Below, in pieces: positions 1-64,000 of a stretch of 64,000 nt of DNA. Location of the stretch: positions 1 to 64,000 of the forward strand of contig NZ_JARVSC010000006.1 of assembly GCF_030209375.1 (NCBI RefSeq). The letters run 5' to 3'. The notes beneath the pieces were generated by a model. The model searched no databases and was not told the DNA's origin. It saw nothing but the letters and a program-made list of their open reading frames with translations. Each line of letters opens with the position of its first letter. The first letter of the stretch is position 1. The stretch is from Plantibacter sp. ME-Dv--P-122b. GTDB taxonomy: Bacteria > Actinomycetota > Actinomycetes > Actinomycetales > Microbacteriaceae. A program made the translations under genes and the position numbers.

Positions 1-38
1 ACCGCGGAGGTGCAGGGACCCTGGGAAGCGGGTCACGA

Positions 39-887
39 TCAGGTCTCGCGACGCGACCGCTGCTCGAGTTGCAGCTCGGCCCAATCGCCGATGGCCTTCG
101 TGGTCTCCGCCGGGCGGTCCCGGTGCACGTTGTGACCGGCCCCTTGGACGATCGTCAGGCTGACCTGGCGATTGGCGAGGACCTCGGCGGCGAGCGCGCC
201 GCGGAAGAGGCTGTACACCTCCGGGTCGGAGGCGATCACGAAGGTCGGGTTGCGCAGAGCGGCCGCCGCGGGGCGGACGTCCCACGGATGGTTCTGCTCG
301 CTCGTCTGCTCGATCGCCCATCGGCTCGCCTCGGACACGGCCTGGACCTTGATCTCCACGTCCAGCGGGTGCCACTCGGGGTTCTTCGCGCGGACGGATG
401 CGATCGTGTTGTCGGCGAAGGCGGCCTCCTGGCTGGCCCGGATGATCTCGGCGTCGTGGTCGTCGAGCGCGATGGCGGGGTCGAGCAGCACGACCGCCGC
501 CGCCCATCGCGGATCGGCTGCGGCGGCGACCGCCGTGGCGGCGCCTCCGAGCGAGTGTCCGACGACGAGGTCCCACGCGGCGTGCCCGACGCCGGGCGCC
601 GGTGCCGGCCTGGTGGCCAGCAGATCGGCGGCATAGGCCTCGACCCGGTAGTCGAGCGCACGCGGGGCGACGCCGTGGCCGCGGAGGTCGACCGCCTCCA
701 CGAGCCAACCGCGGTCGGCCAGGGCTGCGCAGATGCGCCAGGTACTCGGACCGTTGCTGCCGAGTCCGTGGACCACGAGCGCCCGAGCCGGAGCATCGTG
801 ACGACCCCAGCGGTGACGCGGGAGTTCCACGGGCGTGATCGTGCGGGCGGCGAGGCTGGAAGCGGTGTCGACGACGGGCTCGGTCAT
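39..887 (-). CDS. alpha/beta-fold hydrolase
   Basis: A 282-aa alpha/beta hydrolase. The family uses a Ser-Asp-His triad on esters, lactones or similar bonds; the substrate here cannot be read from sequence. Visible: oxyanion-hole segment HGLGSNG (residues 40-46), nucleophile elbow GHSLGG (110-115, Ser112), candidate acid Asp221 in ASDPEV, and His252 in GAGHNVHRDRP. No signal peptide, so cytoplasmic. It lies 22 bp downstream of the aldo-keto reductase on the same strand, so the two are probably co-transcribed. Length is normal for the family. Family call is firm; role unknown. Confidence 0.88.
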   Translation of the reverse strand: MTEPVVDTASSLAARTITPVELPRHRWGRHDAPARALVVHGLGSNGPSTWRICAALADRGWLVEAVDLRGHGVAPRALDYRVEAYAADLLATRPAPAPGVGHAAWDLVVGHSLGGAATAVAAAADPRWAAAVVLLDPAIALDDHDAEIIRASQEAAFADNTIASVRAKNPEWHPLDVEIKVQAVSEASRWAIEQTSEQNHPWDVRPAAAALRNPTFVIASDPEVYSLFRGALAAEVLANRQVSLTIVQGAGHNVHRDRPAETTKAIGDWAELQLEQRSRRET

Positions 888-909
888 GCGTTCAGCCTAC
901 GGTCTCGCG

Positions 910-1761
910 TCAGTCGAGCCGGTCCGGGTCGGTGCCGGTGCGCTCGCCGTTCTCGAGCGCCGAGATGGCGGCCAGGTCGTCGGCGTCGAGGCTGAAGTCG
1001 AACACCGCGAAGTTCTCCGCGATCCGCGCCGGCGTGGCCGACTTGGGGATGACGATGTTGCCGAGCTGCAGGTGCCAGCGCAGCACCACCTGCGCGACCG
1101 TGCGTCCGTGCTTCTGCGCGATGGCTCCGAGATCGGAGGTGACGTCGGACCCGTCTGCGGCGGGCGTGAAGAAGCGGCCGCGCGCGAGCGGCGACCAGGC
1201 CTCCGTCGCGATGCCGTGTGCCGCGTTGACGGCGCGCAACTCCCGCTGGGGGAGGAACGGGTGGAGTTCGATCTGGTTGACGGCCGGGGTGACCTCCGCC
1301 GACTCCAGGAGCCGCTCGAGGTGGCTGCGGTGGAAGTTGGAGACGCCGATGGAACGCGTACGTCCTTCGGTCCGCAACCGCTCCAGCGCGCGCCAGGTCT
1401 GGCGGTACCGGTCCTGCCCCGGTGCCGGCCAGTGGATGAGGTACAGGTCGACGTGGTCGAGGCCGAGGAGGTCCAGGCTCGTGTCGAACGCGCGCAGCGT
1501 CTCCTCGTACCCCTGATCGGTGTTCCAGACCTTCGTCGTGACGAAGAGTTCGTCGCGGGGGATGCCCGACTCGCGGATCGCGACGCCGGTGCCGCGCTCG
1601 TTGCCGTACAGCGAGGCGGTGTCGATGTGGCGGTACCCGACCTCGAGCGCCGTCCGCACGATGTCGGGGCTGTCGAGGTCCGGGACCTTGTACACGCCGA
1701 AGCCGAGCTGGGGGATCGTGTGCCCGTCGTTGAGGAGGACGGTCGGGGTGGTGTCTGCCAT
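910..1761 (-). CDS. aldo/keto reductase, 2,5-diketo-D-gluconate reductase-like
   Basis: A 283-aa NADPH-dependent aldo-keto reductase of the compact bacterial type (2,5-diketogluconate reductase/AKR5-like), reducing aldehydes or ketones in the cytosol. The catalytic tetrad is visible as Asp47 (HIDTAS), Tyr52 (LYGNE), Lys77 (TTKVWN) and His110 (LIHWP); the NADPH site IPKSATPARI lies near the C-terminus. The reading frame stays open upstream, but homology begins at MADTTPT, so I take the ATG at 1761; the extension would overlap the divergent FMN reductase. Starts are 48 bp apart, giving a shared divergent promoter region. Substrate is not predictable. Confidence 0.92.
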   Translation of the reverse strand: MADTTPTVLLNDGHTIPQLGFGVYKVPDLDSPDIVRTALEVGYRHIDTASLYGNERGTGVAIRESGIPRDELFVTTKVWNTDQGYEETLRAFDTSLDLLGLDHVDLYLIHWPAPGQDRYRQTWRALERLRTEGRTRSIGVSNFHRSHLERLLESAEVTPAVNQIELHPFLPQRELRAVNAAHGIATEAWSPLARGRFFTPAADGSDVTSDLGAIAQKHGRTVAQVVLRWHLQLGNIVIPKSATPARIAENFAVFDFSLDADDLAAISALENGERTGTDPDRLD

Positions 1762-1809
1762 GGCACCAGTATCCTCGACAGGGCCACCGTCACCGTCGAA
1801 AGGGAGCCC

Positions 1810-2376
1810 ATGCCGCAACTCATGATCGTCACCGGGAGCGTCCGTCCCGAACGGGTGGGCGGTGCCGTCGCCGATTGGGTCACCGGCGTGGCCGAGGCGG
1901 ACGAACGGTTCACCGTGGACGCGGTCGATCTCCGGGAGCTGGCGTTGCCGTTCATGGACGAGCCGGCGCACCCGCGGAAGCGCGCCTACGTCCACCCGCA
2001 CACGATCTCCTGGAGCGAGCGGGTCGACCGGACGGACGCCTTCGTGTTCGTGACGCCCGAGTACAACTACAGCTACGCACCCGCCCTCAAGAACGCGCTC
2101 GACTACCTCATGCACGAGTGGGCGCGGAAGCCGGTCGGGATCGTCAGCTACGGCGGGCTGTCGGGCGGAACGCGCGGCGTCGTCGCGCTTCGACCTGTCC
2201 TGCAGGCACTCGGCCTCGTCAGTACGGGTGCGAACGTGGAGATCCCCTACGTCTCACGGCAGATCGTAGACGGCGTGTTCACGCCAAACGACCGCCAGAC
2301 GACCATGTTGCCGATGATGCTGGGCGAACTGGCCGCACTCGACGGGGCCCTCGCGCCGCTGCGCGCCGCCGACTGA
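1810..2376 (+). CDS. NADPH-dependent FMN reductase family protein
   Basis: A 188-aa flavodoxin-fold NAD(P)H:FMN reductase (azoreductase/chromate-reductase-like). The FMN-phosphate loop GSVRPERVGG is at residues 9-18, and the flavin-binding segment TPEYNYSYAPALKNALD is the family hallmark. The start ATG at 1810 is preceded by GAAAGGGAG, a good ribosome binding site; the open frame upstream is antisense to the aldo-keto reductase and is not coding. It is divergent from that gene and convergent with the MFS gene, with 11 bp between stops. Probably a general quinone or flavin reductase in stress protection; the substrate is inferred only. Confidence 0.9.
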   Translation: MPQLMIVTGSVRPERVGGAVADWVTGVAEADERFTVDAVDLRELALPFMDEPAHPRKRAYVHPHTISWSERVDRTDAFVFVTPEYNYSYAPALKNALDYLMHEWARKPVGIVSYGGLSGGTRGVVALRPVLQALGLVSTGANVEIPYVSRQIVDGVFTPNDRQTTMLPMMLGELAALDGALAPLRAAD

Positions 2377-2387
2377 GGCGAGACAGC

Positions 2388-3596
2388 TCAGGACGGGTGG
2401 GTGTTGATCGGCTCGGTGTCGGGGATCGGGCTCGCATCGCGGCCGCGGAGGTCGGGGTGCCAGCGGTGACCGATCCACGGGATCACGAAACCGAACAGCG
2501 CGAACGCACCGGCGACCCAGAACGCGCCGACCGCTCCGGAGCCGTCGATGAGGAAGCCGGCCGCCGCCGACCCCATCGCGGCACCGATGAGCTGACCGGT
2601 GCCGACCCAGCCGTAGGCCTCGGCGGTGTCGCTGAACTTCACGCTCGCTGAGACGATGGCGAACAGCACGGCGAGGGCCGGAGCGATGCCGATGCCCGCG
2701 ATGAAGAGGGTGACCGAGAGCCACCAGGCGTTGAGGAAGAGGCTCGCGACGGCGAGTCCGGCGAAGACGATGAAGATGCGGCGCGCCAGCGCGTAGGGGC
2801 CGATCGGGGTGTGTCCGAGGGCGAGGCCGCCGGCCAGTGAGCCGACCGAGAAGATCGCGAGCACGATGCCCGCCTCGAGGCCGTCGTGCCCGAAGGTCGC
2901 GACGACGCCCGCCTCGACGGCCGAACAGGCGCCGATGAGGAGGAAGCCGACCACGGTGGCGAGGAGGACCGGCGGGCGCTTGAGCACCTGCCCGAGTTTG
3001 CGACGGCTCCGCGGGATGCGGACGCGCCCGACCTCCGGTGAGGAGATGAACCACAGGCAGCCGACGACCATGATCGCCGCCGCGAGCGCGATGCCCCAGA
3101 CGGTGCCGACCTGGGTGGACACGAAGGTGGTCACGACGGGCCCGAGCACCCAGATGATCTCCTGGGCCGAGGCGTCGAGGGAGAACAGCGGGGTGAGCTG
3201 CTGGGAGGTGACGAGCTTCGGGTAGATGGTGCGGACCGCGGGCTGGACGGGCGGGGTGCTCAGCCCGGCGACGAATCCGACCGCCATGTAGGCGGGGACG
3301 GTCATGGTGACGAGGGCGATGGTCGTGACGGAGACGGCACACACCGCGAGGGTGAGGAGGAGTACCTTGCGGATGCCCCAGACGCCCATCCATCGACTCG
3401 TGAGGGGCCCGGCGATCGCCTGCCCGATGCTCGTCGCGGCGAGGACGAGCCCGGCGGCCCCGTAGGAGCCGGTGACCTGCTCGATGTGGAGGAGGAAGGC
3501 CAGGGAGAGCATCCCGAACGGGAAGCGTGCGGTGAGCTGCGCCGCGATGATCCGGGCGACGCCTGGGGTACGAAGAAGGTCACGGTAGCTGCTCAC
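2388..3596 (-). CDS. MFS transporter, 12-TM type
   Basis: A 402-aa major facilitator superfamily permease. About twelve hydrophobic helices can be traced from FGMLSLAFLLHI to VAGAFALFGFVIPWI, with the loop-2-3 motif in degenerate form (SRWMGVWGIRKVLLL). Probably a drug or metabolite exporter in the cytoplasmic membrane. The ATG at 3596 starts MSSYRDLLRTPGVARIIAAQL, a typical N-terminus for this actinobacterial MFS group. It stands alone, with the nrd control region upstream on the other strand. No substrate can be assigned. Confidence 0.88.
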   Translation of the reverse strand: MSSYRDLLRTPGVARIIAAQLTARFPFGMLSLAFLLHIEQVTGSYGAAGLVLAATSIGQAIAGPLTSRWMGVWGIRKVLLLTLAVCAVSVTTIALVTMTVPAYMAVGFVAGLSTPPVQPAVRTIYPKLVTSQQLTPLFSLDASAQEIIWVLGPVVTTFVSTQVGTVWGIALAAAIMVVGCLWFISSPEVGRVRIPRSRRKLGQVLKRPPVLLATVVGFLLIGACSAVEAGVVATFGHDGLEAGIVLAIFSVGSLAGGLALGHTPIGPYALARRIFIVFAGLAVASLFLNAWWLSVTLFIAGIGIAPALAVLFAIVSASVKFSDTAEAYGWVGTGQLIGAAMGSAAAGFLIDGSGAVGAFWVAGAFALFGFVIPWIGHRWHPDLRGRDASPIPDTEPINTHPS

Positions 3597-3694
3597 AAGG
3601 ACACCAGTCTAGGGACCGGTTCCGACACGCGCGACACGCCCGCGACACGCCCAAGCCGACAACTGATGTCGGAGGTGCGGAGGAGAATCTCGCC

Positions 3695-3826
3695 TGTGGA
3701 TAGATATCCCTCAGACGGGGGAGAAAAGGCCGTCAATCCGGGATTTTCGTGTCGCCCACGAGCGTTGTACCCAGTGGAGAACCGGTGGATAACTCGCCCG
3801 AAACGGTGGAGAACCCGGTGGAAAAC
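3695..3826. promoter_or_regulatory. array of DnaA-box-like GTGGANAAC repeats upstream of nrdH
   Basis: The sequence shows TGTGGATAG at 3695-3703, one base from a DnaA box. Four GTGGANAAC elements follow at 3774 (GTGGAGAAC), 3785 (GTGGATAAC), 3806 (GTGGAGAAC) and 3818 (GTGGAAAAC). Their spacings of 11, 21 and 12 bp place them on one face of the helix. DnaA boxes read TGTGGAYAA on this strand; these match the core but most lack the leading T. DnaA controls nrd transcription in other bacteria, so a DnaA or DnaA-like input to ribonucleotide reductase is plausible. Function is inferred. Confidence 0.5.
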
Positions 3827-3839
3827 TACAGGGCTGTAA

Positions 3840-3887
3840 CTACTAGCCCTTGGGGTTGGCCTGAAGGTCGCCAACTATATGTAGTAT
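3840..3887 (+). promoter_or_regulatory. NrdR boxes and candidate promoter of nrdHIEF
   Basis: The 16-mer at 3872-3887, CAACTATATGTAGTAT, matches the NrdR box (acaCwAtATaTwGtgt) at all but a few outer positions. A degenerate partner lies at 3840-3855 (CTA, seven bases, TTG), its conserved C 32 bp upstream, the spacing usual for paired NrdR boxes. A candidate -35 TTGGCC (3856-3861) and -10 TATGTA (3878-3883), 16 bp apart, would place the good box over the -10. NrdR would therefore repress when dATP is high. The first box is weak; the second is convincing. Confidence 0.7.
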
Positions 3888-3949
3888 TGGAACCCCGGCG
3901 CAGGACGCCGCGGGAATCACCAGATTTTGAGGGGAAGGCACGAAGAGCT

Positions 3950-4183
3950 ATGGCAATCACGGTCTACACGAAGCCCAGTTGCGTGCAGTGCACCGCGACG
4001 TACCGCGCACTCGACAACAAGGGCATCGAGTACAACATCCTCGACCTCTCGGTCGACGAGAACGCGCTCGAGCAGGTCAAGGCCCTCGGCTACCTGCAGG
4101 CACCGGTCGTCATCACCGAGGAAGACCACTGGTCGGGCTTCCGTCCCGACAAGATCGAAGAGCTCGCCGCACGTCTGGCTTGA
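3950..4183 (+). CDS. nrdH: glutaredoxin-like NrdH redoxin
   Basis: A 77-aa NrdH redoxin, the electron donor that re-reduces the NrdE dithiol after each turnover. It has a glutaredoxin-like fold with thioredoxin-like specificity. The redox motif is CVQC (residues 11-14), followed by the NrdH-type WSGFRPDKI C-terminus (residues 61-69), which binds the partner reductase. The ATG at 3950 follows a GAGGGGAAGG ribosome binding site. First gene of the nrdHIEF operon, behind the NrdR boxes; 84 bp separate it from nrdI. Confidence 0.97.
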   Translation: MAITVYTKPSCVQCTATYRALDNKGIEYNILDLSVDENALEQVKALGYLQAPVVITEEDHWSGFRPDKIEELAARLA

Positions 4184-4267
4184 GCCCACGGTCGCAGGCG
4201 TCATCATGAGCCGGCTCCAGCAGCACCGCACCATCCGCCCGTCCGGACGGCGACGAGGAGGCCTCCC

Positions 4268-4681
4268 GTGCAACCACGGCTGATCTACTTCTCCAGCATT
4301 TCCGGCAACACGCATCGCTTCATGCAGAAGCTCGACCTGCCCTCGTTGCAGATCCCGCTGTATGCGAAAGACGAAGCCGTGCACGCAACGGCACCCTACG
4401 TCCTCGTGACCCCCACCTATGGCGGGGGCAACGGCGACGGAGCGGTGCCCAAACAGGTGATCCGGTTCCTCAACGTGGAGGCCAACCGCTCCCTGATCCG
4501 CGGGGTCATCGCCGCCGGCAACACGAACTTCGGCGAGGCCTACGGGCTCGCCGGCGACGTGATCGCCAGCAAATGCAAGGTCCCGCACCTGTACCGCTTC
4601 GAACTCTTCGGAACCCAGGACGATGTCACCACCGTCCACAATGGATTGGAATCATTTTGGCAGCAGCGCCAGTTTCAGTGA
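4268..4681 (+). CDS. nrdI: flavodoxin-like protein NrdI
   Basis: A 137-aa NrdI flavoprotein. In class Ib systems its FMN reacts with O2 to generate the oxidant that assembles the Mn(III)2-tyrosyl radical of NrdF. Visible: FMN phosphate loop [11 protein letters not shown] (9-19), [11 protein letters not shown] (48-58), and the conserved [13 protein letters not shown] (84-96). The start is a GTG at 4268, eight or so bases after GAGGAGG. The stop overlaps the nrdE GTG start (GTGA at 4678-4681), so the two are translationally coupled. Length is normal. Confidence 0.96.
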
Positions 4682-6810
4682 TCGACGCACCGTCGACGAG
4701 CCAGATGGACTACCACTCGCTCAACGCGATGCTCAACCTCTACGGCCCGAACGGCGAGATCCAGTTCGACAAGGACCGTGAGGCCGCGCGGGAGTACTTC
4801 CTCCAGCACGTCAACCAGAACACCGTGTTCTTCCACTCGCTGAAGGAACGGCTCGACTACCTCGTCGAGAAGGAGTACTACGAGCAGGCAGTGCTCGACA
4901 AGTACTCGTTCGACTTCATCCAGGAGCTCAACGACCTGGCCTACTCGAAGAAGTTCCGCTTCCAGACCTTCCTCGGCGCGTTCAAGTACTACACCTCGTA
5001 CACGCTGAAGACCTTCGACGGCAAGCGCTACCTCGAGCGCTTCGAGGACCGCGTCGTCATGACCGCCCTCGGCCTCGCCGACGGCGACCAGCAGCTCGCG
5101 GTCGCGCTCGTCGAGGAGATCATCGCGGGTCGGTTCCAGCCGGCGACGCCCACCTTCCTCAACTCGGGCAAGGCCCAGCGCGGCGAGCTCGTCTCCTGCT
5201 TCCTCCTGCGCATCGAGGACAACATGGAGTCGATCGCCCGTGGCATCAACTCCGCGCTCCAGCTCTCGAAGCGTGGCGGCGGTGTGGCGCTCTCGCTGTC
5301 GAACATCCGCGAGTCCGGTGCGCCGATCAAGCAGATCGAGAACCAGTCGAGCGGCATCATCCCCGTGATGAAGCTCCTCGAGGACTCCTTCAGCTACGCG
5401 AACCAGCTCGGTGCCCGCCAGGGCGCCGGAGCCGTGTACCTCAACGCGCACCACCCCGACATCCTCCGCTTCCTCGACACCAAGCGTGAGAACGCCGACG
5501 AGAAGATCCGGATCAAGACGCTGTCCCTCGGCGTCGTCGTCCCCGACATCACCTTCGACCTCGCGAAGAAGGGCGAGGACATGTACCTGTTCTCCCCGTA
5601 CGACGTCGAGCGCGTCTACGGTGTGCCGTTCGGCGACATCTCGGTGAGCGAGAAGTACCACGAGATGGTCGACGACTCCCGCATCAAGAAGACGAAGATC
5701 AACGCCCGCGAATTCTTCCAGACCATCGCGGAGATCCAGTTCGAGTCCGGCTACCCGTACATCGTGTTCGAAGACACGGTGAACAAGGCGAACCCCATCA
5801 AGGGCCGCATCAACATGTCGAACCTCTGCTCGGAGATCCTCCAGGTCAACACGCCGACCACCTACAACGAGGACCTCTCGTACAAGGAGATCGGCAAGGA
5901 CATCTCCTGCAACCTCGGCTCGCTGAACATCGCGCTCACGATGGACTCGCCCGACTTCGGTCGCACGGTCGAGACCGCCATCCGCGGCCTCACCTCCGTG
6001 TCCGACCAGAGCCACATCTCCTCGGTGCGTTCGATCGAGGACGGCAACGACAAGTCGCACGCCATCGGCCTCGGCCAGATGAACCTCCACGGCTACCTCG
6101 CCCGCGAGCGCGTGCACTACGGCAGCCCTGAGGGCATCGACTTCACGAACATCTACTTCTACACGGTGGTGTTCCACGCGCTGCGCGCCTCGAACCTCAT
6201 CGCCAAGGAGCGCGGGGAGACCTTCGACGGTTTCGCCGACTCGCAGTACGCGTCGGGTGTGTTCTTCGACAAGTACATCGACCAGGTCTGGGAGCCCGAG
6301 ACGGCTCGCGGCCGCGAGCTCTTCGAGCAGGCCGGCGTGCAGATCCCGACGCAGGCGGACTGGACGGCTCTCAAGGCGTCCATCCAGGAGTACGGCATCT
6401 ACAACCAGAACCTCCAGGCCGTCCCGCCGACCGGTTCGATCTCCTACATCAACAACTCCACGTCGTCGATCCACCCGATCGCGTCGAAGATCGAGATCCG
6501 CAAGGAAGGCAAGCTCGGTCGCGTGTACTACCCGGCTCCGTTCATGACGAACGACAACCTGGAGTACTACGAGGACGCCTACGAGATCGGTGCCGAGAAG
6601 ATCATCGACACGTACGCCGCGGCGACGCAGCACGTCGACCAGGGGCTGTCGTTGACGCTGTTCTTCAAGGACACCGCCACCACGCGCGACATCAACAAGG
6701 CGCAGATTTACGCATGGAAGAAGGGCATCAAGACCATCTACTACATCCGTCTCCGCCAGCTCGCGCTTGAGGGCACGGAAGTCGACGGCTGCGTCAGCTG
6801 CATGCTCTAA
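4678..6810 (+). CDS. nrdE: class Ib ribonucleotide reductase alpha subunit
   Basis: A 710-aa catalytic subunit reducing NDPs to dNDPs. The redox-active cysteine pair is Cys174 (ELVSCFLL) with its downstream partner, and the thiyl radical cysteine is Cys384 in NLCSEIL, with Glu386. The radical-transfer tyrosine pair appears in TIYYIRLR, and the mobile C-terminal dithiol is CVSC (705-708), the target of NrdH. The GTG at 4678 overlaps the nrdI stop, and the product then begins [20 protein letters not shown], as in actinobacterial homologues; an ATG at 4705 is possible. There is no ATP-cone, as expected for class Ib. Confidence 0.97.
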
Positions 6811-6811
6811 C

Positions 6812-7905
<1,094 letters not shown>

Positions 7906-7924
7906 TCACCGCGCAACTGCGCTG

Positions 7925-7975
7925 AACGCACGAGGGCCGGATGGAATCATCGATTCCATCCGGCCCTCGTGCGTT
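7925..7975 (+). terminator. terminator of nrdHIEF
   Basis: A perfect 23-bp stem (7925-7947 with 7953-7975) with a 5-base loop starts 20 bp after the nrdF stop. No U-tract follows, as is common in high-GC actinobacteria. It closes the nrd operon before the unrelated membrane-protein gene at 8033. Confidence 0.85.
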
Positions 7976-8032
7976 GAGCGACCTCAGCGGTTAGCGTGGA
8001 GGGACGCACGATCGATCTTGGGGGAGACCACC

Positions 8033-8542
8033 GTGAGCGCGACACTCGAACAACACCGCGAGGCCATCGGACCGGAGCTGCCTGGTGCAGAGGTCATCCG
8101 AGCGATTCGCGCGCTACTGATCTGGGCCGTCTTGGCGTCATTGGTCTACACCGCGCTGACGCACGCGACGGAGGGTATCTGTCCCGGCGGGTTCGACGGC
8201 AGCGGTGGATTCATCGATGCCGACGGCGGACCGACGGACACCGCACCCACGTGCTTGACCGTTTCCCTGCTGCCGAGCCCGATCGTCTACGGCATCATCG
8301 GCGGCACCATCATCGGGGTGCTGAGTGTCATCCTCCGCCGAGCGTCAGCTCAGGCCCAGGCCCTGCGATTCATCTCCCGTGCCCGCTGGATCGTCTGCGG
8401 CGTTGCGCTCGTGAGCATCCTCGTCGCGCAGGTCTGGTTCGCTCAACTCGACGTGACCAGTTGGAATGGAGGCCAGATCGACGTGATGTTCCCGTTCCCG
8501 TTCGCATCAGGAAGCGTGGAGATCTCACCTCTGCAGGACTGA
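8033..8542 (+). CDS. hypothetical three-helix membrane protein
   Basis: A 169-aa protein I do not recognise. It has three predicted membrane helices: ALLIWAVLASLVYTALTHA (about 25-43), a second around LLPSPIVYGIIGGTIIGVL, and a third around WIVCGVALVSILVAQVWF. The loop between helices 1 and 2 holds two cysteines and a Gly/Asp-rich stretch, and would lie outside the cytoplasm. I choose the GTG at 8033 because GGGGGAG lies six bases upstream; a TTG at 8018 in the same frame is less likely. Convergent with the small membrane gene at 8548, only 5 bp apart. No function proposed. Confidence 0.6.
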   Translation: MSATLEQHREAIGPELPGAEVIRAIRALLIWAVLASLVYTALTHATEGICPGGFDGSGGFIDADGGPTDTAPTCLTVSLLPSPIVYGIIGGTIIGVLSVILRRASAQAQALRFISRARWIVCGVALVSILVAQVWFAQLDVTSWNGGQIDVMFPFPFASGSVEISPLQD

Positions 8543-8547
8543 GCCGC

Positions 8548-8775
8548 TCAGCCGCCCAAGGCGGTGCTGATGCCACCGAAGCCGACCAGGAAGAAGTAGA
8601 AGAACGCCGTCGCGCCCTGGACGACCGGGAGGAAGAGCACCGCGATCGCGGTGATCACGATCGTGAGGATGACGACGAGTGAGACGAGACTCACGACACC
8701 GTTGCGTCCAGCGCTCGGAGCCTCGACGGGTTCGGCGACGAGCAGCTCGTCCATGGTCGCTTCGGTCGTCAGCAT
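8548..8775 (-). CDS. small hypothetical two-helix membrane protein
   Basis: A 75-aa protein with a soluble acidic N-terminus (about 25 residues) and two hydrophobic helices, VSLVSLVVILTIVITAIAVLF and GATAFFYFFLVGFGGIS. The ATG at 8775 follows GGGAGAACG, a fair ribosome binding site; a second ATG eight codons later could serve instead. No family recognised. The small size, membrane character and good start context make it a likely real gene, but codon evidence is limited. Confidence 0.55.
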   Translation of the reverse strand: MLTTEATMDELLVAEPVEAPSAGRNGVVSLVSLVVILTIVITAIAVLFLPVVQGATAFFYFFLVGFGGISTALGG

Positions 8776-8903
8776 CGTTCTCCCGGTGGTTCTGGTGTCC
8801 TCGACCCTACCTGGCGATCGGCCGTGCGCCGCTGACTCGCCCGAGGATGTCCAATTTCGACGAGGAAACGTGCAGATTCGGGCGACTCAGCGACGGCGGG
8901 TGG

Positions 8904-9284
8904 TCAGCGACGGGTGGACCAGAGGGCCCAGGCGATGAGCACGGGCTGGAAGAAGAGGCGGGTGAACCGGCGGCTGTCGGTGTCGAGACCGAAGGCGTCG
9001 CGGCGGTTGAGCCACTGGGAGAGGTTGCCTGGGAAGATCGCAGTGAAGAACGCCGCAGCGAGGTTGCCGACGGCCGTCCGCTTGACGCCTGAGGCGAGTG
9101 CCGCACCCAGCGCGATCTCGACGACGCCCGAGGCGAGCACGGTGGTGTCCTCGTCGATCGGGACCCATTCCGGTACCTGCGCCTGGAAGTCCTTCCGAGC
9201 GAAGGTCAGGTGGCTGATGCCGGCGAACATGAGCGCGCCTCCGAGCAGCAGACGTGCGGCGGTGCGGGCTTTCGATCCAGCCAT
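8904..9284 (-). CDS. DoxX-like membrane protein
   Basis: A 126-aa four-helix membrane protein of the DoxX/DUF4260-like group. The start MAGSKARTAARLLLGGALMFAGISHLTF and the segment FQAQVPEWVP are typical of small DoxX-family proteins, which sit in the cytoplasmic membrane; proposed roles involve thiol and quinone metabolism but are not firmly established. Helices lie near residues 9-28, 48-66, 69-88 and 106-122. It is a single gene with 95 bp to the next gene on the same strand. Family call good, function uncertain. Confidence 0.75.
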   Translation of the reverse strand: MAGSKARTAARLLLGGALMFAGISHLTFARKDFQAQVPEWVPIDEDTTVLASGVVEIALGAALASGVKRTAVGNLAAAFFTAIFPGNLSQWLNRRDAFGLDTDSRRFTRLFFQPVLIAWALWSTRR

Positions 9285-9379
9285 GAGGGTCCTCTCGACG
9301 ATGGTGATGTCACCACGCTATCCGGAGATCGGTGGACCGACGGCGGGTTGGAGTGCACAGATGTCCAGCAGCCGAGCGC

Positions 9380-10042
9380 TCAGTCGTCGATCTGCGAGTT
9401 CGCGTCGAGACGATGCCAGGTGCGGTTGTGGTAGACGAGCGGTGCACCGTCGAAGCTGGGGCTGAACGTCGGGGCGGCGGGAGCGGGCGCCTCGGCGGCA
9501 GGCTCGGCCCGGACCGGCTCCGTCGGAGCTTGCGGCTGTGAGACGCTCGACTCCAGCGCGTGCACCGCGATGACCGTTGAGGTCCCGGCCTCCATGCGGT
9601 TCACGATGCGTCCGCGGATCCAGACGCCGTTGCCCGTGAAGTACGGCTCGCCCGTCGGCAGGCGGTCCCAGATGGAGGTGTCGGCGAAACGATTGATGCC
9701 GCTCGTCGCGCAGAGCTTCGCGATGTGCAGCTGCTCGGATCCCAAGAGGTGGACGACGACGGTGTCGGACGCGGTGATCGTCGGTGCGCTGGAGGACAGC
9801 GACGACACCGAGAAGACGAGGAGCGGTGGTTCCGCACTCACGGAGAAGACGGAGGTGGCGGTGAGTCCGACCGGGCCGGAGCCGTCGTCGGCGGTGATGA
9901 CCGAGACACCGGCCGGGTGCTGACGGAACGCCGCCTTGAAGTCGTCGGGGGACAGGGAGGCGAAACCGGGGGCGACCTCGCCACCGTCGACGGGGGACGG
10001 CAAGGCGGTCACGGAGGCGGCTGCCGGGTGGACTGAGCTCAC
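9380..10042 (-). CDS. flavin reductase family protein
   Basis: A 220-aa protein with a flavin reductase-like (FMN-binding split barrel) domain at about residues 32-165: FRQHPAGVSVITADD, GLTATSVFSVSAEPPLLVFSV and the GIN.RF segment. Such proteins supply reduced FMN to two-component monooxygenases or are stand-alone oxidoreductases. A linker of Ala/Pro/Glu repeats (about 166-195) joins the domain to a short conserved tail, APLVYHNRTWHRL, which usually follows directly as the last strand of the fold. The 30-residue insertion is a local oddity. Divergent from the sulfurtransferase gene; no partner oxygenase nearby. Confidence 0.85.
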   Translation of the reverse strand: MSSVHPAAASVTALPSPVDGGEVAPGFASLSPDDFKAAFRQHPAGVSVITADDGSGPVGLTATSVFSVSAEPPLLVFSVSSLSSSAPTITASDTVVVHLLGSEQLHIAKLCATSGINRFADTSIWDRLPTGEPYFTGNGVWIRGRIVNRMEAGTSTVIAVHALESSVSQPQAPTEPVRAEPAAEAPAPAAPTFSPSFDGAPLVYHNRTWHRLDANSQIDD

Positions 10043-10212
10043 GGTGGATCCTTCGAACGGCTGTGGACGACGACTGCAACGCCCGATTCGGCGAACGCTG
10101 CACAGGCTACGTTTCGCTCATCCGGCGATCGCTGCAACTCTGTTACCCGGTGTGACGGTGACCGAGCGGTCGGGCGGGGGTCTCGTCGACCGCGCATGCG
10201 TACGCTGGACGC

Positions 10213-11064
10213 ATGCCCATCCTCATCGCCCCGGACGACCTCGCCGCCCTGATCGCCTCCGAGACGCCGGTGCGCATCCTCGACGTGCGGTGGCGACTCG
10301 ACGCACCGGACGGACGGCCCGCCTACCTCGAGGGGCACCTGCCCGGCGCGGTGTACGTCGATCTCGACCACGAGCTGGCCGACCACGTGCCGACCGGAGA
10401 ACCGGCCGTCCGAGGTCGTCACCCCCTACCGGATCGCGAGGCGCTCCAGGCGTCCGCGCGAGCGTGGGGCGTCGACGACGGCGACGTCGTCGTGGTCTAC
10501 GACGACCTCAAGAGCCTGTCGGCGTCACGAGCCTGGTGGGTGCTGCGGGGCGCCGGCATCGCGGACGTCCGCATCCTCGACGGCGCGTTCCGGGCGTGGT
10601 CGGACGCCGGACTGCCCGTGGAGCGCGGCGAGGTCGTCCCGGAACCCGGGACGGTCACGCTGACGGCGGGTGTCCTGCCGAGCATCGACATCGACACGGC
10701 CGCGACGTGGGCAGGCGAGGGACGCGTCCTGCTCGACGCGCGCGCCGGCGAACGGTACCGGGGTGAGGTCGAACCGATCGACCCTCGGGCCGGCCACATC
10801 CCTGGCGCGCTCAGCACGCCGACGACCGCCAACGTCGGCGCCGACGGCCGCTTCCTGTCACCCGAGACCCTCCGCGAGCAGTTCCTCGCCGCTGGCGTGC
10901 CTGAGGACGCGACGGTCGCGACCTACTGCGGCAGCGGGGTGACCGCGGCGCACAACGCGGTCGCACTCACGCTGGCCGGGTTCGAGCCGGTGCTGTACCC
11001 CGGGTCGTGGAGCGAGTGGGCGAACCACCCGGAGCGTCCGGTCGCGACGGGACCTGAGGCCTGA
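10213..11064 (+). CDS. thiosulfate/3-mercaptopyruvate sulfurtransferase (two rhodanese domains)
   Basis: A 283-aa tandem-rhodanese protein that transfers sulfane sulfur to cyanide or thiols. The N-terminal domain (about 5-135) is the structural, inactive copy: its active-site loop reads VVYDDLKSLSASRAWW, without cysteine. The C-terminal domain (about 150-280) holds the catalytic Cys239 in YCGSGVTAAHN and ends in the hallmark YPGSWSEW. The CGSG loop is closer to the thiosulfate than to the mercaptopyruvate class, so the donor is uncertain. Cytoplasmic; monocistronic, followed by dispersed repeats. Confidence 0.92.
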   Translation: MPILIAPDDLAALIASETPVRILDVRWRLDAPDGRPAYLEGHLPGAVYVDLDHELADHVPTGEPAVRGRHPLPDREALQASARAWGVDDGDVVVVYDDLKSLSASRAWWVLRGAGIADVRILDGAFRAWSDAGLPVERGEVVPEPGTVTLTAGVLPSIDIDTAATWAGEGRVLLDARAGERYRGEVEPIDPRAGHIPGALSTPTTANVGADGRFLSPETLREQFLAAGVPEDATVATYCGSGVTAAHNAVALTLAGFEPVLYPGSWSEWANHPERPVATGPEA

Positions 11065-11100
11065 ATCGCTGACCCAGGTTGTCGAGCCTGTCGAGATGCG

Positions 11101-11215
11101 CCCTTCGACAGGCTCAGGGACCGGGGTCCGAGGGCGGGGCCCTTCGACAGGCTCAGGGACCGGGGCCCTTCGACAGGCTCAGGGACCGGGCGCTTCGACA
11201 GGCTCAGTGACCGGG
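11101..11215. repeat. four direct copies of the dispersed repeat
   Basis: Four same-orientation copies of CTTCGACAGGCTCAGGGACC at about 11102, 11141, 11167 and 11193; the last reads CTCAGTGACC. Preceding bases (11079-11097) hold a decayed fifth copy in mixed orientation. The array fills the gap between the convergent sulfurtransferase and hrpA genes and ends five bases before the hrpA stop codon. Confidence 0.85.
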
Positions 11216-11220
11216 CACGG

Positions 11221-14200
11221 CTAGCCCGCGAGGACCTTCTGCAGGCGCTGCAACGACACCGACTCGGCCGTGCCCAGCTGCTGGGCGAACAGGCTGATCC
11301 GGAGCTCCTCGAGCATCCACCGGGCCTTCACGAGGTGCTCCGGAGCCTCGGCGGGCAGTGGGATCGTGCCGCCGGCGGCCTCGAACCGCGCCGACGCCGT
11401 CTGCGCCTCCGTCATCCACACCCGGTCGCGGTTCGGGTTGTCCGTCAGTCGCTCGGCGCGGTAACGGATGCCGGCGAGGTAGCGGGGCAGATGCTCGAGT
11501 CGTGCTGAGCCCGTCCGGGAGACGAAGCCCGGGAAGACCAGTCCGTCGAGCTGGCCCCGCATGTCGGTGAGCGCCGCGAGCAGCGTCATGCTCGTCGCCG
11601 CCTTCATGGCCTTCTCCGTGTCGCGCGCGGCCTGCAGGATGCGGGCGACGATGGCGACCGTCTGGAACATGCGGTCCATGACCGAGGCGGACACGCGGTC
11701 GCGAAGCGTCTCGTACTGCAGCCGGGAGAACACCTGTCCGTCGGGCACCACGCGGAACAGGACGTCGTCGATGCAAGCGGCGAGGCAGTCCTCGAACAAC
11801 GCGGGGGTCGACCGGTAGGGGCTTGTCGCGAGCGCGAGTTTCTCGTTCGCCTTGAGGTGCTGCTGCACGTACGCCGTCGGGGACGGGATCGCGAGCAGGA
11901 GGAGGCGGCGCACTCCCGCGGGCATGGCGCGGGCCTGGTCGGCCTCCGTGCTCATGATCCGGATCGACACGCTCGTGCCGTCGTCGACGATCGCGGGGTA
12001 GCCGCGGATCACGCCGTCCTCCTGGCGGATGTCGATGAAGCGGGGGAGGTCGTCGAAGTCCCACCGGGTGAACCCGGAGCGCTCGATGGCGTTGGGCACT
12101 CTGGCGGCCGCGACCTTCGCGACGCTCGCCCGGGTGCGCTGCTTGAGGCGCTGCTGCAGCTCGACGAGATCCTTGCCGCTGGCGAGCGTCCGGCCGCGCT
12201 CGTCGATGACCCGGAAGGTCACGAGCAGGTGCTCGGGGACGCGTTCCATCTCGAAGTCCGAAGCCGAGATGTCCATGTAGGAGAGCCGCTTGATCGCGTT
12301 CGCGAGACGGGTGGCGAACGAGTCCTCGGCGGCGGGACTGCCGGGGGCGACGGCCGGGACATCGGCGGGGAGCTCGGCGAGCAGCTTCGCCGCCCAGTCG
12401 GCCGCAGGCACGATGTTCCGACGCAGGGCCTTCGGGAGCGCCTTGATCATCGCCGTGATGAGGTCCCGACGGAGACCGGGGACCTGCCAGTCGAAACCGG
12501 CTGGCGAGAGCCGGTCGAGCAGGGCGAGCGGGACGATGACCGTCACGCCGTCGTCGTCGCTCCCGGGCTCGAAGCGATAGCTGAGCTTCAACCGCTGGTC
12601 GGCCTGCACCCACTCGGCGGGGAAGCGGTCCTCATCCACCGCCGGAGCGTCCTCGGGGAGGAGGTCCTCCTGGCGCATCGTGAGCAACTCGGGCTGGTCG
12701 ACGCGCGTCTTGCGCCACCAGGACTCGAAGCCCCGCGTCGTCGAGATCTCGGCGGGGACGCGGGCGTCGTAGAAGTCGAAGACGGCCTCGTCGTCGAAGA
12801 GGATGTCGCGGCGTCGCGTCCGCTCCTCGAGCTCGCTCAGCTCCTTGCGCAGCCGTCGGTTCGCGCGGTGGAAGTCGAACAGCTTGTCGCGACCGATGTC
12901 GTGGGTCCACTCGCCGTCGACGAGCGCGTGCCGCAGGAACAGTTCACGGGCCTGCTCCTGGTCGATGCGACCGAACTGCACCCGGCGGCGCGGCACGATC
13001 GGCACGCCGAAGAGGGTCACCTTCTCGAAGGCGACGGCGGAGCCCTGGTTCTTCTCCCAGTGCGGTTCGCTGTACGACCGCTTGCAGAGGTCGCCGGCGA
13101 TCTGTTCCGCCCATGCCGGGTCGATCGAGGCGTTGGTGCGGGCGAACAGCCGACTCGTCTCCACGAGCTCCGCGCTCATGACGGCGTTCGGCTGCTTCTT
13201 CGCGAGCGCTGACCCCGGGAAGAGCACGAAGCGCGTCTGGCGGGCGCCGATGTAGTCGCCCTTCTTCGCGGTCTTCGTCGCCGGTGGGGCGTTCCGGCCC
13301 TTCACGACCGGAGCGACGGTCTGGTCTTTCAGCCCGATGTGGGAGAGGAGCCCCGCGAGGAGCGATTTGTGGATGCCGTCAGGGTTCACCGCCGGCTCGT
13401 TGATCGTCAGGCCGAGGGGCTTCGCGAGCTGGCGCAGCTGGCGGTAGACGTCGTGCCACTCACGGACGCGGAGGTAGTTGAGGAACTCGTTCTTGCAGAG
13501 CCGACGGAACGCGCTCGACGACAGCTCGTCCTGTTTCTCCTCGAGGTAGTTCCAGAGGTTCAGGAGGGCGAGGAAGTCGCTCGTGGGGTCGACGAACCGG
13601 CGGTGCAGTTCGTCCGCCTTCTGCCGGTGCTCGAGCGGTCGTTCGCGTGGGTCCTGGATGGTGAGCGCCGCGACGATCGCGAGCACCTCACGGGAGACGC
13701 CGTGGCGCTTCGACTCCACGACCATGCGCGCGAACCGCGGATCGATCGGCAGGCGGCTGAGGTCGCGCCCCACCCGGGTGAGGCGCGGACCGCCGCCGCG
13801 AGGTGAGCCGTCGGCGAAGGTGCGGGTCTCGATCGCGCCGAGTTCGGAGAGGAGGTCGACGCCGTCCTTGATGCCGCGGGCGTCCGGTGGCTGGAGGAAG
13901 GGGAAGGCGGCGATGTCGCCGAGGCCGAGGGAGATCATCTGGAGGATCACCGCGGCGAGGTTCGTGCGGAGGATCTCCGGTTCGGTGAACTCCGGGCGCT
14001 TCGCGAAGTCGTCTTCCGAGTAGAGCCGGATCGCGATGCCGTCGCTCGTGCGGCCGGAGCGACCCGAACGCTGGTTCGCCGACGCCTGCGAGATCGCCTC
14101 GATGGGGAGCCGCTGCACCTTGGAGCGCACGCTGTAGCGCGAGATGCGGGCGGTTCCGGCGTCGATGACGTACTTGATGCCGGGCACCGTGAGGCTCGTC

Positions 14201-15096
14201 TCGGCCACGTTCGTCGCGAGGATGATGCGCCGGCGGAGGCCTGCCACGGTCGACGGCTGGAACACGCGGTGCTGGTCGGCGGAGGAGAGGCGGCCGTAGA
14301 GCGGCAGCACCTCGGTGCCGGGCAGGTTGCGCCCGCGGATGGCGTCGGCGGCGTCGCGGATCTCCGTCTCACCGGACAGGAAGACGAGGACGTCGCCCAT
14401 CGACTCGCGCGCCAGCTCGTCGAGGGCGGCGTTGATGCCTTCGAGGTAGTCGCGGTCGGCGGCCTCGGACTCGGGAGCGTCCTCATCGTCGTCCGTGGGC
14501 TCGTCGGCCACGAGCGGCCGGTAGCGGATCTCGACCGGGTAGGTGCGGCCGGAGACCTCGACGATGGGCGCTCCGTCGAAGTGCTTCGAGAAGCTCTCCG
14601 GATCGATCGTCGCGGACGTGATGATGACCTTGAGGTCGGGGCGCTGGGGGAGGAGCTGCTTGAGGTACCCGAGCAGGAAGTCGATGTTGAGGCTGCGCTC
14701 GTGTGCCTCGTCGATGATGATCGTGTCGTACTTGCGCAGCATCCGGTCGCGGTGGATCTCGTTCAGCAGGATGCCGTCGGTCATCAGCTTGATCTTCGTC
14801 GCCTTCGACGCCTGATCGGTGAACCGGACCTGGTAGCCGACGATGCCACCGAGCTCCTGGCCGAGCTCCTCCGAGATGCGCTCGGCGATCGTGCGCGCGG
14901 CCAATCGTCGGGGTTGCGTGTGCCCGATGGACTCGCGTCCGAGCTCGAGGCAGATCTTCGGCAGCTGGGTGGTCTTGCCGGAACCCGTGGCTCCCGCGAC
15001 GATGACGACCTGGTTCTCGCTGATGGCACGCGCGATGTCCGCTCGGGCGGCACTGACCGGCAGCTCGGGCGGGTAGGAGATTCGGAGGTCGGACAT
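11221..15096 (-). CDS. hrpA: ATP-dependent RNA helicase HrpA
   Basis: A 1291-aa DEAH-box RNA helicase, close to the usual 1300-aa HrpA length. Visible: Walker A GATGSGKT (35-42), DEAH at 129-132 (IIIDEAHERS), motif III SAT (ITSATID), motif VI QRSGRSGR, then the winged-helix, ratchet/OB and long C-terminal DUF3418 region of HrpA. In E. coli HrpA works in mRNA processing and rescue of stalled ribosomes. The frame stays open upstream to 15429, but MSDLRISYPPELPVSAARAD is the natural N-terminus and an AGGGCTG ribosome binding site precedes it. Flanked on both sides by the dispersed repeat. Confidence 0.95.
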   Translation of the reverse strand: MSDLRISYPPELPVSAARADIARAISENQVVIVAGATGSGKTTQLPKICLELGRESIGHTQPRRLAARTIAERISEELGQELGGIVGYQVRFTDQASKATKIKLMTDGILLNEIHRDRMLRKYDTIIIDEAHERSLNIDFLLGYLKQLLPQRPDLKVIITSATIDPESFSKHFDGAPIVEVSGRTYPVEIRYRPLVADEPTDDDEDAPESEAADRDYLEGINAALDELARESMGDVLVFLSGETEIRDAADAIRGRNLPGTEVLPLYGRLSSADQHRVFQPSTVAGLRRRIILATNVAETSLTVPGIKYVIDAGTARISRYSVRSKVQRLPIEAISQASANQRSGRSGRTSDGIAIRLYSEDDFAKRPEFTEPEILRTNLAAVILQMISLGLGDIAAFPFLQPPDARGIKDGVDLLSELGAIETRTFADGSPRGGGPRLTRVGRDLSRLPIDPRFARMVVESKRHGVSREVLAIVAALTIQDPRERPLEHRQKADELHRRFVDPTSDFLALLNLWNYLEEKQDELSSSAFRRLCKNEFLNYLRVREWHDVYRQLRQLAKPLGLTINEPAVNPDGIHKSLLAGLLSHIGLKDQTVAPVVKGRNAPPATKTAKKGDYIGARQTRFVLFPGSALAKKQPNAVMSAELVETSRLFARTNASIDPAWAEQIAGDLCKRSYSEPHWEKNQGSAVAFEKVTLFGVPIVPRRRVQFGRIDQEQARELFLRHALVDGEWTHDIGRDKLFDFHRANRRLRKELSELEERTRRRDILFDDEAVFDFYDARVPAEISTTRGFESWWRKTRVDQPELLTMRQEDLLPEDAPAVDEDRFPAEWVQADQRLKLSYRFEPGSDDDGVTVIVPLALLDRLSPAGFDWQVPGLRRDLITAMIKALPKALRRNIVPAADWAAKLLAELPADVPAVAPGSPAAEDSFATRLANAIKRLSYMDISASDFEMERVPEHLLVTFRVIDERGRTLASGKDLVELQQRLKQRTRASVAKVAAARVPNAIERSGFTRWDFDDLPRFIDIRQEDGVIRGYPAIVDDGTSVSIRIMSTEADQARAMPAGVRRLLLLAIPSPTAYVQQHLKANEKLALATSPYRSTPALFEDCLAACIDDVLFRVVPDGQVFSRLQYETLRDRVSASVMDRMFQTVAIVARILQAARDTEKAMKAATSMTLLAALTDMRGQLDGLVFPGFVSRTGSARLEHLPRYLAGIRYRAERLTDNPNRDRVWMTEAQTASARFEAAGGTIPLPAEAPEHLVKARWMLEELRISLFAQQLGTAESVSLQRLQKVLAG

Positions 15097-15167
15097 CAGC
15101 CCTCCATCGTATCGGGCTGGACGCGGTGTGCTGCCGCTCCGGGGTCCCTGATCCGCGAATCTTCCTC

Positions 15168-15269
15168 CGTCCCTGAGCAACCTCCTTCGGTCCCTGAGCT
15201 TGTCGAAGGGCACGCTGAGTACCTCCCGAATTGGCCGCGCTCCTTCCGGTCCCTGAGCTTGTCGAAGGG
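15168..15269. repeat. dispersed repeat, two full and one partial reverse copies
   Basis: Full reverse copies, GGTCCCTGAGCTTGTCGAAG plus GG, at 15189-15210 and 15248-15269, with a truncated copy at about 15168-15178. The 244-bp gap between hrpA (start 15096) and the HNH gene (start 15341) otherwise holds the hrpA promoter region and nothing else recognisable. Confidence 0.85.
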
Positions 15270-15340
15270 CGCACGGACAGACTTCCACAACCCCGCGACT
15301 CAGCGTCTGGAATGTCAGTGGTCCATGGTGGACTGGTTCC

Positions 15341-16615
15341 ATGACCGAGACCACGACCGTCGCCGCGATCCGCGCGAACGACGAGTACTCCGCGCAGCTC
15401 GCCGAGTTCTCGGACCACTTCGCGGACATCCAGCGGCGGCGTGCGGCGCTGGACGCCGAAGAGGTCCGGCTACTGGCCCGTTCCGCCGCTTACGCGGACG
15501 CCTTCGCCGACGCCACGGTCCCGGCGATCTTCCCGCCGGCCGAGCGCCAGGCACTCTCGCGCCGCTCCACCTGCGCGGCCCTCGCCATGGCGGCCCGGAT
15601 ACCCGAGCGGACCGTTCAATGCGCGACGAACAACGCGGAACGTCTCGTGAACGACGCACCGACCGTGCTTGCCTCGCTCGAGGCGGGCCGTATCTCGGCC
15701 AGTCACGCACAGACGATCACCGACCAACTCCGCGACGTGCCGGCCGCAGGTCGGGCGGCGTTCCTCGCTCAGGTCCTACAGGTCGCGGAAGAGTCCACCA
15801 ACGCGAACCTCCGGAGACGCGCCCGCATCCTGCGCGAGCGCCTCCACCCCGAGTCCATCACGACACGCGCGGTCCGCTCCGAGGCAGACCGTCGGGTGGA
15901 GTTCGAGCCGGCCGCCGACGGCATGGCCTGGGTACATCTCTTCACCACCGCACCCATCGCGCAAGGCATCATCGAGCGCGTCGAAACGGCCGCGGCCGAG
16001 TCACGCAAATCGGGCGACACCCGCACCTGCGCCCAGTTGCAGGCAGATGCCCTCGCGGCGCTCGCGCTCACCGGCGTGACCCCTGACGACGTCATGTCCA
16101 GCCCAGTCCTCCCGCACCCCATCGAGGTCCAGGAACACATCAAGCCCACCGTCCAGATCACCGTCCCCGCCCTGAGCATGGCCGGCGCCAGCGACGCCCC
16201 AGCCACGCTCGACGGCTACGGACCGATCGACCCGGAGACCGCCGCCCGCATCGCGGTGAACGCACCCAGCTTCACCCGCATCCTCGTCCAACCGGAAACC
16301 GGCGCGGTCCTCTCCGTCGGGCGGAACCAGTACCGCGTTCCGGCCGACCTGCAGCGGGCCGTCCGCCTCCGGGACGGCACCTGTCGGGCACCCGGCTGCG
16401 GCAGACGAGCCAGAGCCTGCGACCTCGACCACTCGGTCGCGTGGGAGGACGGCGGGACAACGGATGTCGGGAATCTCGCCTGCCTGTGCCGACATCATCA
16501 CCGGATGAAGCACTTGCCCGGGTGGAACCTCGACCACGGGCCCGGCGGGGTACTCGAGTGGACGACACCTGACGGGAAACACCATCGAACGGAACCGGAT
16601 CCCGCACCGTTCTGA
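15341..16615 (+). CDS. HNH endonuclease, DUF222 (13E12 repeat) family
   Basis: A 424-aa protein with an N-terminal DUF222 region (about 10-290, helical, Ala/Arg-rich) and a C-terminal HNH nuclease domain (about 340-400): RDGTCRAPGCGRRARACDLD carries the zinc cysteines and the first catalytic His region (DLDHSVAWEDGG), followed by NLACLCRHHHRMKH. This family (13E12 in mycobacteria) is present in many copies in actinobacterial genomes and behaves like a mobile or selfish nuclease; the biological role is unproven. The dispersed repeat lies on both sides (15168-15269 and 16623-16741). Intact, with no frameshift. Confidence 0.9.
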   Translation: MTETTTVAAIRANDEYSAQLAEFSDHFADIQRRRAALDAEEVRLLARSAAYADAFADATVPAIFPPAERQALSRRSTCAALAMAARIPERTVQCATNNAERLVNDAPTVLASLEAGRISASHAQTITDQLRDVPAAGRAAFLAQVLQVAEESTNANLRRRARILRERLHPESITTRAVRSEADRRVEFEPAADGMAWVHLFTTAPIAQGIIERVETAAAESRKSGDTRTCAQLQADALAALALTGVTPDDVMSSPVLPHPIEVQEHIKPTVQITVPALSMAGASDAPATLDGYGPIDPETAARIAVNAPSFTRILVQPETGAVLSVGRNQYRVPADLQRAVRLRDGTCRAPGCGRRARACDLDHSVAWEDGGTTDVGNLACLCRHHHRMKHLPGWNLDHGPGGVLEWTTPDGKHHRTEPDPAPF

Positions 16616-16622
16616 CGAGGAA

Positions 16623-16741
16623 CGATGAGGTGTTCTCGTGGGCACTTCGACAAGTTCAGTGACCGGGAGAGGTGTGCCCGGGATGATGAGGCGTCCTCGT
16701 GGGTACTTCGACAAGCTCAGTGACCGGGAGAGGTGTGCCCG
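16623..16741 (+). repeat. two tandem 61-bp units containing the dispersed repeat
   Basis: Two nearly identical units (16623-16680 and 16684-16741, period 61) share GATGAGG, CTCGTGGG, then CACTTCGACAAGYTCAGTGA and CCGGGAGAGGTGTGCCCG. Each therefore carries one forward copy of the dispersed repeat in its AAGCTCAGTGACC variant. They differ at only a few positions, so the duplication looks recent. They lie between the HNH stop and the exporter promoter. Confidence 0.88.
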
Positions 16742-16750
16742 TATGTATCT

Positions 16751-16795
16751 GCAAACAGGGTTGCCTTGCAGAGTGGTTTGCGTTACAAAGTAGGT
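16751..16795 (+). promoter_or_regulatory. leaderless promoter with inverted repeat, exporter operon
   Basis: A -35 TTGCCT (16761-16766) and -10 TACAAA (16784-16789) are 17 bp apart; the -10 ends seven bases before the ATG at 16796, so transcription should begin at or next to the start codon (leaderless mRNA). GCAAAC (16751-16756) and GTTTGC (16776-16781) form an inverted repeat flanking the -35. It is a good operator candidate for the small winged-helix regulator encoded second in the operon. Binding is inferred. Confidence 0.6.
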
Positions 16796-17458
16796 ATGAC
16801 TTCACCGATGGAACCCACCGACGGCTCGGACGCGCTCGACCCGGCCTCCATGCTCGCTCTGCAGGAGCGACAGGCGAGCCGTGTCGACGACATCTTCACG
16901 AGGCCCACCATCGCGATCGTGTACATCTGGGGTGTCGCGTGGACCGTCGGGTTCCTCGCGCTCTGGTCCGCGAGCGACGAGAACCCCTGGTTCACCACGC
17001 CGCCGACGGTCGCCGGATGGCTCTTCGGGATCCTGATGGTGGGCGGCATCGTCTCGTCGTCGATCATCGGCTCCCGCGTGTCGCGCGGGATCCAGGGAGC
17101 ACAGCAGGTGCAGGGGACCATGTACGGCATCGCCTGGGCGATCGGGTGCACGGCAGCGGCGGTGTTCGGAGGCGCCCTGTTCGCTGCGGGGATGGCACCG
17201 GCACTCGCCGCCATCTTCTACCCCGCCATCTACAGCCTCGTGGTCGGTCTGCTCTACCTCGCAGGTGGAGCAGTCTGGCGCGACCGCCTCATGTACGGCA
17301 TGGGTGTCTGGATCATCGTGGTCGGCATGGCCGCGCCGTTCTTCGGCTCGCCGGGCAACGCGCTCATCATGGCCATCGCCGGTGGAGGAGGGTTCCTCGT
17401 ATACGCGACCTTCCTCGAAGCGACCCGCCGTCGTCGTGCCCACCGATCGGCGGCGTGA
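16796..17458 (+). CDS. hypothetical six-helix membrane protein, exporter operon
   Basis: A 220-aa membrane protein with a 40-residue cytoplasmic N-terminus and about six helices (for example IAIVYIWGVAWTVGFLALW, GWLFGILMVGGIVSSSI, YGIAWAIGCTAAAVFGGAL, GVWIIVVGMAAPFF, ALIMAIAGGGGFLVYATF). I do not know a function. It is the first gene of a four-gene operon with a winged-helix regulator and an ABC exporter, a common actinobacterial arrangement in which the membrane protein may sense or help the exporter (inference). The ATG at 16796 is set by the adjacent promoter; ribosome binding sequence is weak. The next gene starts 3 bp after its stop. Confidence 0.78.
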   Translation: MTSPMEPTDGSDALDPASMLALQERQASRVDDIFTRPTIAIVYIWGVAWTVGFLALWSASDENPWFTTPPTVAGWLFGILMVGGIVSSSIIGSRVSRGIQGAQQVQGTMYGIAWAIGCTAAAVFGGALFAAGMAPALAAIFYPAIYSLVVGLLYLAGGAVWRDRLMYGMGVWIIVVGMAAPFFGSPGNALIMAIAGGGGFLVYATFLEATRRRRAHRSAA

Positions 17459-17461
17459 CCG

Positions 17462-17773
17462 ATGGACGAACTCGACCCCCTCATCCACGCGCAGGCCCGT
17501 CTGCGCATCATGTCGACGCTCGCGGCGATCGATGCGGACAGCAGCATGTCGTTCCCCCGCCTGCAGGAGATGCTCGACATGACCGCCGGGAACCTGTCCA
17601 CACACCTGCGGAAACTCGAGGACGGCGACTACGTCCTCGTCACGAAGACCCACCGGGGACGCACTCCGGTCACCTACCTGGAACTCACCACGCTCGGGCG
17701 CCGCGCGTTCGAGGACTACATGAACGGCCTCCGAGCGATGCTCGGCGGCGCGGCGGGAACCGGGACATCATGA
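17462..17773 (+). CDS. winged-helix transcriptional regulator
   Basis: A 103-aa single-domain winged-helix protein of the ArsR/MarR-like HTH_34 group. ARLRIMSTLAAID (12-24) is helix 1, FPRLQEMLDMTAGNLSTHLR (31-50) the helix-turn-helix, and DYVLVTKTHRGRTPVTYLEL (56-75) the wing. No metal-binding cysteines are present. Its stop overlaps the ATG of the ABC ATPase gene (ATGA at 17770-17773), so it is tightly coupled to the exporter, and probably autoregulates the operon through the inverted repeat at 16751-16781 (inference). Confidence 0.88.
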   Translation: MDELDPLIHAQARLRIMSTLAAIDADSSMSFPRLQEMLDMTAGNLSTHLRKLEDGDYVLVTKTHRGRTPVTYLELTTLGRRAFEDYMNGLRAMLGGAAGTGTS

Positions 17774-18681
17774 CGATCACACCACTGGCCACCCTCGAGG
17801 GCGTGACACGACGCTACGGCGAGGTGACCGCGCTGCACGACGTCGACCTCAGTATCGAGCCGGGCTCGCTCGTCGGGCTCCTCGGGCCCAACGGCGCCGG
17901 CAAGTCCACCGTGCTCTCCCTGCTGCAGGGCACCCGACGTCCGACGACCGGCACCGTGACCCTCTTCGGAGGCGATCCGGCCCAAGCGGTCAACCGCACG
18001 CGGCTCGGATCGACACCGCAGGAGACGGCACTGCCGCCCACGCTCCGGGTGGGAGAGGTCGTCGACTTCGTCGGACGGCACTTCGCAGACCGCGTGCTGA
18101 CGGCCTCCCTGGCGGAGCAGTTCGGTTTCGGCGACCTCCTCCGACGCCAGACGGGCTCGCTCTCGGGCGGCCAGCAGCGACGCCTCGCGGTCGCCCTCGC
18201 GTTCGTCGGCAGGCCGCGTCTCGTGCTCCTCGACGAGCCGACGACGGGCCTCGACGTCGACGCCCGCCGGACCCTCTGGGACGCGATCCGCCGACAACAC
18301 GAGCTCGGGGCGACGATCGTCCTCACCAGTCACTACCTCGAGGAGATCGAAGCGCTCGCCGAGCGCGTCGTGGTGCTGGGCGACGGACGGGTCGTCACCG
18401 ATGCCCCACTGCGCGACGTGCTCGGGCTCGTCGGTATCCACCGGGTGCGGCTCCGGAGCACCGACCCGACGGCGGTGGAGCGGCTCGCCGGGATCGTCCA
18501 GGTGAGTCGGGACGGGGACGCCGTCGAACTGGACGTCCGCGACGCCGACGCGTTCGTGCGCGATCTCGTCCGGTCCGAGGTCCCGTTCACCGATCTCGCC
18601 GTGCGCGGAGCGACTCTCGAGGAGGCGTTCCTGACCCTCACCGCGGATGCCCGGGCAGACGTCGGACGGAGCGCCGCCTGA
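17770..18681 (+). CDS. ABC exporter ATP-binding protein
   Basis: A 303-aa ABC ATPase of the drug-exporter (CcmA/DrrA-like) type. Walker A GPNGAGKST is at 39-47, the signature is LSGGQQRRLAVAL, and Walker B is LVLLDEPTTGLD, followed by the switch His in LTSHYLEE. The 90-residue C-terminal extension (TLEEAFLTLT) is typical of DrrA-type exporters. It pairs with the permease encoded next, whose ATG overlaps its TGA by one base at 18681. The substrate is unknown; lipids, antibiotics or peptides are all possible. Confidence 0.93.
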   Translation: MTITPLATLEGVTRRYGEVTALHDVDLSIEPGSLVGLLGPNGAGKSTVLSLLQGTRRPTTGTVTLFGGDPAQAVNRTRLGSTPQETALPPTLRVGEVVDFVGRHFADRVLTASLAEQFGFGDLLRRQTGSLSGGQQRRLAVALAFVGRPRLVLLDEPTTGLDVDARRTLWDAIRRQHELGATIVLTSHYLEEIEALAERVVVLGDGRVVTDAPLRDVLGLVGIHRVRLRSTDPTAVERLAGIVQVSRDGDAVELDVRDADAFVRDLVRSEVPFTDLAVRGATLEEAFLTLTADARADVGRSAA

Positions 18682-19436
18682 TGGCCACGACGCTCCAGCT
18701 CACCGCCCTGCACGCACGGTACTCCCTGCTCGAGACCGCGCGCGTCCCGATCGCGCTGATCGGCTCGCTCGTCTTCCCGGCGCTCTCACTCCTCTTCTTC
18801 GTCGTCCCGCAGGCGCAGGTCGCCGGCGATCCCGTCGTCGCCACCCAGGCGGTCATCTCCCTCATCGTCTTCGCAGTACTCGCCAACTCCCTGTTCGGCT
18901 TCGGGCTGACCATCGCCCAGGCGAGGGAGCAGTCGTGGGATCCGTACCTCCGCACCCTTCCGGTGACGGGCATCGCTCGTGTCCTCTCCCACCTGTGCTC
19001 GGTCGGTCTCCTCGGGTTCGCGGCCGTCCTACCGGTGGTCGTGCTCGGAGCGCTCCTGACCGCCGCCACCACGACGCCGATGGGATTGCTCGGCGGCATC
19101 GTGGCGCTCCTGGTGGGTGCCCTGCCGTTCATGCTCCTCGGCACCGCGATCGGGTACGCCCTCCCGAGCAAGGCCGCGATCGCGGTGGTGCAGGTGGTCA
19201 TGTTCTCGTTGGCCTTCGCCGGCGGACTGTTCATCCCACCGTTCCTCTTCGCCCCGTGGCTCGACCGGCTGTCGATGTTCCTCCCGAGCCGTCAGACCCG
19301 GGAGCTCGTCGTCTGGGCGGTCCAGGGTGGCGAGTTGCCATGGTGGTCGTGGGTCGGCGTCCTGGCGTGGACGCTCGTCCTGACCGTCGTGGTCCTCGCC
19401 CTCTACCGTCGCGACGAGGGACGCCGCTACCGCTGA
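18681..19436 (+). CDS. ABC-2 type exporter permease
   Basis: A 251-aa six-helix ABC-2 permease. Helices are visible at about residues 22-42 (IALIGSLVFPALSLLFFVV), 58-78, 105-130, 137-160, 170-192 and 225-245; the motif SRQTRELVVWAVQGGELPWW is the usual short periplasmic segment before the last helix. It forms the exporter with the ATPase at 17770. Last gene of the operon; the stop is followed by a 323-bp gap. Confidence 0.9.
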   Translation: MATTLQLTALHARYSLLETARVPIALIGSLVFPALSLLFFVVPQAQVAGDPVVATQAVISLIVFAVLANSLFGFGLTIAQAREQSWDPYLRTLPVTGIARVLSHLCSVGLLGFAAVLPVVVLGALLTAATTTPMGLLGGIVALLVGALPFMLLGTAIGYALPSKAAIAVVQVVMFSLAFAGGLFIPPFLFAPWLDRLSMFLPSRQTRELVVWAVQGGELPWWSWVGVLAWTLVLTVVVLALYRRDEGRRYR

Positions 19437-19485
19437 GGTCGACGGGTTCCTCAGCGAGCACCGGCCGTCTCCGCGTTCCGTCATA

Positions 19486-19617
19486 TGTCGACACACACCG
19501 TGCACGGGCTGCCAGGCGCTCGGACGCACCGCATGGAGGCGGGGCCTACCACCGGGGACCCGGTCACGGGCGGACGCACCCACGTCGTCGCATGCCATGT
19601 ATTTCGACACGTGTCGA
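19486..19617. promoter_or_regulatory. palindromes upstream of the osmoprotectant importer
   Basis: The 323-bp gap 19437-19759 contains no convincing gene. It holds a perfect 14-bp palindrome TCGACACGTGTCGA at 19604-19617 and a related perfect 8-bp palindrome TGTCGACA at 19486-19493, sharing the TCGACA core. These are good candidate operators for control of the importer operon that starts at 19760; the regulator is not encoded next to them. No riboswitch is seen. Confidence 0.5.
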
Positions 19618-19759
19618 GGGGGTGGGCGATGTCAGTGCCCTCCGGTAGGTTCGGACCACCGACCGAGAGACGTTCAGCGAGCCACCGACCGCGGCGGCGA
19701 CGACCCTTGGAAGACGACCTGTCACGAACAGCCGTGCAGAGAAGAGGCATCGGTCCAGC

Positions 19760-20629
19760 ATGATCTCCTTCGAACACGTCTCCAAGCGTTTCGACGACGG
19801 CACCCTCGCGGTCGACGACTTCTCCCTCACGATCCCGTCGCGGTCCACCACCGTCTTCGTCGGGTCCTCCGGCTGCGGCAAGACCACGCTCCTGCGGATG
19901 ATCAACCGCATGGTCGATCCGAGCGAGGGACGCATCGTCATCGACGACGAGGTCGTCTCCGCCGTCGACCCCGTCCGTCTCCGTCGCCGCATCGGCTACG
20001 TCATGCAGAACTCCGGTCTCCTCCCGCACCGCACCGTGATCGACAACGTGGCCACGGTGCCCATGCTCACCGGCGTCAACAAGAAGCAGGCCCGGGCGGA
20101 CGCCCTCACCCTCCTCGACACCGTCGGACTCGACCGCGCGCTCGCCGACCGGTACCCGAGCCAACTGTCCGGCGGCCAGCAGCAGCGCGTCGGCGTCGCA
20201 CGAGGCCTCGCGATCGACCCGAACATCCTGCTCATGGACGAGCCGTTCGGCGCCGTCGACCCCCTCGTGCGTGCCGAGCTCCAGCGGGAGCTGCTCCGGC
20301 TGCAGCGCGACATCGCGAAGACGATCGTGTTCGTCACCCACGACATCGACGAGGCTTTCCTCCTCGGCGACCAGGTCGTCATCCTGCAGAAGGGCGGCCA
20401 CATCGCCCAGGTCGGCACGCCCGCCGAGATCGTCGCCAACCCGGCCGACGACTTCGTCGCCCAGTTCATCGGCGCCGACCGGGGCCAGCGGACCCTGCAC
20501 GTCGAGCGCGTCGACGGACGCGACGTCGTCGTCGACGAGTCGGGCCGGCCCGCCGGGGTCCTCGGAGCCGGGCGCGGCGCAGGCGACCGCCCGGGCCTCG
20601 ACGTCCGGAAGGACGGCGCCTCCACATGA
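19760..20629 (+). CDS. osmoprotectant (glycine betaine/choline) ABC transporter ATPase
   Basis: A 289-aa ATPase of the OpuCA/ProV-like importer family. Walker A is GSSGCGKTT (36-44), the Q-loop YVMQNSGLLPH is typical of compatible-solute importers, the signature LSGGQQQRVGVARGLA, and Walker B LLMDEPFGAVDPL. A short C-terminal tail replaces the tandem CBS pair of OpuCA, so ionic-strength sensing by CBS domains is absent. Starts a four-gene operon: its TGA overlaps the ATG of the first permease (20626-20629). Substrate by homology: glycine betaine, choline or related. Confidence 0.93.
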   Translation: MISFEHVSKRFDDGTLAVDDFSLTIPSRSTTVFVGSSGCGKTTLLRMINRMVDPSEGRIVIDDEVVSAVDPVRLRRRIGYVMQNSGLLPHRTVIDNVATVPMLTGVNKKQARADALTLLDTVGLDRALADRYPSQLSGGQQQRVGVARGLAIDPNILLMDEPFGAVDPLVRAELQRELLRLQRDIAKTIVFVTHDIDEAFLLGDQVVILQKGGHIAQVGTPAEIVANPADDFVAQFIGADRGQRTLHVERVDGRDVVVDESGRPAGVLGAGRGAGDRPGLDVRKDGAST

Positions 20630-21336
20630 GCTGGGTCATCGCGAACTGGGACATGATCTGGGACCTCACCCTCACCCATGTCCAACTGAGCCTGCCCCCG
20701 ATCATCCTGGGGTTCCTCATCTCCCTGCCCCTCGGCTGGCTCGCACACCGGTACCGGTGGTCGCGAGGCGTGCTGCTCACGTTGAGCGGCATCCTCTACG
20801 CGATCCCGTCCCTGCCGCTGTTCGTCCTCATGCCGTCCCTCATCGGCACGAAGATCCTCGATCCGGCGAACGTCGTGATCGCGCTCACCATCTACGCCGT
20901 GGCCCTGCTCGTCCGCACGGTCGCCGATGCCCTCGACGCCGTCGACGCCGGGGTCCGGCAGTCCGCACAGGCCGTGGGGTTCTCCACCGGCCAGCGGTTC
21001 TGGCGGGTCGAGTTCCCGCTCGCCGGCCCGCTCATGCTCGCCGGCATCCGGGTCGTCTCCGCGAGCACCATCAGCCTGCTGAGCGTCGGCGCCCTCATCG
21101 GCGTGACGAACCTCGGCTACCTCTTCACCGACGGCTACAACCGGCAGTTCCCGATCGAGATCCTGACCGGCATCGTCGGGACGGTCGTGATCGCGATCGT
21201 GTTCGACGTCCTCCTGGTGCTCCTCGGTCGGCTCCTCATGCCGTGGACGCGCATCAGCTCGAAGGGCGCGATCCGTCGTCGCCGCGCCGCCACCGAAGCC
21301 CGTGAGCTGGCCACCGCCGGGGGAGGAGCAGCATGA
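20626..21336 (+). CDS. osmoprotectant ABC transporter permease, first
   Basis: A 236-aa permease of the OpuCB/OpuBB-type binding-protein-dependent family. Five or six helices span residues 20-215, and the cytoplasmic coupling segment SAQAVGFSTGQRFWRVEFPLA (EAA-loop, about 119-139) contacts the ATPase. N-terminal MSWVIANWDMIWDLTLTHVQ is typical for this family. Translationally coupled at both ends: ATGA with the ATPase gene and ATGA (21333-21336) with the second permease. Confidence 0.93.
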   Translation: MSWVIANWDMIWDLTLTHVQLSLPPIILGFLISLPLGWLAHRYRWSRGVLLTLSGILYAIPSLPLFVLMPSLIGTKILDPANVVIALTIYAVALLVRTVADALDAVDAGVRQSAQAVGFSTGQRFWRVEFPLAGPLMLAGIRVVSASTISLLSVGALIGVTNLGYLFTDGYNRQFPIEILTGIVGTVVIAIVFDVLLVLLGRLLMPWTRISSKGAIRRRRAATEARELATAGGGAA

Positions 21337-22139
21337 TCAACTTCCTCGCGGCCTTCGCCTGGATCTTCGACCCCGCGCACTGGGAAGGCCCGGGCGGCAT
21401 CCCCGTGCGGGTGCTCCAGCACCTGGCCGTGACCGGCCTGACCGTCCTCATCGCCTGCGTCATCGCGATCCCGCTCGGGCTCCTCATCGGGCACACGGGG
21501 AAGGGACGGGAGGTCGCGGTCGCGATCACCGGCGCGCTCCGGGCGCTGCCGACCCTCGGCCTGCTCTCGCTCCTCGCGCTCATCACCCTCGGGTGGGGTT
21601 TCTCCAGCACGAGTCTCGTCCCGGCGATCACGGCCCTCGTCGTGCTCGCCGTCCCGCCCGTCCTCGCCGGTGCGTACGGCGGGGTCGAGTCGATCGACCG
21701 CCAGACCGTCGACGCCGCGCGTGCCGTCGGGATGAACGAGTGGCAGATCCTCGGCAAGGTGGAGATCCCGCTGGCACTCCCGCTCATGATCGGCGGTGTC
21801 CGCTCGGCGGTCCTGCAGACGATCGCGACCGCCACCGTCGTCGCGTTCCTCACCAACGGCCCCGGTCTCGGTCGCTACATCCTCGACGGCCTCCCGGTAC
21901 GGGACTACGCGCAGATGCTCGCCGGCTCGATCATCATCATCGTGCTCGCCCTCCTCCTCGAGGGCGTCTTCTCCCTGCTGCAGCGCGCCGTCGTACCGCG
22001 CGGTGTCCAGGCGACCCACACGCGGGTCGACGAGACCCGGGGTCACGCCGCCACCGGCGGCGACCGGTCCACCGCACCAGACCCCGTCGTCGCAGAAGCG
22101 GAGGCGAACATGCAGACCGCGGCATATCGCAACAACTGA
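21333..22139 (+). CDS. osmoprotectant ABC transporter permease, second
   Basis: A 268-aa permease paralogous to the previous one; the two form the membrane heterodimer. It carries the EAA-type loop AARAVGMNEWQILGKVEIPLA (about 128-148) and six helices. The C-terminal 45 residues (from RGVQATHTRVDE) are polar and poorly conserved, longer than usual. The intergenic stretch to the binding-protein gene is 89 bp with a GATAGGAAAC ribosome binding site. Confidence 0.92.
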   Translation: MINFLAAFAWIFDPAHWEGPGGIPVRVLQHLAVTGLTVLIACVIAIPLGLLIGHTGKGREVAVAITGALRALPTLGLLSLLALITLGWGFSSTSLVPAITALVVLAVPPVLAGAYGGVESIDRQTVDAARAVGMNEWQILGKVEIPLALPLMIGGVRSAVLQTIATATVVAFLTNGPGLGRYILDGLPVRDYAQMLAGSIIIIVLALLLEGVFSLLQRAVVPRGVQATHTRVDETRGHAATGGDRSTAPDPVVAEAEANMQTAAYRNN

Positions 22140-22228
22140 CGCGTTCAACCATCCCGGGCGACAGCACCGCCCGGCTCCCAGACCCACAACGGCACCACCG
22201 TTCTCGCCCATCACAGATAGGAAACACC

Positions 22229-23164
22229 ATGTTCACAGTTCGACAGGGTCGACGCCTCGCCGTCGGCATCGCCGCGACCGCCGTCGCAGCCCTCGCGCTC
22301 AGCGCCTGCTCCGCAGGCGACCCGACCGCCGGGGAGACCGCGGCATCCGACACGATCACGGTCGGTTCCGCCGGATTCCCCGAGTCGGAGATCATCGCCC
22401 AGATCTACATCCAGGCGCTCGAGGCCAACGACATCAAGACGGCCGAGTCCCTCAACATCGGCGCGCGCGACGTCTACATCGCAGCGCTCGAAGACGGCTC
22501 GATCGACCTCGTCCCCGACTACAGCGGTAACCTGCTGCAGTTCTTCGACGACTCCGCCACGGCCACGTCGAGCGACGAGGTCTACTCCGCCCTCCAGGAG
22601 GCCACGCCGAAGGGCTACGAGGTCCTCGACCAGTCCAAGGCGGAGGACAAGGACTCCTACAACGTCACGAAGGAGTTCAGCGAGGCGAACAACGTCACGA
22701 GCCTCGCCGACCTCGCGGCCCTCACCATCCCGCTGGCCATCGGCGGCGCACCCGAGCTGGCTGAGCGCCCGTACGGCCCGAAGGGCCTGACCGAGGTGTA
22801 CGGCGTCCCCGCCGACAAGCTCACCTTCGTCCCGATCAGCGACGGCGGCGGCGCACAGACCACCGCGGCCCTGCTCGACGGCACCGTCCAGCTCGCCGAC
22901 ATCTACACCACGACCCCGTCGATCACCGAGAACGACTTCGTGACGCTCGAGGACCCGGAGAACCTGATCCTCCCGCAGAACGTCCTGCCGCTGATCAACT
23001 CGGCCAAGGCGAGCGACAAGGTCAAGGAGGTCTTGAACGCCGTGTCCGCGGAGCTGACCACCGAGGACCTCATCGAGCTCAACGCCCGCAACCAGGGCGA
23101 CGAGAAGGCCGCTCCGAAGACCCTCGCGGCCGACTGGCTGAAGGACAAGAAGCTCTTCAGCTGA
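22229..23164 (+). CDS. glycine betaine/osmoprotectant-binding lipoprotein
   Basis: A 311-aa OpuAC-family solute-binding protein. A lipoprotein signal peptide is clear: basic MFTVRQGRRL, hydrophobic stretch, lipobox LSAC with Cys27. The mature domain starts with TITVGSAGFPESEIIAQIYIQ, the family's ligand-binding lobe, and includes DLVPDYSGNLLQFF and the LADIYTTTPSI hinge region. It delivers substrate to the two permeases encoded just upstream. Anchored on the outer face of the membrane. ATG at 22229. Confidence 0.93.
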   Translation: MFTVRQGRRLAVGIAATAVAALALSACSAGDPTAGETAASDTITVGSAGFPESEIIAQIYIQALEANDIKTAESLNIGARDVYIAALEDGSIDLVPDYSGNLLQFFDDSATATSSDEVYSALQEATPKGYEVLDQSKAEDKDSYNVTKEFSEANNVTSLADLAALTIPLAIGGAPELAERPYGPKGLTEVYGVPADKLTFVPISDGGGAQTTAALLDGTVQLADIYTTTPSITENDFVTLEDPENLILPQNVLPLINSAKASDKVKEVLNAVSAELTTEDLIELNARNQGDEKAAPKTLAADWLKDKKLFS

Positions 23165-23296
23165 GCAGCAGCCACACGTCGATGGCGTCGTCCGGTTCAC
23201 CGGGCGGCGCCATCGCGCTGTTCGCGGGGAGCGCATCCGGCCGCAGCCGGATGTCCAGGGGGTCTTCGACACCCGAGGAGTTGGTAGCGTCAGGGT

Positions 23297-24076
23297 ATGA
23301 GTTCCGAGACCCCCGCAGAGTTCATCGCGTCCTGGACCGCCTGGCACACCGCTCGCGAGCGTTCCGTCCGGGCACCCCACGGTATCGCCGCCCTCCGGTT
23401 CACCCACTGGCTGACCGAGGAGGCGACCGCCCTCGAGGGCGCGCCGGGCACCTGGCGTGCGGACGCGACGGGCATCGTCGGTGAGCGGCTCACGGGCACC
23501 GGACTGACCACGCCGAGTGGCGCACAGATCATGACCGACCGCGTCGAGCTCGTCCACGGCGACGAACTGCACTTCGGCGATGCGCTGCTCCGAGGGATGG
23601 AGCGGGACGGCGTCTACGCCCTCCGCGTGCTCGACCCTGAGGCGCCGACGCGGACCTCGCTCGCAGGCATCAGCGCGTTCGCCCCCGACGTCGCCTGGAT
23701 CCGTCCGGCACGGTTCGTGCCGTCCCCGGGGGTGACGGTCGAGACCGAGTCGATCGACGGCCACGTCACGACCGAGACCCCCGTCGGTCGGGTCGAGTTC
23801 GAGCTCGGCGATGAAGCGGTGTCGCTGACGGTCACGGGTGGCCCGAACGGCCTCTGGGCGGTCTTCTCCGACGGTACGAGTGGCGACGAGAGCTACCGGT
23901 TCCGGTTCATCAGCATGCCTGCCCCGACCGCGGACGGCCATGTCCTCGTCGACTTCAACCGCGCGTACCTGCCGCCGTGCGCGTTCAGCGACCACTATGT
24001 GTGCCCGCTGCCTGCGTCGAACAACCGGCTCCGCACGCGGATCACGGCGGGCGAGCGACTGCCGCTCGGCCAGTAG
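23297..24076 (+). CDS. DUF1684 family protein
   Basis: A 259-aa DUF1684 protein. The hallmark C-terminal block is present: VDFNRAYLPPCAFSDHYVCP (about 218-237) followed by LPASNNRLRTRITAGERL. The N-terminal half has the WR..R....PHGIAAL pattern of the family. No biochemical function is established; the conserved Asn/Tyr/Cys/His cluster resembles a small-molecule or metal site. Cytoplasmic. Followed after 21 bp by the DUF255 gene on the same strand, so probably co-transcribed. Confidence 0.85.
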   Translation: MSSETPAEFIASWTAWHTARERSVRAPHGIAALRFTHWLTEEATALEGAPGTWRADATGIVGERLTGTGLTTPSGAQIMTDRVELVHGDELHFGDALLRGMERDGVYALRVLDPEAPTRTSLAGISAFAPDVAWIRPARFVPSPGVTVETESIDGHVTTETPVGRVEFELGDEAVSLTVTGGPNGLWAVFSDGTSGDESYRFRFISMPAPTADGHVLVDFNRAYLPPCAFSDHYVCPLPASNNRLRTRITAGERLPLGQ

Positions 24077-24097
24077 GCTCCGGGCGACGGTCCCCGC

Positions 24098-26020
24098 ATG
24101 ACGAACCGGCTCGCCGATGCGATGAGCCCGTACCTCCGATCGCACGCCGAGCAGCCGGTCGACTGGTACCCGTGGGGGCCCGAGGCCTTCGCCGAGGCGG
24201 CCCGTCGTGACGTCCCCCTGCTCGTCTCGATCGGCTACTCGACGTGCCACTGGTGTCACGTCATGGCACGCGAGTCGTTCTCGGACGAGCGCATCGCCGA
24301 GCTCCTCCGCCGTGACTTCGTGGCGGTGAAGGTCGACCGCGAAGAGCATCCCGACGTCGACGCGAGTTACCTCGCCGCCGCTGGCGCATTCACCCGTGAC
24401 CTGGGTTGGCCGCTCAACGTCTTCGTGACACCGCGCGGACACGTCTTCCACGCGGGGACCTATTCGCCTCCCGTGCCGCTCCGCGGGCATCCATCGTTCC
24501 CGCAGGTGCTCGAAGCCGTCCGCGTCGCGTGGACCGAGCGACGGGAGCAGGTCGTCGCGAGCGCCGACGGACTCGCGCGGGCGATCGCCGAGACGATGTC
24601 GTCCACGGATGACGCCCCGCTGCCGGCGCCCGCTGACCTCGACGCGGCGATCGTGGCGGTCGAGGCGCTGGAGGACCAGGAGCTCGGCGGCTTCGGCACG
24701 GCCCCGAAGTTCCCGATGGCCCCGCTGTTCGACTTCCTGCTGACACCGCGCGACGGGGAGACCGCCCGCCGCGGGGTCGACCTCGCGCAACGGACCCTCA
24801 GGACGATGGGGGCCTCGGCGCTCCGGGATCCGGTCGAAGGCGGGTTCTTCCGGTACGCGGTCAACCGGGACTGGACCGAGCCACACTACGAACGCATGCT
24901 GACGGACAACGCGCTCCTCCTGACCGCGTACACGCGGGCCTGGGCCGAGCGCCCGAGCTCGTGGGCGGCCAGCGTCGCCGCAGGGATCGCGGAGTTCCTC
25001 ATCGGCACGCTGCAGCAGCCGAGCGGCGGCTTCGGGTCGGCGCAGGACTCCGAGAGCGTCGTCGACGGCGTGCGGTCGGAGGGCGGGTACTACCGCCGCG
25101 ATGCGGACGGCCGGGCGACGCTGACCCCGCCGGCCGTGGACAGCAAGGTGCTCACCGGGTGGAACGGGCTCGCGATCGGCGCGCTGTCGGAGGCCTCGAC
25201 GGTCTTCGACCGCTCTGAGTGGCTCGAATCAGCGAGGTGGGCGGCGGACGCGGTGCTCGAGGACCACCTCGGCTCGGACGGCACACTCGCCCGGGCCTCG
25301 CTCGAGGAACGGCGGTCGGGCGCCGCGGCAGACCTCGAGGACTACGGCATGCTCGCGGAGGGGCTCCTGCGCCTCGGCCTCGCGACGGGCGAGGTCCGCT
25401 ACGCGGAGGTCGCCCGCGACCTCGTCGACCGGTGCTTGCCCGACGAGACGGCGACCGACGCCTCCTCCGCCACCGTGGCCGGCTTCATCCTGCCGGGCGG
25501 CGGTGACCCGGTGCTGTCGGCTCAGGGCATGCGGATCGACGGCGACCCGTCGGAGGGCGCGTATCCCTCGGGGATATCCTCGCTCGGACGCGCGTCGCTG
25601 CTGCTCTACCAGCTCACGGGCGACGGCCGGTTTCGGGACGCCGCTGAGGGCGCGGTCCGATTCGCTGCGGCGGCCGCGTCGTCTGCGCCGACCGCGTTCG
25701 GTACGACCCTGGGCCTGGCGGCCTCGCTCACCGGGCCGGCGTCGCAACTGATCGTCGTCGGGCCGGATCGGGCGGACTCGGGGGCGGACGAGGATGTGGA
25801 TCGCGCGACGGCGGACCAGGCGATGCGCGACGCGGTCAGGACGCGTCGCGACGATGTGGTGGCGGTGGTCTCCGAGCGGCAGGCGACGGCCTGGGCGACG
25901 AGCGGGTTCGACGTCTTCGCCGGACGGACGAGTCGGGACGGCCGCCTGACCGCCTACCACTGCCGTGACTTCGTCTGCCGCCTCCCCGTGACGGACGTGG
26001 CGCAGCTCGACGCCCGCTGA
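24098..26020 (+). CDS. thioredoxin-domain DUF255 protein (YyaL/SPATA20-like)
   Basis: A 640-aa protein with an N-terminal thioredoxin-like DUF255 domain (about 1-165) containing CHWC (50-53) and the family signature [20 protein letters not shown], then an (alpha/alpha)6-barrel region (about 190-600) like N-acylglucosamine 2-epimerases/glycosidases. Conserved segments [15 protein letters not shown]-type and [10 protein letters not shown] (VLTGWNGL) are visible. The role is unproven; homologues range from bacteria to mammalian SPATA20. Length is slightly below the usual 670 but no domain is missing. Weak 6-bp hairpin at 26038-26055 follows the stop. Confidence 0.9.
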
Positions 26021-26054
26021 TCCGGCGCGCCCGTCGAACCCACACTCGGGTGGG

Positions 26055-26516
26055 TCAGGCTCCGAACGAGCCGTCCGGACGGCCGAACCGCAGCTCGCGG
26101 GCTTCGGAGCGCCAGCGCCCGAGTCCGCCGTCGAGGAGTGCGACGCGTTCGTACCCGGCTCCGGCCAGCGCCGCACGGAGGCGCTCGGCGGAACGCCCGT
26201 CCAGCTGGTCGTACAGGACGAGCGTGTGCTGCTCCGTGACACCGATGGCCTGCGCACCGCGTCGGATCTCGTCCGACGAGGACGCTCCGAGCCCCTGGCC
26301 TGTGTCGAGCAGCTCGACGAACACGGCGCCGGGCACATGGCCGTCGAAGAGGTACAGGTCGTAGCCGCTCACCAGTCGTACCGGGCCGCCGTCCAGCGCA
26401 GGCAGCTCGACGACACTCGCGTCGAGGACGATGAGGCTCTCGCTGCCGAGGTGGTCCGCGAGCCACTGGGTGGAGACGAGCGGGTCCACCAGGAACGGCG
26501 CGTGCGTGGAGGTCAT
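26055..26516 (-). CDS. single-domain rhodanese-like protein lacking the active-site cysteine
   Basis: A 153-aa protein resembling the N-terminal domain of thiosulfate sulfurtransferases: VSTQWLADHLGSESLIVLDAS, the GHVPGAVFVEL strand-helix and LYDQLDGRSAERLRAALAGAGY. In active rhodaneses the loop would be CxxGxRS; here Asp takes the place of Cys. It should therefore not transfer sulfur, and there is no second domain. A binding or regulatory role is possible, or decay of a longer gene. I choose the ATG at 26516 (MTSTHAPFLVDP); an ATG at 26567 lacks homology. Convergent with the DUF255 gene. Confidence 0.8.
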   Translation of the reverse strand: MTSTHAPFLVDPLVSTQWLADHLGSESLIVLDASVVELPALDGGPVRLVSGYDLYLFDGHVPGAVFVELLDTGQGLGASSSDEIRRGAQAIGVTEQHTLVLYDQLDGRSAERLRAALAGAGYERVALLDGGLGRWRSEARELRFGRPDGSFGA

Positions 26517-26588
26517 GGGCCCACCGTAGGAGGCAGCGGCCCGGATGACCACGGTGGTCGGCAACACGCGGTCACACGACGCCGCGGT

Positions 26589-27962
26589 TCAGCACTCGAT
26601 GACGTTGACCGCGAGCCCGCCCTCGCTCGTCTCCTTGTACTTCGTCGACATGTCGACGCCGGTCTGGCGCATGGTCTCGATCACGGTGTCGAGCGACACC
26701 AGGTGCGTCCCGTCACCGTGCAGCGACAGGCGTGCGGCGCTGACGGCCGTCGAGGAGGCGATCGCGTTGCGTTCGATGCACGGGACCTGGACGAGCCCGC
26801 CCACCGGGTCGCACGTGAGGCCGAGGTGATGCTCCATCGCGATCTCCGCGGCGTTCTCGACCTGACGCGGTGTGCCGCCGAGGACGGCGCACAGGGCGCC
26901 GGCGGCCATGGCGCAGGCCGAGCCGACCTCGGCCTGGCAGCCGCCCTCGGCCCCGGAGATGGACGCGTTCGCCTTGAAGAGCGAGCCGATGGCGGTCGCC
27001 GTGAGCAGGTACCGACGGATCCCGTCGAGCGAGGCGCCAGGAACGAACCGGAGGTAGTAACTCCCGACGGCCGGGATGATCCCCGCAGCCCCGTTCGTGG
27101 GTGCGGTCACGACCCGCCCGCCCGAGGCGTTCTGCTCGTTCACCGCCAGGGCGAACGCGTGCAACCACTCCGTGGGCAACTCGCGCCCGCTCTCGGCCTC
27201 GGCCACGTCGAGGCGCTCACGGACGGCACGTGCCCGGCGCTTGACGCCGAGACCGCCCGGGAGCGTGCCGGTGTCGGCGAGCCCGGCGGTCACGCACTCG
27301 TGCATGGCCGCCCAGATGGCGTCCAGGCCGGCGTCGACCTCGACCGCGGACCGCATGGCCTCCTCGTTCCGTCTGGCGATCGCATCGATCGGCAGCCCCG
27401 TCTCGTCGCAGAGCCCGATGAGCGCCTCCGCGGTCCGGAACGGCATCGGAACGGGTGTCGAGGGCAGCACCGTGCTTGGGTCGTCGCCGTCACGACGGAT
27501 GAAGCCGCCGCCGACGGAGTAGTACGTCTCGGAGCGGACCGGGAGGTCGCTCCGCTGATCCCAGGCGTGGAGGGTCATGGCGTTCGGGTGGCCCGGGAGT
27601 CTGGTCCTCGGCACGAACGAGACGTCGTCCTTCGAGAACGCGATGGGGCGGGTCCCGGCGAGCGTGAGCGGAGCGCCATCGAGGTGGTCGCTCCAGGCAC
27701 GGCGGACCTCGGCCGGATCACACGCTTCGGGGGTGAGTCCCTGCAGTCCTGCGACGACGGCGTCGGGAGTCCCGTGACCGATCCCGGTCGCGCCCAGCGA
27801 CCCGTACAACGAACACGTGACGCGGTCGACCCGGTCGAGCAGGCCGTCGTCCGCGAGCCCGGTGGCGAAGGCCAGAGCCGCCCGCATCGGTCCGACCGTG
27901 TGCGAGCTGGACGGCCCGATCCCGATGGAGAAGAGGTCGAACGCGGACACGTATGCGGTCAC
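26589..27962 (-). CDS. sdaA: L-serine ammonia-lyase, iron-sulfur dependent
   Basis: A 457-aa type II L-serine dehydratase converting L-serine to pyruvate and ammonia with a [4Fe-4S] cluster. The alpha-chain motif GIGPSSSHTVGPMRAA is at about 13-28. Cluster cysteines Cys342, Cys384 and Cys395 and the C-terminal Cys457 are each one below the Legionella enzyme (343, 385, 396, 458), whose terminal cysteine caps the cluster from the tail. Start: GTG at 27962 after AAGGGGG; the frame upstream lacks homology. Divergent from the ABC exporter operon across a 179-bp region holding heptamer repeats. Confidence 0.95.
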   Translation of the reverse strand: MTAYVSAFDLFSIGIGPSSSHTVGPMRAALAFATGLADDGLLDRVDRVTCSLYGSLGATGIGHGTPDAVVAGLQGLTPEACDPAEVRRAWSDHLDGAPLTLAGTRPIAFSKDDVSFVPRTRLPGHPNAMTLHAWDQRSDLPVRSETYYSVGGGFIRRDGDDPSTVLPSTPVPMPFRTAEALIGLCDETGLPIDAIARRNEEAMRSAVEVDAGLDAIWAAMHECVTAGLADTGTLPGGLGVKRRARAVRERLDVAEAESGRELPTEWLHAFALAVNEQNASGGRVVTAPTNGAAGIIPAVGSYYLRFVPGASLDGIRRYLLTATAIGSLFKANASISGAEGGCQAEVGSACAMAAGALCAVLGGTPRQVENAAEIAMEHHLGLTCDPVGGLVQVPCIERNAIASSTAVSAARLSLHGDGTHLVSLDTVIETMRQTGVDMSTKYKETSEGGLAVNVIEC

Positions 27963-28026
27963 TGGACGACCCCCTTCGGTGCGACTGGCTCCTCTCACTC
28001 TAAGCGTCTTCGACGCCGGGTGCGGT

Positions 28027-28089
28027 GTCAGCGGTCGTCAGCGGGTGTCAGCGACAGGTGAGTGATCCGTGAGTGCCCCCGCCCACACT
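28027..28089 (+). promoter_or_regulatory. five phased heptamer repeats (SARP-type box) and -10
   Basis: GTCAGCG occurs at 28027, 28037 and 28047, and GTGAGTG at 28058 and 28069: five direct heptamers spaced 10, 10, 11 and 11 bp. SARP activators (AfsR, ActII-ORF4, DnrI) bind direct heptamer repeats at 11-bp spacing, about 8 bp upstream of a -10 with no proper -35. Exactly 8 bp after the last repeat lies CACACT (28084-28089), a poor -10 as expected for an activated promoter. Together with the AfsR-type gene next door this is strong circumstantial evidence. Confidence 0.65.
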
Positions 28090-28141
28090 GGTGTCCGGGT
28101 CGCCCACCGGCGGCCGACACCTGATTTCGAAAGGCATCCGC

Positions 28142-29155
28142 ATGAGCATCAGCTCCGACTGGGCGATCGAAGCCCATGGCCTCGTGAAGACCTTCGGCGA
28201 CAACCGGGCGGTCGACGGCGTCGACCTCTCGGTCCGCACCGGCACCGTCTACGGCGTCCTCGGCCCGAACGGCGCCGGCAAGACCACCACCATCAGCATG
28301 CTGGCGACGCTCCTGCGTCCCGACGCCGGCACCGCCTCCGTCTTCGGACACGACATCCAGCGGGAGTCGCAGGTCGTCCGCCAGCTCATCGGCGTGACCG
28401 CGCAGTTCGCGTCCGTCGACGAGAACCTCTCGGCCACGGAGAACCTCGTCATCTTCTCCCGACTGCTCGGACTCGGCCGTGCGGAGGCGAAGCGCAAGAG
28501 CGCGGAACTCCTCGAGGAGTTCGGCCTGAGCGACGCGGCGTCCCGGCCCCTCAAGAAGTTCTCCGGCGGCATGCGTCGTCGGCTCGACCTCGCGGCGAGC
28601 CTCATCGCCCAGCCGCCGCTCATCTTCCTCGACGAGCCGACCACGGGCCTCGACCCGCGGACCCGCGCGCAGATGTGGGACACGATCCGCCGCCTCGTCG
28701 CGACGGGCTCGACCGTCCTCCTGACCACCCAGTACCTCGACGAGGCGGACCAGCTCGCCGACCGGATCGCCGTCATCGACCGCGGTCTCGTGGTCGCCGA
28801 GGGCACCTCCGACGAGCTGAAGGCGTCCGTCGGGGAGTCGTCGCTGCAGCTGCGGCTCGCGGACCCTGCCGACCTGGAGGATGCGCGTCGGGTCATCTCG
28901 AGTGTCCTCGGTGTCGACACCATCGTCTCGCCGGAGGCCACCCGCATCACGGCTCCGATGCGCGACCCCGACGCTGTGACCGACCTCTTCATCACCCTCC
29001 GGGAGGCCGGGATCCGGCTCGCCGAGATGAGTGTCCAGAAGCCGACACTCGACGAGGTCTTCCTCACCCTCACCGGGCACGGCGTCGAGGCGGACGACGC
29101 CGACGCCGCGTCCGACACCGATTCCCTCGACACCGCAGAGCAGGTCCACGCATGA
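28142..29155 (+). CDS. daunorubicin-resistance-type ABC exporter ATPase
   Basis: A 337-aa DrrA-family ATPase. Walker A GPNGAGKTT (about 40-48), signature FSGGMRRRLDLAASL, Walker B IFLDEPTTGLDPRTR, switch TTQYLDEADQLADRI, and the DrrA C-terminal domain ending PTLDEVFLTLTGHG. This family exports lipophilic antibiotics or lipids. The ATG at 28142 follows GAAAGG. Its stop overlaps the permease start (ATGA at 29152-29155). The heptamer repeats upstream suggest that the convergent AfsR-type regulator activates the operon (inference). Confidence 0.93.
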   Translation: MSISSDWAIEAHGLVKTFGDNRAVDGVDLSVRTGTVYGVLGPNGAGKTTTISMLATLLRPDAGTASVFGHDIQRESQVVRQLIGVTAQFASVDENLSATENLVIFSRLLGLGRAEAKRKSAELLEEFGLSDAASRPLKKFSGGMRRRLDLAASLIAQPPLIFLDEPTTGLDPRTRAQMWDTIRRLVATGSTVLLTTQYLDEADQLADRIAVIDRGLVVAEGTSDELKASVGESSLQLRLADPADLEDARRVISSVLGVDTIVSPEATRITAPMRDPDAVTDLFITLREAGIRLAEMSVQKPTLDEVFLTLTGHGVEADDADAASDTDSLDTAEQVHA

Positions 29156-29967
29156 GTACGATCACCATCACCCCGGCCACAGAACGGTCCCTCCGGAACC
29201 ACGTCAGCCTCTCGCAGACGGTCCGCAACTCCTTCACCATGGCGTACCGCGGACTGCTCAAGATCAAGCGCACGCCCGAGCAGCTGATCGACGTGACGGT
29301 CCAGCCGATCATCTTCACGCTGATGTTCACGTACATCTTCGGCGGCGCGATCGCCGGCGACGTCGCGAGCTATCTGCCGATCATCATCCCGGGCATCCTG
29401 GTCCAGACCGTCATCACGACCTCGGTCGTGACCGGCATCCAACTCCGCGAGGACATGGACAAGGGTGTGTTCGACCGCTTCAAGTCGATGCCCATCGCCC
29501 GTATCGCACCCCTGGCCGGTGCCCTGCTGGCCGACACGGTGCGGTACACGATCGCCACCACGCTCACCTTCGCGATGGGCTTCGTCATGGGGTACCGACC
29601 GGAGGGCGGCATCGGCTTCGTGGCCCTCGCCGGGCTCCTCGTGATCGTCTGCGCCTGGGCCATCAGCTGGATCTTCGCGTTCTTCGGGGTCATCGCCCGA
29701 AGCGCCAGCAGTGTGCAGGGCATCTCCTTCCTCGTGCTGTTCCCGTTGACGTTCCTCTCGAACGCCTTCGTGAACCCGGAGACGATGCCCAGCTTCCTCC
29801 AGGGCTTCGTGAACGTGAACCCGGTCTCGCACCTCGTGACGGCGGTGCGGGACCTCGCGAACACGGGCGTCTTCGGCGCTGACGCCTGGCTCGCACTCCT
29901 CGGGGCGGCCGTCATCGTCGCGGTGTTCGCACCGCTCACCGTGCGGGCGTACATGCGCCGCGCCTGA
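29152..29967 (+). CDS. DrrB-like ABC-2 exporter permease
   Basis: A 271-aa ABC-2 permease of the DrrB type. N-terminal cytoplasmic segment of about 50 residues (LKIKRTPEQLIDVTVQPIIF), six helices, and the ABC-2 signature region QGISFLVLFPLTFLSNAFVN with VNPVSHLVTAVRDL near the C-terminus. Works with the ATPase encoded just upstream. The stop lies 19 bp from the stop of the regulator gene on the other strand; a perfect palindrome TCCGGGCGCCCGGA (29973-29986) in the gap could terminate both. Confidence 0.93.
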   Translation: MSTITITPATERSLRNHVSLSQTVRNSFTMAYRGLLKIKRTPEQLIDVTVQPIIFTLMFTYIFGGAIAGDVASYLPIIIPGILVQTVITTSVVTGIQLREDMDKGVFDRFKSMPIARIAPLAGALLADTVRYTIATTLTFAMGFVMGYRPEGGIGFVALAGLLVIVCAWAISWIFAFFGVIARSASSVQGISFLVLFPLTFLSNAFVNPETMPSFLQGFVNVNPVSHLVTAVRDLANTGVFGADAWLALLGAAVIVAVFAPLTVRAYMRRA

Positions 29968-29986
29968 CGCGCTCCGGGCGCCCGGA

Positions 29987-32900
29987 CTACCGCGCCGCCA
30001 GGGCCTTGCTGCTGAGCAGCTCCAGGGCCCTGGCGGCGCTCTCGTCGACGGTGAGCGGTGCCACCTCGGCAGCCTGACGCTCCAGGTCCGGCGCCGTCGA
30101 TCGATCCGTCACGGCTCGCTCGTGCTGGGCTCGCACCAGGGACGGAATGTCCTGACGTGACGCCAGGCGCGCAGCGAGTGCCACGAGTTCGACACCCGCG
30201 CTGCGGACCGCAGGATCCTCGGACCGCGCGTACCAGGAGCCGAGGGCGAGAACTCCGGAACCGAGCACCGGACGGTCGAACCGGTTGGGGAGCAGTCGAC
30301 CGAGCGCGACGGTCCGGGTGCGGAGGCGACGTGCGATCCGTCCGAGCCAGGCGTCCTCGTGGGTGTCGTCGAGCACGGCTGCGGCGAGCGCCGCCGCGGT
30401 GACGAGGGCGAACCAGGGGGAGCGGCGCGACTCCGCCGCTGCGAACGAGCCGAGGGCGAGGTCGTACAGCTCGGCGCCGCGTCGCAGATCGCCCTGTGCG
30501 CGTGCGACCTCGGCGAGGCCGGCCCAGACGATCGATCGGCGCTCGGGGATCGGCGCGAACGCGGAGTCGGCGACGTCGTCTCCGAGGAATCGTTCGAGGA
30601 CGTCCGTCGCGGCGGTGAACTCGCCGCGCGCGACGTCGCCGAGTGCGACGAGCCAGTCGAGTTGCCGGAGGTCGGCGTCCGCCCCCACGGCGCGCAGACC
30701 GGACGCCGCGTCGGAGGCCCAACGCAGCGCCTCCGTCGGCTCCGCGTTCTGGCTGTGCAGCTGGGCCAGCATGTGGGCGCTCATCGCCGCTCCCCAGACG
30801 TCGCCGATGGCATGGGAGAGCTCGTTCGCGCGCAGCGCTGCCGCCTCGGCGCTGCGCGGGTCACCGCTGTTCTCGGCCATCTGCGCGGCGAGGAGGTTGC
30901 CGACGTTCGCGACCTGCGGGTCGGGTGCGTTCCGGTACTCCTGCATGAGTTCCAGCGCCCGCTCCTCACGGCCGGCGGACAGCATGAGTTCGACGAGGGC
31001 GCGCATCCTCGGGTGCTGCGTCACCCGCTCCCGCTCGACCCGGCGCAGCGCACCGATGGCACGGGCCGAGGTGCGGAAGTCGGTGCTGAGGAACGTCACC
31101 GCGATGACGGCGCAGGAGACCGCTGTCGCGTCGTCGGTGACGGTGCGCGGGTCCTGCCGACGCAAGACGTCGAGGACCGCCTCCCCGAAGACGAGCACCT
31201 CCTGGTGCGCGCTGCGGATGGTCCAGAAGACGGCGAGCCCGGCGAACACGGAGGCGACGACGTCGTGCCGCTCGTCGGCGATGCCACCGCGCAGGACGCC
31301 GACGAGCGTGTCCTGCTCCAACGCGAGGGTGGCGAACGCGCTGAGCTGCTCTGGCCCGTGCATGGACGGGAGCTGCGCACCCGCGAGTCCGATCGCCCAG
31401 GCCCGCGTCGACTCCAGGACCCGCCCACCTTCGCCCGCCTCATCGAGGGCGAGCATGCCGAACTCGCGGACGGTCTCGAGCATCCGGAAGCGGAGCGTCC
31501 CCGTCGCCGGGTCGTCGCGGACGGTCAGGAGGGACTGCCCGACAAGGGCGTCGAGCGCCTCCGGGACGTCGTCGATCTCGTCGGCGACGGCGGTCGCCGC
31601 GTCGATGCCGAAGCCGTCCGGGAATCGGGACGTACGTCGGAGGACGATGCGCTCGCGTTCGCCGAGCAGGTTCCAGCTCCAATCGATCACCGCCAGGAGC
31701 GTCTGATGCCGCTCTGGTGCGCTGCGGTCGCCCGCGGTGAGCAGGGCGAACCGGTTCCCGAGGCGACGCTCGACCTCGTCGACCGACATGGAACGGGTGC
31801 GGGCCGCCGCAAGCTCGATCGCCAAGGGGAGGCCGTCCAGCCTCGCGCAGAGCCGTGCGGCCACGGCGAGGGGGATGTGGGCGTCCGGGCGGGCCGCTCG
31901 GGCCCGTTCGACGAACAGCCGGACGGCTGGACCGGCGTCCTCGAGGAGCGTCGCGTCACCGGCGGGCAGGGGGTCGAGCCGGTACACGTGCTCGGCCGCG
32001 ATCGACAGCGGGCTCCGGCTCGTGGCCAGGATGCGCAGCTCCCTGGTCCAGTCGAGGGCGTCGGCGATCCACCGTGCCGCTGCGTCGACGAGGTGTTCGC
32101 AGTTGTCCATGACGAGCAGGGTCGGGCGCTCAGCGAGGGCGGCGATGATCCGGTCGTGCAACTCGACGGGGTGTGCGGTCAGTGCCTCGCTCAGTCGACG
32201 GGCACTCGGCGCCTCCCTGATGCCCAGGGCTGTCGCGACGGCGAGTGGCAGGTCCGCCGCGTCCCGGATGCTCGCGAGTTCGACGAACACCACACCCGGC
32301 GTGGACGCGGTCGCCTGCCGCGCGATCTCCTGGGCCACCCGCGTCTTGCCGAGCCCACCCGGACCGAGGATCGTCGTCATCCGGGTCGAGCCGATGAGCG
32401 ACCGGATCGCTTCGATGTCGGCGTCCCGACCGATGAGCTCGTTCGGTGCCGTCCGCAGCCCCGAAACCAGGCGTCCCGACCGTTCGGGCGACGGGACCGT
32501 GGATGTCGCGTGACCGCCCGCGGTGTCCTCCTGGAGCAGGGAGGTGTGCGCGGCGACGAGGGCGCTCGCCGGATCCGCACCCAGGCGGTCGCGGAGTCGG
32601 GCGCGGTAGTCGGCGAAGAGCCCCATGGCGTCGGCGCGTCGGCCGCTCTGAGCGTAGGCGTTGAAGAGCATGAGGTGCGTCGCGTCGTCGAGCGGATCGG
32701 CCGCCGACAGGGCTTCGAGATCGGCGATCACGGCGGCGCCCTCACCCAGCTCGATCCTGCTCTGTGCGCGTACCCGGCGCAGCTCGTCGCGCAGACGCTC
32801 AGCGCGTCGGCCGAGTTCGTCGGCGATGCGGTCATCGAGCGCCGCTCCGGGATCGCCTGCCCAGAGGTCGAGCGCCTGCTGCGCGAGTGCTCCGGCGAGG

Positions 32901-33265
32901 CCTGCGTCTCCGGAGCGGACCGCGCTCGTCGCGGCGTCCGACATGGTCGCCGCGGCACCGAGGTCGGTCTCCTCGGGTCCGAGTGCGAGCCGGTAGCCGG
33001 CCGCGGACGATTCGATGAGGCCAGGGGCGGATACGGCACGCACCCGTGAGACCAGGGTCTGCAGTGCGGCTTTGGCACCCGTGGGCGGCGCGTCGTCCCA
33101 CAGCTCGTCGATGAGGGCGGCTGTCGACACGGCGCGCCCGTCGGCGAGGACCAGGATGGTCACCAGCGCTGTGGCGAGCCGGCCGCCGGGTTCGACGAGC
33201 CGACCGGTGCGTCCCTCGACGAGCACCGGTCCCAGGACGGTCACTCGGAGGTTCGACGCAGGCAC
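29987..33265 (-). CDS. AfsR/SARP-type transcriptional regulator with NB-ARC ATPase
   Basis: A 1092-aa regulator. Residues 1-95 form the OmpR-like winged-helix DNA-binding domain of SARPs (LRVTVLGPVLVEGRTGRLVE; VSTAALIDELWDDAPP); 96-250 the BTAD domain; about 270-600 an NB-ARC-like ATPase with P-loop GPGGLGKT (301-308) and VMDNCEHLVDAAARWIADAL as Walker B; the rest is a helical TPR-like region. It most likely activates the neighbouring exporter operon via the heptamer repeats at 28027-28075. No biosynthetic gene cluster is adjacent, so the inducing signal is unknown. ATG at 33265. Confidence 0.9.
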   Translation of the reverse strand: MPASNLRVTVLGPVLVEGRTGRLVEPGGRLATALVTILVLADGRAVSTAALIDELWDDAPPTGAKAALQTLVSRVRAVSAPGLIESSAAGYRLALGPEETDLGAAATMSDAATSAVRSGDAGLAGALAQQALDLWAGDPGAALDDRIADELGRRAERLRDELRRVRAQSRIELGEGAAVIADLEALSAADPLDDATHLMLFNAYAQSGRRADAMGLFADYRARLRDRLGADPASALVAAHTSLLQEDTAGGHATSTVPSPERSGRLVSGLRTAPNELIGRDADIEAIRSLIGSTRMTTILGPGGLGKTRVAQEIARQATASTPGVVFVELASIRDAADLPLAVATALGIREAPSARRLSEALTAHPVELHDRIIAALAERPTLLVMDNCEHLVDAAARWIADALDWTRELRILATSRSPLSIAAEHVYRLDPLPAGDATLLEDAGPAVRLFVERARAARPDAHIPLAVAARLCARLDGLPLAIELAAARTRSMSVDEVERRLGNRFALLTAGDRSAPERHQTLLAVIDWSWNLLGERERIVLRRTSRFPDGFGIDAATAVADEIDDVPEALDALVGQSLLTVRDDPATGTLRFRMLETVREFGMLALDEAGEGGRVLESTRAWAIGLAGAQLPSMHGPEQLSAFATLALEQDTLVGVLRGGIADERHDVVASVFAGLAVFWTIRSAHQEVLVFGEAVLDVLRRQDPRTVTDDATAVSCAVIAVTFLSTDFRTSARAIGALRRVERERVTQHPRMRALVELMLSAGREERALELMQEYRNAPDPQVANVGNLLAAQMAENSGDPRSAEAAALRANELSHAIGDVWGAAMSAHMLAQLHSQNAEPTEALRWASDAASGLRAVGADADLRQLDWLVALGDVARGEFTAATDVLERFLGDDVADSAFAPIPERRSIVWAGLAEVARAQGDLRRGAELYDLALGSFAAAESRRSPWFALVTAAALAAAVLDDTHEDAWLGRIARRLRTRTVALGRLLPNRFDRPVLGSGVLALGSWYARSEDPAVRSAGVELVALAARLASRQDIPSLVRAQHERAVTDRSTAPDLERQAAEVAPLTVDESAARALELLSSKALAAR

Positions 33266-33327
33266 GTCACGAGTGTATCCAGGGCGGTATCCCGGAGCCG
33301 GCCGAGTCGTCGTGAGCCGGACTGCCG

Positions 33328-33966
33328 TCAGCGCAGGGTCTTGCGGGCGGTGATCTGGCCGGTGTCGAAGCCGAGCAGGTGGAGGCCACCGTGGAACCGG
33401 GCGTGCTCCACCTTGATGCAGCGGTCCATGACGACGTTCAGACCCTTCGACTCGCCGTATTCGGCCGCCTCCTGGTTCCAGATGCCGAGCTGCACCCAGA
33501 CGGTCGGTGCTCCGATGGCGACGACCTCGTCGATGACCTGGGGGATGTCGCTCGCCTTGCGGAAGACGTCGACGATGTCGGGTACCTCCGGCAGGGAGGC
33601 GAGGTCGGGGTAGGCAGGCTGGCCGAGGATCTCCGTGGCGTTCGGGTTCACGAAGTAGATCCGGAAGTCGCTCGACTGCTGCAGGTAGGTGCCCACGAAG
33701 TAGGAGGAACGCGCCGGGTTCGGGGAGGCGCCGACGATCGCGACGGACTTCGCCTCACGGAGGAGCTTCAGGCGGGCCTTCGCGTCGGGGCCGGCCCAGG
33801 TGCGCTGCGAACGCAGGAGCTTCGCGAGTGGCGAATCGGCGGGCAGCGAGCAGGTGAGGCCGTTGGTGAGCCGGACCGTCTCGGTCGTGTCCACACCGGT
33901 CTCGGTCGTGTCCACACCGGTCTCGGTCGCGTCCACACCGGTCACTGAGCTTGTCGAAGTGCTCAT
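33328..33966 (-). CDS. CoA-binding domain protein (YccU-like)
   Basis: A 212-aa CoA_binding_2 protein with a Rossmann-like domain at about 70-195: SVAIVGASPNPARSSYFVG is the nucleotide loop, then NPNATEILGQPAYPDLASLP, VWVQLGIWNQEAA and VMDRCIKVEHAR. Exact function unknown. The first 30 residues are unusual: STSTSSVTG is translated from a copy of the dispersed repeat, followed by three 7-residue GVD-TET repeats. The ATG at 33966 has a strong GAAGGAG site inside the end of metY and starts 4 bp after the metY stop, so this odd N-terminus is very probably made. Confidence 0.88.
   Translation of the reverse strand: MSTSTSSVTGVDATETGVDTTETGVDTTETVRLTNGLTCSLPADSPLAKLLRSQRTWAGPDAKARLKLLREAKSVAIVGASPNPARSSYFVGTYLQQSSDFRIYFVNPNATEILGQPAYPDLASLPEVPDIVDVFRKASDIPQVIDEVVAIGAPTVWVQLGIWNQEAAEYGESKGLNVVMDRCIKVEHARFHGGLHLLGFDTGQITARKTLR
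33878..33964. repeat. three 21-bp tandem units plus an in-frame dispersed repeat
   Basis: Units at 33878-33898, 33899-33919 and 33920-33940 (core GTCTCGGTCGTGTCCACACC; the third differs by one base) encode the tandem GVDTTET/GVDATET repeats. Directly next, 33941-33964 is a reverse copy of the dispersed repeat (CACTGAGCTTGTCGAAGTG), encoding STSTSSVT. Both units keep the reading frame (21 and 24 bp). Confidence 0.88.
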
Positions 33967-33970
33967 GCCA

Positions 33971-35260
33971 TTACTCCTTCACCGCGGCGGCGAGCGCCTG
34001 GTCGAGGTCGTAGATGATGTCGTCAGGGTCCTCGATGCCGACGCTCAGCCGGACGATGCCCGGTAGCACCCCGGCGTCGACGAGTTGCTGGTCGGAGAGC
34101 TGTGCGTGGGTCGTCGATGCGGGGTGGATGATGAGCGTCTTCGCGTCGCCGATGTTGGCCAGGTGGCTCGCGAGGTCGACGGACTCGATGAGCTTCTGGC
34201 CGACCTGACGGCCACCCTTCACCTCGAAGCTGAAGACCGAGCCCGGCCCCTTCGGCAGGTACTTCTTCGCGCGCTCGTGGTGCGGGTGAGCCGGGAGTCC
34301 GGCCCAGTTGACGGCGGCGATGCGCGGGTCGGCGTCGAGCCACTCGGCGACGATCCGCGCGTTGTCGACGTGGGCCTGGATCCGGAACGGCAACGTCTCG
34401 ACGCCCTGGGCGAGCAGGAAGGCCGAGTGCGGTGCGAGCGCCGGGCCGATGTCGCGGAGCTGCTCGGCGCGAAGCCGGGTGAGGAAGGCGTACTCGCCGA
34501 AGTTGCCCGACCACTGCAGGCCGCCGTAGCTCGGGACGGGCTGACCGAACAGAGGGAACTTGTCGGTGTTCCAGTCGAAGCGCCCGCTCTCGACGACGAC
34601 GCCACCGAGGGTCGTGCCGTGCCCGCCGAGGAACTTGGTGGCGGAGTGCGTGACGATGTCGGCACCCCACTCGATCGGGCGGTTGAGGTAGGGCGTCGCG
34701 ATGGTCGAGTCGATGATGAGCGGAATGCCGTGCGCGTGCGCGACGTCGGCGAGGCCCTCGATGTCGGCGATCTCGCCCGACGGGTTCGCGACCGTCTCGG
34801 CGAAGGCGAGCTTCGTGTTCTCCTGGATGGCGGCGGCGTAGTCGGCGGCGTCGGACGACTGCACGAAGGTGGTCTCGATGCCGAACCGGCGGAGGGTGAC
34901 GTCGAGCTGCGTGATCGAGCCGCCGTAGAGGTTGGCCGAGGCGACGATGTGGTCGCCCTGCCCCGCCAGCGAGGCGAAGGTGATGTACTGCGCGGCGAGG
35001 CCGGAGGCGGTCGCGACGGCACCGAGGCCGCCCTCGAGGCTGGCGATGCGCTCCTCGAAGCTCGCGACCGTCGGGTTGGCCAGGCGGGAGTAGATGTTCC
35101 CGTACTTCTGCAGGGCGAAGCGCGCGGCGGCGTCGGCGGTGTCGTCGAAGACGAAGGCGCTCGACTGGTAGATGGGCAGCGCCCGTGCGCCGGTCACCTG
35201 GTCGGGGATGTTGCCCGCGTGGATCGCACGCGTGCGGAAGCCATACTCACGATCTGCCAT
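33971..35260 (-). CDS. metY: O-acetylhomoserine sulfhydrylase (PLP enzyme)
   Basis: A 429-aa Cys/Met-metabolism PLP enzyme of the O-acetylhomoserine aminocarboxypropyltransferase type, making homocysteine from O-acetylhomoserine and sulfide. Signature: [20 protein letters not shown] at the start, YSRLANPT (cofactor and substrate binding), [20 protein letters not shown], and the PLP lysine Lys209 in [11 protein letters not shown]. Length (about 430) and the ATKFLGGHG context favour MetY over MetB/MetZ (about 380-400). Followed 4 bp later by the CoA-binding gene, so operonic. No metX is in the window. A SAM riboswitch was not seen upstream. Confidence 0.93.
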
Positions 35261-35388
35261 GCGTTCACGCTACCGGAGCACCGTCGAGCGCTTCACCGTG
35301 CTGCAACATTGCGTCGCATTCGACCGCACTGCACAGGGCCTGCCCAGGGCGTCGGCGTATCGTGTGGGGCACAGCCCTGATCGGGCTG

Positions 35389-35426
35389 CCGGACGAGGGC
35401 GCAGTACCCGGAACGCGACAAGACTG
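35389..35426 (+). promoter_or_regulatory. guanidine-III riboswitch (ykkC-III)
   Basis: The 38-base segment matches the known guanidine-III aptamer almost base for base: CCGGACGAGG, then GCGCAGTACCCGG, then ACAAGAC. P1 is CCGG (35389-35392) with CCGG (35408-35411); the pseudoknot helix can form from CAGT (35402-35405) and ACTG (35423-35426), a covarying replacement for GCC/GGC in the Thermobifida fusca aptamer. It ends 8 bases before the GGGAG ribosome binding site of the SMR gene, a layout suited to translational control. Guanidine-III riboswitches commonly control guanidinium exporters. Confidence 0.88.
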
Positions 35427-35446
35427 ACCACCTGGGAGTGATCGTC

Positions 35447-35770
35447 ATGTCATGGATCGTACTCATCGCCTCCGGCGTCCTGGAAGCCGTCTGGGCCACC
35501 GCGCTCGGCAAGTCCGAGGGCTTCACGAAGCTCTGGCCGACCGTGACGTTCGCGGGGGCGCTCGTGCTCAGCATGGCCGGCCTCGCTTGGGCCATGCGCG
35601 ATATCCCGGTGGGCACCGCCTACGCGGTCTGGGTCGGGATCGGCGCAGCGCTCACCGTCGGGTACGCCATGACCTTCGGCGGCGAGCAGCTGTCGGTCGT
35701 CAAGGTGCTGCTCATCCTCGGGCTCATCGGCTGCGTCATCGGCCTGAAGATCGTGGGCGGCGAGCACTAG
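35447..35770 (+). CDS. sugE: SMR-family guanidinium exporter SugE/Gdx
   Basis: A 107-aa four-helix small multidrug resistance protein of the SugE/Gdx subtype. Helix 1 carries the essential Glu14-type residue in VLEAVWATALGKSEGF, and the Gdx hallmark PVGTAYAVWVGIGA is present. Gdx proteins are antiparallel dimers exporting guanidinium against protons. A guanidine-III riboswitch lies directly upstream, which makes guanidinium the likely substrate. The ATG at 35447 follows GGGAG at eight bases; an in-frame GTG at 35438 lies inside that site. Single gene. Confidence 0.95.
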   Translation: MSWIVLIASGVLEAVWATALGKSEGFTKLWPTVTFAGALVLSMAGLAWAMRDIPVGTAYAVWVGIGAALTVGYAMTFGGEQLSVVKVLLILGLIGCVIGLKIVGGEH

Positions 35771-35794
35771 CCGCGCTGGTCAGGCACGCCTGCC

Positions 35795-36814
35795 TCAGGC
35801 CAGGTGCACCGCTCCGAGTGCGAGCACCGCGATGAGGAGCCAGGAGACGAGCCCGACGACGAGCGCGCGCCACCCGGTGGTGACGAGTGTGCGGACGCGG
35901 ATCGCGGCACCGAGCGCGAAGAGCGCCATCGCGAGCAGTGCGGTCTGCACGCCGTCGGCGACGTCGAGGACGAGCTCGGGCATTGGGAGCAGGGTGCGGA
36001 CGAGGACCGCGGCGATGAAGCCCGCGACGAACAGCGGGACGATCGGCGGTCGGGCTGCGGTCGCGGTTCCGTCGGCATCGACCTGTGCACCGGCGTCGGC
36101 CGACACCGTCAGGAGTCGGCGGCGCTCGATCGTCGCGGCGGCCGCGACCATGGGGGCGAGGAGCACGACACGGGTGAGCTTGACGACGACGGCGATCGCG
36201 AGTGCGCTCGTGCCGGCGATCTGGGCTGTCGCGACGACCTGACCCACGTCGTGCACACTCGCCCCCACCCAGTGTCCGAACTGCTCGTCGCTGAGCCCGA
36301 GGGGGCCACGGAGCGCCGGGAGGACGAAGATCGCGAGGGTCCCGCAGAGGGTGACGAGCGCGACGGGCGTCGCCTGCTCCTCGTCCTTGGCCTTCACGAC
36401 GCCGCTCATCGCGCCGATGGCGGAGGCGCCGCAGATGGAGAAGCCCGTGGCGATGAGGAGCGGCTCGGGGCCCGCGAGCCCCAGTCTCCGGCCGAGCCAG
36501 AGGGTGACGAAGAAGGTGACGACGACGATCGCGACCGTGGTGGCGAGCGTGACCCACCCCAGGCCGGCGATGTCGACGAGGCTCAGCTTCAGCCCCAACA
36601 GGACGACACCGATCCGCATGAACCGTTTCGCGCTCATGCCGAGCCCAGGCTTCAGGACACCCGCAGCGAGCCGCTGGAACGCGGGGAGCTGGCCCACCAC
36701 CATGCCGAGCAGGACGCTCGCGGTCAGCAGCGGGACGACCGGCAGGAGGGTGTGGAGGCCCAGGGCGGCGAGCGCCGCTGCACCGGCCACGAGGACTCCG
36801 GGGAGCGCCTTCAT
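35795..36814 (-). CDS. UPF0324 membrane protein, YeiH family
   Basis: A 339-aa integral membrane protein with about ten helices, of the YeiH/UPF0324 family. Conserved GFSICGASAIGAMSGVV (about 125-141), HWVGASVHDVGQVVATA (about 184-200) and the MRIGVVLLGLKLSL segment identify it. The family has been linked to sulfate or sulfonate uptake and export, but the substrate is unsettled. Convergent with sugE (24 bp) and followed upstream by the PMT gene 13 bp away, same strand. Confidence 0.9.
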   Translation of the reverse strand: MKALPGVLVAGAAALAALGLHTLLPVVPLLTASVLLGMVVGQLPAFQRLAAGVLKPGLGMSAKRFMRIGVVLLGLKLSLVDIAGLGWVTLATTVAIVVVTFFVTLWLGRRLGLAGPEPLLIATGFSICGASAIGAMSGVVKAKDEEQATPVALVTLCGTLAIFVLPALRGPLGLSDEQFGHWVGASVHDVGQVVATAQIAGTSALAIAVVVKLTRVVLLAPMVAAAATIERRRLLTVSADAGAQVDADGTATAARPPIVPLFVAGFIAAVLVRTLLPMPELVLDVADGVQTALLAMALFALGAAIRVRTLVTTGWRALVVGLVSWLLIAVLALGAVHLA

Positions 36815-36827
36815 CGTCGTCCTCCCG

Positions 36828-38417
36828 TCACACCCATGACGGCAACCAGGCGTGCAGGTGCCAGAACCAGTAGGGCACGGTGATGGCGGTCCACAGCGGA
36901 TACCAGAAGATGCTCAACAGCGTCGTGATGGTCACGAACACCCCGATGACGCCGACGCCGGCGAACCGTCGTTCCTCCGGATCATCGCGGGACCCGAGGA
37001 TCTTCCCGATCGCGAAGACGAGCGCCAGGATGAGGTACGGCTCGAAGACGATCGTGTAGAACTGGAACACCGTCCGGTTCAGGTAGAGCAGCCAGGGCAG
37101 GTATCCCGCTGCGACCCCGAGGACGATGAGCCCGACCTGCCACTCGCGGTAGCGGACGAGCCGGTAGACGCAGTACCCGAGCGCGACGGCGGCGCCCCAC
37201 CAGATGAGCGGGTTGCCGATCGAGGTGATCGCCGAGGAGCAGGCGTCCCACGCGCAGCCGTCGGTCCCGGTGGCGGGGGACTGGTAGTACATGCTCGTCG
37301 GCCGGATCATGAGCAGCCAGCCGAGCGGGTTCGCGGCGTACGGGTGCGGGGTGCTGAGGCCGACGTGGAAGCTGTAGGCGCTCTGGTGGTAGTGGAGGAG
37401 GCTCTGGAACCAGTGGGGGACCCAGGCGAAGGCGCCGGTCCAGGCGTTGCCCACCGCGTCCGCCCACTGGCGGTCGTACCCGCCGGACGTCCTGATCCAC
37501 CCGGTCCAGCTGGCGAGGTACACGACGGCGGCCACGGGGACGAGGGTCACGAAGGACACGGGGCCCTGCTTGAGGACCGCCGCGCTCGCCCACAGGCTGA
37601 GGCCCAGTCGGCGTCGGACCAGCAGATCCGTGACGATCACGTACACGCCGAACGCGGCGAGGAAGTACAGTCCGTTCCACTTGACCGCGGTGGCCGCGCC
37701 GAACGCGACCCCTGCGGCGAGCAGCCACGGCCGCCACCAGAGGACGGGACCCCAGGCCGGATCGGCGCCCCTCGCCCGGGCTGACGCAACCTTCGCCGCC
37801 AGGCGTGACGCGTGCCACGACCGGTCCAACAGGATCGCGCCGAATCCCGCCAGTACGAAGAACATGACGAAGTTGTCGAGCAGCGAGACCCGGGCCATGA
37901 CGATCGCGTGGCCGTCGATCGCGAACAGGAACCCGGCCAGGACGGCGAGGATCGAGGAGGTGAACAACCGCTTGGCGATGAGCGTGACGAGCAGGACCGC
38001 GAGCGTCCCGGCGATCACGGTGGAGATGCGCCACCCGGTGCTGTCGTCGATGCCGAACACGGCGATGCCGAGCGCGATCAGCCACTTGCCGAGTGGCGGG
38101 TGCACGACATAGGAGGGATTCGTGCTCGGGCTGCCCGCGTCGCCGTTCGCGAAGCCCTCGTCGGCCCCGTCCGGCCAGGTGCTCTCGTAGCCGTTCAGCC
38201 ACAGCGACCACGAGTCCTTGACGTAGAAGGTCTCGTCGAAGACGAGCGAGTGCGGGTGACCGAGGTTCCAGAACCGCAGCACGAACGCGAGGAGCGTCAC
38301 GGCGGCCGGGCCGCCCCAGATCCAGAGCTTCCGGCGGCGCTCGGTGCGGAGCATCCGCTCCCACCAGCGGTCGAGGCGGGATCCCGTCACAGGGGCTTCC
38401 AGAAGATCGACCGACAC
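36828..38417 (-). CDS. polyprenyl-phosphate mannose-protein mannosyltransferase (PMT)
   Basis: A 529-aa GT-C glycosyltransferase with 9-11 membrane helices. The first extracytoplasmic loop has the catalytic acidic pair in SLVFDETFYVKDSWSLW (about 57-73), and the C-terminal PMT_4TMC region includes YSFHVGLSTPHPYAANPLGW and YYLQ-type segments. Actinobacterial homologues (M. tuberculosis Rv1002c) O-mannosylate secreted proteins from polyprenyl-phosphate mannose. It is divergent from rsmI, with 41 bp between starts, the usual arrangement in actinobacteria. Confidence 0.94.
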   Translation of the reverse strand: MSVDLLEAPVTGSRLDRWWERMLRTERRRKLWIWGGPAAVTLLAFVLRFWNLGHPHSLVFDETFYVKDSWSLWLNGYESTWPDGADEGFANGDAGSPSTNPSYVVHPPLGKWLIALGIAVFGIDDSTGWRISTVIAGTLAVLLVTLIAKRLFTSSILAVLAGFLFAIDGHAIVMARVSLLDNFVMFFVLAGFGAILLDRSWHASRLAAKVASARARGADPAWGPVLWWRPWLLAAGVAFGAATAVKWNGLYFLAAFGVYVIVTDLLVRRRLGLSLWASAAVLKQGPVSFVTLVPVAAVVYLASWTGWIRTSGGYDRQWADAVGNAWTGAFAWVPHWFQSLLHYHQSAYSFHVGLSTPHPYAANPLGWLLMIRPTSMYYQSPATGTDGCAWDACSSAITSIGNPLIWWGAAVALGYCVYRLVRYREWQVGLIVLGVAAGYLPWLLYLNRTVFQFYTIVFEPYLILALVFAIGKILGSRDDPEERRFAGVGVIGVFVTITTLLSIFWYPLWTAITVPYWFWHLHAWLPSWV

Positions 38418-38458
38418 CGTCTCATCTAACCACCCCGACCGGATGGGAGACTGGTCCG

Positions 38459-39316
38459 GTGATCATCCTCGGAGCGACCCCCATCGGCAACCTCGGCGAT
38501 GCGTCGCCACGACTCCGGGAGGCGCTGGCCGCGGCGGAGGTCATCGTCGCCGAGGACACCCGGACGGCCATCCACCTGCTGCGCGCCCTCGGTGTGGAGT
38601 CGCGGCCGCGGCTCATCGCCATGCACGACCACAACGAGCGCGAACGTGCGGCCGAGATCGTCGACCTGGCCCGCGAGACCGACGTCCTCGTGCTCAGCGA
38701 CGCCGGTATGCCGACCGTGTCCGACCCCGGCTTCCACCTCGTCGACGCGGCCGCGGCCGCAGACGTCCAGGTCACGGCGATCCCGGGGCCGTCGGCGGTC
38801 GTGACGGCGCTCGCCGTGTCCGGCCTCGCGACGGACCGCTTCACCTTCGAGGGGTTCCTCCCGCGCAAGCCGGGCGACCGACGCAGCAGCCTCCGGGCCC
38901 TCGCGACCGAGCCGCGCACGATGGTGTTCTTCGAATCGCCCAACCGACTCGCCTCGTCCCTCGAGGACATCGCCTCCGTGCTCGGAGCCGATCGTCGCGT
39001 GGCGGTGTGCCGGGAGCTCACGAAGCTGTTCGAGGAGGTCAAGCGGGGAACGGCCGCTGAACTGGCCGAGTGGGCGTCCGGGGGTGTGAAAGGCGAGATC
39101 TGCATCGTCATCGCCGGTGCAGAGGCCGTCGAGGCCGATCCGGCCACCGCGCTCGAGCAGGTGCTCGCGCTCGTGGCCTCTGGCACGCGCCTGAAGGACG
39201 CCTCCAACGAGGTCGCCGAGGCCACCGGCCTCTCGAAGCGCGACCTGTACCAGGCGGCCCTCGCAGCCCGGCCCCCGAAGGCGTCGCCGGACGCGCAGGT
39301 GCGTCCCGCACCGTAA
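38459..39316 (+). CDS. rsmI: 16S rRNA (cytidine-1402-2'-O)-methyltransferase
   Basis: A 285-aa tetrapyrrole-methylase-fold enzyme that 2'-O-methylates C1402 of 16S rRNA at the decoding centre. N-terminal LGATPIGNLGDASPRLREAL, VAEDTR (about 29-34), the SAM loop LVLSDAGMPTVSDPG, IPGPSAVVTALAVSGL and GFLPRKPGDRRSSL are all standard. Start GTG at 38459, with GGGAGA 12 bases upstream. Next gene metG starts 41 bp later. Confidence 0.96.
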   Translation: MIILGATPIGNLGDASPRLREALAAAEVIVAEDTRTAIHLLRALGVESRPRLIAMHDHNERERAAEIVDLARETDVLVLSDAGMPTVSDPGFHLVDAAAAADVQVTAIPGPSAVVTALAVSGLATDRFTFEGFLPRKPGDRRSSLRALATEPRTMVFFESPNRLASSLEDIASVLGADRRVAVCRELTKLFEEVKRGTAAELAEWASGGVKGEICIVIAGAEAVEADPATALEQVLALVASGTRLKDASNEVAEATGLSKRDLYQAALAARPPKASPDAQVRPAP

Positions 39317-39357
39317 CAGGCACGGTGGTGACGCCCGCTCGTCCTAGGATTGACCCC

Positions 39358-40938
39358 ATGGCCGACGGCACCTCGTTCTACATCACCACGCCCATCTTCT
39401 ACGTCAACGACGCCCCGCATATCGGGCACGCCTACACGGAGGTGGCCGCGGACGTCCTCGCGCGCTGGCACCGCCAGGCCGGAGACCGCACCTGGTTCCT
39501 GACCGGGACCGACGAGCACGGCCAGAAGATCCTGCGCACGGCGACCGCGAACGGCGTGACGCCGAAGGAGTGGGCCGACAAGCTCGTCAGCGAGTCCTGG
39601 TACCCGCTGCTCGACACGATCGACATCTCGAACGACGACTTCATCCGCACGACGGACGAGCGGCACGAGCAGAACGTCCAGCTCTTCCTCCAGCGCCTGT
39701 ACGACGCCGGCTTCATCTACACCGGTGAGTTCGAGGGGTACTACTGCGTCGGCTGTGAGGAGTACAAGCAGGAGAGCGACCTCGTGCAGGGCACCGGCGA
39801 GTACGTCGGGCAGCTCGTGTGCGCGATCCACTCCAAGCCGGTCGAACTGCTCCAGGAGAGCAACTACTTCTTCCGGATGAGCGACTTCGCCGAGCGCCTG
39901 CTGGCCCTCTACGAGGAGCGCCCGGAGTTCGTGCAGCCGGAGTCGGCGCGGAACGAGGTCATCCAGTTCGTGCGCCAGGGGCTCAAGGACCTGTCCATCT
40001 CCCGCTCGACGTTCGACTGGGGCATCAAGGTGCCGTGGGACGAGAGCCACGTCGTCTACGTGTGGTTCGACGCCCTGCTCAACTACATCACCGCCGCCGG
40101 ATATGGCTCCGACGAGGAGGCGTTCGCCGAGCGCTGGCCCGCCACGCAGATCGTCGGCAAGGACATCCTGCGGTTCCACGCGGTCATCTGGCCGGCCATG
40201 CTCATGGCCGCCGGGCTCGAGGTCCCGAAGCGGGTCTTCGGTCACGGCTGGCTGCTCGTCGGCGGCGAGAAGATGTCGAAGTCGAAGCTCACCGGTATCG
40301 CACCGAGTGAGATCACCGACACCTTCGGCTCCGACGCGTTCCGCTACTACTTCATGCGCGCCATCGCCTTCGGGCAGGACGGTTCGTTCAGCTGGGAGGA
40401 CCTCTCCGCGCGGTACCAGGCGGAGCTCGCGAACGGCTTCGGCAACCTCGCGTCGCGCGTGCTCGCCATGGTGACGCGGTACTTCGACGGCGTCGTGCCG
40501 GCGAGCGGCCCCGCCGAGCCTGCAGACGTGGCCATCCAGGAGACGGTCGCCCGGGCTGCAGCCGACGCCGACGCCGCCATCGAGCGGCTCGCCATCCAGG
40601 ACGCGCTCGCGGCCATCTGGCGGATCGTCGACGAGCTGAACGGCTACATCACCGAGCAGGAGCCGTGGGCGCTCGCGAAGGACGAGGCCAAGCGGGAGCG
40701 GCTCGGCACCGTGCTCGCCACGGCGGTCGAAGGCCTGCGCGCGTTGTCGGTCCTGCTGCACCCCTTCGTTCCGAAGGCGACCACCAAGCTGTGGTCCGCC
40801 CTCGGCGCCGAAGCCGCCCTCGGCGAGCTCGGGGCACAACGCATCGGCGATGTCGGCACCTGGGGGCAGCTGCCCGCCGGCACCTCGGTTGCAGGGCTCG
40901 AGCCCCTGTTCCCGCGGATCGAGGCCGTCGCCGAATGA
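39358..40938 (+). CDS. metG: methionyl-tRNA synthetase
   Basis: A 526-aa class I aminoacyl-tRNA synthetase charging tRNA-Met. HIGH appears as APHIGHAYTE (19-28 region), the KMSKS loop as EKMSKSKLTG, and the connective peptide has the zinc-type cysteines CVGCEEYKQ. The C-terminal helical anticodon domain is present; the appended EMAP-like dimer domain of E. coli MetG is absent, as normal in actinobacteria. The ATG at 39358 is chosen because the Met-RS N-terminus (YITTPIFYVN) follows at once. Stop overlaps the tatD start (ATGA at 40935-40938). Confidence 0.97.
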   Translation: MADGTSFYITTPIFYVNDAPHIGHAYTEVAADVLARWHRQAGDRTWFLTGTDEHGQKILRTATANGVTPKEWADKLVSESWYPLLDTIDISNDDFIRTTDERHEQNVQLFLQRLYDAGFIYTGEFEGYYCVGCEEYKQESDLVQGTGEYVGQLVCAIHSKPVELLQESNYFFRMSDFAERLLALYEERPEFVQPESARNEVIQFVRQGLKDLSISRSTFDWGIKVPWDESHVVYVWFDALLNYITAAGYGSDEEAFAERWPATQIVGKDILRFHAVIWPAMLMAAGLEVPKRVFGHGWLLVGGEKMSKSKLTGIAPSEITDTFGSDAFRYYFMRAIAFGQDGSFSWEDLSARYQAELANGFGNLASRVLAMVTRYFDGVVPASGPAEPADVAIQETVARAAADADAAIERLAIQDALAAIWRIVDELNGYITEQEPWALAKDEAKRERLGTVLATAVEGLRALSVLLHPFVPKATTKLWSALGAEAALGELGAQRIGDVGTWGQLPAGTSVAGLEPLFPRIEAVAE

Positions 40939-41840
40939 GCGGGGGCGTCGCGCCGGATCCGGCCGTCACACCGCACCTGCGGCAACGCGAAGCGGGGGAG
41001 CGGAAGCAGCTGAGCTACCCCGAGGCACCTGAGACGCTGCCGGTCGCGGTCTACGACAACCACACGCACCTCGAGCACGCCGACGGCGACGCCCCGCTGA
41101 CCCCGTCCGAGCACTTGGACCGTGCGGCGTCCGTCGGGGTCCGCGGCATCGTGCAGGTCGGCACCGACGTCGAGACCTCCCGGTGGTCGGCGGCGATCGC
41201 CGCTCGGGACCCCCGCGTGCTCGCGGCGGTCGCGATCCACCCCAACGACGCACCGGACCTCGACCGCGCGGGCACCCTGGACGAGGCGCTGGCCGAGATC
41301 GATCGTCTGGCGGCGGAGCCTCGCGTCCGCGCCGTCGGCGAGACCGGCCTCGACTTCTTCCGCACCGAGGAGGACGGCCGCGCGGCGCAGTTCGCATCGT
41401 TCGAAGCGCACATCGCCATCGCGAAGCGCCACGGTGTCGCACTGCAGATCCACGATCGCGACGCCCACGACGAGGTCGTCGAGACGCTCCTGCGCGTGGG
41501 CGCTCCGGAACGCACCGTCTTCCACTGCTTCTCGGGCGGCCCGGAGCTCGCCGAGCTGTGCGCCGAGCACGGCTGGTACGCCTCCTTCGCCGGGACGGTC
41601 ACGTTCAAGAACGCCGCACCGCTGCGTGAGGCGCTCGCGATCATGCCCCGCGAGTTGATCATGGTCGAGACCGACGCGCCCTACCTCACGCCCGCCCCGT
41701 TCCGCGGTCGGCCGAACGCGCCGTACCTCCTCCCGTACACGGTGCGCGGCATGGCGGAGCACCTGGGCGAGGACGTCGCCGCGTTCGCGACGCAGCTCGC
41801 GTCCAACACCGAGCGCGTCTACGGCTCCTGGAGCGACTGA
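40935..41840 (+). CDS. tatD: TatD family metal-dependent deoxyribonuclease
   Basis: A 301-aa TIM-barrel metallohydrolase. Metal ligands are visible in DNHTHLEH, GETGLDFFR, LQIHDRDAHDE, FHCFSGGPEL and VETDAPYLTP; the last motif is the TatD hallmark. TatD enzymes are 3'-5' exonucleases in DNA repair. The first 35 residues (MSGGVAPDP to TLPVAVY) are extra compared with E. coli TatD, as in other actinobacteria. Coupled to metG by a 4-nt overlap. It is followed by 332 bp of hairpin repeats before rsmA. Confidence 0.94.
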   Translation: MSGGVAPDPAVTPHLRQREAGERKQLSYPEAPETLPVAVYDNHTHLEHADGDAPLTPSEHLDRAASVGVRGIVQVGTDVETSRWSAAIAARDPRVLAAVAIHPNDAPDLDRAGTLDEALAEIDRLAAEPRVRAVGETGLDFFRTEEDGRAAQFASFEAHIAIAKRHGVALQIHDRDAHDEVVETLLRVGAPERTVFHCFSGGPELAELCAEHGWYASFAGTVTFKNAAPLREALAIMPRELIMVETDAPYLTPAPFRGRPNAPYLLPYTVRGMAEHLGEDVAAFATQLASNTERVYGSWSD

Positions 41841-41858
41841 GCCCTCCCCTCCGTCGAC

Positions 41859-42132
41859 GCCAGCGCGGTGCGCTGGAGTGAGCGCGCCCCATGAGCCGCG
41901 AGCGCGCCCCTCCGGAGGCCCGCGCTCGAGGCTATGCCCCGCGCCCGAACCCGTTCGGCGGTGCTGACGCGAGCGCACCGCGCTGACGCCCGAACACCCG
42001 CGCTCACCCCGAGACCCGGCTTGCGCCAGCGCGGTGCGCTGGCGTGGGCGCGCCCTATGAGCGTGAGCGCGCCCCTCCGGAGGCCCGCGCTCGAGGCTAT
42101 GCCCCGCGCTCGGGCCAGCGCACCGCGCTGGC
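41859..42132. repeat. duplicated palindromic element between tatD and rsmA
   Basis: Two about 89-bp direct copies (41859-41947 and 42025-42113) each begin with the palindromic GCCAGCGCGGTGCGCTGG and contain GAGCGCGCCCCTCCGGAGG, whose ends pair with CCCGCGCTC to make a hairpin. A third, inverted GCCAGCGCACCGCGCTGGC lies at 42114-42132, and a degenerate one at 41967-41985. Short open frames here look non-coding. The 332-bp gap 41841-42172 holds nothing else except the rsmA ribosome binding site. Unrelated in sequence to the CTTCGACAGG repeat. Confidence 0.85.
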
Positions 42133-42172
42133 ATCGCCCAGGGGAGGCTCCACGATCAGGGATACTGGAGGG

Positions 42173-43024
42173 ATGACCGCCTCCGTCGCCCTGCTCGGCC
42201 CCGCCGAGATCCGAGATCTCGCCACCCTGCTGGACGTGACACCGACGAAGAAGCTCGGTCAGAACTTCGTCATCGACGCGAACACCGTCCGCAAGATCGT
42301 CTCGGTCGCGCATGTCGCGCCGGGCGACGTCGTCGTCGAGATCGGCCCCGGCCTCGGCTCGCTGACCCTCGGCCTGCTCGAGGCCGACGCGAGCGTCGTC
42401 GCCGTCGAGATCGACGGACGGCTCGCCAAGCAGCTGCCGCTCACCGTGGGGGAGATGGCACCGGGCATGATCGACCGGTTGTCGGTCGTCCACGAGGACG
42501 CGATGCGCATCGAGGAACTCCCCGCGCAGCCCAACCGACTCGTCGCCAACCTGCCGTACAACATCTCCGTGCCCGTCCTCCTACACTTCCTCGAGCACTT
42601 CACCTCACTCACGGCCGGTGTCGTCATGGTGCAGGCCGAGGTCGGCTACCGCCTCGCCGCGGTGCCCGGCAGCAAGGTCTACGGCGCCCCGAGCGCGAAG
42701 GCCGCCTGGTACGGTGCGTGGCGCATCGCCGGCCAGGTGAGCCGCCAGGTGTTCTGGCCGATCCCGAACGTCGACTCCGTGCTCGTCGGATTCGAGCGGC
42801 GGAGCGACGTCATCGGCACGGAGGAGGAGCGCATCAAGACCTTCGCGCTCATCGACGCGGCGTTCCAGCAGCGTCGCAAGATGCTCCGGCAGGCACTCGG
42901 GAGCGTCCTCGGCAGCTCCCAGGCCGCGACGGAGCAGGTGGAGGCCGCCGGGGTGAAGCCGACGGCCCGCGGCGAGGAGCTCACGGTCCACGACTTCCTG
43001 TCGATCGTGCGTGCGGGACGATAA
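42173..43024 (+). CDS. rsmA: 16S rRNA (adenine-1518/1519-N6)-dimethyltransferase
   Basis: A 283-aa KsgA/RsmA enzyme that dimethylates two adenines in the 3' hairpin of 16S rRNA. KKLGQNFVIDANTVRKIV is the N-terminal signature, EIGPGLGSLTLGLLE (55-69) the SAM loop, NLPYNISVP the catalytic N-L-P-Y motif, and WPIPNVDSVLV the C-terminal contact region. ATG at 42173 after GGAGGG. The upstream frame runs through repeat DNA and is not used. Confidence 0.97.
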   Translation: MTASVALLGPAEIRDLATLLDVTPTKKLGQNFVIDANTVRKIVSVAHVAPGDVVVEIGPGLGSLTLGLLEADASVVAVEIDGRLAKQLPLTVGEMAPGMIDRLSVVHEDAMRIEELPAQPNRLVANLPYNISVPVLLHFLEHFTSLTAGVVMVQAEVGYRLAAVPGSKVYGAPSAKAAWYGAWRIAGQVSRQVFWPIPNVDSVLVGFERRSDVIGTEEERIKTFALIDAAFQQRRKMLRQALGSVLGSSQAATEQVEAAGVKPTARGEELTVHDFLSIVRAGR

Positions 43025-43033
43025 CGTTGGCGC

Positions 43034-44101
43034 ATGACCGCTGATGCTCGATTCCCGCTGAACGTCCCCGACATCCACCGCCCGTACGCCGCGGCGGACG
43101 ACCGCTACGCGCGGAACGACTACCGCCAGGTCGGGACCTCGGGGCTCTTCCTCCCGCCGATCTCGCTCGGCCTCTGGTATAACTTCGGCGACAACCGGCC
43201 GTTCGACGGGCAGCGCGCGCTCCTGCGCCACGCATTCGACCACGGCATCACCCACTTCGACCTCGCGAACAACTACGGCCCGCCCTACGGTTCCGCCGAG
43301 ACGAACTTCGGTCGCATGATGCGCGAGGACTTCGGTCCGTACCGCAACGAGCTCATCATCTCCTCGAAGGCCGGCTACGACTTCTGGCCAGGCCCGTACG
43401 GCAACTTCGGTTCGAAGAAGTACCTGACTGCGAGCCTCGACGAGTCGCTCGAGCGGATGGGTCTCGACTACGTCGACGTCTTCTACTCGCACCGGGTCGA
43501 CGAGGTCACGCCCATCGAGGAGACCGTGGGCGCGCTCGACGCGATCGTGCGCACCGGCAAAGCCCTGTACGTCGGCATCTCGTCGTACTCGGGCGAGCGG
43601 ACCGCCGCCGCACACGCCGTCGCTCGCGAACTCGGCACGCCGCTCGTGATCCACCAGCCGTCGTACTCGATCCTCAACCGCTGGGTCGAGGACGGCCTCA
43701 CCGAGGTGCTGACCGAGACCGGCCTCGGCGCCATCGCCTTCGTGCCGCTCGCGCAAGGCCTGCTCACCGACAAGTACCTCGGCGACGGCCCGGCCGAACG
43801 TGCGACGAACCGGCCGTCCCTGCCCGACCGCCAGGTGAGCGAGGAGATGGCGACCCGCCTCCGGTCGCTCAACGACATCGCCGTGGAGCGCGGGCAGACC
43901 CTCGCGCAGATGTCGCTCGCCTGGGTCCTGAACAACCCCGCCATCACCTCCGCCCTCATCGGCGCCTCCCGCCCCGAGCAACTCGACGAGAACCTGGCGG
44001 CGCTCGACGGCCCCGCGTTCACGACCGAGGAGCTCGAGGAGATCGACCGACTCGCGGAGGGCGCCGACGTCAACATCTGGGCGGACTCCTCCGACAAGTG
44101 A
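43034..44101 (+). CDS. aldo/keto reductase, YghZ-like (L-glyceraldehyde-3-phosphate reductase)
   Basis: A 355-aa AKR14-type reductase resembling E. coli YghZ, which reduces L-glyceraldehyde 3-phosphate and methylglyoxal. N-terminus PYAAADDRYARNDYRQVGTS; catalytic Asp in HFDLANNYGPPYGSAE, Tyr in the same motif, Lys in ISSKAGYDFWPGPYG, His in YSHRVD. The C-terminal NADPH clamp is ALIGASRPEQLDENLAAL. Nine bp after rsmA and 40 bp before ispE, so it sits inside the rsmA-ispE operon, where it is not usual. Substrate is by homology only. Confidence 0.92.
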   Translation: MTADARFPLNVPDIHRPYAAADDRYARNDYRQVGTSGLFLPPISLGLWYNFGDNRPFDGQRALLRHAFDHGITHFDLANNYGPPYGSAETNFGRMMREDFGPYRNELIISSKAGYDFWPGPYGNFGSKKYLTASLDESLERMGLDYVDVFYSHRVDEVTPIEETVGALDAIVRTGKALYVGISSYSGERTAAAHAVARELGTPLVIHQPSYSILNRWVEDGLTEVLTETGLGAIAFVPLAQGLLTDKYLGDGPAERATNRPSLPDRQVSEEMATRLRSLNDIAVERGQTLAQMSLAWVLNNPAITSALIGASRPEQLDENLAALDGPAFTTEELEEIDRLAEGADVNIWADSSDK

Positions 44102-44141
44102 CGCGGTCTGAGGCGCCTGCTCGATCGACTAACTTGGAACA

Positions 44142-45080
44142 ATGACCACCGAGGCCATCCTCAAGCACGTCCACGTGCGAGCACCGGGGAAGATCAACGT
44201 CTTCCTCAAAGTCGGCGAAGTGATGGACGACGGCTACCACGACGTCGCGACCGCGTACCAGGCGATCTCGCTGTACGAGGACGTGCACGCGTACCCGGCC
44301 GACGACTTCAGTGTGTCGTTCTCCGGCTCGGTGGACGTGTCGGGTGTGCCGACCGACACGAGCAACCTCGCCATCCGCGCCGCGAAGGCCCTCGCGAGAC
44401 GGACCGGGTACCGCGGCGGTGTCCGGCTCGAGATCGAGAAGCACGTCCCGGTCGCCGGCGGGATGGGCGGCGGCTCAGCCGACGCCGCGGCCACGCTGCT
44501 CGCCTGTGACGCCCTCTGGGGGACCGAACGCAGCCGCGACGACCTCCTGGCGCTGGCGGCACGCCTCGGCGCCGACGTGCCCTTCGCCCTGCTCGGCGGC
44601 ACCGCGGTCGGCACCGGCCGCGGCGACCAACTGAGCAGCGCGTTGGCCAAGGGGCAGTTCGAGTGGGTGCTCGCCCTCGCCGACTTCGGCATGTCGACCC
44701 CGCAGGTCTACCAGGAGCTCGACGCCCACCGGGCGCGGCACATCCTCGACATCTCTCCGTCCGGTCGCCAGCCGACGGTCGACGCCGCGGTGCTCCAGGC
44801 GTTGCGGGCGGGCGACGCCCACCTCCTCGGAGAGGTCCTCTACAACGACCTGCAGGCCGCTGCGCTGCAGCTGCGCCCGGTGCTGGGCGAGGTGCTCGAG
44901 TTCGGCGACTCCCAGGGCGCCCTCGGCAGCCTCGTCTCCGGCTCCGGCCCGACGATCGCCTTCCTGGCGGCCGACACCGACGACGCCGTCGAACTGCAGG
45001 TGACGCTCGCCTCGCACGGGCTGAAGGTCATCCGTGCCCACGGGCCGGTCCACGGCGCCCGCATCGTCTCGCAGAGCTGA
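44142..45080 (+). CDS. ispE: 4-diphosphocytidyl-2-C-methyl-D-erythritol kinase
   Basis: A 312-aa GHMP kinase of the MEP isoprenoid pathway. [13 protein letters not shown] (13-25) holds the substrate Lys, [20 protein letters not shown] (about 106-125) the ATP loop, and [13 protein letters not shown] the third GHMP motif. Cytoplasmic. Last gene of the rsmI-ispE run; a terminator follows at 45102. In related actinobacteria an ABC-F gene usually follows ispE directly; here a 10-kb lipid-gene block lies between (my recollection of gene order, not computed). Confidence 0.96.
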
Positions 45081-45101
45081 GACGCGGCCCGCACGACACG
45101 A

Positions 45102-45135
45102 AGCAGCCCCGGTCGGAGATCCGACCGGGGCTGCT
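45102..45135 (+). terminator. bidirectional hairpin terminator
   Basis: A perfect 15-bp GC-rich stem (45102-45116 with 45121-45135) and a 4-base loop lie between the ispE stop (45080) and the stop of the convergent diiron-protein gene (45153). No U-tract. Serves both directions. Confidence 0.87.
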
Positions 45136-45152
45136 GTGCCAGGCGGCGCGGT

Positions 45153-45947
45153 TCAGGCCGCGACGCCGCGCACGCGGAGCGAGTTCTCGATGATCGTGAG
45201 CCCCTCCATGCCGGGGAGCTTGGCGATGTGCCCGTCGATGCGGCGCACCTCGGCCAGCCCGTCCTCGTCGCCGAAGAGGTGCCCCATGACGTGAGTGACC
45301 TCGGAGTCGGGCATGACGCCGGAACCGACGGGACCCCACACCTTGCGGAGTAGGAAGCGGGTGAGTCGACGTGCGCTCTTCGACGACTCCAGGCGTGCCT
45401 TCGCCTGGCTCGCGTAGAACGCCACGTGACGCGTCTCCTGCTTCGCGATGCGCTTGAGGAGCACCGAGAGCACCGGGTGCCGCTCCAACTGCGCGAGGCG
45501 GGTGTACGCGGCGGTCGCCGACCACTCGTTCGCGGCGCCCCAGCTCATGTGCACCGCGATGAAGTCGGTGCCGACGAGGTTGCCGAGGATGGACTGCTTG
45601 ATGGGGTCGAGGCGGTCCTTCCAGCCGAGCTTCAGGCGCGTCGCCTTGAGCTCGTCGAAGTCGACCGTGATGTCGTGGGCGGCGAGGACGGCGGCGAGCG
45701 CCTCCCCGTGCCAGAACTCCTCACGGTTCCACATCGTCATGAACGCGCCGACCTCGTCGTCCTCATGGGACGGCGTCATGAGCATGTCGCGCAGGTAGCA
45801 GACCGTGTGGTACTCGATGTCGCACATGTAGCGCAGGCTGCGCAGGGTGGAAGCGGGGAGCGGGTTCGTCTTGAACTCGTCGAAGTCGAGGTCGCTCCAG
45901 TTCACCGAGACGCTCGTCTCGGTGAACTTGTCGATGTCAAACGCCAT
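45153..45947 (-). CDS. ferritin-like diiron protein, acyl-ACP desaturase-like
   Basis: A 264-aa soluble helical protein with a complete carboxylate-bridged diiron site: Glu45 (DIEYH), Glu77 and His80 (EEFWH), Glu141 (ANEWS), Glu171 and His174 (ETRH). The spacing E-31-ExxH and E-29-ExxH is that of ferritin-like oxidases and acyl-ACP desaturases. It probably activates O2 for desaturation or oxidation of a lipid chain; substrate unknown. Its start overlaps the end of the acyl-reductase gene by 11 bp, so it is third in a three-gene operon. It is paralogous to the first gene of that operon. A plasmalogen-forming desaturation is one possibility (inference). Confidence 0.82.
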   Translation of the reverse strand: MAFDIDKFTETSVSVNWSDLDFDEFKTNPLPASTLRSLRYMCDIEYHTVCYLRDMLMTPSHEDDEVGAFMTMWNREEFWHGEALAAVLAAHDITVDFDELKATRLKLGWKDRLDPIKQSILGNLVGTDFIAVHMSWGAANEWSATAAYTRLAQLERHPVLSVLLKRIAKQETRHVAFYASQAKARLESSKSARRLTRFLLRKVWGPVGSGVMPDSEVTHVMGHLFGDEDGLAEVRRIDGHIAKLPGMEGLTIIENSLRVRGVAA

Positions 45948-48348
45948 GTGCGGTGGGGCGGTCGGGGATCGTGTCCTCGGCCGTCCGCTCTCCTCTCGGC
46001 TGTGCGGGGCGCGGTGCGCGGGTCAGTTCGTCTTCGGAGCGGACGCCTCCGGTGGTTCGTGCCCATTCTCGCACCGTCCACCGTCCGGCCTGCGCCAGCT
46101 TGTACAGGGTGTGGTCGGGGTTGACAGCGACCGGGTTGCCGACTAACTGGAGCCAGGCGGCGTCCGCATGGGAGTCGCCGTAGCCGTAGGAATGGGCGAG
46201 GTCCATGCCGTGCTGCTCGGCGTACTGGGTGAGCCAGGCGCCGCGCGCTTCGTCGACGAGCGGCGGGCTGTCGAGGTAGCCCGTGAGACGTCCGTTCTCG
46301 GCGTGCATCGCACCCGCCACGACCTCGTCGAAGAACGGCTCGAGCGGAGCCGTCATGAGGTCGATGGTGCCCGTGACGAGGATCGTCCGGTGACCGGCCG
46401 CCCGGTGCGCGGCGATCTGCTCGAGCGCCTGGGGGAGGAGGCGGGACCGGACAGCCTTACCGAAGCCGCCCCGGACGATCTTCTCGAGCTGCGCCACGTC
46501 GACGCCCTCGTAGCGGCGCATGAACGTGCGGATGAACTCACCGCGGTCGCGGAGTTCGGCACCGATGTACCCCGGCATGGAAGCGCCCAGTGTGGCGATC
46601 TCGATGGGCCAGCGCGACCGTGAGGTCGCGGCGAGCCGCAGCCAGAGGTACTGCTCGATGAGGTTCCAGGCGAGCACCGTGCCCTCGAGGTCGAACACCG
46701 CGAGGACGTCGTCGCGCACGGGCAGGATCTTCTGCTGCTTCGCGGCGCCCGCCTTGCGGTTGGCGAAGGCCCGGGTCAGGGTCGTGACGGCGGGGAAGTG
46801 GATGCGCTGGAAGTAGTCGTCCCAGTCGATCGTCGTGACGTCGAACCCTCGGTCCGCCTGCTGCTCGGGCGTCAGCGAGTCGTGCAGGGCACGGGTGCGC
46901 TGGTCGTCGAAGACGATCTCGCTCTGCACGTAGGAGCGGTAGAGCCCGGTGAAGTCGCGCAGCGACCCGAGATCGCTCGACGCCTTGCGGATCCGGTCCT
47001 GCCACCCGCGGGTGGTCGCGTTCGCCGGCAGGTGGGAGACGACCCGGCCGGCCGCCGTCGTCGCCTTCTGCCGCCGGTCGATGGAGCGCTCGATGGCGCG
47101 CCCGCCGGGGAAGTTCCAGGTCGGGACGCTGATGTCGCCGGCGTCCGCCGGGATCGGGTGCTCCGTGAAGTAGCTGTGCACGTTCGCGTACATCTTGTGG
47201 AAGGGCAGCGGGTTGCTGGCTCCGGAGCTCACGTGGAAGTAGCGCGCCGCAGCCGGCTCCGGCGGGGTCTGGGCCGCAGCGAGGATCGCGTTGACGACGA
47301 AGTCGACGGGGATGATGTCGAGCACGCTGTCGGGGAGGCCCGGGAAGTCGGGCAGCTGTCCGCGCCCGTAGGCGATGATCAGCGGGTCGGCGACCTTGTA
47401 GCCGTCGATCCAGCCGGGGAAGGGGTGCGCGAGCGCGCTCTCGATGATCGACGGACGCACGACGGAGAGTCGGTTGCCCTCACCGGCCCAGCGCTCTTCG
47501 GCGACCCGCTCGGCCATCGCCTTCGTGAAGGTGTAGACGTCGGTCCAGCCGAGGCTCTCGGCGCGTGCACGGCCGTGGGCGACGAGTCGGGCGTCGACCC
47601 AGGCGATGCGTGCAGCCTCGGCGGCGTTCGAGACGGCCTGGGGGCCGGCCTTGCCGTGCTCGCGACGGGCGGTCTGCATGAGCTTGCGCAGGACCTCCGG
47701 ACGACGGGACGACTCCTCGGTGCGGACGCGCGCCGAGCGGGCTGCCTCGGCCTCGACGCGCCAGTCGACGTCGTGCGCGAGGCTGCGTTCCGGCTGGATG
47801 CCCTTCCGCGTACCGCCGACGTAGGCGGTTGAGACGTGGACGACGTGCGGGGTCGCGCCGCTCTTCGCGAGCGCCGCGTACAGGGTGGTCGCGCCGCCGA
47901 CGTTCGTGGCGAAGGCCTCGTCGATCGGCGGGTCGAAGGAGACGGTCGACGCGCTGTGGATGACGACGTCGAGGTCGGCCGGCAGTGCCATCTCGTCGAG
48001 GCCACCCTCGATCACGCTGACGCGTTCGGCCACGATCGCCGCAGCGGCTTCGGCGCCGACGCGTTCGCGCCAGGCCTTGAACACCGGCTTGCGGAGCAGT
48101 GTCTGGAGACGGTCGCTCCCGCGGACCGACCCCTTCTTCCGGATGAGCAGGCTGACGCGGGTGGTCGGGTGATCGGCGAGCAGGCGCTCGAGCACCGCCT
48201 GGCCGAGGAAGCCGGTGCCGCCGGTGACGAGCACGTGCGCGCCGTCGAGGGCATCCGGGACGGTGGTGGGCTGCTCGGCCGCGGGCTCTTGAGCCTCCGG
48301 CTCCTGGGCGTCCGGCTGCTCGGCGTCTGGGGTGGGGGTGTCGGTCAT
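45937..48348 (-). CDS. fatty acyl-CoA reductase-like SDR fused to HAD-IB phosphatase
   Basis: An 803-aa two-domain protein. After a low-complexity acidic start, residues about 37-400 form an extended SDR of the fatty-acyl reductase type: GGTGFLG (43-49) for NADPH, HVSTAYVGG, and the active site YTFTKAMAE (Tyr272, Lys276), the exact FAR pattern. Residues about 545-765 are a HAD-IB phosphatase: FDLEGT (Asp553), LVTGTIDLM and GDSHAD (724-729). The second motif-I acid is Glu555 where Asp is standard. Eukaryotic FARs carry a different C-terminal domain. Likely role: fatty acyl-CoA to fatty alcohol. Start overlaps the upstream stop (ATGA, 48345-48348). Confidence 0.85.
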   Translation of the reverse strand: MTDTPTPDAEQPDAQEPEAQEPAAEQPTTVPDALDGAHVLVTGGTGFLGQAVLERLLADHPTTRVSLLIRKKGSVRGSDRLQTLLRKPVFKAWRERVGAEAAAAIVAERVSVIEGGLDEMALPADLDVVIHSASTVSFDPPIDEAFATNVGGATTLYAALAKSGATPHVVHVSTAYVGGTRKGIQPERSLAHDVDWRVEAEAARSARVRTEESSRRPEVLRKLMQTARREHGKAGPQAVSNAAEAARIAWVDARLVAHGRARAESLGWTDVYTFTKAMAERVAEERWAGEGNRLSVVRPSIIESALAHPFPGWIDGYKVADPLIIAYGRGQLPDFPGLPDSVLDIIPVDFVVNAILAAAQTPPEPAAARYFHVSSGASNPLPFHKMYANVHSYFTEHPIPADAGDISVPTWNFPGGRAIERSIDRRQKATTAAGRVVSHLPANATTRGWQDRIRKASSDLGSLRDFTGLYRSYVQSEIVFDDQRTRALHDSLTPEQQADRGFDVTTIDWDDYFQRIHFPAVTTLTRAFANRKAGAAKQQKILPVRDDVLAVFDLEGTVLAWNLIEQYLWLRLAATSRSRWPIEIATLGASMPGYIGAELRDRGEFIRTFMRRYEGVDVAQLEKIVRGGFGKAVRSRLLPQALEQIAAHRAAGHRTILVTGTIDLMTAPLEPFFDEVVAGAMHAENGRLTGYLDSPPLVDEARGAWLTQYAEQHGMDLAHSYGYGDSHADAAWLQLVGNPVAVNPDHTLYKLAQAGRWTVREWARTTGGVRSEDELTRAPRPAQPRGERTAEDTIPDRPTAHGV

Positions 48349-49247
48349 GAGTTCTCCTCGAGGCTGCCGCGGCGTCCGCGGCGGGCAAGTCTGGCGGCGA
48401 GATGGAGGCCCGACTGACCGGGCAGCGCGTCGATCGACGCGTCGATGCCGAGGACGGCGGGGTCGCTCCAGGTGGCGGTGCTGCGGAACACGAGCGCGGC
48501 GAACCGCGCCGTCTGTCGGGGGCCGTTCGCATCGGAGCCGGTGGGCCACACGGCGTTCCGGATACGGCGACGGGTGATGCCCTGTGCACGGGGCGACGCG
48601 GCGAGGCGGTCATTCGCCTGAGCGGTGAAGAACTCGAGGTGCCTGGCCTTCGTCTCGAGGATCTCGTCGACGAGGCGGTCGAGCACGGGGTGCGGCTCGC
48701 GCTCGCGCACCGCACGGTAGGCCGCGTGGGTGATGAGGTCGTCGATCGTCCCGATCGTCATGTGCCAGGCGATGATGTCCTCGCCGAGCACGTTCGCGAT
48801 GAGGGCCTGGCCGATGGGCGCGAAGCGGTCGCGCACACCGTGGACGGTGCGGCGGAGACCCGTCGAACGCGTCTTGTCGCGCGGGGTCCCGTTCGCCTTG
48901 AGCACGGTGTCGAGGGTGTCGGTGATCCAGTACTTCTCGTACGCCCAGGTGATGAGGAACGCGGTGACCCTGGCGTCCTTGTGGGTGGGGGTGACGAGCA
49001 CCCCGCGGAGGTACTGCATGGTGGCGCGCTCGATGTCCGACAGGGCGCGGAGCAGCGCGACCGTCTCAGCACTCAGCGGCGTCTCGGCGAAGGCTTCGGC
49101 GTCGATCTCCTTACGACGACTGCCGACGGCGGACTTCGCATAGTCGCGGACGCTGAAGCCGTGGGCAGGCCGCAACATGGCGCTCTCCTGCTCCGCGTCC
49201 TCGAGGGCCGCGGGTGCTGTTCCGCGCGGCGAATCCCGGTTCACCAT
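48345..49247 (-). CDS. degenerate ferritin-like paralogue of the diiron protein
   Basis: A 300-aa protein alignable without gaps in the core to the protein at 45153-45947 (DIE-YLR--L-TP-H, then HPVL). Of six diiron ligands only Glu73 and His203 remain; the others are Lys105, Ile108, Asp170 and Lys200 in place of Glu, His, Glu and Glu. It cannot bind the same metal centre, so it may be a partner or regulatory subunit of the active paralogue. First gene of the operon with the acyl reductase. The ATG at 49247 follows GGAG at six bases. The open frame extending upstream runs into the divergent promoter and is not used. Confidence 0.75.
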   Translation of the reverse strand: MVNRDSPRGTAPAALEDAEQESAMLRPAHGFSVRDYAKSAVGSRRKEIDAEAFAETPLSAETVALLRALSDIERATMQYLRGVLVTPTHKDARVTAFLITWAYEKYWITDTLDTVLKANGTPRDKTRSTGLRRTVHGVRDRFAPIGQALIANVLGEDIIAWHMTIGTIDDLITHAAYRAVREREPHPVLDRLVDEILETKARHLEFFTAQANDRLAASPRAQGITRRRIRNAVWPTGSDANGPRQTARFAALVFRSTATWSDPAVLGIDASIDALPGQSGLHLAARLARRGRRGSLEENS

Positions 49248-49288
49248 GGCGTCTCCATTCCGTGACGATCCGACCTCATCACTGTAGC

Positions 49289-49319
49289 TTGCAACGATAC
49301 GCAACGCGTAGCGTATTCT
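49289..49319. promoter_or_regulatory. divergent lipid-cluster promoter with near-perfect palindrome
   Basis: A 20-bp palindrome ATACGCAACGCGTAGCGTAT (49297-49316; symmetric except one base pair) lies between -35 TTGCAA (49289-49294) and -10 TATTCT (49314-49319) for the short-chain reductase gene. The -10 ends 7 bases before its ATG at 49327 with no ribosome binding site, so the mRNA is probably leaderless. The half-site CGCWACG resembles the CGCTACG arms at 54202-54232 beside the TetR gene. Spacing of arms differs (0 versus 5 bp). Confidence 0.6.
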
Positions 49320-49326
49320 GATCCCC

Positions 49327-50124
49327 ATGGCTACAGCTCTCGTCACCGGTGGGACGTCCGGCATCGGTGCCGCGTTCGCCACGGCGCTCGCCGGACGGGG
49401 CTTCGACCTGGTGCTCGTCGCCCGTGACGTCGAGCGGCTCGAGCACTCGGCCGAGCGACTGCGCGCGACCGGTCGCACCGTCGAGGTGATCAGTGCCGAC
49501 CTCTCGGACCGCGCCGACGTCGCGAGACTCGCCGCACGGATCGAGGATCAGGCGTCGCCGATCGAGGTGGTCGTGAACAACGCCGGGTTCGGCGTGCACG
49601 CCCGCCTCACCGACCCCGACACGAGCGAACTCGACAACGCGATCGAGGTCATGTGCCGGAGCGTCACCACGCTCTCGGGCGCCGCGGCCCGCGCCATGCG
49701 GGAACGCGGACGCGGCACCATCATCAACGTCTCGAGCACGGCGGGGTACATCACCACCGGCGGCTACTCGGCGGTGAAGGCGTTCGTCACCACCTACACC
49801 GAGGCGCTCGCGGTCGAGCTCGCCGGCTCAGGTGTCCGCGTCACGGCCCTGTGCCCCGGGTGGGTCCGTACCGAGTTCCACGATCGCGCCGGCATCAGCA
49901 CCCGATCGATCCCGTCAGGTCTGTGGATCGACGTGGACCGGCTCGTCGCCGACGCCCTCCGCGACGCCGGGAGGGGGGTCGTCGTCTCCATCCCGAGCCT
50001 CCGCTTCAAGGCCCTCATGGCCCTCGTCAAGTTCGCGCCCCGTGCGTCCATCCGGTGGATCTCCGGCCGGATGTCCTCGAGCCGTCGAGCCGCCAACGCC
50101 GCCCAGTCAGGAGCCCGCCGATGA
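49327..50124 (+). CDS. short-chain dehydrogenase/reductase
   Basis: A 265-aa classical SDR. Cofactor loop TGGTSGIG (7-14), NNAG (84-87), catalytic Ser about 137, Tyr147 and Lys151 (YSAVK). Sequence flavour (LVTGGTSGIGAAFATALAGRG, GWVRTEFHDRAG) resembles reductases of lipid intermediates. In the ether-lipid pathway an NADPH reductase converts acyl- or alkyl-DHAP to the glycerol form, and this gene would fit. First of three coupled genes: its TGA overlaps the acyltransferase ATG (50121-50124). The C-terminal 30 residues are basic with a hydrophobic stretch, perhaps for membrane contact. Confidence 0.88.
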   Translation: MATALVTGGTSGIGAAFATALAGRGFDLVLVARDVERLEHSAERLRATGRTVEVISADLSDRADVARLAARIEDQASPIEVVVNNAGFGVHARLTDPDTSELDNAIEVMCRSVTTLSGAAARAMRERGRGTIINVSSTAGYITTGGYSAVKAFVTTYTEALAVELAGSGVRVTALCPGWVRTEFHDRAGISTRSIPSGLWIDVDRLVADALRDAGRGVVVSIPSLRFKALMALVKFAPRASIRWISGRMSSSRRAANAAQSGARR

Positions 50125-50825
50125 CCGCAGAGCCGCGGTTCACCTCCTCCCTCCACGCCAACGCGCGGTTCGTCGCCCAGCGTCTGCTGTTGAAGCCGCT
50201 CGTCTGGTCGCTGACCCGCGTGACGGTGACGGGTCGCGAGCGCCTGTCGGGCGTCACCGGGCCCTACATCGTCGTCGCCAACCATCAGTCGCACCTCGAC
50301 GCACCGCTCGTCGTCGGGGCGATGCCGCGTCGGCTCTCGCGCTACCTCGCAGCCGGTGTCGCGGCCGACTACTTCTTCGACGTCCCCGCCCGCCGCATCT
50401 TCGCCGCGCTCTTCTTCAACGCGTTCCCGGTCGACCGCTCGGGTGACCGCAAGCGTGCAGGCGTGTCGCGGGAGCTGCTCGAGAGCGGCGTCCCGATCCT
50501 CATCTTCCCCGAGGGCGGCCGATCGCGGACGGGTGAGCTCGGCCGGTTCAAGCCAGGTGCCGCGGCACTCGCCACGCGCCAGGGCATCCCCTGCCTCCCG
50601 GTGGCCGTCCTGGGCACCCACTCCGCCATGCCGAAGGGTCGCAACTGGCCCGTCCCCGGACGACCGCCGGTGCGCGTCGTCTTCGGGCAACCGATCCACC
50701 CGCAGCCGAACGAGACGCCCGTCCAGCTGATGGACCGCGTCGTCGCCGAGATCGTCGCACTGCGCGCCTCGGCCGAGCCGGGAACACACGTTTCGATCGA
50801 CACACCACGAAAGGAAGCCGGATGA
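50121..50825 (+). CDS. PlsC-family 1-acyl-glycerol-phosphate acyltransferase
   Basis: A 234-aa acyltransferase. Motif I NHQSHLD (His55, Asp60), motif II around FPVDRSGDRKRAG, motif III FPEGGRSRTGELG (129-141) and motif IV IPCLPVAVLGTH are all present. Transfers acyl groups from acyl-CoA or acyl-ACP to a glycerol- or dihydroxyacetone-phosphate-type acceptor at the inner membrane face; no clear membrane helix beyond residues 22-34. Overlaps its neighbours on both sides by ATGA, tying it to the SDR and the AGPS-like oxidase. Confidence 0.92.
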   Translation: MTAEPRFTSSLHANARFVAQRLLLKPLVWSLTRVTVTGRERLSGVTGPYIVVANHQSHLDAPLVVGAMPRRLSRYLAAGVAADYFFDVPARRIFAALFFNAFPVDRSGDRKRAGVSRELLESGVPILIFPEGGRSRTGELGRFKPGAAALATRQGIPCLPVAVLGTHSAMPKGRNWPVPGRPPVRVVFGQPIHPQPNETPVQLMDRVVAEIVALRASAEPGTHVSIDTPRKEAG

Positions 50826-52486
50826 CGTCTGTGGAGCACATGAAGTGGTGGGGCTGGGGAGTCGAAGGGGTCGCCTTCGAGCACAGCAACAAACCGGACT
50901 TCGCGCCGTTCGTGAAGCAAGCCGTCGGTCTCGACCTCCGGAAGCCTGCGCAGGCGCACCTCAGCTTCGACGAGCTCACCGTCCCCGCATCGCGCGCGTC
51001 CGAGGAGTTCATCGCCGAGCTCTCGACGCTCGTCGGCCAGGGTCACGTGACCACGGACGACCAGGAACGCGTCGTCCACACCTACGGCAAGAGCATCCGC
51101 GACCTGCTCCGGATCCGCGCGAACGACCTGCCGCGCACGCCCGACCTGGTCGTGTACCCGGCTGACGAGGCGGAGGTCGCGTCGATCGTCGCCGCAGCCG
51201 TCGCCGCAGACGCCGTGATCATCCCGTTCGGCGGTGGAACCAACATCGCCGGCTCGCTCGACCCGCAGCCGACGGAGGAGCGCGTCATCATCTCGCTCGA
51301 CCTCGGACGGCTCGACCGCGTCCTGTCGATCGACGAGGGCTCCGGCCTCGCGACCATCCAGGCCGGTGCGCAGGGTCCCTCGATCGAGGAGCAGCTGGGC
51401 GCCAAGGGCTGGACGATGGGCCACTTCCCCGACAGCTTCACGCACTCCACGCTCGGCGGATGGGTCGCGACCCGCTCCTCGGGCATGCAGTCCGACAAGT
51501 ACGGCGACATCGCCGACATCACCAAGGGCCTGCGGATGGTGCGCCCGAACGGCATCGTGGCGATCCGCCCGGTCCCGAGTGCGTCGACCGGGCCGAGCGT
51601 CCGCGAGATGATCATCGGCAGCGAGGGCCGACTCGGCATCATCACCGAGGTCACCGTGCAGGTCCACCGGACGCCCGCCGTCCGCGAGGTCCTCGGCTAC
51701 TTCTTCCCCACCTGGGAGGCCGGGCTCGCGGCGATGCACGAGATCGCGGAGAGCGACGCCAGCCCCTCGGTCACCCGGGTGTCGAACGCGCGTGAGAGTG
51801 GCTTCTCGCTCGCGACCCGTAAGGCCAGCACCGGCGTCTCGGCGCAGGTCACCAAGGGCCTCATGAAGGTGCTCACGGCCAGGGGCTGGGACCTCGAGCA
51901 GCTGTGCCTCTCCTTCATCGGCTACGAGGGCAGCGCGTCGCACGTGCGGTACGAGAAGGGCCTCGTCGGCTCGATCGTCCGGAAGCACGGCGGCATCGGC
52001 GTCGGCAAGGGCCCCGGTGCCCTCTACGACCAGAAGAAGTTCGACACCCCGTACCTGCGGGACTTCCTCCTCGACCGCGGAGCCGCGGCCGACGTCTCGG
52101 AGACCGCAGCGCCTTGGTCGCGCCTGCAGGAGGTCTACGACGCCGCGAACGATGCTGCCAACGCCGCTTACGACAAACTCGGGGTGCACGGGTGGATCAT
52201 GTGCCACCTCTCGCACTCGTACCACTCCGGCGCGTGCCTGTACTTCACCTTCGCGTTCATCACCGGCGACGACCCGATCGGCGAGTACGAGCAGGTCAAG
52301 TCGGCGATCCAGCAGTCGTTCGTCGACCACGGTGGCACGCTCTCGCACCACCACGCGGTCGGCGTCGAGCACTCGCCGTGGATGGAGCAGGACATCTCGA
52401 CCGAGGGCGTCGCGATCATGCGCGGACTCTTCGACAGCGCGGACCCTGGCTCGAACTTCAACCCCGGCAAGATCCTCGCGGACTGA
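50822..52486 (+). CDS. alkylglycerone-phosphate synthase-like FAD enzyme
   Basis: A 554-aa VAO-family flavoprotein. It starts with the AGPS-type MKWWGWG; the FAD segment is PFGGGTNIAGSL, followed by GHFPDSFTHSTLGGWVATR and SGMQSDKYGDI. Residues corresponding to those important in mammalian AGPS are present: His201, Arg319 (PSVTR), Tyr474 (GACLYFTFAF) and His509-511 (SHHHAVG). AGPS swaps the acyl chain of acyl-DHAP for a fatty alcohol, creating the ether bond. Mycobacterial Rv2251 has a similar place beside a lipid kinase. Alternative: a D-lactate or glycolate-type dehydrogenase, less likely given the HHH loop. Confidence 0.88.
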   Translation: MTSVEHMKWWGWGVEGVAFEHSNKPDFAPFVKQAVGLDLRKPAQAHLSFDELTVPASRASEEFIAELSTLVGQGHVTTDDQERVVHTYGKSIRDLLRIRANDLPRTPDLVVYPADEAEVASIVAAAVAADAVIIPFGGGTNIAGSLDPQPTEERVIISLDLGRLDRVLSIDEGSGLATIQAGAQGPSIEEQLGAKGWTMGHFPDSFTHSTLGGWVATRSSGMQSDKYGDIADITKGLRMVRPNGIVAIRPVPSASTGPSVREMIIGSEGRLGIITEVTVQVHRTPAVREVLGYFFPTWEAGLAAMHEIAESDASPSVTRVSNARESGFSLATRKASTGVSAQVTKGLMKVLTARGWDLEQLCLSFIGYEGSASHVRYEKGLVGSIVRKHGGIGVGKGPGALYDQKKFDTPYLRDFLLDRGAAADVSETAAPWSRLQEVYDAANDAANAAYDKLGVHGWIMCHLSHSYHSGACLYFTFAFITGDDPIGEYEQVKSAIQQSFVDHGGTLSHHHAVGVEHSPWMEQDISTEGVAIMRGLFDSADPGSNFNPGKILAD

Positions 52487-52497
52487 GCCGTTCCTCC

Positions 52498-52570
52498 GGT
52501 CCCTGAGCAGTCTCCGGTCCCTGAGTCGTCCCTCCGGTCCCTGAGCCTGTCGAAGGGCGGGCTCAGGGCC
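52498..52570. repeat. dispersed repeat between convergent lipid genes
   Basis: Three reverse copies, two truncated (GGTCCCTGAG at 52498 and 52516) and one full (52536-52557, GGTCCCTGAGCCTGTCGAAG plus GG), then GGGCTCAGGG. The stop codon of the lipid kinase gene (52563-52565) lies inside this last piece, so the repeat touches the coding end. Confidence 0.82.
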
Positions 52571-53594
52571 GGAGTCGACCCGAGCGCGCCGCCGTCGCCG
52601 GCAACCGCACGATGAGCGCACCGGGGTCGACGGTCAGCCTGGCCGCCGAGACCGGGCCGATCCCGTCGCCGTCGGCCTGGAATTCGGCGGGCGGCGAGAC
52701 CGTCACGTCGATGCGTCGTACCCGGAGGTATCGGAGCGCGCCTCCAGCCGAGCCGGCCGTCTCGACGGCACTCGGCTGCACGCGGCGGCCCCGCGTCCGT
52801 CTGCCCTTGGAGAATCGGGCGACGGGGTTGTTCGCGCGGTGCAGCCAGCGCGTGACGCGCACGCCGTCCCACCCTTCGAGTGACCGCACCATGAGGACGT
52901 CGAGCACACCGTCGTCGAGGAGTGCGTCGGGGAGGACGTCGAGGCCCGCCGAGACGGTGCCGCAGTTCCCGACGAACATCGTGTGCGTCCGTCCACTCCG
53001 GATCGGTCCGCCGTCCTCCTTCCAGGAGACGCGGGGCCGGTCGCGGCGGAACAGCCCGCGGACGATCGGGACGACGTAGGCGATCCAGCCGAAGCGGCGC
53101 TTCAGGACGGGGTCGGCGTAGGCCACCATGTCCGCGTCGACGCCGAAGCCCGACATGACGAGGAACGGGGTGCTGCGCTGGACGCCGTCGGGGTTCCGGT
53201 ACTCGATGACGCCGACGTCGACGCTCCGTTCCTCTCCGGTGAACGCGGCCCGCACCGCGGTGGCCGTGTCGATCGGGATCCCGGCGTTGCGGGCGAAGAG
53301 GTTCGCGGTGCCGACGGGGACGACGGCGAACGGTGTCCGGGTGTGACGCATCGCCCCGGCCACCTCGCGGACGGTCCCGTCGCCGCCGGCGGCGATCACG
53401 AGCGACGCGCCGCCTCCGAGCGCCTCCGCGACCTGGTCGACCGCGGTCGACCGCTCGCGGGTCGGGATCCAGCTCGTCGGTCCCCAACCGGCCTCGGCGG
53501 CCGAGGCGTCGACGAGCCTCGTCACACGCTCGAGCTGGATGCGCGTCGGGTTGTAGATCACCGCAGCGTGCGGTGGGGTGCTGCCTCGCGTCAT
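52563..53594 (-). CDS. diacylglycerol kinase-type lipid kinase
   Basis: A 343-aa DAGK-catalytic-domain protein (DgkB/YegS/Rv2252 type). GGDGTVREVAGAM (70-82) is the nucleotide motif; YNPTR (14-18), PVGTANLFARNAGIP and the C-terminal QADGDGIG segment complete the fold. Phosphorylates diacylglycerol or related lipids; in a cluster with ether-lipid genes alkylacylglycerol is a possible substrate. Start ATG at 53594 overlaps the TetR stop (ATGA at 53591-53594). Convergent with the AGPS-like gene. The order TetR, kinase, AGPS-like resembles Rv2250c-Rv2252 of M. tuberculosis, from memory. Confidence 0.9.
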   Translation of the reverse strand: MTRGSTPPHAAVIYNPTRIQLERVTRLVDASAAEAGWGPTSWIPTRERSTAVDQVAEALGGGASLVIAAGGDGTVREVAGAMRHTRTPFAVVPVGTANLFARNAGIPIDTATAVRAAFTGEERSVDVGVIEYRNPDGVQRSTPFLVMSGFGVDADMVAYADPVLKRRFGWIAYVVPIVRGLFRRDRPRVSWKEDGGPIRSGRTHTMFVGNCGTVSAGLDVLPDALLDDGVLDVLMVRSLEGWDGVRVTRWLHRANNPVARFSKGRRTRGRRVQPSAVETAGSAGGALRYLRVRRIDVTVSPPAEFQADGDGIGPVSAARLTVDPGALIVRLPATAARSGRLRP

Positions 53595-54205
53595 GCGGCC
53601 AGTGCCGGCCAGAGGACGGACAGGACCTGGTCCGCCCAGTCGTCGTCCATGTCGGCGCCACGGACGAGCTGGCCGAGCACCGCGCCGAGGAGCAGGGTCG
53701 CGACGAGGCGGCCGTCGAGTCCGGGCTTCAGATCGCCGGTGGAGATCCGTTCGTCGACCAGGTTGGACAGTGCGCGTGCCCGGTTCCTCGTGAGGTCGCG
53801 GAGCAGCGTCGAGAACTCGGGGTCGTCCTGGAGCAGGATCGACGCGATCGTGCCCCGGCCTACCACGTCCTCGATCATCGCCCGGGCTTCGTGGAGCAGC
53901 CAGGTGAAGGTGTCGTAGGTCGAGAGGTTCTCGGGGATCTCGACCGGGGTCTCCATGGCGCGCGCGACGGCCGCCGTGAGCAGCTCGGAGCGGTTGCGGT
54001 ACCGCCGGTAGATCGTGGTCTTCGCCACGCCGGTGGTCTCCGCGACCGCCTCGATGTTGACGGCGACGGAGCCATGCGAGCGCATGAGGTCGAGGGCTGC
54101 GTCGAGGATGCGGTCGCTCATCTGCTGAGCGCGGGAGACGCGTCGGGAGACGGGCACCGACCAACCTCCTCCGCGCGACGCCGGAGTCCGGTCGGATCGG
54201 TCCAT
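53591..54205 (-). CDS. TetR family transcriptional regulator
   Basis: A 204-aa TetR repressor. The N-terminal HTH runs about 29-75: QQMSDRILDAALDLMRSHGS, then INIEAVAETTGVAKTTIYRR-type recognition helix (VNIEAVAETTGVAKTTIYRR). The C-terminal ligand-binding domain (80-204) resembles TetR_C_11/16 types. The ATG at 54205 lies inside a large palindrome, pointing to autorepression. Co-transcribed with the lipid kinase. It is the best candidate regulator of the lipid cluster; lipid or acyl-CoA effector is a guess. Confidence 0.9.
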   Translation of the reverse strand: MDRSDRTPASRGGGWSVPVSRRVSRAQQMSDRILDAALDLMRSHGSVAVNIEAVAETTGVAKTTIYRRYRNRSELLTAAVARAMETPVEIPENLSTYDTFTWLLHEARAMIEDVVGRGTIASILLQDDPEFSTLLRDLTRNRARALSNLVDERISTGDLKPGLDGRLVATLLLGAVLGQLVRGADMDDDWADQVLSVLWPALAA

Positions 54206-54232
54206 TGCGCTACGCCCACCGTAGCGCAATGG
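54202..54232. promoter_or_regulatory. TetR operator overlapping the TetR start codon
   Basis: Perfect 13-bp arms CCATTGCGCTACG (54202-54214) and CGTAGCGCAATGG (54220-54232) are separated by five bases. The TetR ATG (minus strand, 54205-54203) sits in one arm, and a candidate -10 TACGGT on the minus strand overlaps the centre, implying a very short leader. Half-site CGCTACG recurs in the divergent promoter at 49297-49316. Confidence 0.78.
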
Positions 54233-54272
54233 GATGGGTGCGCATAGGGAGGCCTCGGCGGCGGCGGTGTCG

Positions 54273-55148
54273 TCAGTCCCAGCGGGGGTCGTCGGGGTCG
54301 GGGGAGTCCTCGCCGTCGGCATCGGTCATGACCGTCGCCCCGTCGATCCAGTCCGTGAGTGCGTCACCGTGCAGCTGCTCCGGGGCTGGTGCGCCGAAGA
54401 GCTGCGGGTGCGTGACGGCCGCGAGCGGTGCGTCGCTCGCGAAGACGACGACGTTGCCGAGCGGCCCCTCGTCGTCGACCGGATCGAAGTCGAGGACGAC
54501 GGCGACATGCGCGAACACGGTTCGCAGGGTCGCCGCCTGGCGTCTCGAGTAGTCGAAGGGGCTGCCGTCGAGCAGGTTCACTGCGATCACGCCGTCGTCC
54601 GCGGACCGCGCTGCCACGCGGCGGTAGAACTCGAGGCTCGCGACGCGACGGTGGATCACGGCGGCGTCCCAGAGGTCGACGACGGTCACCTTCGCGTCCC
54701 GCCACGCCGTGACGTCCCCAGGGGTGGTGGCGGCTTCGCCGATCGGCTCGTCCGCGACGGCCCTGGCATCACCGAAGCGGACCTCGACCCGGTGTCCGTC
54801 CGGGAGCGGCAGCGCGTCCAGCATCCCGGCGTACAGTTCCGGCTCGAACTCGACGACCAGCTGCGGTGATCCGGGACGCGTCGCCTGGACGTAGCGGGGG
54901 AGCGTCAATGCTCCGGCACCGAGGTGGACGACGAAGAGCGCCTCGCCCGCCGGCGCCTCGGCGTCGATCACGCGGGCGATGTGCCGGATGTACGGGTACT
55001 CGAGCAAGCGGGGATCCGCGAGGGAGACCACCGACTGCGGGATGTCGTCCACGCTGAGCTCGTAGCGCAGCGTCCGCTTGTCGAGGAGGGTGATCCGGGC
55101 GTCGCGTCGGCCGAACGGGAGTCGGCGGGAACGGGAGAACAGAGGCAC
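54273..55148 (-). CDS. spermidine synthase-like methyltransferase-fold protein
   Basis: A 291-aa Rossmann-fold protein of the spermidine/polyamine synthase-like group. ALFVVHLGAGALTLPRYV (about 70-87) replaces the GGGDGG loop of true spermidine synthases, VVEFEPEL follows, and VTVVDLWDAAVIHRR is the DxxD-type acidic segment, with NLLDGSPFDYSRR further on. True polyamine activity is doubtful because the gatekeeping motif is altered; many actinobacterial members are of unknown role. ATG at 55148; its promoter region faces the ABC-F gene, 61 bp away. Tail is acidic and Asp-rich. Confidence 0.82.
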   Translation of the reverse strand: MPLFSRSRRLPFGRRDARITLLDKRTLRYELSVDDIPQSVVSLADPRLLEYPYIRHIARVIDAEAPAGEALFVVHLGAGALTLPRYVQATRPGSPQLVVEFEPELYAGMLDALPLPDGHRVEVRFGDARAVADEPIGEAATTPGDVTAWRDAKVTVVDLWDAAVIHRRVASLEFYRRVAARSADDGVIAVNLLDGSPFDYSRRQAATLRTVFAHVAVVLDFDPVDDEGPLGNVVVFASDAPLAAVTHPQLFGAPAPEQLHGDALTDWIDGATVMTDADGEDSPDPDDPRWD

Positions 55149-55209
55149 CCGTGCAGCCTACGGTGCACGGGCGGTGGTCGACGCCCGGGCCCGGTATCGT
55201 TGACCGGAT

Positions 55210-57009
55210 ATGGCACACCTTCTCGGCGCTGAAGCGCTCCACCTCGAGTACCCGACCAAGGTCGTCTTCGACGGCATCACGATCGGGGTGAACGAGGGCG
55301 ACCGCATCGGCATCGTCGGTCGCAACGGCGACGGCAAGTCCACACTCCTCGGCCTCCTCGCCGGCCGCAAGGAGCCCGACTCCGGACGCGTGACGGTGCG
55401 CAACGGCGTGACGGTCGGCGTGCTCGACCAGTCCGACACCCTCGACCACGACAAGACCGTCGGCCAGACCATCGTCGGCGGCTTCGACGAACACGAGTGG
55501 GCGGGCGACCCGAAGGTCCGCGACGTCATCTCCGGCCTCGCCTCCGACATCGCCTGGGACGCGCTCGTCGCCGACCTCAGCGGTGGTCAGCGCCGCCGGG
55601 TCGCGCTCGCCGCCCTGCTCGTGGGCGACCACGACATCCTCTTCCTCGACGAGCCGACGAACCACCTCGACGTCGAGGGCATCACCTGGCTCGCGCAGCA
55701 CCTCAACCGTCGCTGGTCGAAGAACTCCGGCGGCCTGCTCGTCGTGACCCACGACCGGTGGTTCCTCGACGCCATCTGCACGGCCACGTGGGAGGTGCAC
55801 GACCGCATCGTCGAACCCTTCGAGGGCGGGTACGCGGCCTACGTCCTGCAGCGCGTCGAGCGCGACCGCTCCGCCGCGGTCTCCGAGGCCAAGCGCCAGA
55901 ACCTCATGAAGAAGGAGCTCGCCTGGCTGCGCCGTGGCGCTCCCGCCCGGACGGCCAAGCCGAAGTTCCGCATCGAGGCCGCCAACGCGCTCATCGCCGA
56001 CGAGCCGCCCGTGCGCAACACGGTCGAGCTGGCCGGCATGGCGACCGCCCGCCTGGGCAAGGACGTCGTCGACATCCTCGACGTCACCGTGTCCTACGGC
56101 GACCGGACGGTCATCAAGGACGTCGAGTGGCGCATCGCCCCGGGTGAGCGCACCGGCATCCTCGGCGTGAACGGCGCCGGCAAGTCCACCCTCCTCGGTC
56201 TCGTCACGGGCGAGGTCGAAGCGACCGAGGGTCGCGTCAAGCGCGGTAAGACCGTGCAGGTCGCGACGCTCACGCAGCAGCTCGACGAGCTCGCCGAGTA
56301 CGAGCAGGACCGCGTGAGCGACGTCATCGGACGCAAGCGCACGAGCTACGTCGCCGGCGGCAAGGAGATGACCCCGGGGCAGCTCCTCGAGCGCCTCGGC
56401 TTCACGAGTGCGCAGCTGTCGACGCCGGTGAAGGACCTCTCGGGTGGTCAGCGCCGCCGTTTGCAGCTCCTGCTCATCCTGCTCGACGAGCCGAACGTCC
56501 TCGTGCTCGACGAACCGACCAACGACCTCGACACCGACATGCTCGCCGCCATGGAGGACCTCCTCGACTCGTGGCCGGGCACCCTGCTCGTCGTCTCGCA
56601 CGACCGGTACTTCCTCGAGCGCGTGACCGACCAGCAGTACGCGATCATGGACGGCCACTTCCGGCACCTGCCCGGCGGCATCGACCAGTACCTGGAGCTC
56701 AACGCCGGGACGGCCGGCAGTCGCTCCCAGGAGCACGACCGCCCGACGGCTTCCGGCGGTGGCCCGACCAAGAAGACGCCGAAGCTGAGCGGTGCGGAGC
56801 TCCGGAACGCGCAGCAGGAGATCAAGGCGATCGACCGCAAGCTCCACAAGCTCAACGGTCAGATCGAGCAGGCGCACGAGAAGGTCGCGGTCCACGACCA
56901 GAGCGACTTCGCCGGCATCACGGCTCTCGGCGCCAAGATCCAGGCCATGTACGGCGAGATCGCCGACCTCGAGGTCCGCTGGCTGGAGCTCTCCGAGCTC
57001 GTCGAGTAG
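55210..57009 (+). CDS. ABC-F family ATPase
   Basis: A 599-aa soluble tandem ABC protein without membrane helices. Domain 1: Walker A GRNGDGKST (about 37-45), LSGGQRRRVALAALL, LFLDEPTNHLD. Domain 2: GVNGAGKST (about 318-326), LSGGQRRRLQLLL, LVLDEPTNDLD. Between them lies the P-site tRNA-interaction linker (SEAKRQNLMKKELAWLRRGA PARTAKPKFR region), and a C-terminal coiled coil (about 535-595) as in Uup. ABC-F proteins act on ribosomes (EttA, Uup) or protect against antibiotics; the coiled coil favours a Uup-like role. Confidence 0.92.
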   Translation: MAHLLGAEALHLEYPTKVVFDGITIGVNEGDRIGIVGRNGDGKSTLLGLLAGRKEPDSGRVTVRNGVTVGVLDQSDTLDHDKTVGQTIVGGFDEHEWAGDPKVRDVISGLASDIAWDALVADLSGGQRRRVALAALLVGDHDILFLDEPTNHLDVEGITWLAQHLNRRWSKNSGGLLVVTHDRWFLDAICTATWEVHDRIVEPFEGGYAAYVLQRVERDRSAAVSEAKRQNLMKKELAWLRRGAPARTAKPKFRIEAANALIADEPPVRNTVELAGMATARLGKDVVDILDVTVSYGDRTVIKDVEWRIAPGERTGILGVNGAGKSTLLGLVTGEVEATEGRVKRGKTVQVATLTQQLDELAEYEQDRVSDVIGRKRTSYVAGGKEMTPGQLLERLGFTSAQLSTPVKDLSGGQRRRLQLLLILLDEPNVLVLDEPTNDLDTDMLAAMEDLLDSWPGTLLVVSHDRYFLERVTDQQYAIMDGHFRHLPGGIDQYLELNAGTAGSRSQEHDRPTASGGGPTKKTPKLSGAELRNAQQEIKAIDRKLHKLNGQIEQAHEKVAVHDQSDFAGITALGAKIQAMYGEIADLEVRWLELSELVE

Positions 57010-57147
57010 CCTCCTCGCGGCGGCCGAATCACGTCGTTCGTCGCTCTGTTCCGAAGTGTTACGCACCGGTTCGTCATCCCCACTCGGCCGACGTACCGTC
57101 GAATCAGCGTCCACCGGCGCGCACCACCCGAAAGAGGAATCACAGCA

Positions 57148-58050
57148 ATGACCTTCTCGAAGAAGCTTCTGGCCGGACTGGCCATCATCCCCGCCATCGC
57201 GCTCCTCGCCGGATGCGCCGGCGGCGCTGGCGCTGCCGCTGAAGACAAGGGCACCGAGGCGAACCCCGTCAAGATCGGCGTCGTCGGCGCGAGCGACCCC
57301 TACTGGGAGACGTACAAGGAGGCCGCCGAGAAGGAGGGCATCTTCGTCGACATCGTCGACTTCGGCGAATACACGCAGCCGAACCCGGCACTCACCGAGG
57401 GCGAGATCGACCTCAACCAGTTCCAGCACATCGTCTACCTCGCGCAGTACAACGAGGCCTCCGGCGGGGACCTCACGCCCATCGGCTCGACGGCGATCTA
57501 CCCCCTCGGCCTCTACTCGACCAAGGTCGACAGCGTCAAGGACATCAAGAAGGGCGACACGATCGCCATCCCGAACGACGAGAGCAACCAGGCTCGTGCG
57601 CTCCTCGTCCTGCAGTCCGCAGGCCTGCTGGAGCTGAAGGACGGCGGCAACATCTTCTCGACGCCCGACGACATCATCGCCGACAAGTCGAAGGTCACCG
57701 TCACCTCGCTCGAGGCTTCGCTGACGCCGACCTCGCTGCCGGACGTCACCGGCGCGATCATCAACAACGACTTCATCAACGACTCCGGACTGAAGGCGTC
57801 CGACGCGATCGCCGAGGACGACCCGTCCGACCCGAACGCGCTGCCGTACGTGAACATCTTCGCCGCGAAGGCCGCCGACGCCGACAACGAGACGTACGCG
57901 AAGCTCGTGGAGATCTACCAGGACACGAAGTCCGTCGTCGACGGCGTCGTGGAGAACTCCGGCGGTACCGCGGTTCCGCTCAAGACCCCGGTCAAGGACC
58001 TCGTGAAGTCGCTCGAGACCGTCCAGAAGGACATCAAGGCCAAGGGCTGA
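57148..58050 (+). CDS. metQ: methionine-binding lipoprotein
   Basis: A 300-aa NlpA/MetQ solute-binding protein. Signal peptide MTFSKKLLAGLAIIPAIALL with lipobox LAGC (Cys23). The mature domain shows VKIGVVGASDPYWETYKEAA, FGEYTQPNPALTEGEIDLNQ, QHIVYLAQYN, and PNDESNQARALLVLQSAGLL, all typical of MetQ. Binds methionine (or Met peptides) outside the membrane and delivers it to MetNI. The ATG at 57148 follows AGAGGA. The 138-bp leader shows no SAM-riboswitch pattern. Confidence 0.93.
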   Translation: MTFSKKLLAGLAIIPAIALLAGCAGGAGAAAEDKGTEANPVKIGVVGASDPYWETYKEAAEKEGIFVDIVDFGEYTQPNPALTEGEIDLNQFQHIVYLAQYNEASGGDLTPIGSTAIYPLGLYSTKVDSVKDIKKGDTIAIPNDESNQARALLVLQSAGLLELKDGGNIFSTPDDIIADKSKVTVTSLEASLTPTSLPDVTGAIINNDFINDSGLKASDAIAEDDPSDPNALPYVNIFAAKAADADNETYAKLVEIYQDTKSVVDGVVENSGGTAVPLKTPVKDLVKSLETVQKDIKAKG

Positions 58051-58062
58051 TCCGACGTTCAG

Positions 58063-58105
58063 AGCGTTCCTGTGGGAGGCTGTCATCCGCTCCCACAGGA
58101 ACGCT
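58063..58105 (+). terminator. hairpin inside the metQNI operon
   Basis: A perfect 16-bp stem (58063-58078 with 58090-58105) and an 11-base loop start 13 bp after the metQ stop. metN begins 49 bp later with no obvious new promoter. It may act as a partial terminator or 3' stabiliser, giving more binding protein than transporter, a usual ratio for ABC importers (inference). Confidence 0.75.
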
Positions 58106-58154
58106 TCGTCGTTTCCAGGCCTCCTGACCACCCGACCACACCGAGGACACCCCC

Positions 58155-59183
58155 ATGCCACTCGTCAGCCTCCGAGACGTCGCGAAGCGGTACCCGTCTC
58201 CGCAGAAGGGCGCCGCGCCGATCGCCGCGATCGACGGCGTCGACCTCGACATCGAGGCCGGTGACGTCTTCGGGATCATCGGGTACTCGGGAGCCGGCAA
58301 GTCGACGCTCGTCCGCCTCATCAACGCGCTCGAGCCCGCGACGTCGGGGAGCATCGTCGTCGACGGCACCGAGGTGACGACGCTCTCGGAGCGCGGCCTC
58401 CGCGACCTCCGGCTCGGCATCGGCATGATCTTCCAGCAGTTCAACCTCTTCAACTCCAAGTCGGTCCGCAAGAACATCGCCTACCCGCTCGAGGTCGCCG
58501 GACGCCCCCGGGCCGAGATCCGTACGCGCGTCGACGAGTTGCTGAAGTTCGTCGGGCTGTCCGACAAGGCCGACAACTACCCCGACCAGCTCTCCGGCGG
58601 GCAGAAGCAGCGCGTCGGCATCGCCCGCGCGCTCGCGACTTCGCCACGCATCCTGCTCGCGGACGAGGCGACGAGCGCGCTCGACCCCGAGACCACGCAG
58701 GAGGTTCTCGCGCTGCTCAAGCAGGTGAACCGCGACCTCGGCGTGACCATCGTCGTGATCACCCACGAGATGGAAGTGATCCAGTCGCTCGCGACGAAGG
58801 TCGCCGTCATGGAGCGCGGCAAGGTCATCGAGCAGGGCGACGTCTTCGAGGTGTTCTCCGACCCGCAGCACGCCGCGTCCAAGCGCTTCGTGTCGACGGT
58901 CATCAAGGGCGTCCCGTCACCGGCCGAGCTGGCGGTGCTCCAGGAACGACACGTCGGGCGCATCGTCACGCTGTCCTTCCGCGACGGCGACGCCTCGCAG
59001 GCGGGCGTCTTCCTCACGCTCGCGCAGGCGGGCGTCGACTTCGAGCTCGTCTACGGCGGGATCAACGACATCCAGGGTCGCGCGTTCGGCCACCTGACGC
59101 TCGCCCTCCGCGGCGACGACCAGACGATCGACGGAGCGCTGACCGCCATCGGATCCCAGGCGACCGTGACGGAGGTGCGCTGA
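58155..59183 (+). CDS. metN: methionine ABC transporter ATP-binding protein
   Basis: A 342-aa ATPase. Walker A GYSGAGKST (about 43-51), Q-loop MIFQQFNLFNSKSV, signature LSGGQKQRVGIARAL, Walker B LLADEATSALDPE. The C-terminal NIL regulatory domain (about 265-342) is present, so transinhibition by intracellular methionine is likely. Pairs with MetI, whose ATG starts one base after its stop. ATG at 58155, preceded by GAGGACACCCCC. Confidence 0.95.
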   Translation: MPLVSLRDVAKRYPSPQKGAAPIAAIDGVDLDIEAGDVFGIIGYSGAGKSTLVRLINALEPATSGSIVVDGTEVTTLSERGLRDLRLGIGMIFQQFNLFNSKSVRKNIAYPLEVAGRPRAEIRTRVDELLKFVGLSDKADNYPDQLSGGQKQRVGIARALATSPRILLADEATSALDPETTQEVLALLKQVNRDLGVTIVVITHEMEVIQSLATKVAVMERGKVIEQGDVFEVFSDPQHAASKRFVSTVIKGVPSPAELAVLQERHVGRIVTLSFRDGDASQAGVFLTLAQAGVDFELVYGGINDIQGRAFGHLTLALRGDDQTIDGALTAIGSQATVTEVR

Positions 59184-59184
59184 C

Positions 59185-59844
59185 ATGGACGCACTGATCG
59201 ATCTCCTCCCGAAGCTCGGCGACGCGACCGTCGAGACCCTCTACCTCGTCTCCTTCAGCCTGCTCTTCGGCGGGATCGCCGGGCTCGTCGTCGGCACCGG
59301 TCTCTATGTGACGCGTCCCGGCAACCTCTACTCGCACCCGGTGCTCTACGGCGTGCTCAACGTGATCGTGAACATCTTCCGGCCGATCCCGTTCATCATC
59401 TTCCTCGCCGCGGCCCAACCGCTCTCACGACTCGTGATCGGCACCGGCATCGGCGCGAACGCGTTCATCTTCATCATCTCCCTGGCGGCGACGTTCGGCA
59501 TCAGCCGGATCGTCGAGCAGAACCTGCTGACGGTGTCGCCCGGCGTCATCGAGGCCTCTCGAGCCGCGGGTGCCAGCCGGCTCCGGACGCTGCTGAGCAT
59601 CGTCCTCCCGGAGGCGCTCGGTCCGCTGATCCTCGGCTACACCTTCGTGTTCGTCGTCATCGTCGACATGTCGGCGGTCGCGGGCTTCATCGGTGGTGGC
59701 GGGCTCGGCGCGTTCGCGATCCAGTACGGCTTCCGCCAGTTCGAGCCGGTCGTGACCTGGGCCGCGGTGATCATCATCATCCTGCTCGTGCAGCTCATCC
59801 AGTTCTTCGGCAACTGGCTGGCCCGGAAGATCCTCCGCCGCTGA
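59185..59844 (+). CDS. metI: methionine ABC transporter permease
   Basis: A 219-aa permease with five helices. LLPKLGDATVETLYLVSFS at the N-terminus, FRPIPFIIFLAAAQPLSRLV, the EAA coupling loop EASRAAGASRLRTLLSIVLPEALG (about 118-141, abbreviated EASRAAGAS), and GAFAIQYGFRQFEP near the end are all MetI hallmarks. Forms the channel with MetN and MetQ. Followed by a tandem array of the dispersed repeat. Confidence 0.95.
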   Translation: MDALIDLLPKLGDATVETLYLVSFSLLFGGIAGLVVGTGLYVTRPGNLYSHPVLYGVLNVIVNIFRPIPFIIFLAAAQPLSRLVIGTGIGANAFIFIISLAATFGISRIVEQNLLTVSPGVIEASRAAGASRLRTLLSIVLPEALGPLILGYTFVFVVIVDMSAVAGFIGGGGLGAFAIQYGFRQFEPVVTWAAVIIIILLVQLIQFFGNWLARKILRR

Positions 59845-59846
59845 TC

Positions 59847-60003
59847 GGTCCCTGAGCCGCCCCGGTCCGGTCCCTGAGCCACCCCAACCGGTCCCTTGAG
59901 CCATCCCCACCCGGTCTCTGAGCCATCCCAACCCGGTCCCTGAGCCATCCCCACCCGGTCCCTGAGCTTGTCGAAGGGCGCACTTCGACAGGCTCAGTGA
60001 CCG
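59847..60003. repeat. tandem array of six reverse and one forward dispersed-repeat units
   Basis: GGTCCCTGAGCC-type units start at 59847, 59869, 59890, 59913, 59935 and 59957 (period 21-23 bp), with filler CATCCCCACCC or CACCCCAACC between cores. The sixth is full length (CTTGTCGAAGGG), directly followed by a forward copy (59981-60003), the pair forming a strong hairpin. The array sits between convergent metI and marR genes and may act as terminator for both. Confidence 0.88.
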
Positions 60004-60015
60004 AGCCAGCTCCGG

Positions 60016-60510
60016 CTAGTCGAAGTCGAGGCTGAGCTTCCGCAGCAGGACGGTCAGGCGGGCCTGCTCGGTCGAGCTCAGGCCGTCGAGCAGGTCCGCT
60101 TCGGCATCGACGAGGCGCGTGATGGCGGCGTCGACCGTGTTGAGTCCCGCGTTCGTCATCTGCACGAGGATGCCGCGGCCGTCGTTGGGGTCGCCCTGGC
60201 GTTCCACCAGCCCGCGCTCGACGAGGCGGTCGATGCGGTTCGTCATCGTCCCGCTCGAGACGAGCGTCTGGAGCAGCAGGGCCTTCGGACTGAGGCGGTA
60301 CGGGGAGCCGGCGCGCCGGAGTGCGGCGAGGACGTCGAACTCCCACGGCTCCAGGTTCGACCGGGTGAAGGCCGCCCGACGCGCCCGGTCGAGGTGGCGT
60401 GACAGCCGGGCGACACGGGAGAGGATCTGGAGGGGCGAGAAGTCGAGGTCCGGGCGCTCGCGGTTCCAGGCGTCGACGATCCGGTCGACCTCATCGGTGC
60501 TAGCTGGCAT
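60016..60510 (-). CDS. MarR family transcriptional regulator
   Basis: A 164-aa MarR-type winged helix protein. LQILSRVARLSRHLDRARRA (helix 1), LEPWEFDVLAALRRAG, the recognition region LSPKALLLQTLVSSGTMTNR and wing VERQGDPNDGRGILVQMT. Probably a dimeric repressor responding to small phenolics or oxidation. No cysteines for redox sensing. I choose the ATG at 60510 (MPASTDEVDRIV); an in-frame ATG at 60600 would add 30 unlikely residues. No target gene is adjacent on the same strand. Confidence 0.88.
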   Translation of the reverse strand: MPASTDEVDRIVDAWNRERPDLDFSPLQILSRVARLSRHLDRARRAAFTRSNLEPWEFDVLAALRRAGSPYRLSPKALLLQTLVSSGTMTNRIDRLVERGLVERQGDPNDGRGILVQMTNAGLNTVDAAITRLVDAEADLLDGLSSTEQARLTVLLRKLSLDFD

Positions 60511-60622
60511 CCCACCATTATCGAGGCACGCGGGCGTTGGGGCTCGATCGGCCGCCGCGAGCTGATTCCGAGGCGGCACATCCATGGCAGAATTGACCAC
60601 GCTCCGCCGTCAGGCTGAGTGG

Positions 60623-60694
60623 TCCGCCATAGTGTAACGGCAGCACGGCAGCCTTTGGAGCTGTTCGGTCCAGGTTCGAATCCTGGTGGCGGAG
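60623..60694 (+). tRNA. tRNA-Gln (anticodon UUG)
   Basis: A 72-base cloverleaf. Acceptor arms TCCGCCA (60623-60629) and TGGCGGA (60687-60693) pair, discriminator G at 60694; anticodon stem CAGC/GCTG with loop CTTTGGA gives anticodon TTG; T-arm CCAGG TTCGAAT CCTGG. The 3' CCA is not encoded. It stands alone, 47 bp before the glmU start. Confidence 0.95.
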
Positions 60695-60741
60695 CGACCG
60701 ATCACCGACCGGGCGAGGGCTCGGACCGAGGGGGAGCACAC

Positions 60742-62223
60742 GTGACCGACGACCGTCTGGCCATCATCATCCTGGCTGCTGGCCAGGGAACCCGCATGAA
60801 GTCGGCGCTGCCGAAACTCCTGCACCCGCTCGGCGGTGTGCCGATCGTCGGCCACGTGCTGGCGACCGCCCGCTCGCTCGACGCCGGGCACGTCATCGCC
60901 GTCGTGCGCCACGAGCGCGACCGCCTCGTCGAGGCCATCGAGTCCGAGCTCCCTGACGCCACCATCGTCGACCAGGACGAGGTGCCCGGTACGGGTCGCG
61001 CCGTGGAGCAAGCCCTCCTGGCGCTTCCCGACGACTTCGACGGCGACGTCCTCGTCGTCAACGGCGACGTCCCGCTGCTGAACGCCGCGACCCTCACCAC
61101 GCTCATCGAACGCCACCGCAACCACGACGTCGCGGCGACGATCCTCTCGGCCATGCCCGACGACGCGACCGGCTACGGACGCATCATCCGCACGGAGGCC
61201 GGGGCGCTCGACTACATCGTCGAGCAGAAGGACGCGACCGACGCCGAGCGGGCCGTGAACGAGATCAACGCCGGGGTCTACCTCTTCGGCGTGAGCCAGC
61301 TCCGCGACGCCCTCGCCGAGGTCACCACCGACAACGCCCAGGGGGAGAAGTACCTCACGGACGTCATCGGCCTCCTGCGGCGCGCGGGCTCCGAGGTCTC
61401 GGCGCTCCCCGTGAGCGACTCCTGGCTGGTCGAGGGCATCAACGACCGTGCCCAGCTGAGCGCGGCTGCGGCCAAGCTGAACGCGCTCCTCGTGCGCGCC
61501 TGGCAGCTCGCCGGCGTGACCGTCCAGGACCCGGCCACGACGTGGATCGACATCAAGGCACGGCTGCACGCCGACGTCACCCTGCTTCCCGGGACGCAGA
61601 TCCTCGGCGCGACGGTCGTCGAGTCCGGCGCGACGATCGGTCCGGACACCACCCTCATCGACACCGAGGTCGGTGCGGGCGCCCGGGTGCGCCGCACGGA
61701 CGCGACGCTGTCGGTCATCGGCGCCGGCGCCGAGGTCGGGCCGTTCGCCTACCTGCGCCCCGGCACGGTGCTCGGCGAGCGCGGCAAGATCGGCACCTTC
61801 GTGGAGACGAAGAACGCACAGATCGGCGAGGGCAGCAAGGTTCCGCACCTCAGCTACATCGGCGACACCGAGATCGGCGTCGAGTCGAACGTCGGTGCCG
61901 GCACGATCACCTCGAACTACGACGGTGTGCACAAGCACCGCACGACCATCGGCTCGCACGTCCGCACCGGCGCGCACAACACGCTCGTCGCTCCGGTCAG
62001 CGTCGGCGACGGCGCCTACTCCGGCGCCGGCACCGTCATCCGCAAGGACGTCCCGGCAGGAGCGCTCGCCCTGACGGTCGCGCAGCAGCGGAACGTCGAG
62101 GGCTGGGTCGAGCAGAAGCGCCCGGGGACGGCGGCCGCGACGGCCGCAGCAGCTGCGTCGGCGACTCCGGCCGTGGATGCGGTGTCGGACGACGCGGCTG
62201 CGGCTGGTAACGTCGACTCGTGA
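60742..62223 (+). CDS. glmU: bifunctional GlcNAc-1-P uridyltransferase / GlcN-1-P acetyltransferase
   Basis: A 493-aa bifunctional enzyme making UDP-GlcNAc for peptidoglycan. The N-terminal pyrophosphorylase shows LAAGQGTRMKS (11-21), PGTGRAVEQAL and NGDVPLL; the C-terminal left-handed beta-helix (about 255-465) carries hexapeptide repeats and the acetyltransferase site KNAQIGEGSKVPHLSYIGD. An Ala-rich tail of about 30 residues is extra. Start GTG at 60742 after GGGGGAG; the frame upstream crosses the tRNA. Confidence 0.96.
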   Translation: MTDDRLAIIILAAGQGTRMKSALPKLLHPLGGVPIVGHVLATARSLDAGHVIAVVRHERDRLVEAIESELPDATIVDQDEVPGTGRAVEQALLALPDDFDGDVLVVNGDVPLLNAATLTTLIERHRNHDVAATILSAMPDDATGYGRIIRTEAGALDYIVEQKDATDAERAVNEINAGVYLFGVSQLRDALAEVTTDNAQGEKYLTDVIGLLRRAGSEVSALPVSDSWLVEGINDRAQLSAAAAKLNALLVRAWQLAGVTVQDPATTWIDIKARLHADVTLLPGTQILGATVVESGATIGPDTTLIDTEVGAGARVRRTDATLSVIGAGAEVGPFAYLRPGTVLGERGKIGTFVETKNAQIGEGSKVPHLSYIGDTEIGVESNVGAGTITSNYDGVHKHRTTIGSHVRTGAHNTLVAPVSVGDGAYSGAGTVIRKDVPAGALALTVAQQRNVEGWVEQKRPGTAAATAAAAASATPAVDAVSDDAAAAGNVDS

Positions 62224-62258
62224 GTGAGGCCGGAGCATTCCGGCAGAAGGCAGGGTCT

Positions 62259-63236
62259 GTGTCAGGCATCACGGCGGACAACAAGAAGCAGCTGGTCCTC
62301 GTCTCCGGACGAGCCCACCCGGAACTCGCCGAGGCGATCGCGGCGGAGCTCGACTCCGAGCTCCTCCCCACCGATGCCAGGACCTTCGCCAACGGCGAGA
62401 TCTACGCCCGGTACGACGAGAGCATCCGCGGCACCGACGTCTTCGTCATCCAGTCGCACACCGCTCCGATCAACGAGTGGCTCATGGAGCAGCTCATCAT
62501 GGTCGACGCGGCCAAGCGGGCGAGCGCCAAGCGCATCACCGTGGTCGCCCCGTTCTACCCGTACGCACGCCAGGACAAGAAGGGTCGCGGACGCGAGCCC
62601 ATCTCGGCCCGTCTCGTCGCCGACCTCTTCAAGGCCGCCGGCGCCGACCGCATCATGTCGGTCGACCTCCACGCCGCGCAGATCCAGGGCTTCTTCGACG
62701 GCCCGGTCGACCACCTCTTCGCGATGCCGGTCCTCCTCGAGCACTTCCGTGCGAAGCTCGACCCGTCGACGCTGACGGTCGTCTCGCCCGACATGGGCCG
62801 CGTCCGCGTGGCCGACATCTGGAGCGACAAGCTCGGTGCGCCGCTCGCCATCATCCACAAGCGCCGCGACCCGCTCGTCCCGAACCAGGTCAGCGTCCAC
62901 GAGATCGTCGGCCAGGTCGAGGGCCGGGTCTGCCTGCTCGTCGACGACCTGATCGACACCGGACGCACGATCGTCAAGGCGGCCGAGGCGCTCAAGAACG
63001 CCGGTGCCATCGGCGTCGTCGTCGCGGCCACCCACGCGGTCTTCTCCGACCCGGCGGTCGAGCTCCTGCAGAGCGACGCCATCGACTCGGTCGTCGTCAC
63101 CGACACGCTGCCGGTCGACGAGGCCAAGCGCTTCGACAAGCTGACCGTCCTCTCCATCGCGCCGCTCATCGCCCGCGCGATCCACGAGGTCTTCGACGAC
63201 GGCTCCGTGACGAGCATGTTCGACGGCGCCGCGTAG
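62259..63236 (+). CDS. prs: ribose-phosphate pyrophosphokinase
   Basis: A 325-aa PRPP synthetase (ribose 5-phosphate + ATP to PRPP). ARTFANGEIYARYDESIRG, YARQDKKGRGREPISARL (ATP flexible loop), DLHAAQIQGFFDGPVDH and the PRPP loop LLVDDLIDTGRT are present. I prefer the GTG at 62259 (MSGITADNKKQLVLVSGR), which gives the normal actinobacterial N-terminus with AAGG upstream; a GTG at 62220 overlaps the glmU stop (GTGA) and would add 13 residues. glmU-prs order is conserved in actinobacteria. Confidence 0.95.
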   Translation: MSGITADNKKQLVLVSGRAHPELAEAIAAELDSELLPTDARTFANGEIYARYDESIRGTDVFVIQSHTAPINEWLMEQLIMVDAAKRASAKRITVVAPFYPYARQDKKGRGREPISARLVADLFKAAGADRIMSVDLHAAQIQGFFDGPVDHLFAMPVLLEHFRAKLDPSTLTVVSPDMGRVRVADIWSDKLGAPLAIIHKRRDPLVPNQVSVHEIVGQVEGRVCLLVDDLIDTGRTIVKAAEALKNAGAIGVVVAATHAVFSDPAVELLQSDAIDSVVVTDTLPVDEAKRFDKLTVLSIAPLIARAIHEVFDDGSVTSMFDGAA

Positions 63237-63253
63237 CCCGTCACCTCCTGCTG

Positions 63254-63299
63254 AGACGCAGAACGCCCGGTCCGAACTCGGACCGGGCGTTCTGCGTCT
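63254..63299. terminator. bidirectional terminator between prs and gnd
   Basis: A perfect 20-bp stem (63254-63273 with 63280-63299) and a 6-base loop lie between the convergent stops of prs (63236) and gnd (63312). Very GC-rich, no U-tract. Confidence 0.9.
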
Positions 63300-63311
63300 G
63301 CAGCCGATGGA

Positions 63312-64000
63312 CTAGTGGCTCGAGCCCGCCTGCTCGACCTCGCTGCGGTCGCCCGACCAGAGCGTGTGGAAGGTGCCGTCGAGGTCGACGCGCTTGTAGG
63401 TGTGAGCGCCGAAGAAGTCGCGCTGGCCCTGGACGAGCGCTGCGGGCAGACGCTCGGCGCGGAGGCCGTCGTAGTACGACAGCGACGACGAGAACGCCGG
63501 CGAGGGGATGCCTGCCTGGGCGGCCGCGACGACCACGCGGCGCCAGCTGTCCTGCGCCTCCGCGACGGCGTCGCTGAAGTAGGGCGCCGTCACGAGGGCG
63601 ACCAGCTCGGGATTCTCCTCGTAGGCCTCGGTGATGCGGTTGAGGAACTGCGCACGGATGATGCAGCCGCCGCGCCAGATCTTCGCGATCTCGCCCTTCT
63701 TGATGTCCCAGCCGTACTGCTCGGCACCGGCGACGATCTCGTCGAAGCCCTGCGAATAGGCGATGATCTTCGACGCGTAGAGCGCCTGGCGCACGTCCTC
63801 GACGAACTGGTCGGGGTCGGCGACGGTCCACTCCTCGGAGGGACCGGCGAGCTCGCGGGCCGCTGCGCGCTGCGCCGGCTTCGACGAGAGCGAACGGGCG
63901 AACACGGCCTCCGCGATGCCCGACACCGGGATGCCGAGGTCGAGTGCCGTCTGCACGGTCCACGCGCCGGTGCCCTTGGCACCTGCCTGGTCGAGGATGA
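63312..64000 (-). CDS. gnd: 6-phosphogluconate dehydrogenase, C-terminal part (truncated by window)
   Basis: About 229 C-terminal codons of the oxidative pentose phosphate enzyme 6-phosphogluconate dehydrogenase (6-phosphogluconate to ribulose 5-phosphate, CO2 and NADPH). The visible part starts at ILDQAGAKGTGAWTVQTALD (the KGTG motif), contains YSQGFDEI, IWRGGCIIRAQFLNRI, SYYDGLRAERLPAALVQGQR, DFFGAHTYKR and FHTLWSG, all family hallmarks. The NADP-binding half lies beyond the window edge. Not a pseudogene as far as seen; supplies ribose 5-phosphate to Prs next door. Confidence 0.96.
   Translation of the reverse strand, partial: ILDQAGAKGTGAWTVQTALDLGIPVSGIAEAVFARSLSSKPAQRAAARELAGPSEEWTVADPDQFVEDVRQALYASKIIAYSQGFDEIVAGAEQYGWDIKKGEIAKIWRGGCIIRAQFLNRITEAYEENPELVALVTAPYFSDAVAEAQDSWRRVVVAAAQAGIPSPAFSSSLSYYDGLRAERLPAALVQGQRDFFGAHTYKRVDLDGTFHTLWSGDRSEVEQAGSSH

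Follow-up and report, generated by a model that had tools for sequence, protein, structure and literature searches.

Our analysis has shown that a 64,000-nucleotide stretch of DNA from the genus Plantibacter (the window, meaning that whole stretch) carries, at 45153-54205, every gene that an earlier note had named there as a candidate ether-lipid or plasmalogen cluster, each of them open and in its place (Table 1). The genes form two three-gene operons, FerB-FAR/HAD-FerA and SDR-PlsC-AGPS, plus a DAGK-TetR unit. The note had described the operons as facing, which is wrong; they are divergent, back to back, with a 79-bp gap (49248-49326) as the start point for both, and the one facing pair is AGPS and DAGK. 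Neighbouring genes overlap by 4 bases each for FerB/FAR, SDR/PlsC, PlsC/AGPS and TetR/DAGK, and by 11 for FAR/FerA. The inverted repeat beside ispE was read off the printed sequence; a scan gave no report of it.

Table 1. Genes and other features of the cluster in the window.
Feature	Position	Strand	Basis
Inverted repeat between ispE and FerA (perfect arms of 15 bp, no T tail), possibly a bidirectional terminator	45102..45135	.	
FerA: soluble ferritin-fold diiron protein, candidate plasmanyl (1-O-alkyl) delta-1' desaturase	45153..45947	-	Conserved ligands, AF2, Foldseek
FAR-HAD: fatty acyl-CoA reductase fused to HAD domain, candidate fatty-alcohol source	45937..48348	-	Pfam, NCBIfam, conserved residues
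FerB: FerA paralogue, degenerate metal site, probable non-catalytic partner	48345..49247 (start codon inferred)	-	Alignment, AF2
Putative operator CGCTACG-N5-CGTAGCG, 1 mismatch, in divergent gap	49295..49313	+	
SDR: short-chain reductase, candidate alkyl-DHAP reductase	49327..50124	+	Pfam, conserved residues
PlsC-type acyltransferase, candidate DHAP acyltransferase (GNPAT role)	50121..50825	+	Pfam, conserved residues
AGPS: predicted alkyl-dihydroxyacetone-phosphate synthase (ether bond)	50822..52486	+	Scores, active-site residues
DAGK: YegS/Rv2252-type lipid kinase, accessory; presumed substrate ether diglyceride or alkylglycerol	52563..53594	-	Pfam, NCBIfam
TetR-family protein, probable regulator of cluster	53591..54205	-	Pfam, operator co-occurrence
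Putative operator CGCTACG-N5-CGTAGCG, exact, directly 5' of TetR	54208..54226	+	

Score and active-site residues identify the AGPS-like protein as the predicted alkyl-DHAP synthase. It scores 393 bits against Dictyostelium AGPS and 298 against guinea-pig AGPS, with the next family at 80, and by score AGPS is its nearest match among VAO-type oxidases; Pfam finds FAD_binding_4 (113 bits) and FAD-oxidase_C (130 bits). Nine of the 12 guinea-pig positions compared are retained, including the active-site residues H300, D303, R419, R515, Y578 and H615-H617 (guinea-pig numbering). The three that are replaced (K347, L469 and S527) likewise differ in Dictyostelium AGPS. The flavoprotein could instead be a D-lactate/glycolate oxidase-type dehydrogenase in a catabolic or envelope-related cluster, as its top NCBIfam match (GlcD, 126 bits, far under the cut-off of 568) and that of the SDR (mycolate reductase, 163 against a cut-off of 380) might suggest; the gap between AGPS and the next family and the retained active-site residues make this barely credible. 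The earlier note had held that a place among unrelated dehydrogenases would speak against its reading; score and residues instead say AGPS, and the tree is compatible with this. AGPS-like and DAGK genes also adjoin in two actinobacterial loci that we take to be of the Rv2250c-Rv2252 kind (L108 and L109, with a weak TetR match in L108), but there the AGPS is only 34-36% identical to that of the window, has Q in place of D303 and stands without FerA, FAR or PlsC alongside.

The key residues of FAR-HAD, the SDR and PlsC are also conserved. FAR-HAD matches NAD_binding_4 (166 bits) and HAD (101 bits), with Sterile sub-threshold, and its Y272 and K276 and the HAD residues D553, E555, T557, D725 and D729 are conserved with at most two exceptions in 73 rows, so the catalytic residues of this candidate fatty acyl-CoA reductase are intact. 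The SDR and PlsC belong to generic families, namely adh_short (156 bits) and Acyltransferase (80 bits, scanned on a longer open frame containing PlsC). Y147 and K151 of the SDR (YxxxK; 71 rows) and H55, D60 (HX4D) and F129-P-E-G132 of PlsC (69 rows) again show no more than two exceptions each.

An E / ExxH / E / ExxH metal site is the motif of known soluble desaturases and R2-like oxidases. FerA has these diiron ligands of the soluble acyl-ACP desaturases (PF03405), with E45, E76, E77, H80, E141, E171 and H174 kept in 81/81 rows of the alignment; FerB does not. By Pfam, FerA falls below the PF03405 gathering score (18.5 against 22.7 bits) and matches Rubrerythrin and FA_desaturase_2 below cut-offs only. 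Its AF2 model (mean pLDDT 88.7) had acyl-ACP desaturases as top Foldseek matches, followed by R2-like oxidases; among the 50 matches listed, the best E was 4e-4, two had E <=0.001, TM (query) was ~0.45-0.64 and rmsd 5.7-11.7. Against the desaturases the fold agrees at TM 0.51-0.64, a match that is only moderate because rmsd is 5.7-10.3. FerA shares the ferritin-like fold and metal site with R2-like ligand-binding oxidases and with the soluble acyl-ACP desaturases (DesA, castor delta-9). It differs from the desaturases in its 14-18% identity to those listed, its sub-cut-off Pfam score, its own degenerate paralogue and its ether-lipid gene context. That paralogue, FerB, is 32% identical to FerA, has no Pfam match at E 0.01 and gives an AF2 model of mean pLDDT 89.0. 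At the FerA ligand sites it has E77->K (71/77), E171->K (68/77) and H80->I/L/V (74/77), while E45 (76/77), E141 (58/77) and H174 (59/77) are retained.

All six genes of the two operons occur together in 66/80 FerA loci, 61 of them in identical order, so the cluster is more than chance. The co-occurrence that the earlier note had proposed as a check is strong for AGPS and FerA within Microbacteriaceae, where 68/68 genomes with orthologous AGPS also have FerA (249 genomes searched; 69/74 when six divergent AGPS matches are counted), and weaker across the class, where FerA is found in 22/35 genomes with orthologous AGPS and absent from 13, indicating that AGPS does not need FerA. Conversely, 8/76 FerA-positive Microbacteriaceae and 17/39 FerA-positive genomes of the class are without orthologous AGPS. 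One of these (G332) has FerA beside FAR and PlsC with no AGPS match, both Agromyces genomes searched have FerB-FerA without AGPS or FAR (E 1e-40), and in genus g123 all 12 FerA-positive genomes gave no FerB match at 1e-25. In two Propionibacteriaceae loci (L059, L067) the gene immediately upstream of FerB-FAR-FerA is an AGPS of animal type (43% to guinea pig), so this trio accompanies two AGPS lineages. These distributions bear on whether the route might end at saturated alkyl-ether lipids, with FerA/FerB acting otherwise on chains (e.g. mid-chain acyl desaturation) and an unknown, unlinked enzyme making the vinyl ether. FerB-FerA persist in a clade of genomes that has no orthologous AGPS, which would suit this, as would FerA homologues (39-55% identity) that stand alone in other families, for four of which the scanned neighbours are unrelated, and soluble FerA relatives that act, by annotation, on acyl-ACP. 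We nevertheless consider it doubtful, given the unbroken AGPS-FerA association in Microbacteriaceae, the two AGPS lineages accompanied by FerB-FAR-FerA, and the nesting of the AGPS-less clade inside cluster FerA, which fits later uncoupling.

The kinase and TetR are additions confined to certain lineages: DAGK (DAGK_cat, 76 bits) is found in 15/80 FerA loci and the window's TetR (TetR_N, 40 bits), counted at >=130 bits, in 27/80. The putative TetR operator CGCTACG-N5-CGTAGCG is present in 27/27 divergent loci carrying window-type TetR and, as a sequence pattern, ties the operons together. Repression by TetR would be the expected mode of action.

Among known plasmalogen routes, DUF2229, a domain of PlsA, was found in 0/78 genomes searched and in 4/14 control genomes. 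PF10520, the eight-histidine membrane domain of CarF/PEDS1, was found in 0/90 distinct genomes, an absence that is weakly shown because no control genome gave a match. The animal peroxisomal pathway (GNPAT, FAR1, AGPS, acyl/alkyl-DHAP reductase, PEDS1) runs through the same types of reaction, in the order predicted here, and its AGPS is homologous to that of the window, with the active-site residues named above retained. The cluster is unlike it in its two divergent operons, in that no CarF/PEDS1 relative was found, and in having a soluble diiron pair where PEDS1 is an eight-histidine membrane desaturase (motif from the part of PMC7149458 available). As described in excerpts of PMC9131029, the aerobe Myxococcus xanthus (MXAN_1674-1676 and elb operons, CarF) has genes for AGPS, FAR, an acyltransferase and a NAD-dependent reductase-type protein in an operon, and its elbB encodes a HAD protein as the cluster has a HAD domain; its FAR is fused to a GNPAT domain, and the vinyl ether is made by CarF. 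In contrast, the cluster has FAR fused to HAD and FerA/FerB within it, and those excerpts mention no ferritin-like protein. The anaerobic PlsA/PlsR route resembles the cluster in yielding bacterial plasmalogens and in that a TetR/AcrR-type regulator can adjoin, but there an ester is converted by reductases, in anaerobes (PMC9702350, in part).

Dimethyl acetals (DMA), mentioned in the earlier note for Subtercola and Frigoribacterium, are indeed in print for both (excerpts of PMC5945732, PMC12823222), and DMA in aerobic Actinobacteria has been on record since 2000 (cited in the parts of PMC5945732 and PMC7472656 available). DMA made up 22.1% of peak area in S. vilae DB165 and 20.7-28.6% in four Subtercola species (PMC5945732, same excerpts). 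Strain DB165 itself carries the cluster (L064), and species- or genus-level agreement comes from S. lobariae (L070), S. boreus (L072, L074) and Agreia (L077). No FerA match was found in G173, the probable genome of Lacisediminihabitans profunda, and the AGPS matches do not include this genome; the L. profunda paper gives C14:0 2-OH below 1% and has no DMA term. Microbacteriaceae polar lipids, as listed in the available excerpts, consist mainly of PG and cardiolipin, together with glycolipids. Our literature search found no lipid data for Plantibacter and no assigned genes for the vinyl-ether lipids/DMA of aerobic Actinobacteria.

Two further readings concern these lipids. In the first, FerA would be a diiron 2-hydroxylase of fatty acids, and the peaks reported as C14:0 2-OH in these genera would be real hydroxy acids. 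Such peaks reach 17.0% in F. faeni and in F. adelgis (PMC12823222, in part) and 3.9-15.6% in four of five Subtercola species, S. endophyticus showing none. C14:0 2-OH and a-15:0 DMA are listed side by side for F. adelgis (PMC12823222) and, in one table, for S. lobariae (10.3 next to 9.7; PMC5945732), so a real hydroxy acid suits as well, and for Frondihabitans the literature states 14:0 2-OH without DMA (all from the excerpts of these papers). However, GC-MS showed such a peak in Kineococcus rubinsiae to be anteiso-C15:0 dimethyl acetal (PMC7472656). MIDI C14:0 2-OH and a-15:0 DMA values match in S. boreus (10.4 vs 11.0) and S. frigoramans (9.9 vs 10.3), and do not in S. vilae (15.6 vs 3.2) and S. 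lobariae (3.9 vs 9.7; DMA from the excerpts of PMC5945732). As a hydroxylase would also leave AGPS and FAR unexplained, we regard this reading as highly improbable. The second is that the product is neutral storage or wax-type lipid (wax esters, alkyl-diacylglycerols) and not membrane plasmalogen. FAR, acyltransferase, HAD domain and DAGK suit neutral-lipid turnover, and M. xanthus makes an alkyl-diacylglycerol ether lipid (excerpts of PMC9131029); the DMA share in the four Subtercola species is a membrane-scale amount, however, and AGPS accompanies the other five genes in most loci, making this highly improbable.

Taken together, AGPS identity, AGPS-FerA co-occurrence in Microbacteriaceae and the presence of the cluster in DMA-positive S. 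vilae DB165 support the ether-lipid/plasmalogen reading. The locus very probably encodes an aerobic DHAP route to ether lipids; that it is an animal-DHAP-type plasmalogen cluster, in which FerA/FerB perform the vinyl-ether step, we put at about 55%. From what is observed (gene content, linkage, AGPS family and residues, the conserved ligands of FerA and the degenerate site of FerB, the operator pattern), we infer all enzyme activities, the substrates and the desaturation step. FAR would reduce acyl-CoA, mostly with branched chains, to fatty alcohol and the PlsC-like enzyme would acylate DHAP, after which AGPS would exchange the acyl group for the fatty alcohol, giving the ether bond. The SDR would then reduce alkyl-DHAP to 1-alkyl-glycerol-3-phosphate for phospholipid synthesis, and FerA with its degenerate partner FerB would introduce the 1'-2' double bond in an O2-dependent step; the resulting vinyl-ether lipids would yield dimethyl acetals on methanolysis. 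TetR, via CGCTACG-N5-CGTAGCG, would control both operons and its own TetR-DAGK unit. FerA is, at somewhat better than even odds, the best candidate for the vinyl-ether desaturase. There is perhaps an even chance that FerA/FerB represent a second, independently evolved aerobic plasmalogen desaturase, convergent with membrane CarF/PEDS1: a soluble diiron enzyme of ferritin fold, paired with an inactive subunit and acting on PG, cardiolipin or glycolipid alkyl ethers.

A review describes plasmalogens as exceptional in aerobic bacteria and myxobacteria as an overlooked exception (PMC9131029, excerpts). The cluster may explain the vinyl-ether lipids reported in aerobic soil and plant bacteria. If FerA does make the vinyl ether, it would be a new enzyme solution for that step, for which the animal gene was reportedly published only in 2019-2020, and, being soluble, would lend itself to study more readily than a membrane enzyme. 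In that case plasmalogens would occur widely among aerobic Actinobacteria, with TetR control in some of these bacteria. A share of the C14:0 2-OH recorded in routine fatty-acid typing would be wrongly assigned anteiso-15:0 dimethyl acetal, and chemotaxonomic C14:0 2-OH values may conceal plasmalogens.

Our analysis indicates that this locus is an ether-lipid cluster, a reading to which we give a probability of about 0.9. Eight genes lie between ispE and a spermidine-synthase-like gene. Those on the minus strand are FerB, FAR-HAD (a fatty acyl-CoA reductase fused to a HAD domain) and FerA, a soluble ferritin-fold diiron protein of which FerB is a paralogue; SDR (a short-chain reductase), PlsC (an acyltransferase) and AGPS (an alkyl-DHAP synthase-like protein) follow on the plus strand. 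The earlier note had described two facing operons, but these six genes form divergent operons starting from one common 79-bp gap, and it is DAGK (a lipid kinase) and the regulator TetR, on the minus strand, that face AGPS. The tight overlaps it had claimed are present, at 4 bases in four gene pairs and 11 bases between FAR and FerA, and suggest that the genes may be translationally coupled. The window's FerA is 100% identical to that of P. flavus and of two other Plantibacter. A sigma-70 promoter scan found none, a terminator scan of 44900-55300 returned a single match, outside the cluster (shuffle mean 2.1), and Rfam gave zero matches over 40000-60000 of the window. Three copies of the motif GGTCCCTGAG lie in the 76 bp that separate AGPS from DAGK, and more are found elsewhere in the window, as with a dispersed repeat. 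Residues 553-557 of FAR-HAD read D-x-E-x-T, the usual HAD motif being D-x-D-x-T, and E555 is conserved in all but at most two of 73 rows. The spermidine-synthase-like gene, which lacks an MFS part, adjoins TetR; a Spermine_synth-domain protein adjoins FerA in another locus (L094).

Coordinates of features in and around the cluster
Feature	Position	Strand	Situation	Operator match
ispE	44142-45080		borders the eight genes	
FAR-HAD	45937-48348	minus	within the cluster	
Candidate operator	49295-49313		in divergent gap	1 mismatch
Motif GGTCCCTGAG	52498, 52516, 52536		AGPS/DAGK gap	
Candidate operator	54208-54226		before TetR	exact
Spermidine-synthase-like gene	54273-55148		borders the eight genes	
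Terminator match	55173-55146	minus	outside the cluster	
Motif GGTCCCTGAG	6838, 6876, 15189, 15248, 59847, 59869, 59935, 59957		elsewhere in the window	

A search of solved structures with the AGPS-like protein gave Dictyostelium AGPS at 393 bits and guinea-pig AGPS at 298, the next family (D-lactate dehydrogenase) scoring 80. Of twelve positions compared with guinea-pig AGPS, the window protein shares nine (H300, D303, R419, E471, R515, Y578, H615, H616, H617); the other three, K347, L469 and S527, are changed in Dictyostelium AGPS too. The nine minus E471 are what we take to be the active site, and these eight are also kept in all 12 cluster AGPS of the same alignment. The earlier note had allowed that the protein might fall among unrelated dehydrogenases; on these scores and conserved active-site residues we reject an ordinary dehydrogenase and take the protein for an AGPS. 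In a tree of 26 rows, with an arbitrary root and long eukaryote branches flagged, the cluster AGPS and their ortholog relatives form one group of 18. AGPS homologues in Actinobacteria were already known as such (PMC11868695).

The two Propionibacteriaceae loci (L059, L067) have a different AGPS directly upstream of FerB-FAR-FerA. This type is 43% identical to guinea-pig AGPS, compared with 34% for Dictyostelium AGPS, and groups with the guinea-pig enzyme at 100/100, a placement that carries a long-branch warning; the genome of L057 has a related animal-type AGPS away from its FerA locus. Since the L059/L067 AGPS differs from the cluster AGPS, FerB-FAR-FerA is partnered with AGPS of two lineages, both of which have a eukaryotic relative of known structure. 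We weigh this pairing heavily in favor of a probable ether-lipid role for FerA and FerB.

Scanning genome contigs with FerA gave 176 relatives, and the best 80 of these were used as loci. The six genes are complete in 66/80, and the window's gene order is kept in 61/80. Three loci (L015, L017, L047) lack AGPS alone and end on the AGPS side, and four more (L007, L061, L066, L069) are incomplete and short (4.3-7.9 kb). The Naasia genome (L040) has AGPS, PlsC, SDR and FAR elsewhere, that of L071 carries a complete set of six at another place, and the animal-type AGPS accompanies L057, L059 and L067. The two Agromyces genomes (L068, L080) gave zero AGPS or FAR matches at 1e-40. Titles among the 80 loci cover many Microbacteriaceae genera together with Streptomyces, Phytoactinopolyspora, Ruania and Kocuria. 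The gene may be mobile: one copy of FerA (NZ_CP109481.1, 1074753-1075544) sits on a linear Streptomyces replicon of 2.35 Mb that is entered as a mobilizable plasmid, the sole plasmid record with FerA, whose annotation gives no features. Some genomes hold two FerA genes: in G252 one stands apart and one is in a full cluster (L071, L087), and in G593 both matches are full-length. In some versions of the cluster, those of Subtercola vilae (L064, 7564-9102) and G332 (L110, 11900-13477), FAR and FerA are separated by a lactate-racemase-like protein (Lar_N) and an acyltransferase of the PlsC type.

A candidate TetR operator, CGCTACG-N5-CGTAGCG, was matched with at most one mismatch in the FerB-SDR gap of 27/27 loci with TetR (at least 130 bits) and 3/33 without it, among the 60 loci with a divergent FerB-SDR gap. 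Two of these three (L017, L019) end before the TetR position and the third (L078) has a weaker TetR match. Such matches number 35 in total across the 1.485 Mb of the 80 loci, and 3/27 loci have one within 150 bases before TetR itself. Two matches in the window (at most two mismatches) were equalled in 19/100 shuffles, and Plantibacter's own genome has four against six for reversed controls. Such counts are not rare in themselves; support for the operator comes from position and co-occurrence.

The earlier note had proposed checking co-occurrence across Microbacteriaceae, and within the family the outcome for AGPS and FerA was clearly favourable. FerA is present in 76/249 genomes. Searching with AGPS at 1e-60 gave 74 matches, from which six divergent ones (257-350 bits) were set aside to leave 68 orthologues, one of them in two pieces (G124). 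FerA occurs in 68/68 genomes with orthologous AGPS (Fisher p 1e-52, ignoring relatedness), or in 69/74 if all matches are counted, while eight of the 76 FerA-positive genomes have no AGPS orthologue. In the class sample of 344 genomes, 39 have FerA, 35 have orthologous AGPS (>500 bits) and 22 have both, which leaves 17 FerA genomes without an AGPS orthologue and 13 AGPS genomes without FerA, 11 of these from one genus. Because of these 13, the rule that AGPS implies FerA is true in the family sample and false in the class sample; the one such genome looked at (G289, L091) has AGPS without PlsC, SDR or FAR within 20 kb. Divergent AGPS-like genes are common, 142/344 class genomes having matches below 500 bits only. 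Those of L108 and L109 adjoin DAGK and keep HHH, R419, R515 and Y578, with D303 changed to Q.

The FerA ligands E45, E76, E77, H80, E141, E171 and H174 are kept in 81/81 rows. FerB is 32% identical to FerA and keeps E45 in 76/77, E141 in 58/77 and H174 in 59/77 rows, with E77 changed to K in 71/77, E171 to K in 68/77 and H80 to I, L or V in 74/77. On these replacements we reject FerB as a second active diiron enzyme, and from the alignments we read FerA as the probable catalytic subunit and FerB as its dead partner. AlphaFold models had a mean pLDDT of 88.7 (FerA) and 89.0 (FerB). Foldseek with FerA returned soluble acyl-ACP desaturases and R2-like oxidases (best E 4e-4, two matches at or below 0.001, rmsd at least 5.7); with FerB it returned mainly R2-like oxidases (best E 3.6e-3, zero at 0.001). 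Pfam matches of FerA to desaturase and rubrerythrin were all sub-threshold, and NCBIfam gave zero matches. We lean, by a little, towards FerA being the vinyl-ether desaturase.

FerA could instead act elsewhere and not on the vinyl-ether step, which we consider unlikely although worth serious weight. Five genomes that lack orthologous AGPS (two Agromyces, G022, G053, G131) have FerA proteins that group as a single clade (99/95) inside cluster FerA, beside those of Agreia (L077) and L075; one later uncoupling of FerB-FerA from the remaining cluster genes would fit this. FerA homologues in other families (39-55% identity; L099-L103, L107) have no further cluster gene beside them in the stretches that were examined, and their ligands are kept in the alignment, from which L101 was left out, except in the most distant, L103. 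The neighbors of stand-alone FerA genes belong to unrelated families (10 proteins scanned). The genome G332 has FerA with FAR-HAD, PlsC, the Lar_N protein and a zinc alcohol dehydrogenase, and zero AGPS matches. The AGPS-less clade, the stand-alone homologues and G332 lower our confidence that FerA acts on ether lipids only.

Published lipid chemistry bears on the product. The dimethyl acetals (DMA, derivatives of vinyl-ether lipids) claimed for Subtercola and Frigoribacterium are indeed in print (PMC5945732, PMC12823222). DMA totals, summed here from PMC5945732 with traces left out, are 22.1% of peak area in S. vilae DB165, 26.5% in S. frigoramans, 28.6% in S. boreus and 20.7% in S. lobariae; the same source also gives iso-15:0 DMA at no more than 4% for Agreia, and 14:0 2-OH with DMA absent for Frondihabitans. 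The cluster is carried by the DMA-positive strain S. vilae DB165 itself (L064), and by S. lobariae CGMCC 1.12976 (L070), two other S. boreus strains (L072, L074) and Agreia sp. PsM10 (L077). DMA is also reported for Kineococcus (PMC7472656).

A further possibility, that FerA is a 2-hydroxylase, seems to us very improbable. In K. rubinsiae the peak called C14:0 2-OH is anteiso-15:0 DMA by GC-MS (PMC7472656). F. adelgis has C14:0 2-OH as well as 15:0 anteiso aldehyde/DMA, described as known in F. faeni but in neither of the remaining Frigoribacterium species, F. endophyticum and F. salinisoli (PMC12823222). C14:0 2-OH is given as 17.0% for F. faeni and below 1% for L. profunda in the available part of PMC7033078, where the DMA term is absent. 

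The probable L. profunda genome (G173) gave zero FerA matches and is also missing from the genomes matched by AGPS; in its genus FerA is found in 9/13 genomes (3/6 among the better ones). The two MAGs titled Frigoribacterium (L075, L076) are unsafe as evidence for that genus, since L075 maps to G591, whose genus code, g70, is also that of Lacisediminihabitans changchengi. In the accessible portions of the sources, five Agromyces profiles, from strains other than the two genomes searched, have no 2-OH acid, and their paper has no DMA term (PMC11294650), S. endophyticus has no C14:0 2-OH (PMC9287328) and the description of S. metalliresistens mentions no acetal. The terms plasmalogen and dimethyl are absent from the S. 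vilae genome paper, as are plasmalogen and dimethyl acetal from the available part of an Actinobacteria taxonomy paper. A literature search found nothing on Plantibacter lipids.

Known vinyl-ether routes were also considered. DUF2229, which we take to be part of PlsA, was found in 0/78 genomes and in 4/14 controls, and on this we reject the PlsA route as the source of the acetals. The CarF route was set aside on PF10520 (CarF/PEDS1), found in 0/90 distinct genomes, among them every one of the 76 FerA-positive Microbacteriaceae, a weak test in that no control genome rang. Outside myxobacteria, Leptospira is said to be the only bacterial group with reported true CarF homologues (PMC9131029). Searches of open-access papers turned up neither genes assigned to the aerobic plasmalogens of Actinobacteria nor a vinyl-ether enzyme resembling FerA.

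In conclusion, carriers of the cluster probably make a vinyl-ether product. The animal-type ether-lipid pathway is known and we read the route here as the same; what we rate as new is a different candidate for its last enzyme, FerA.
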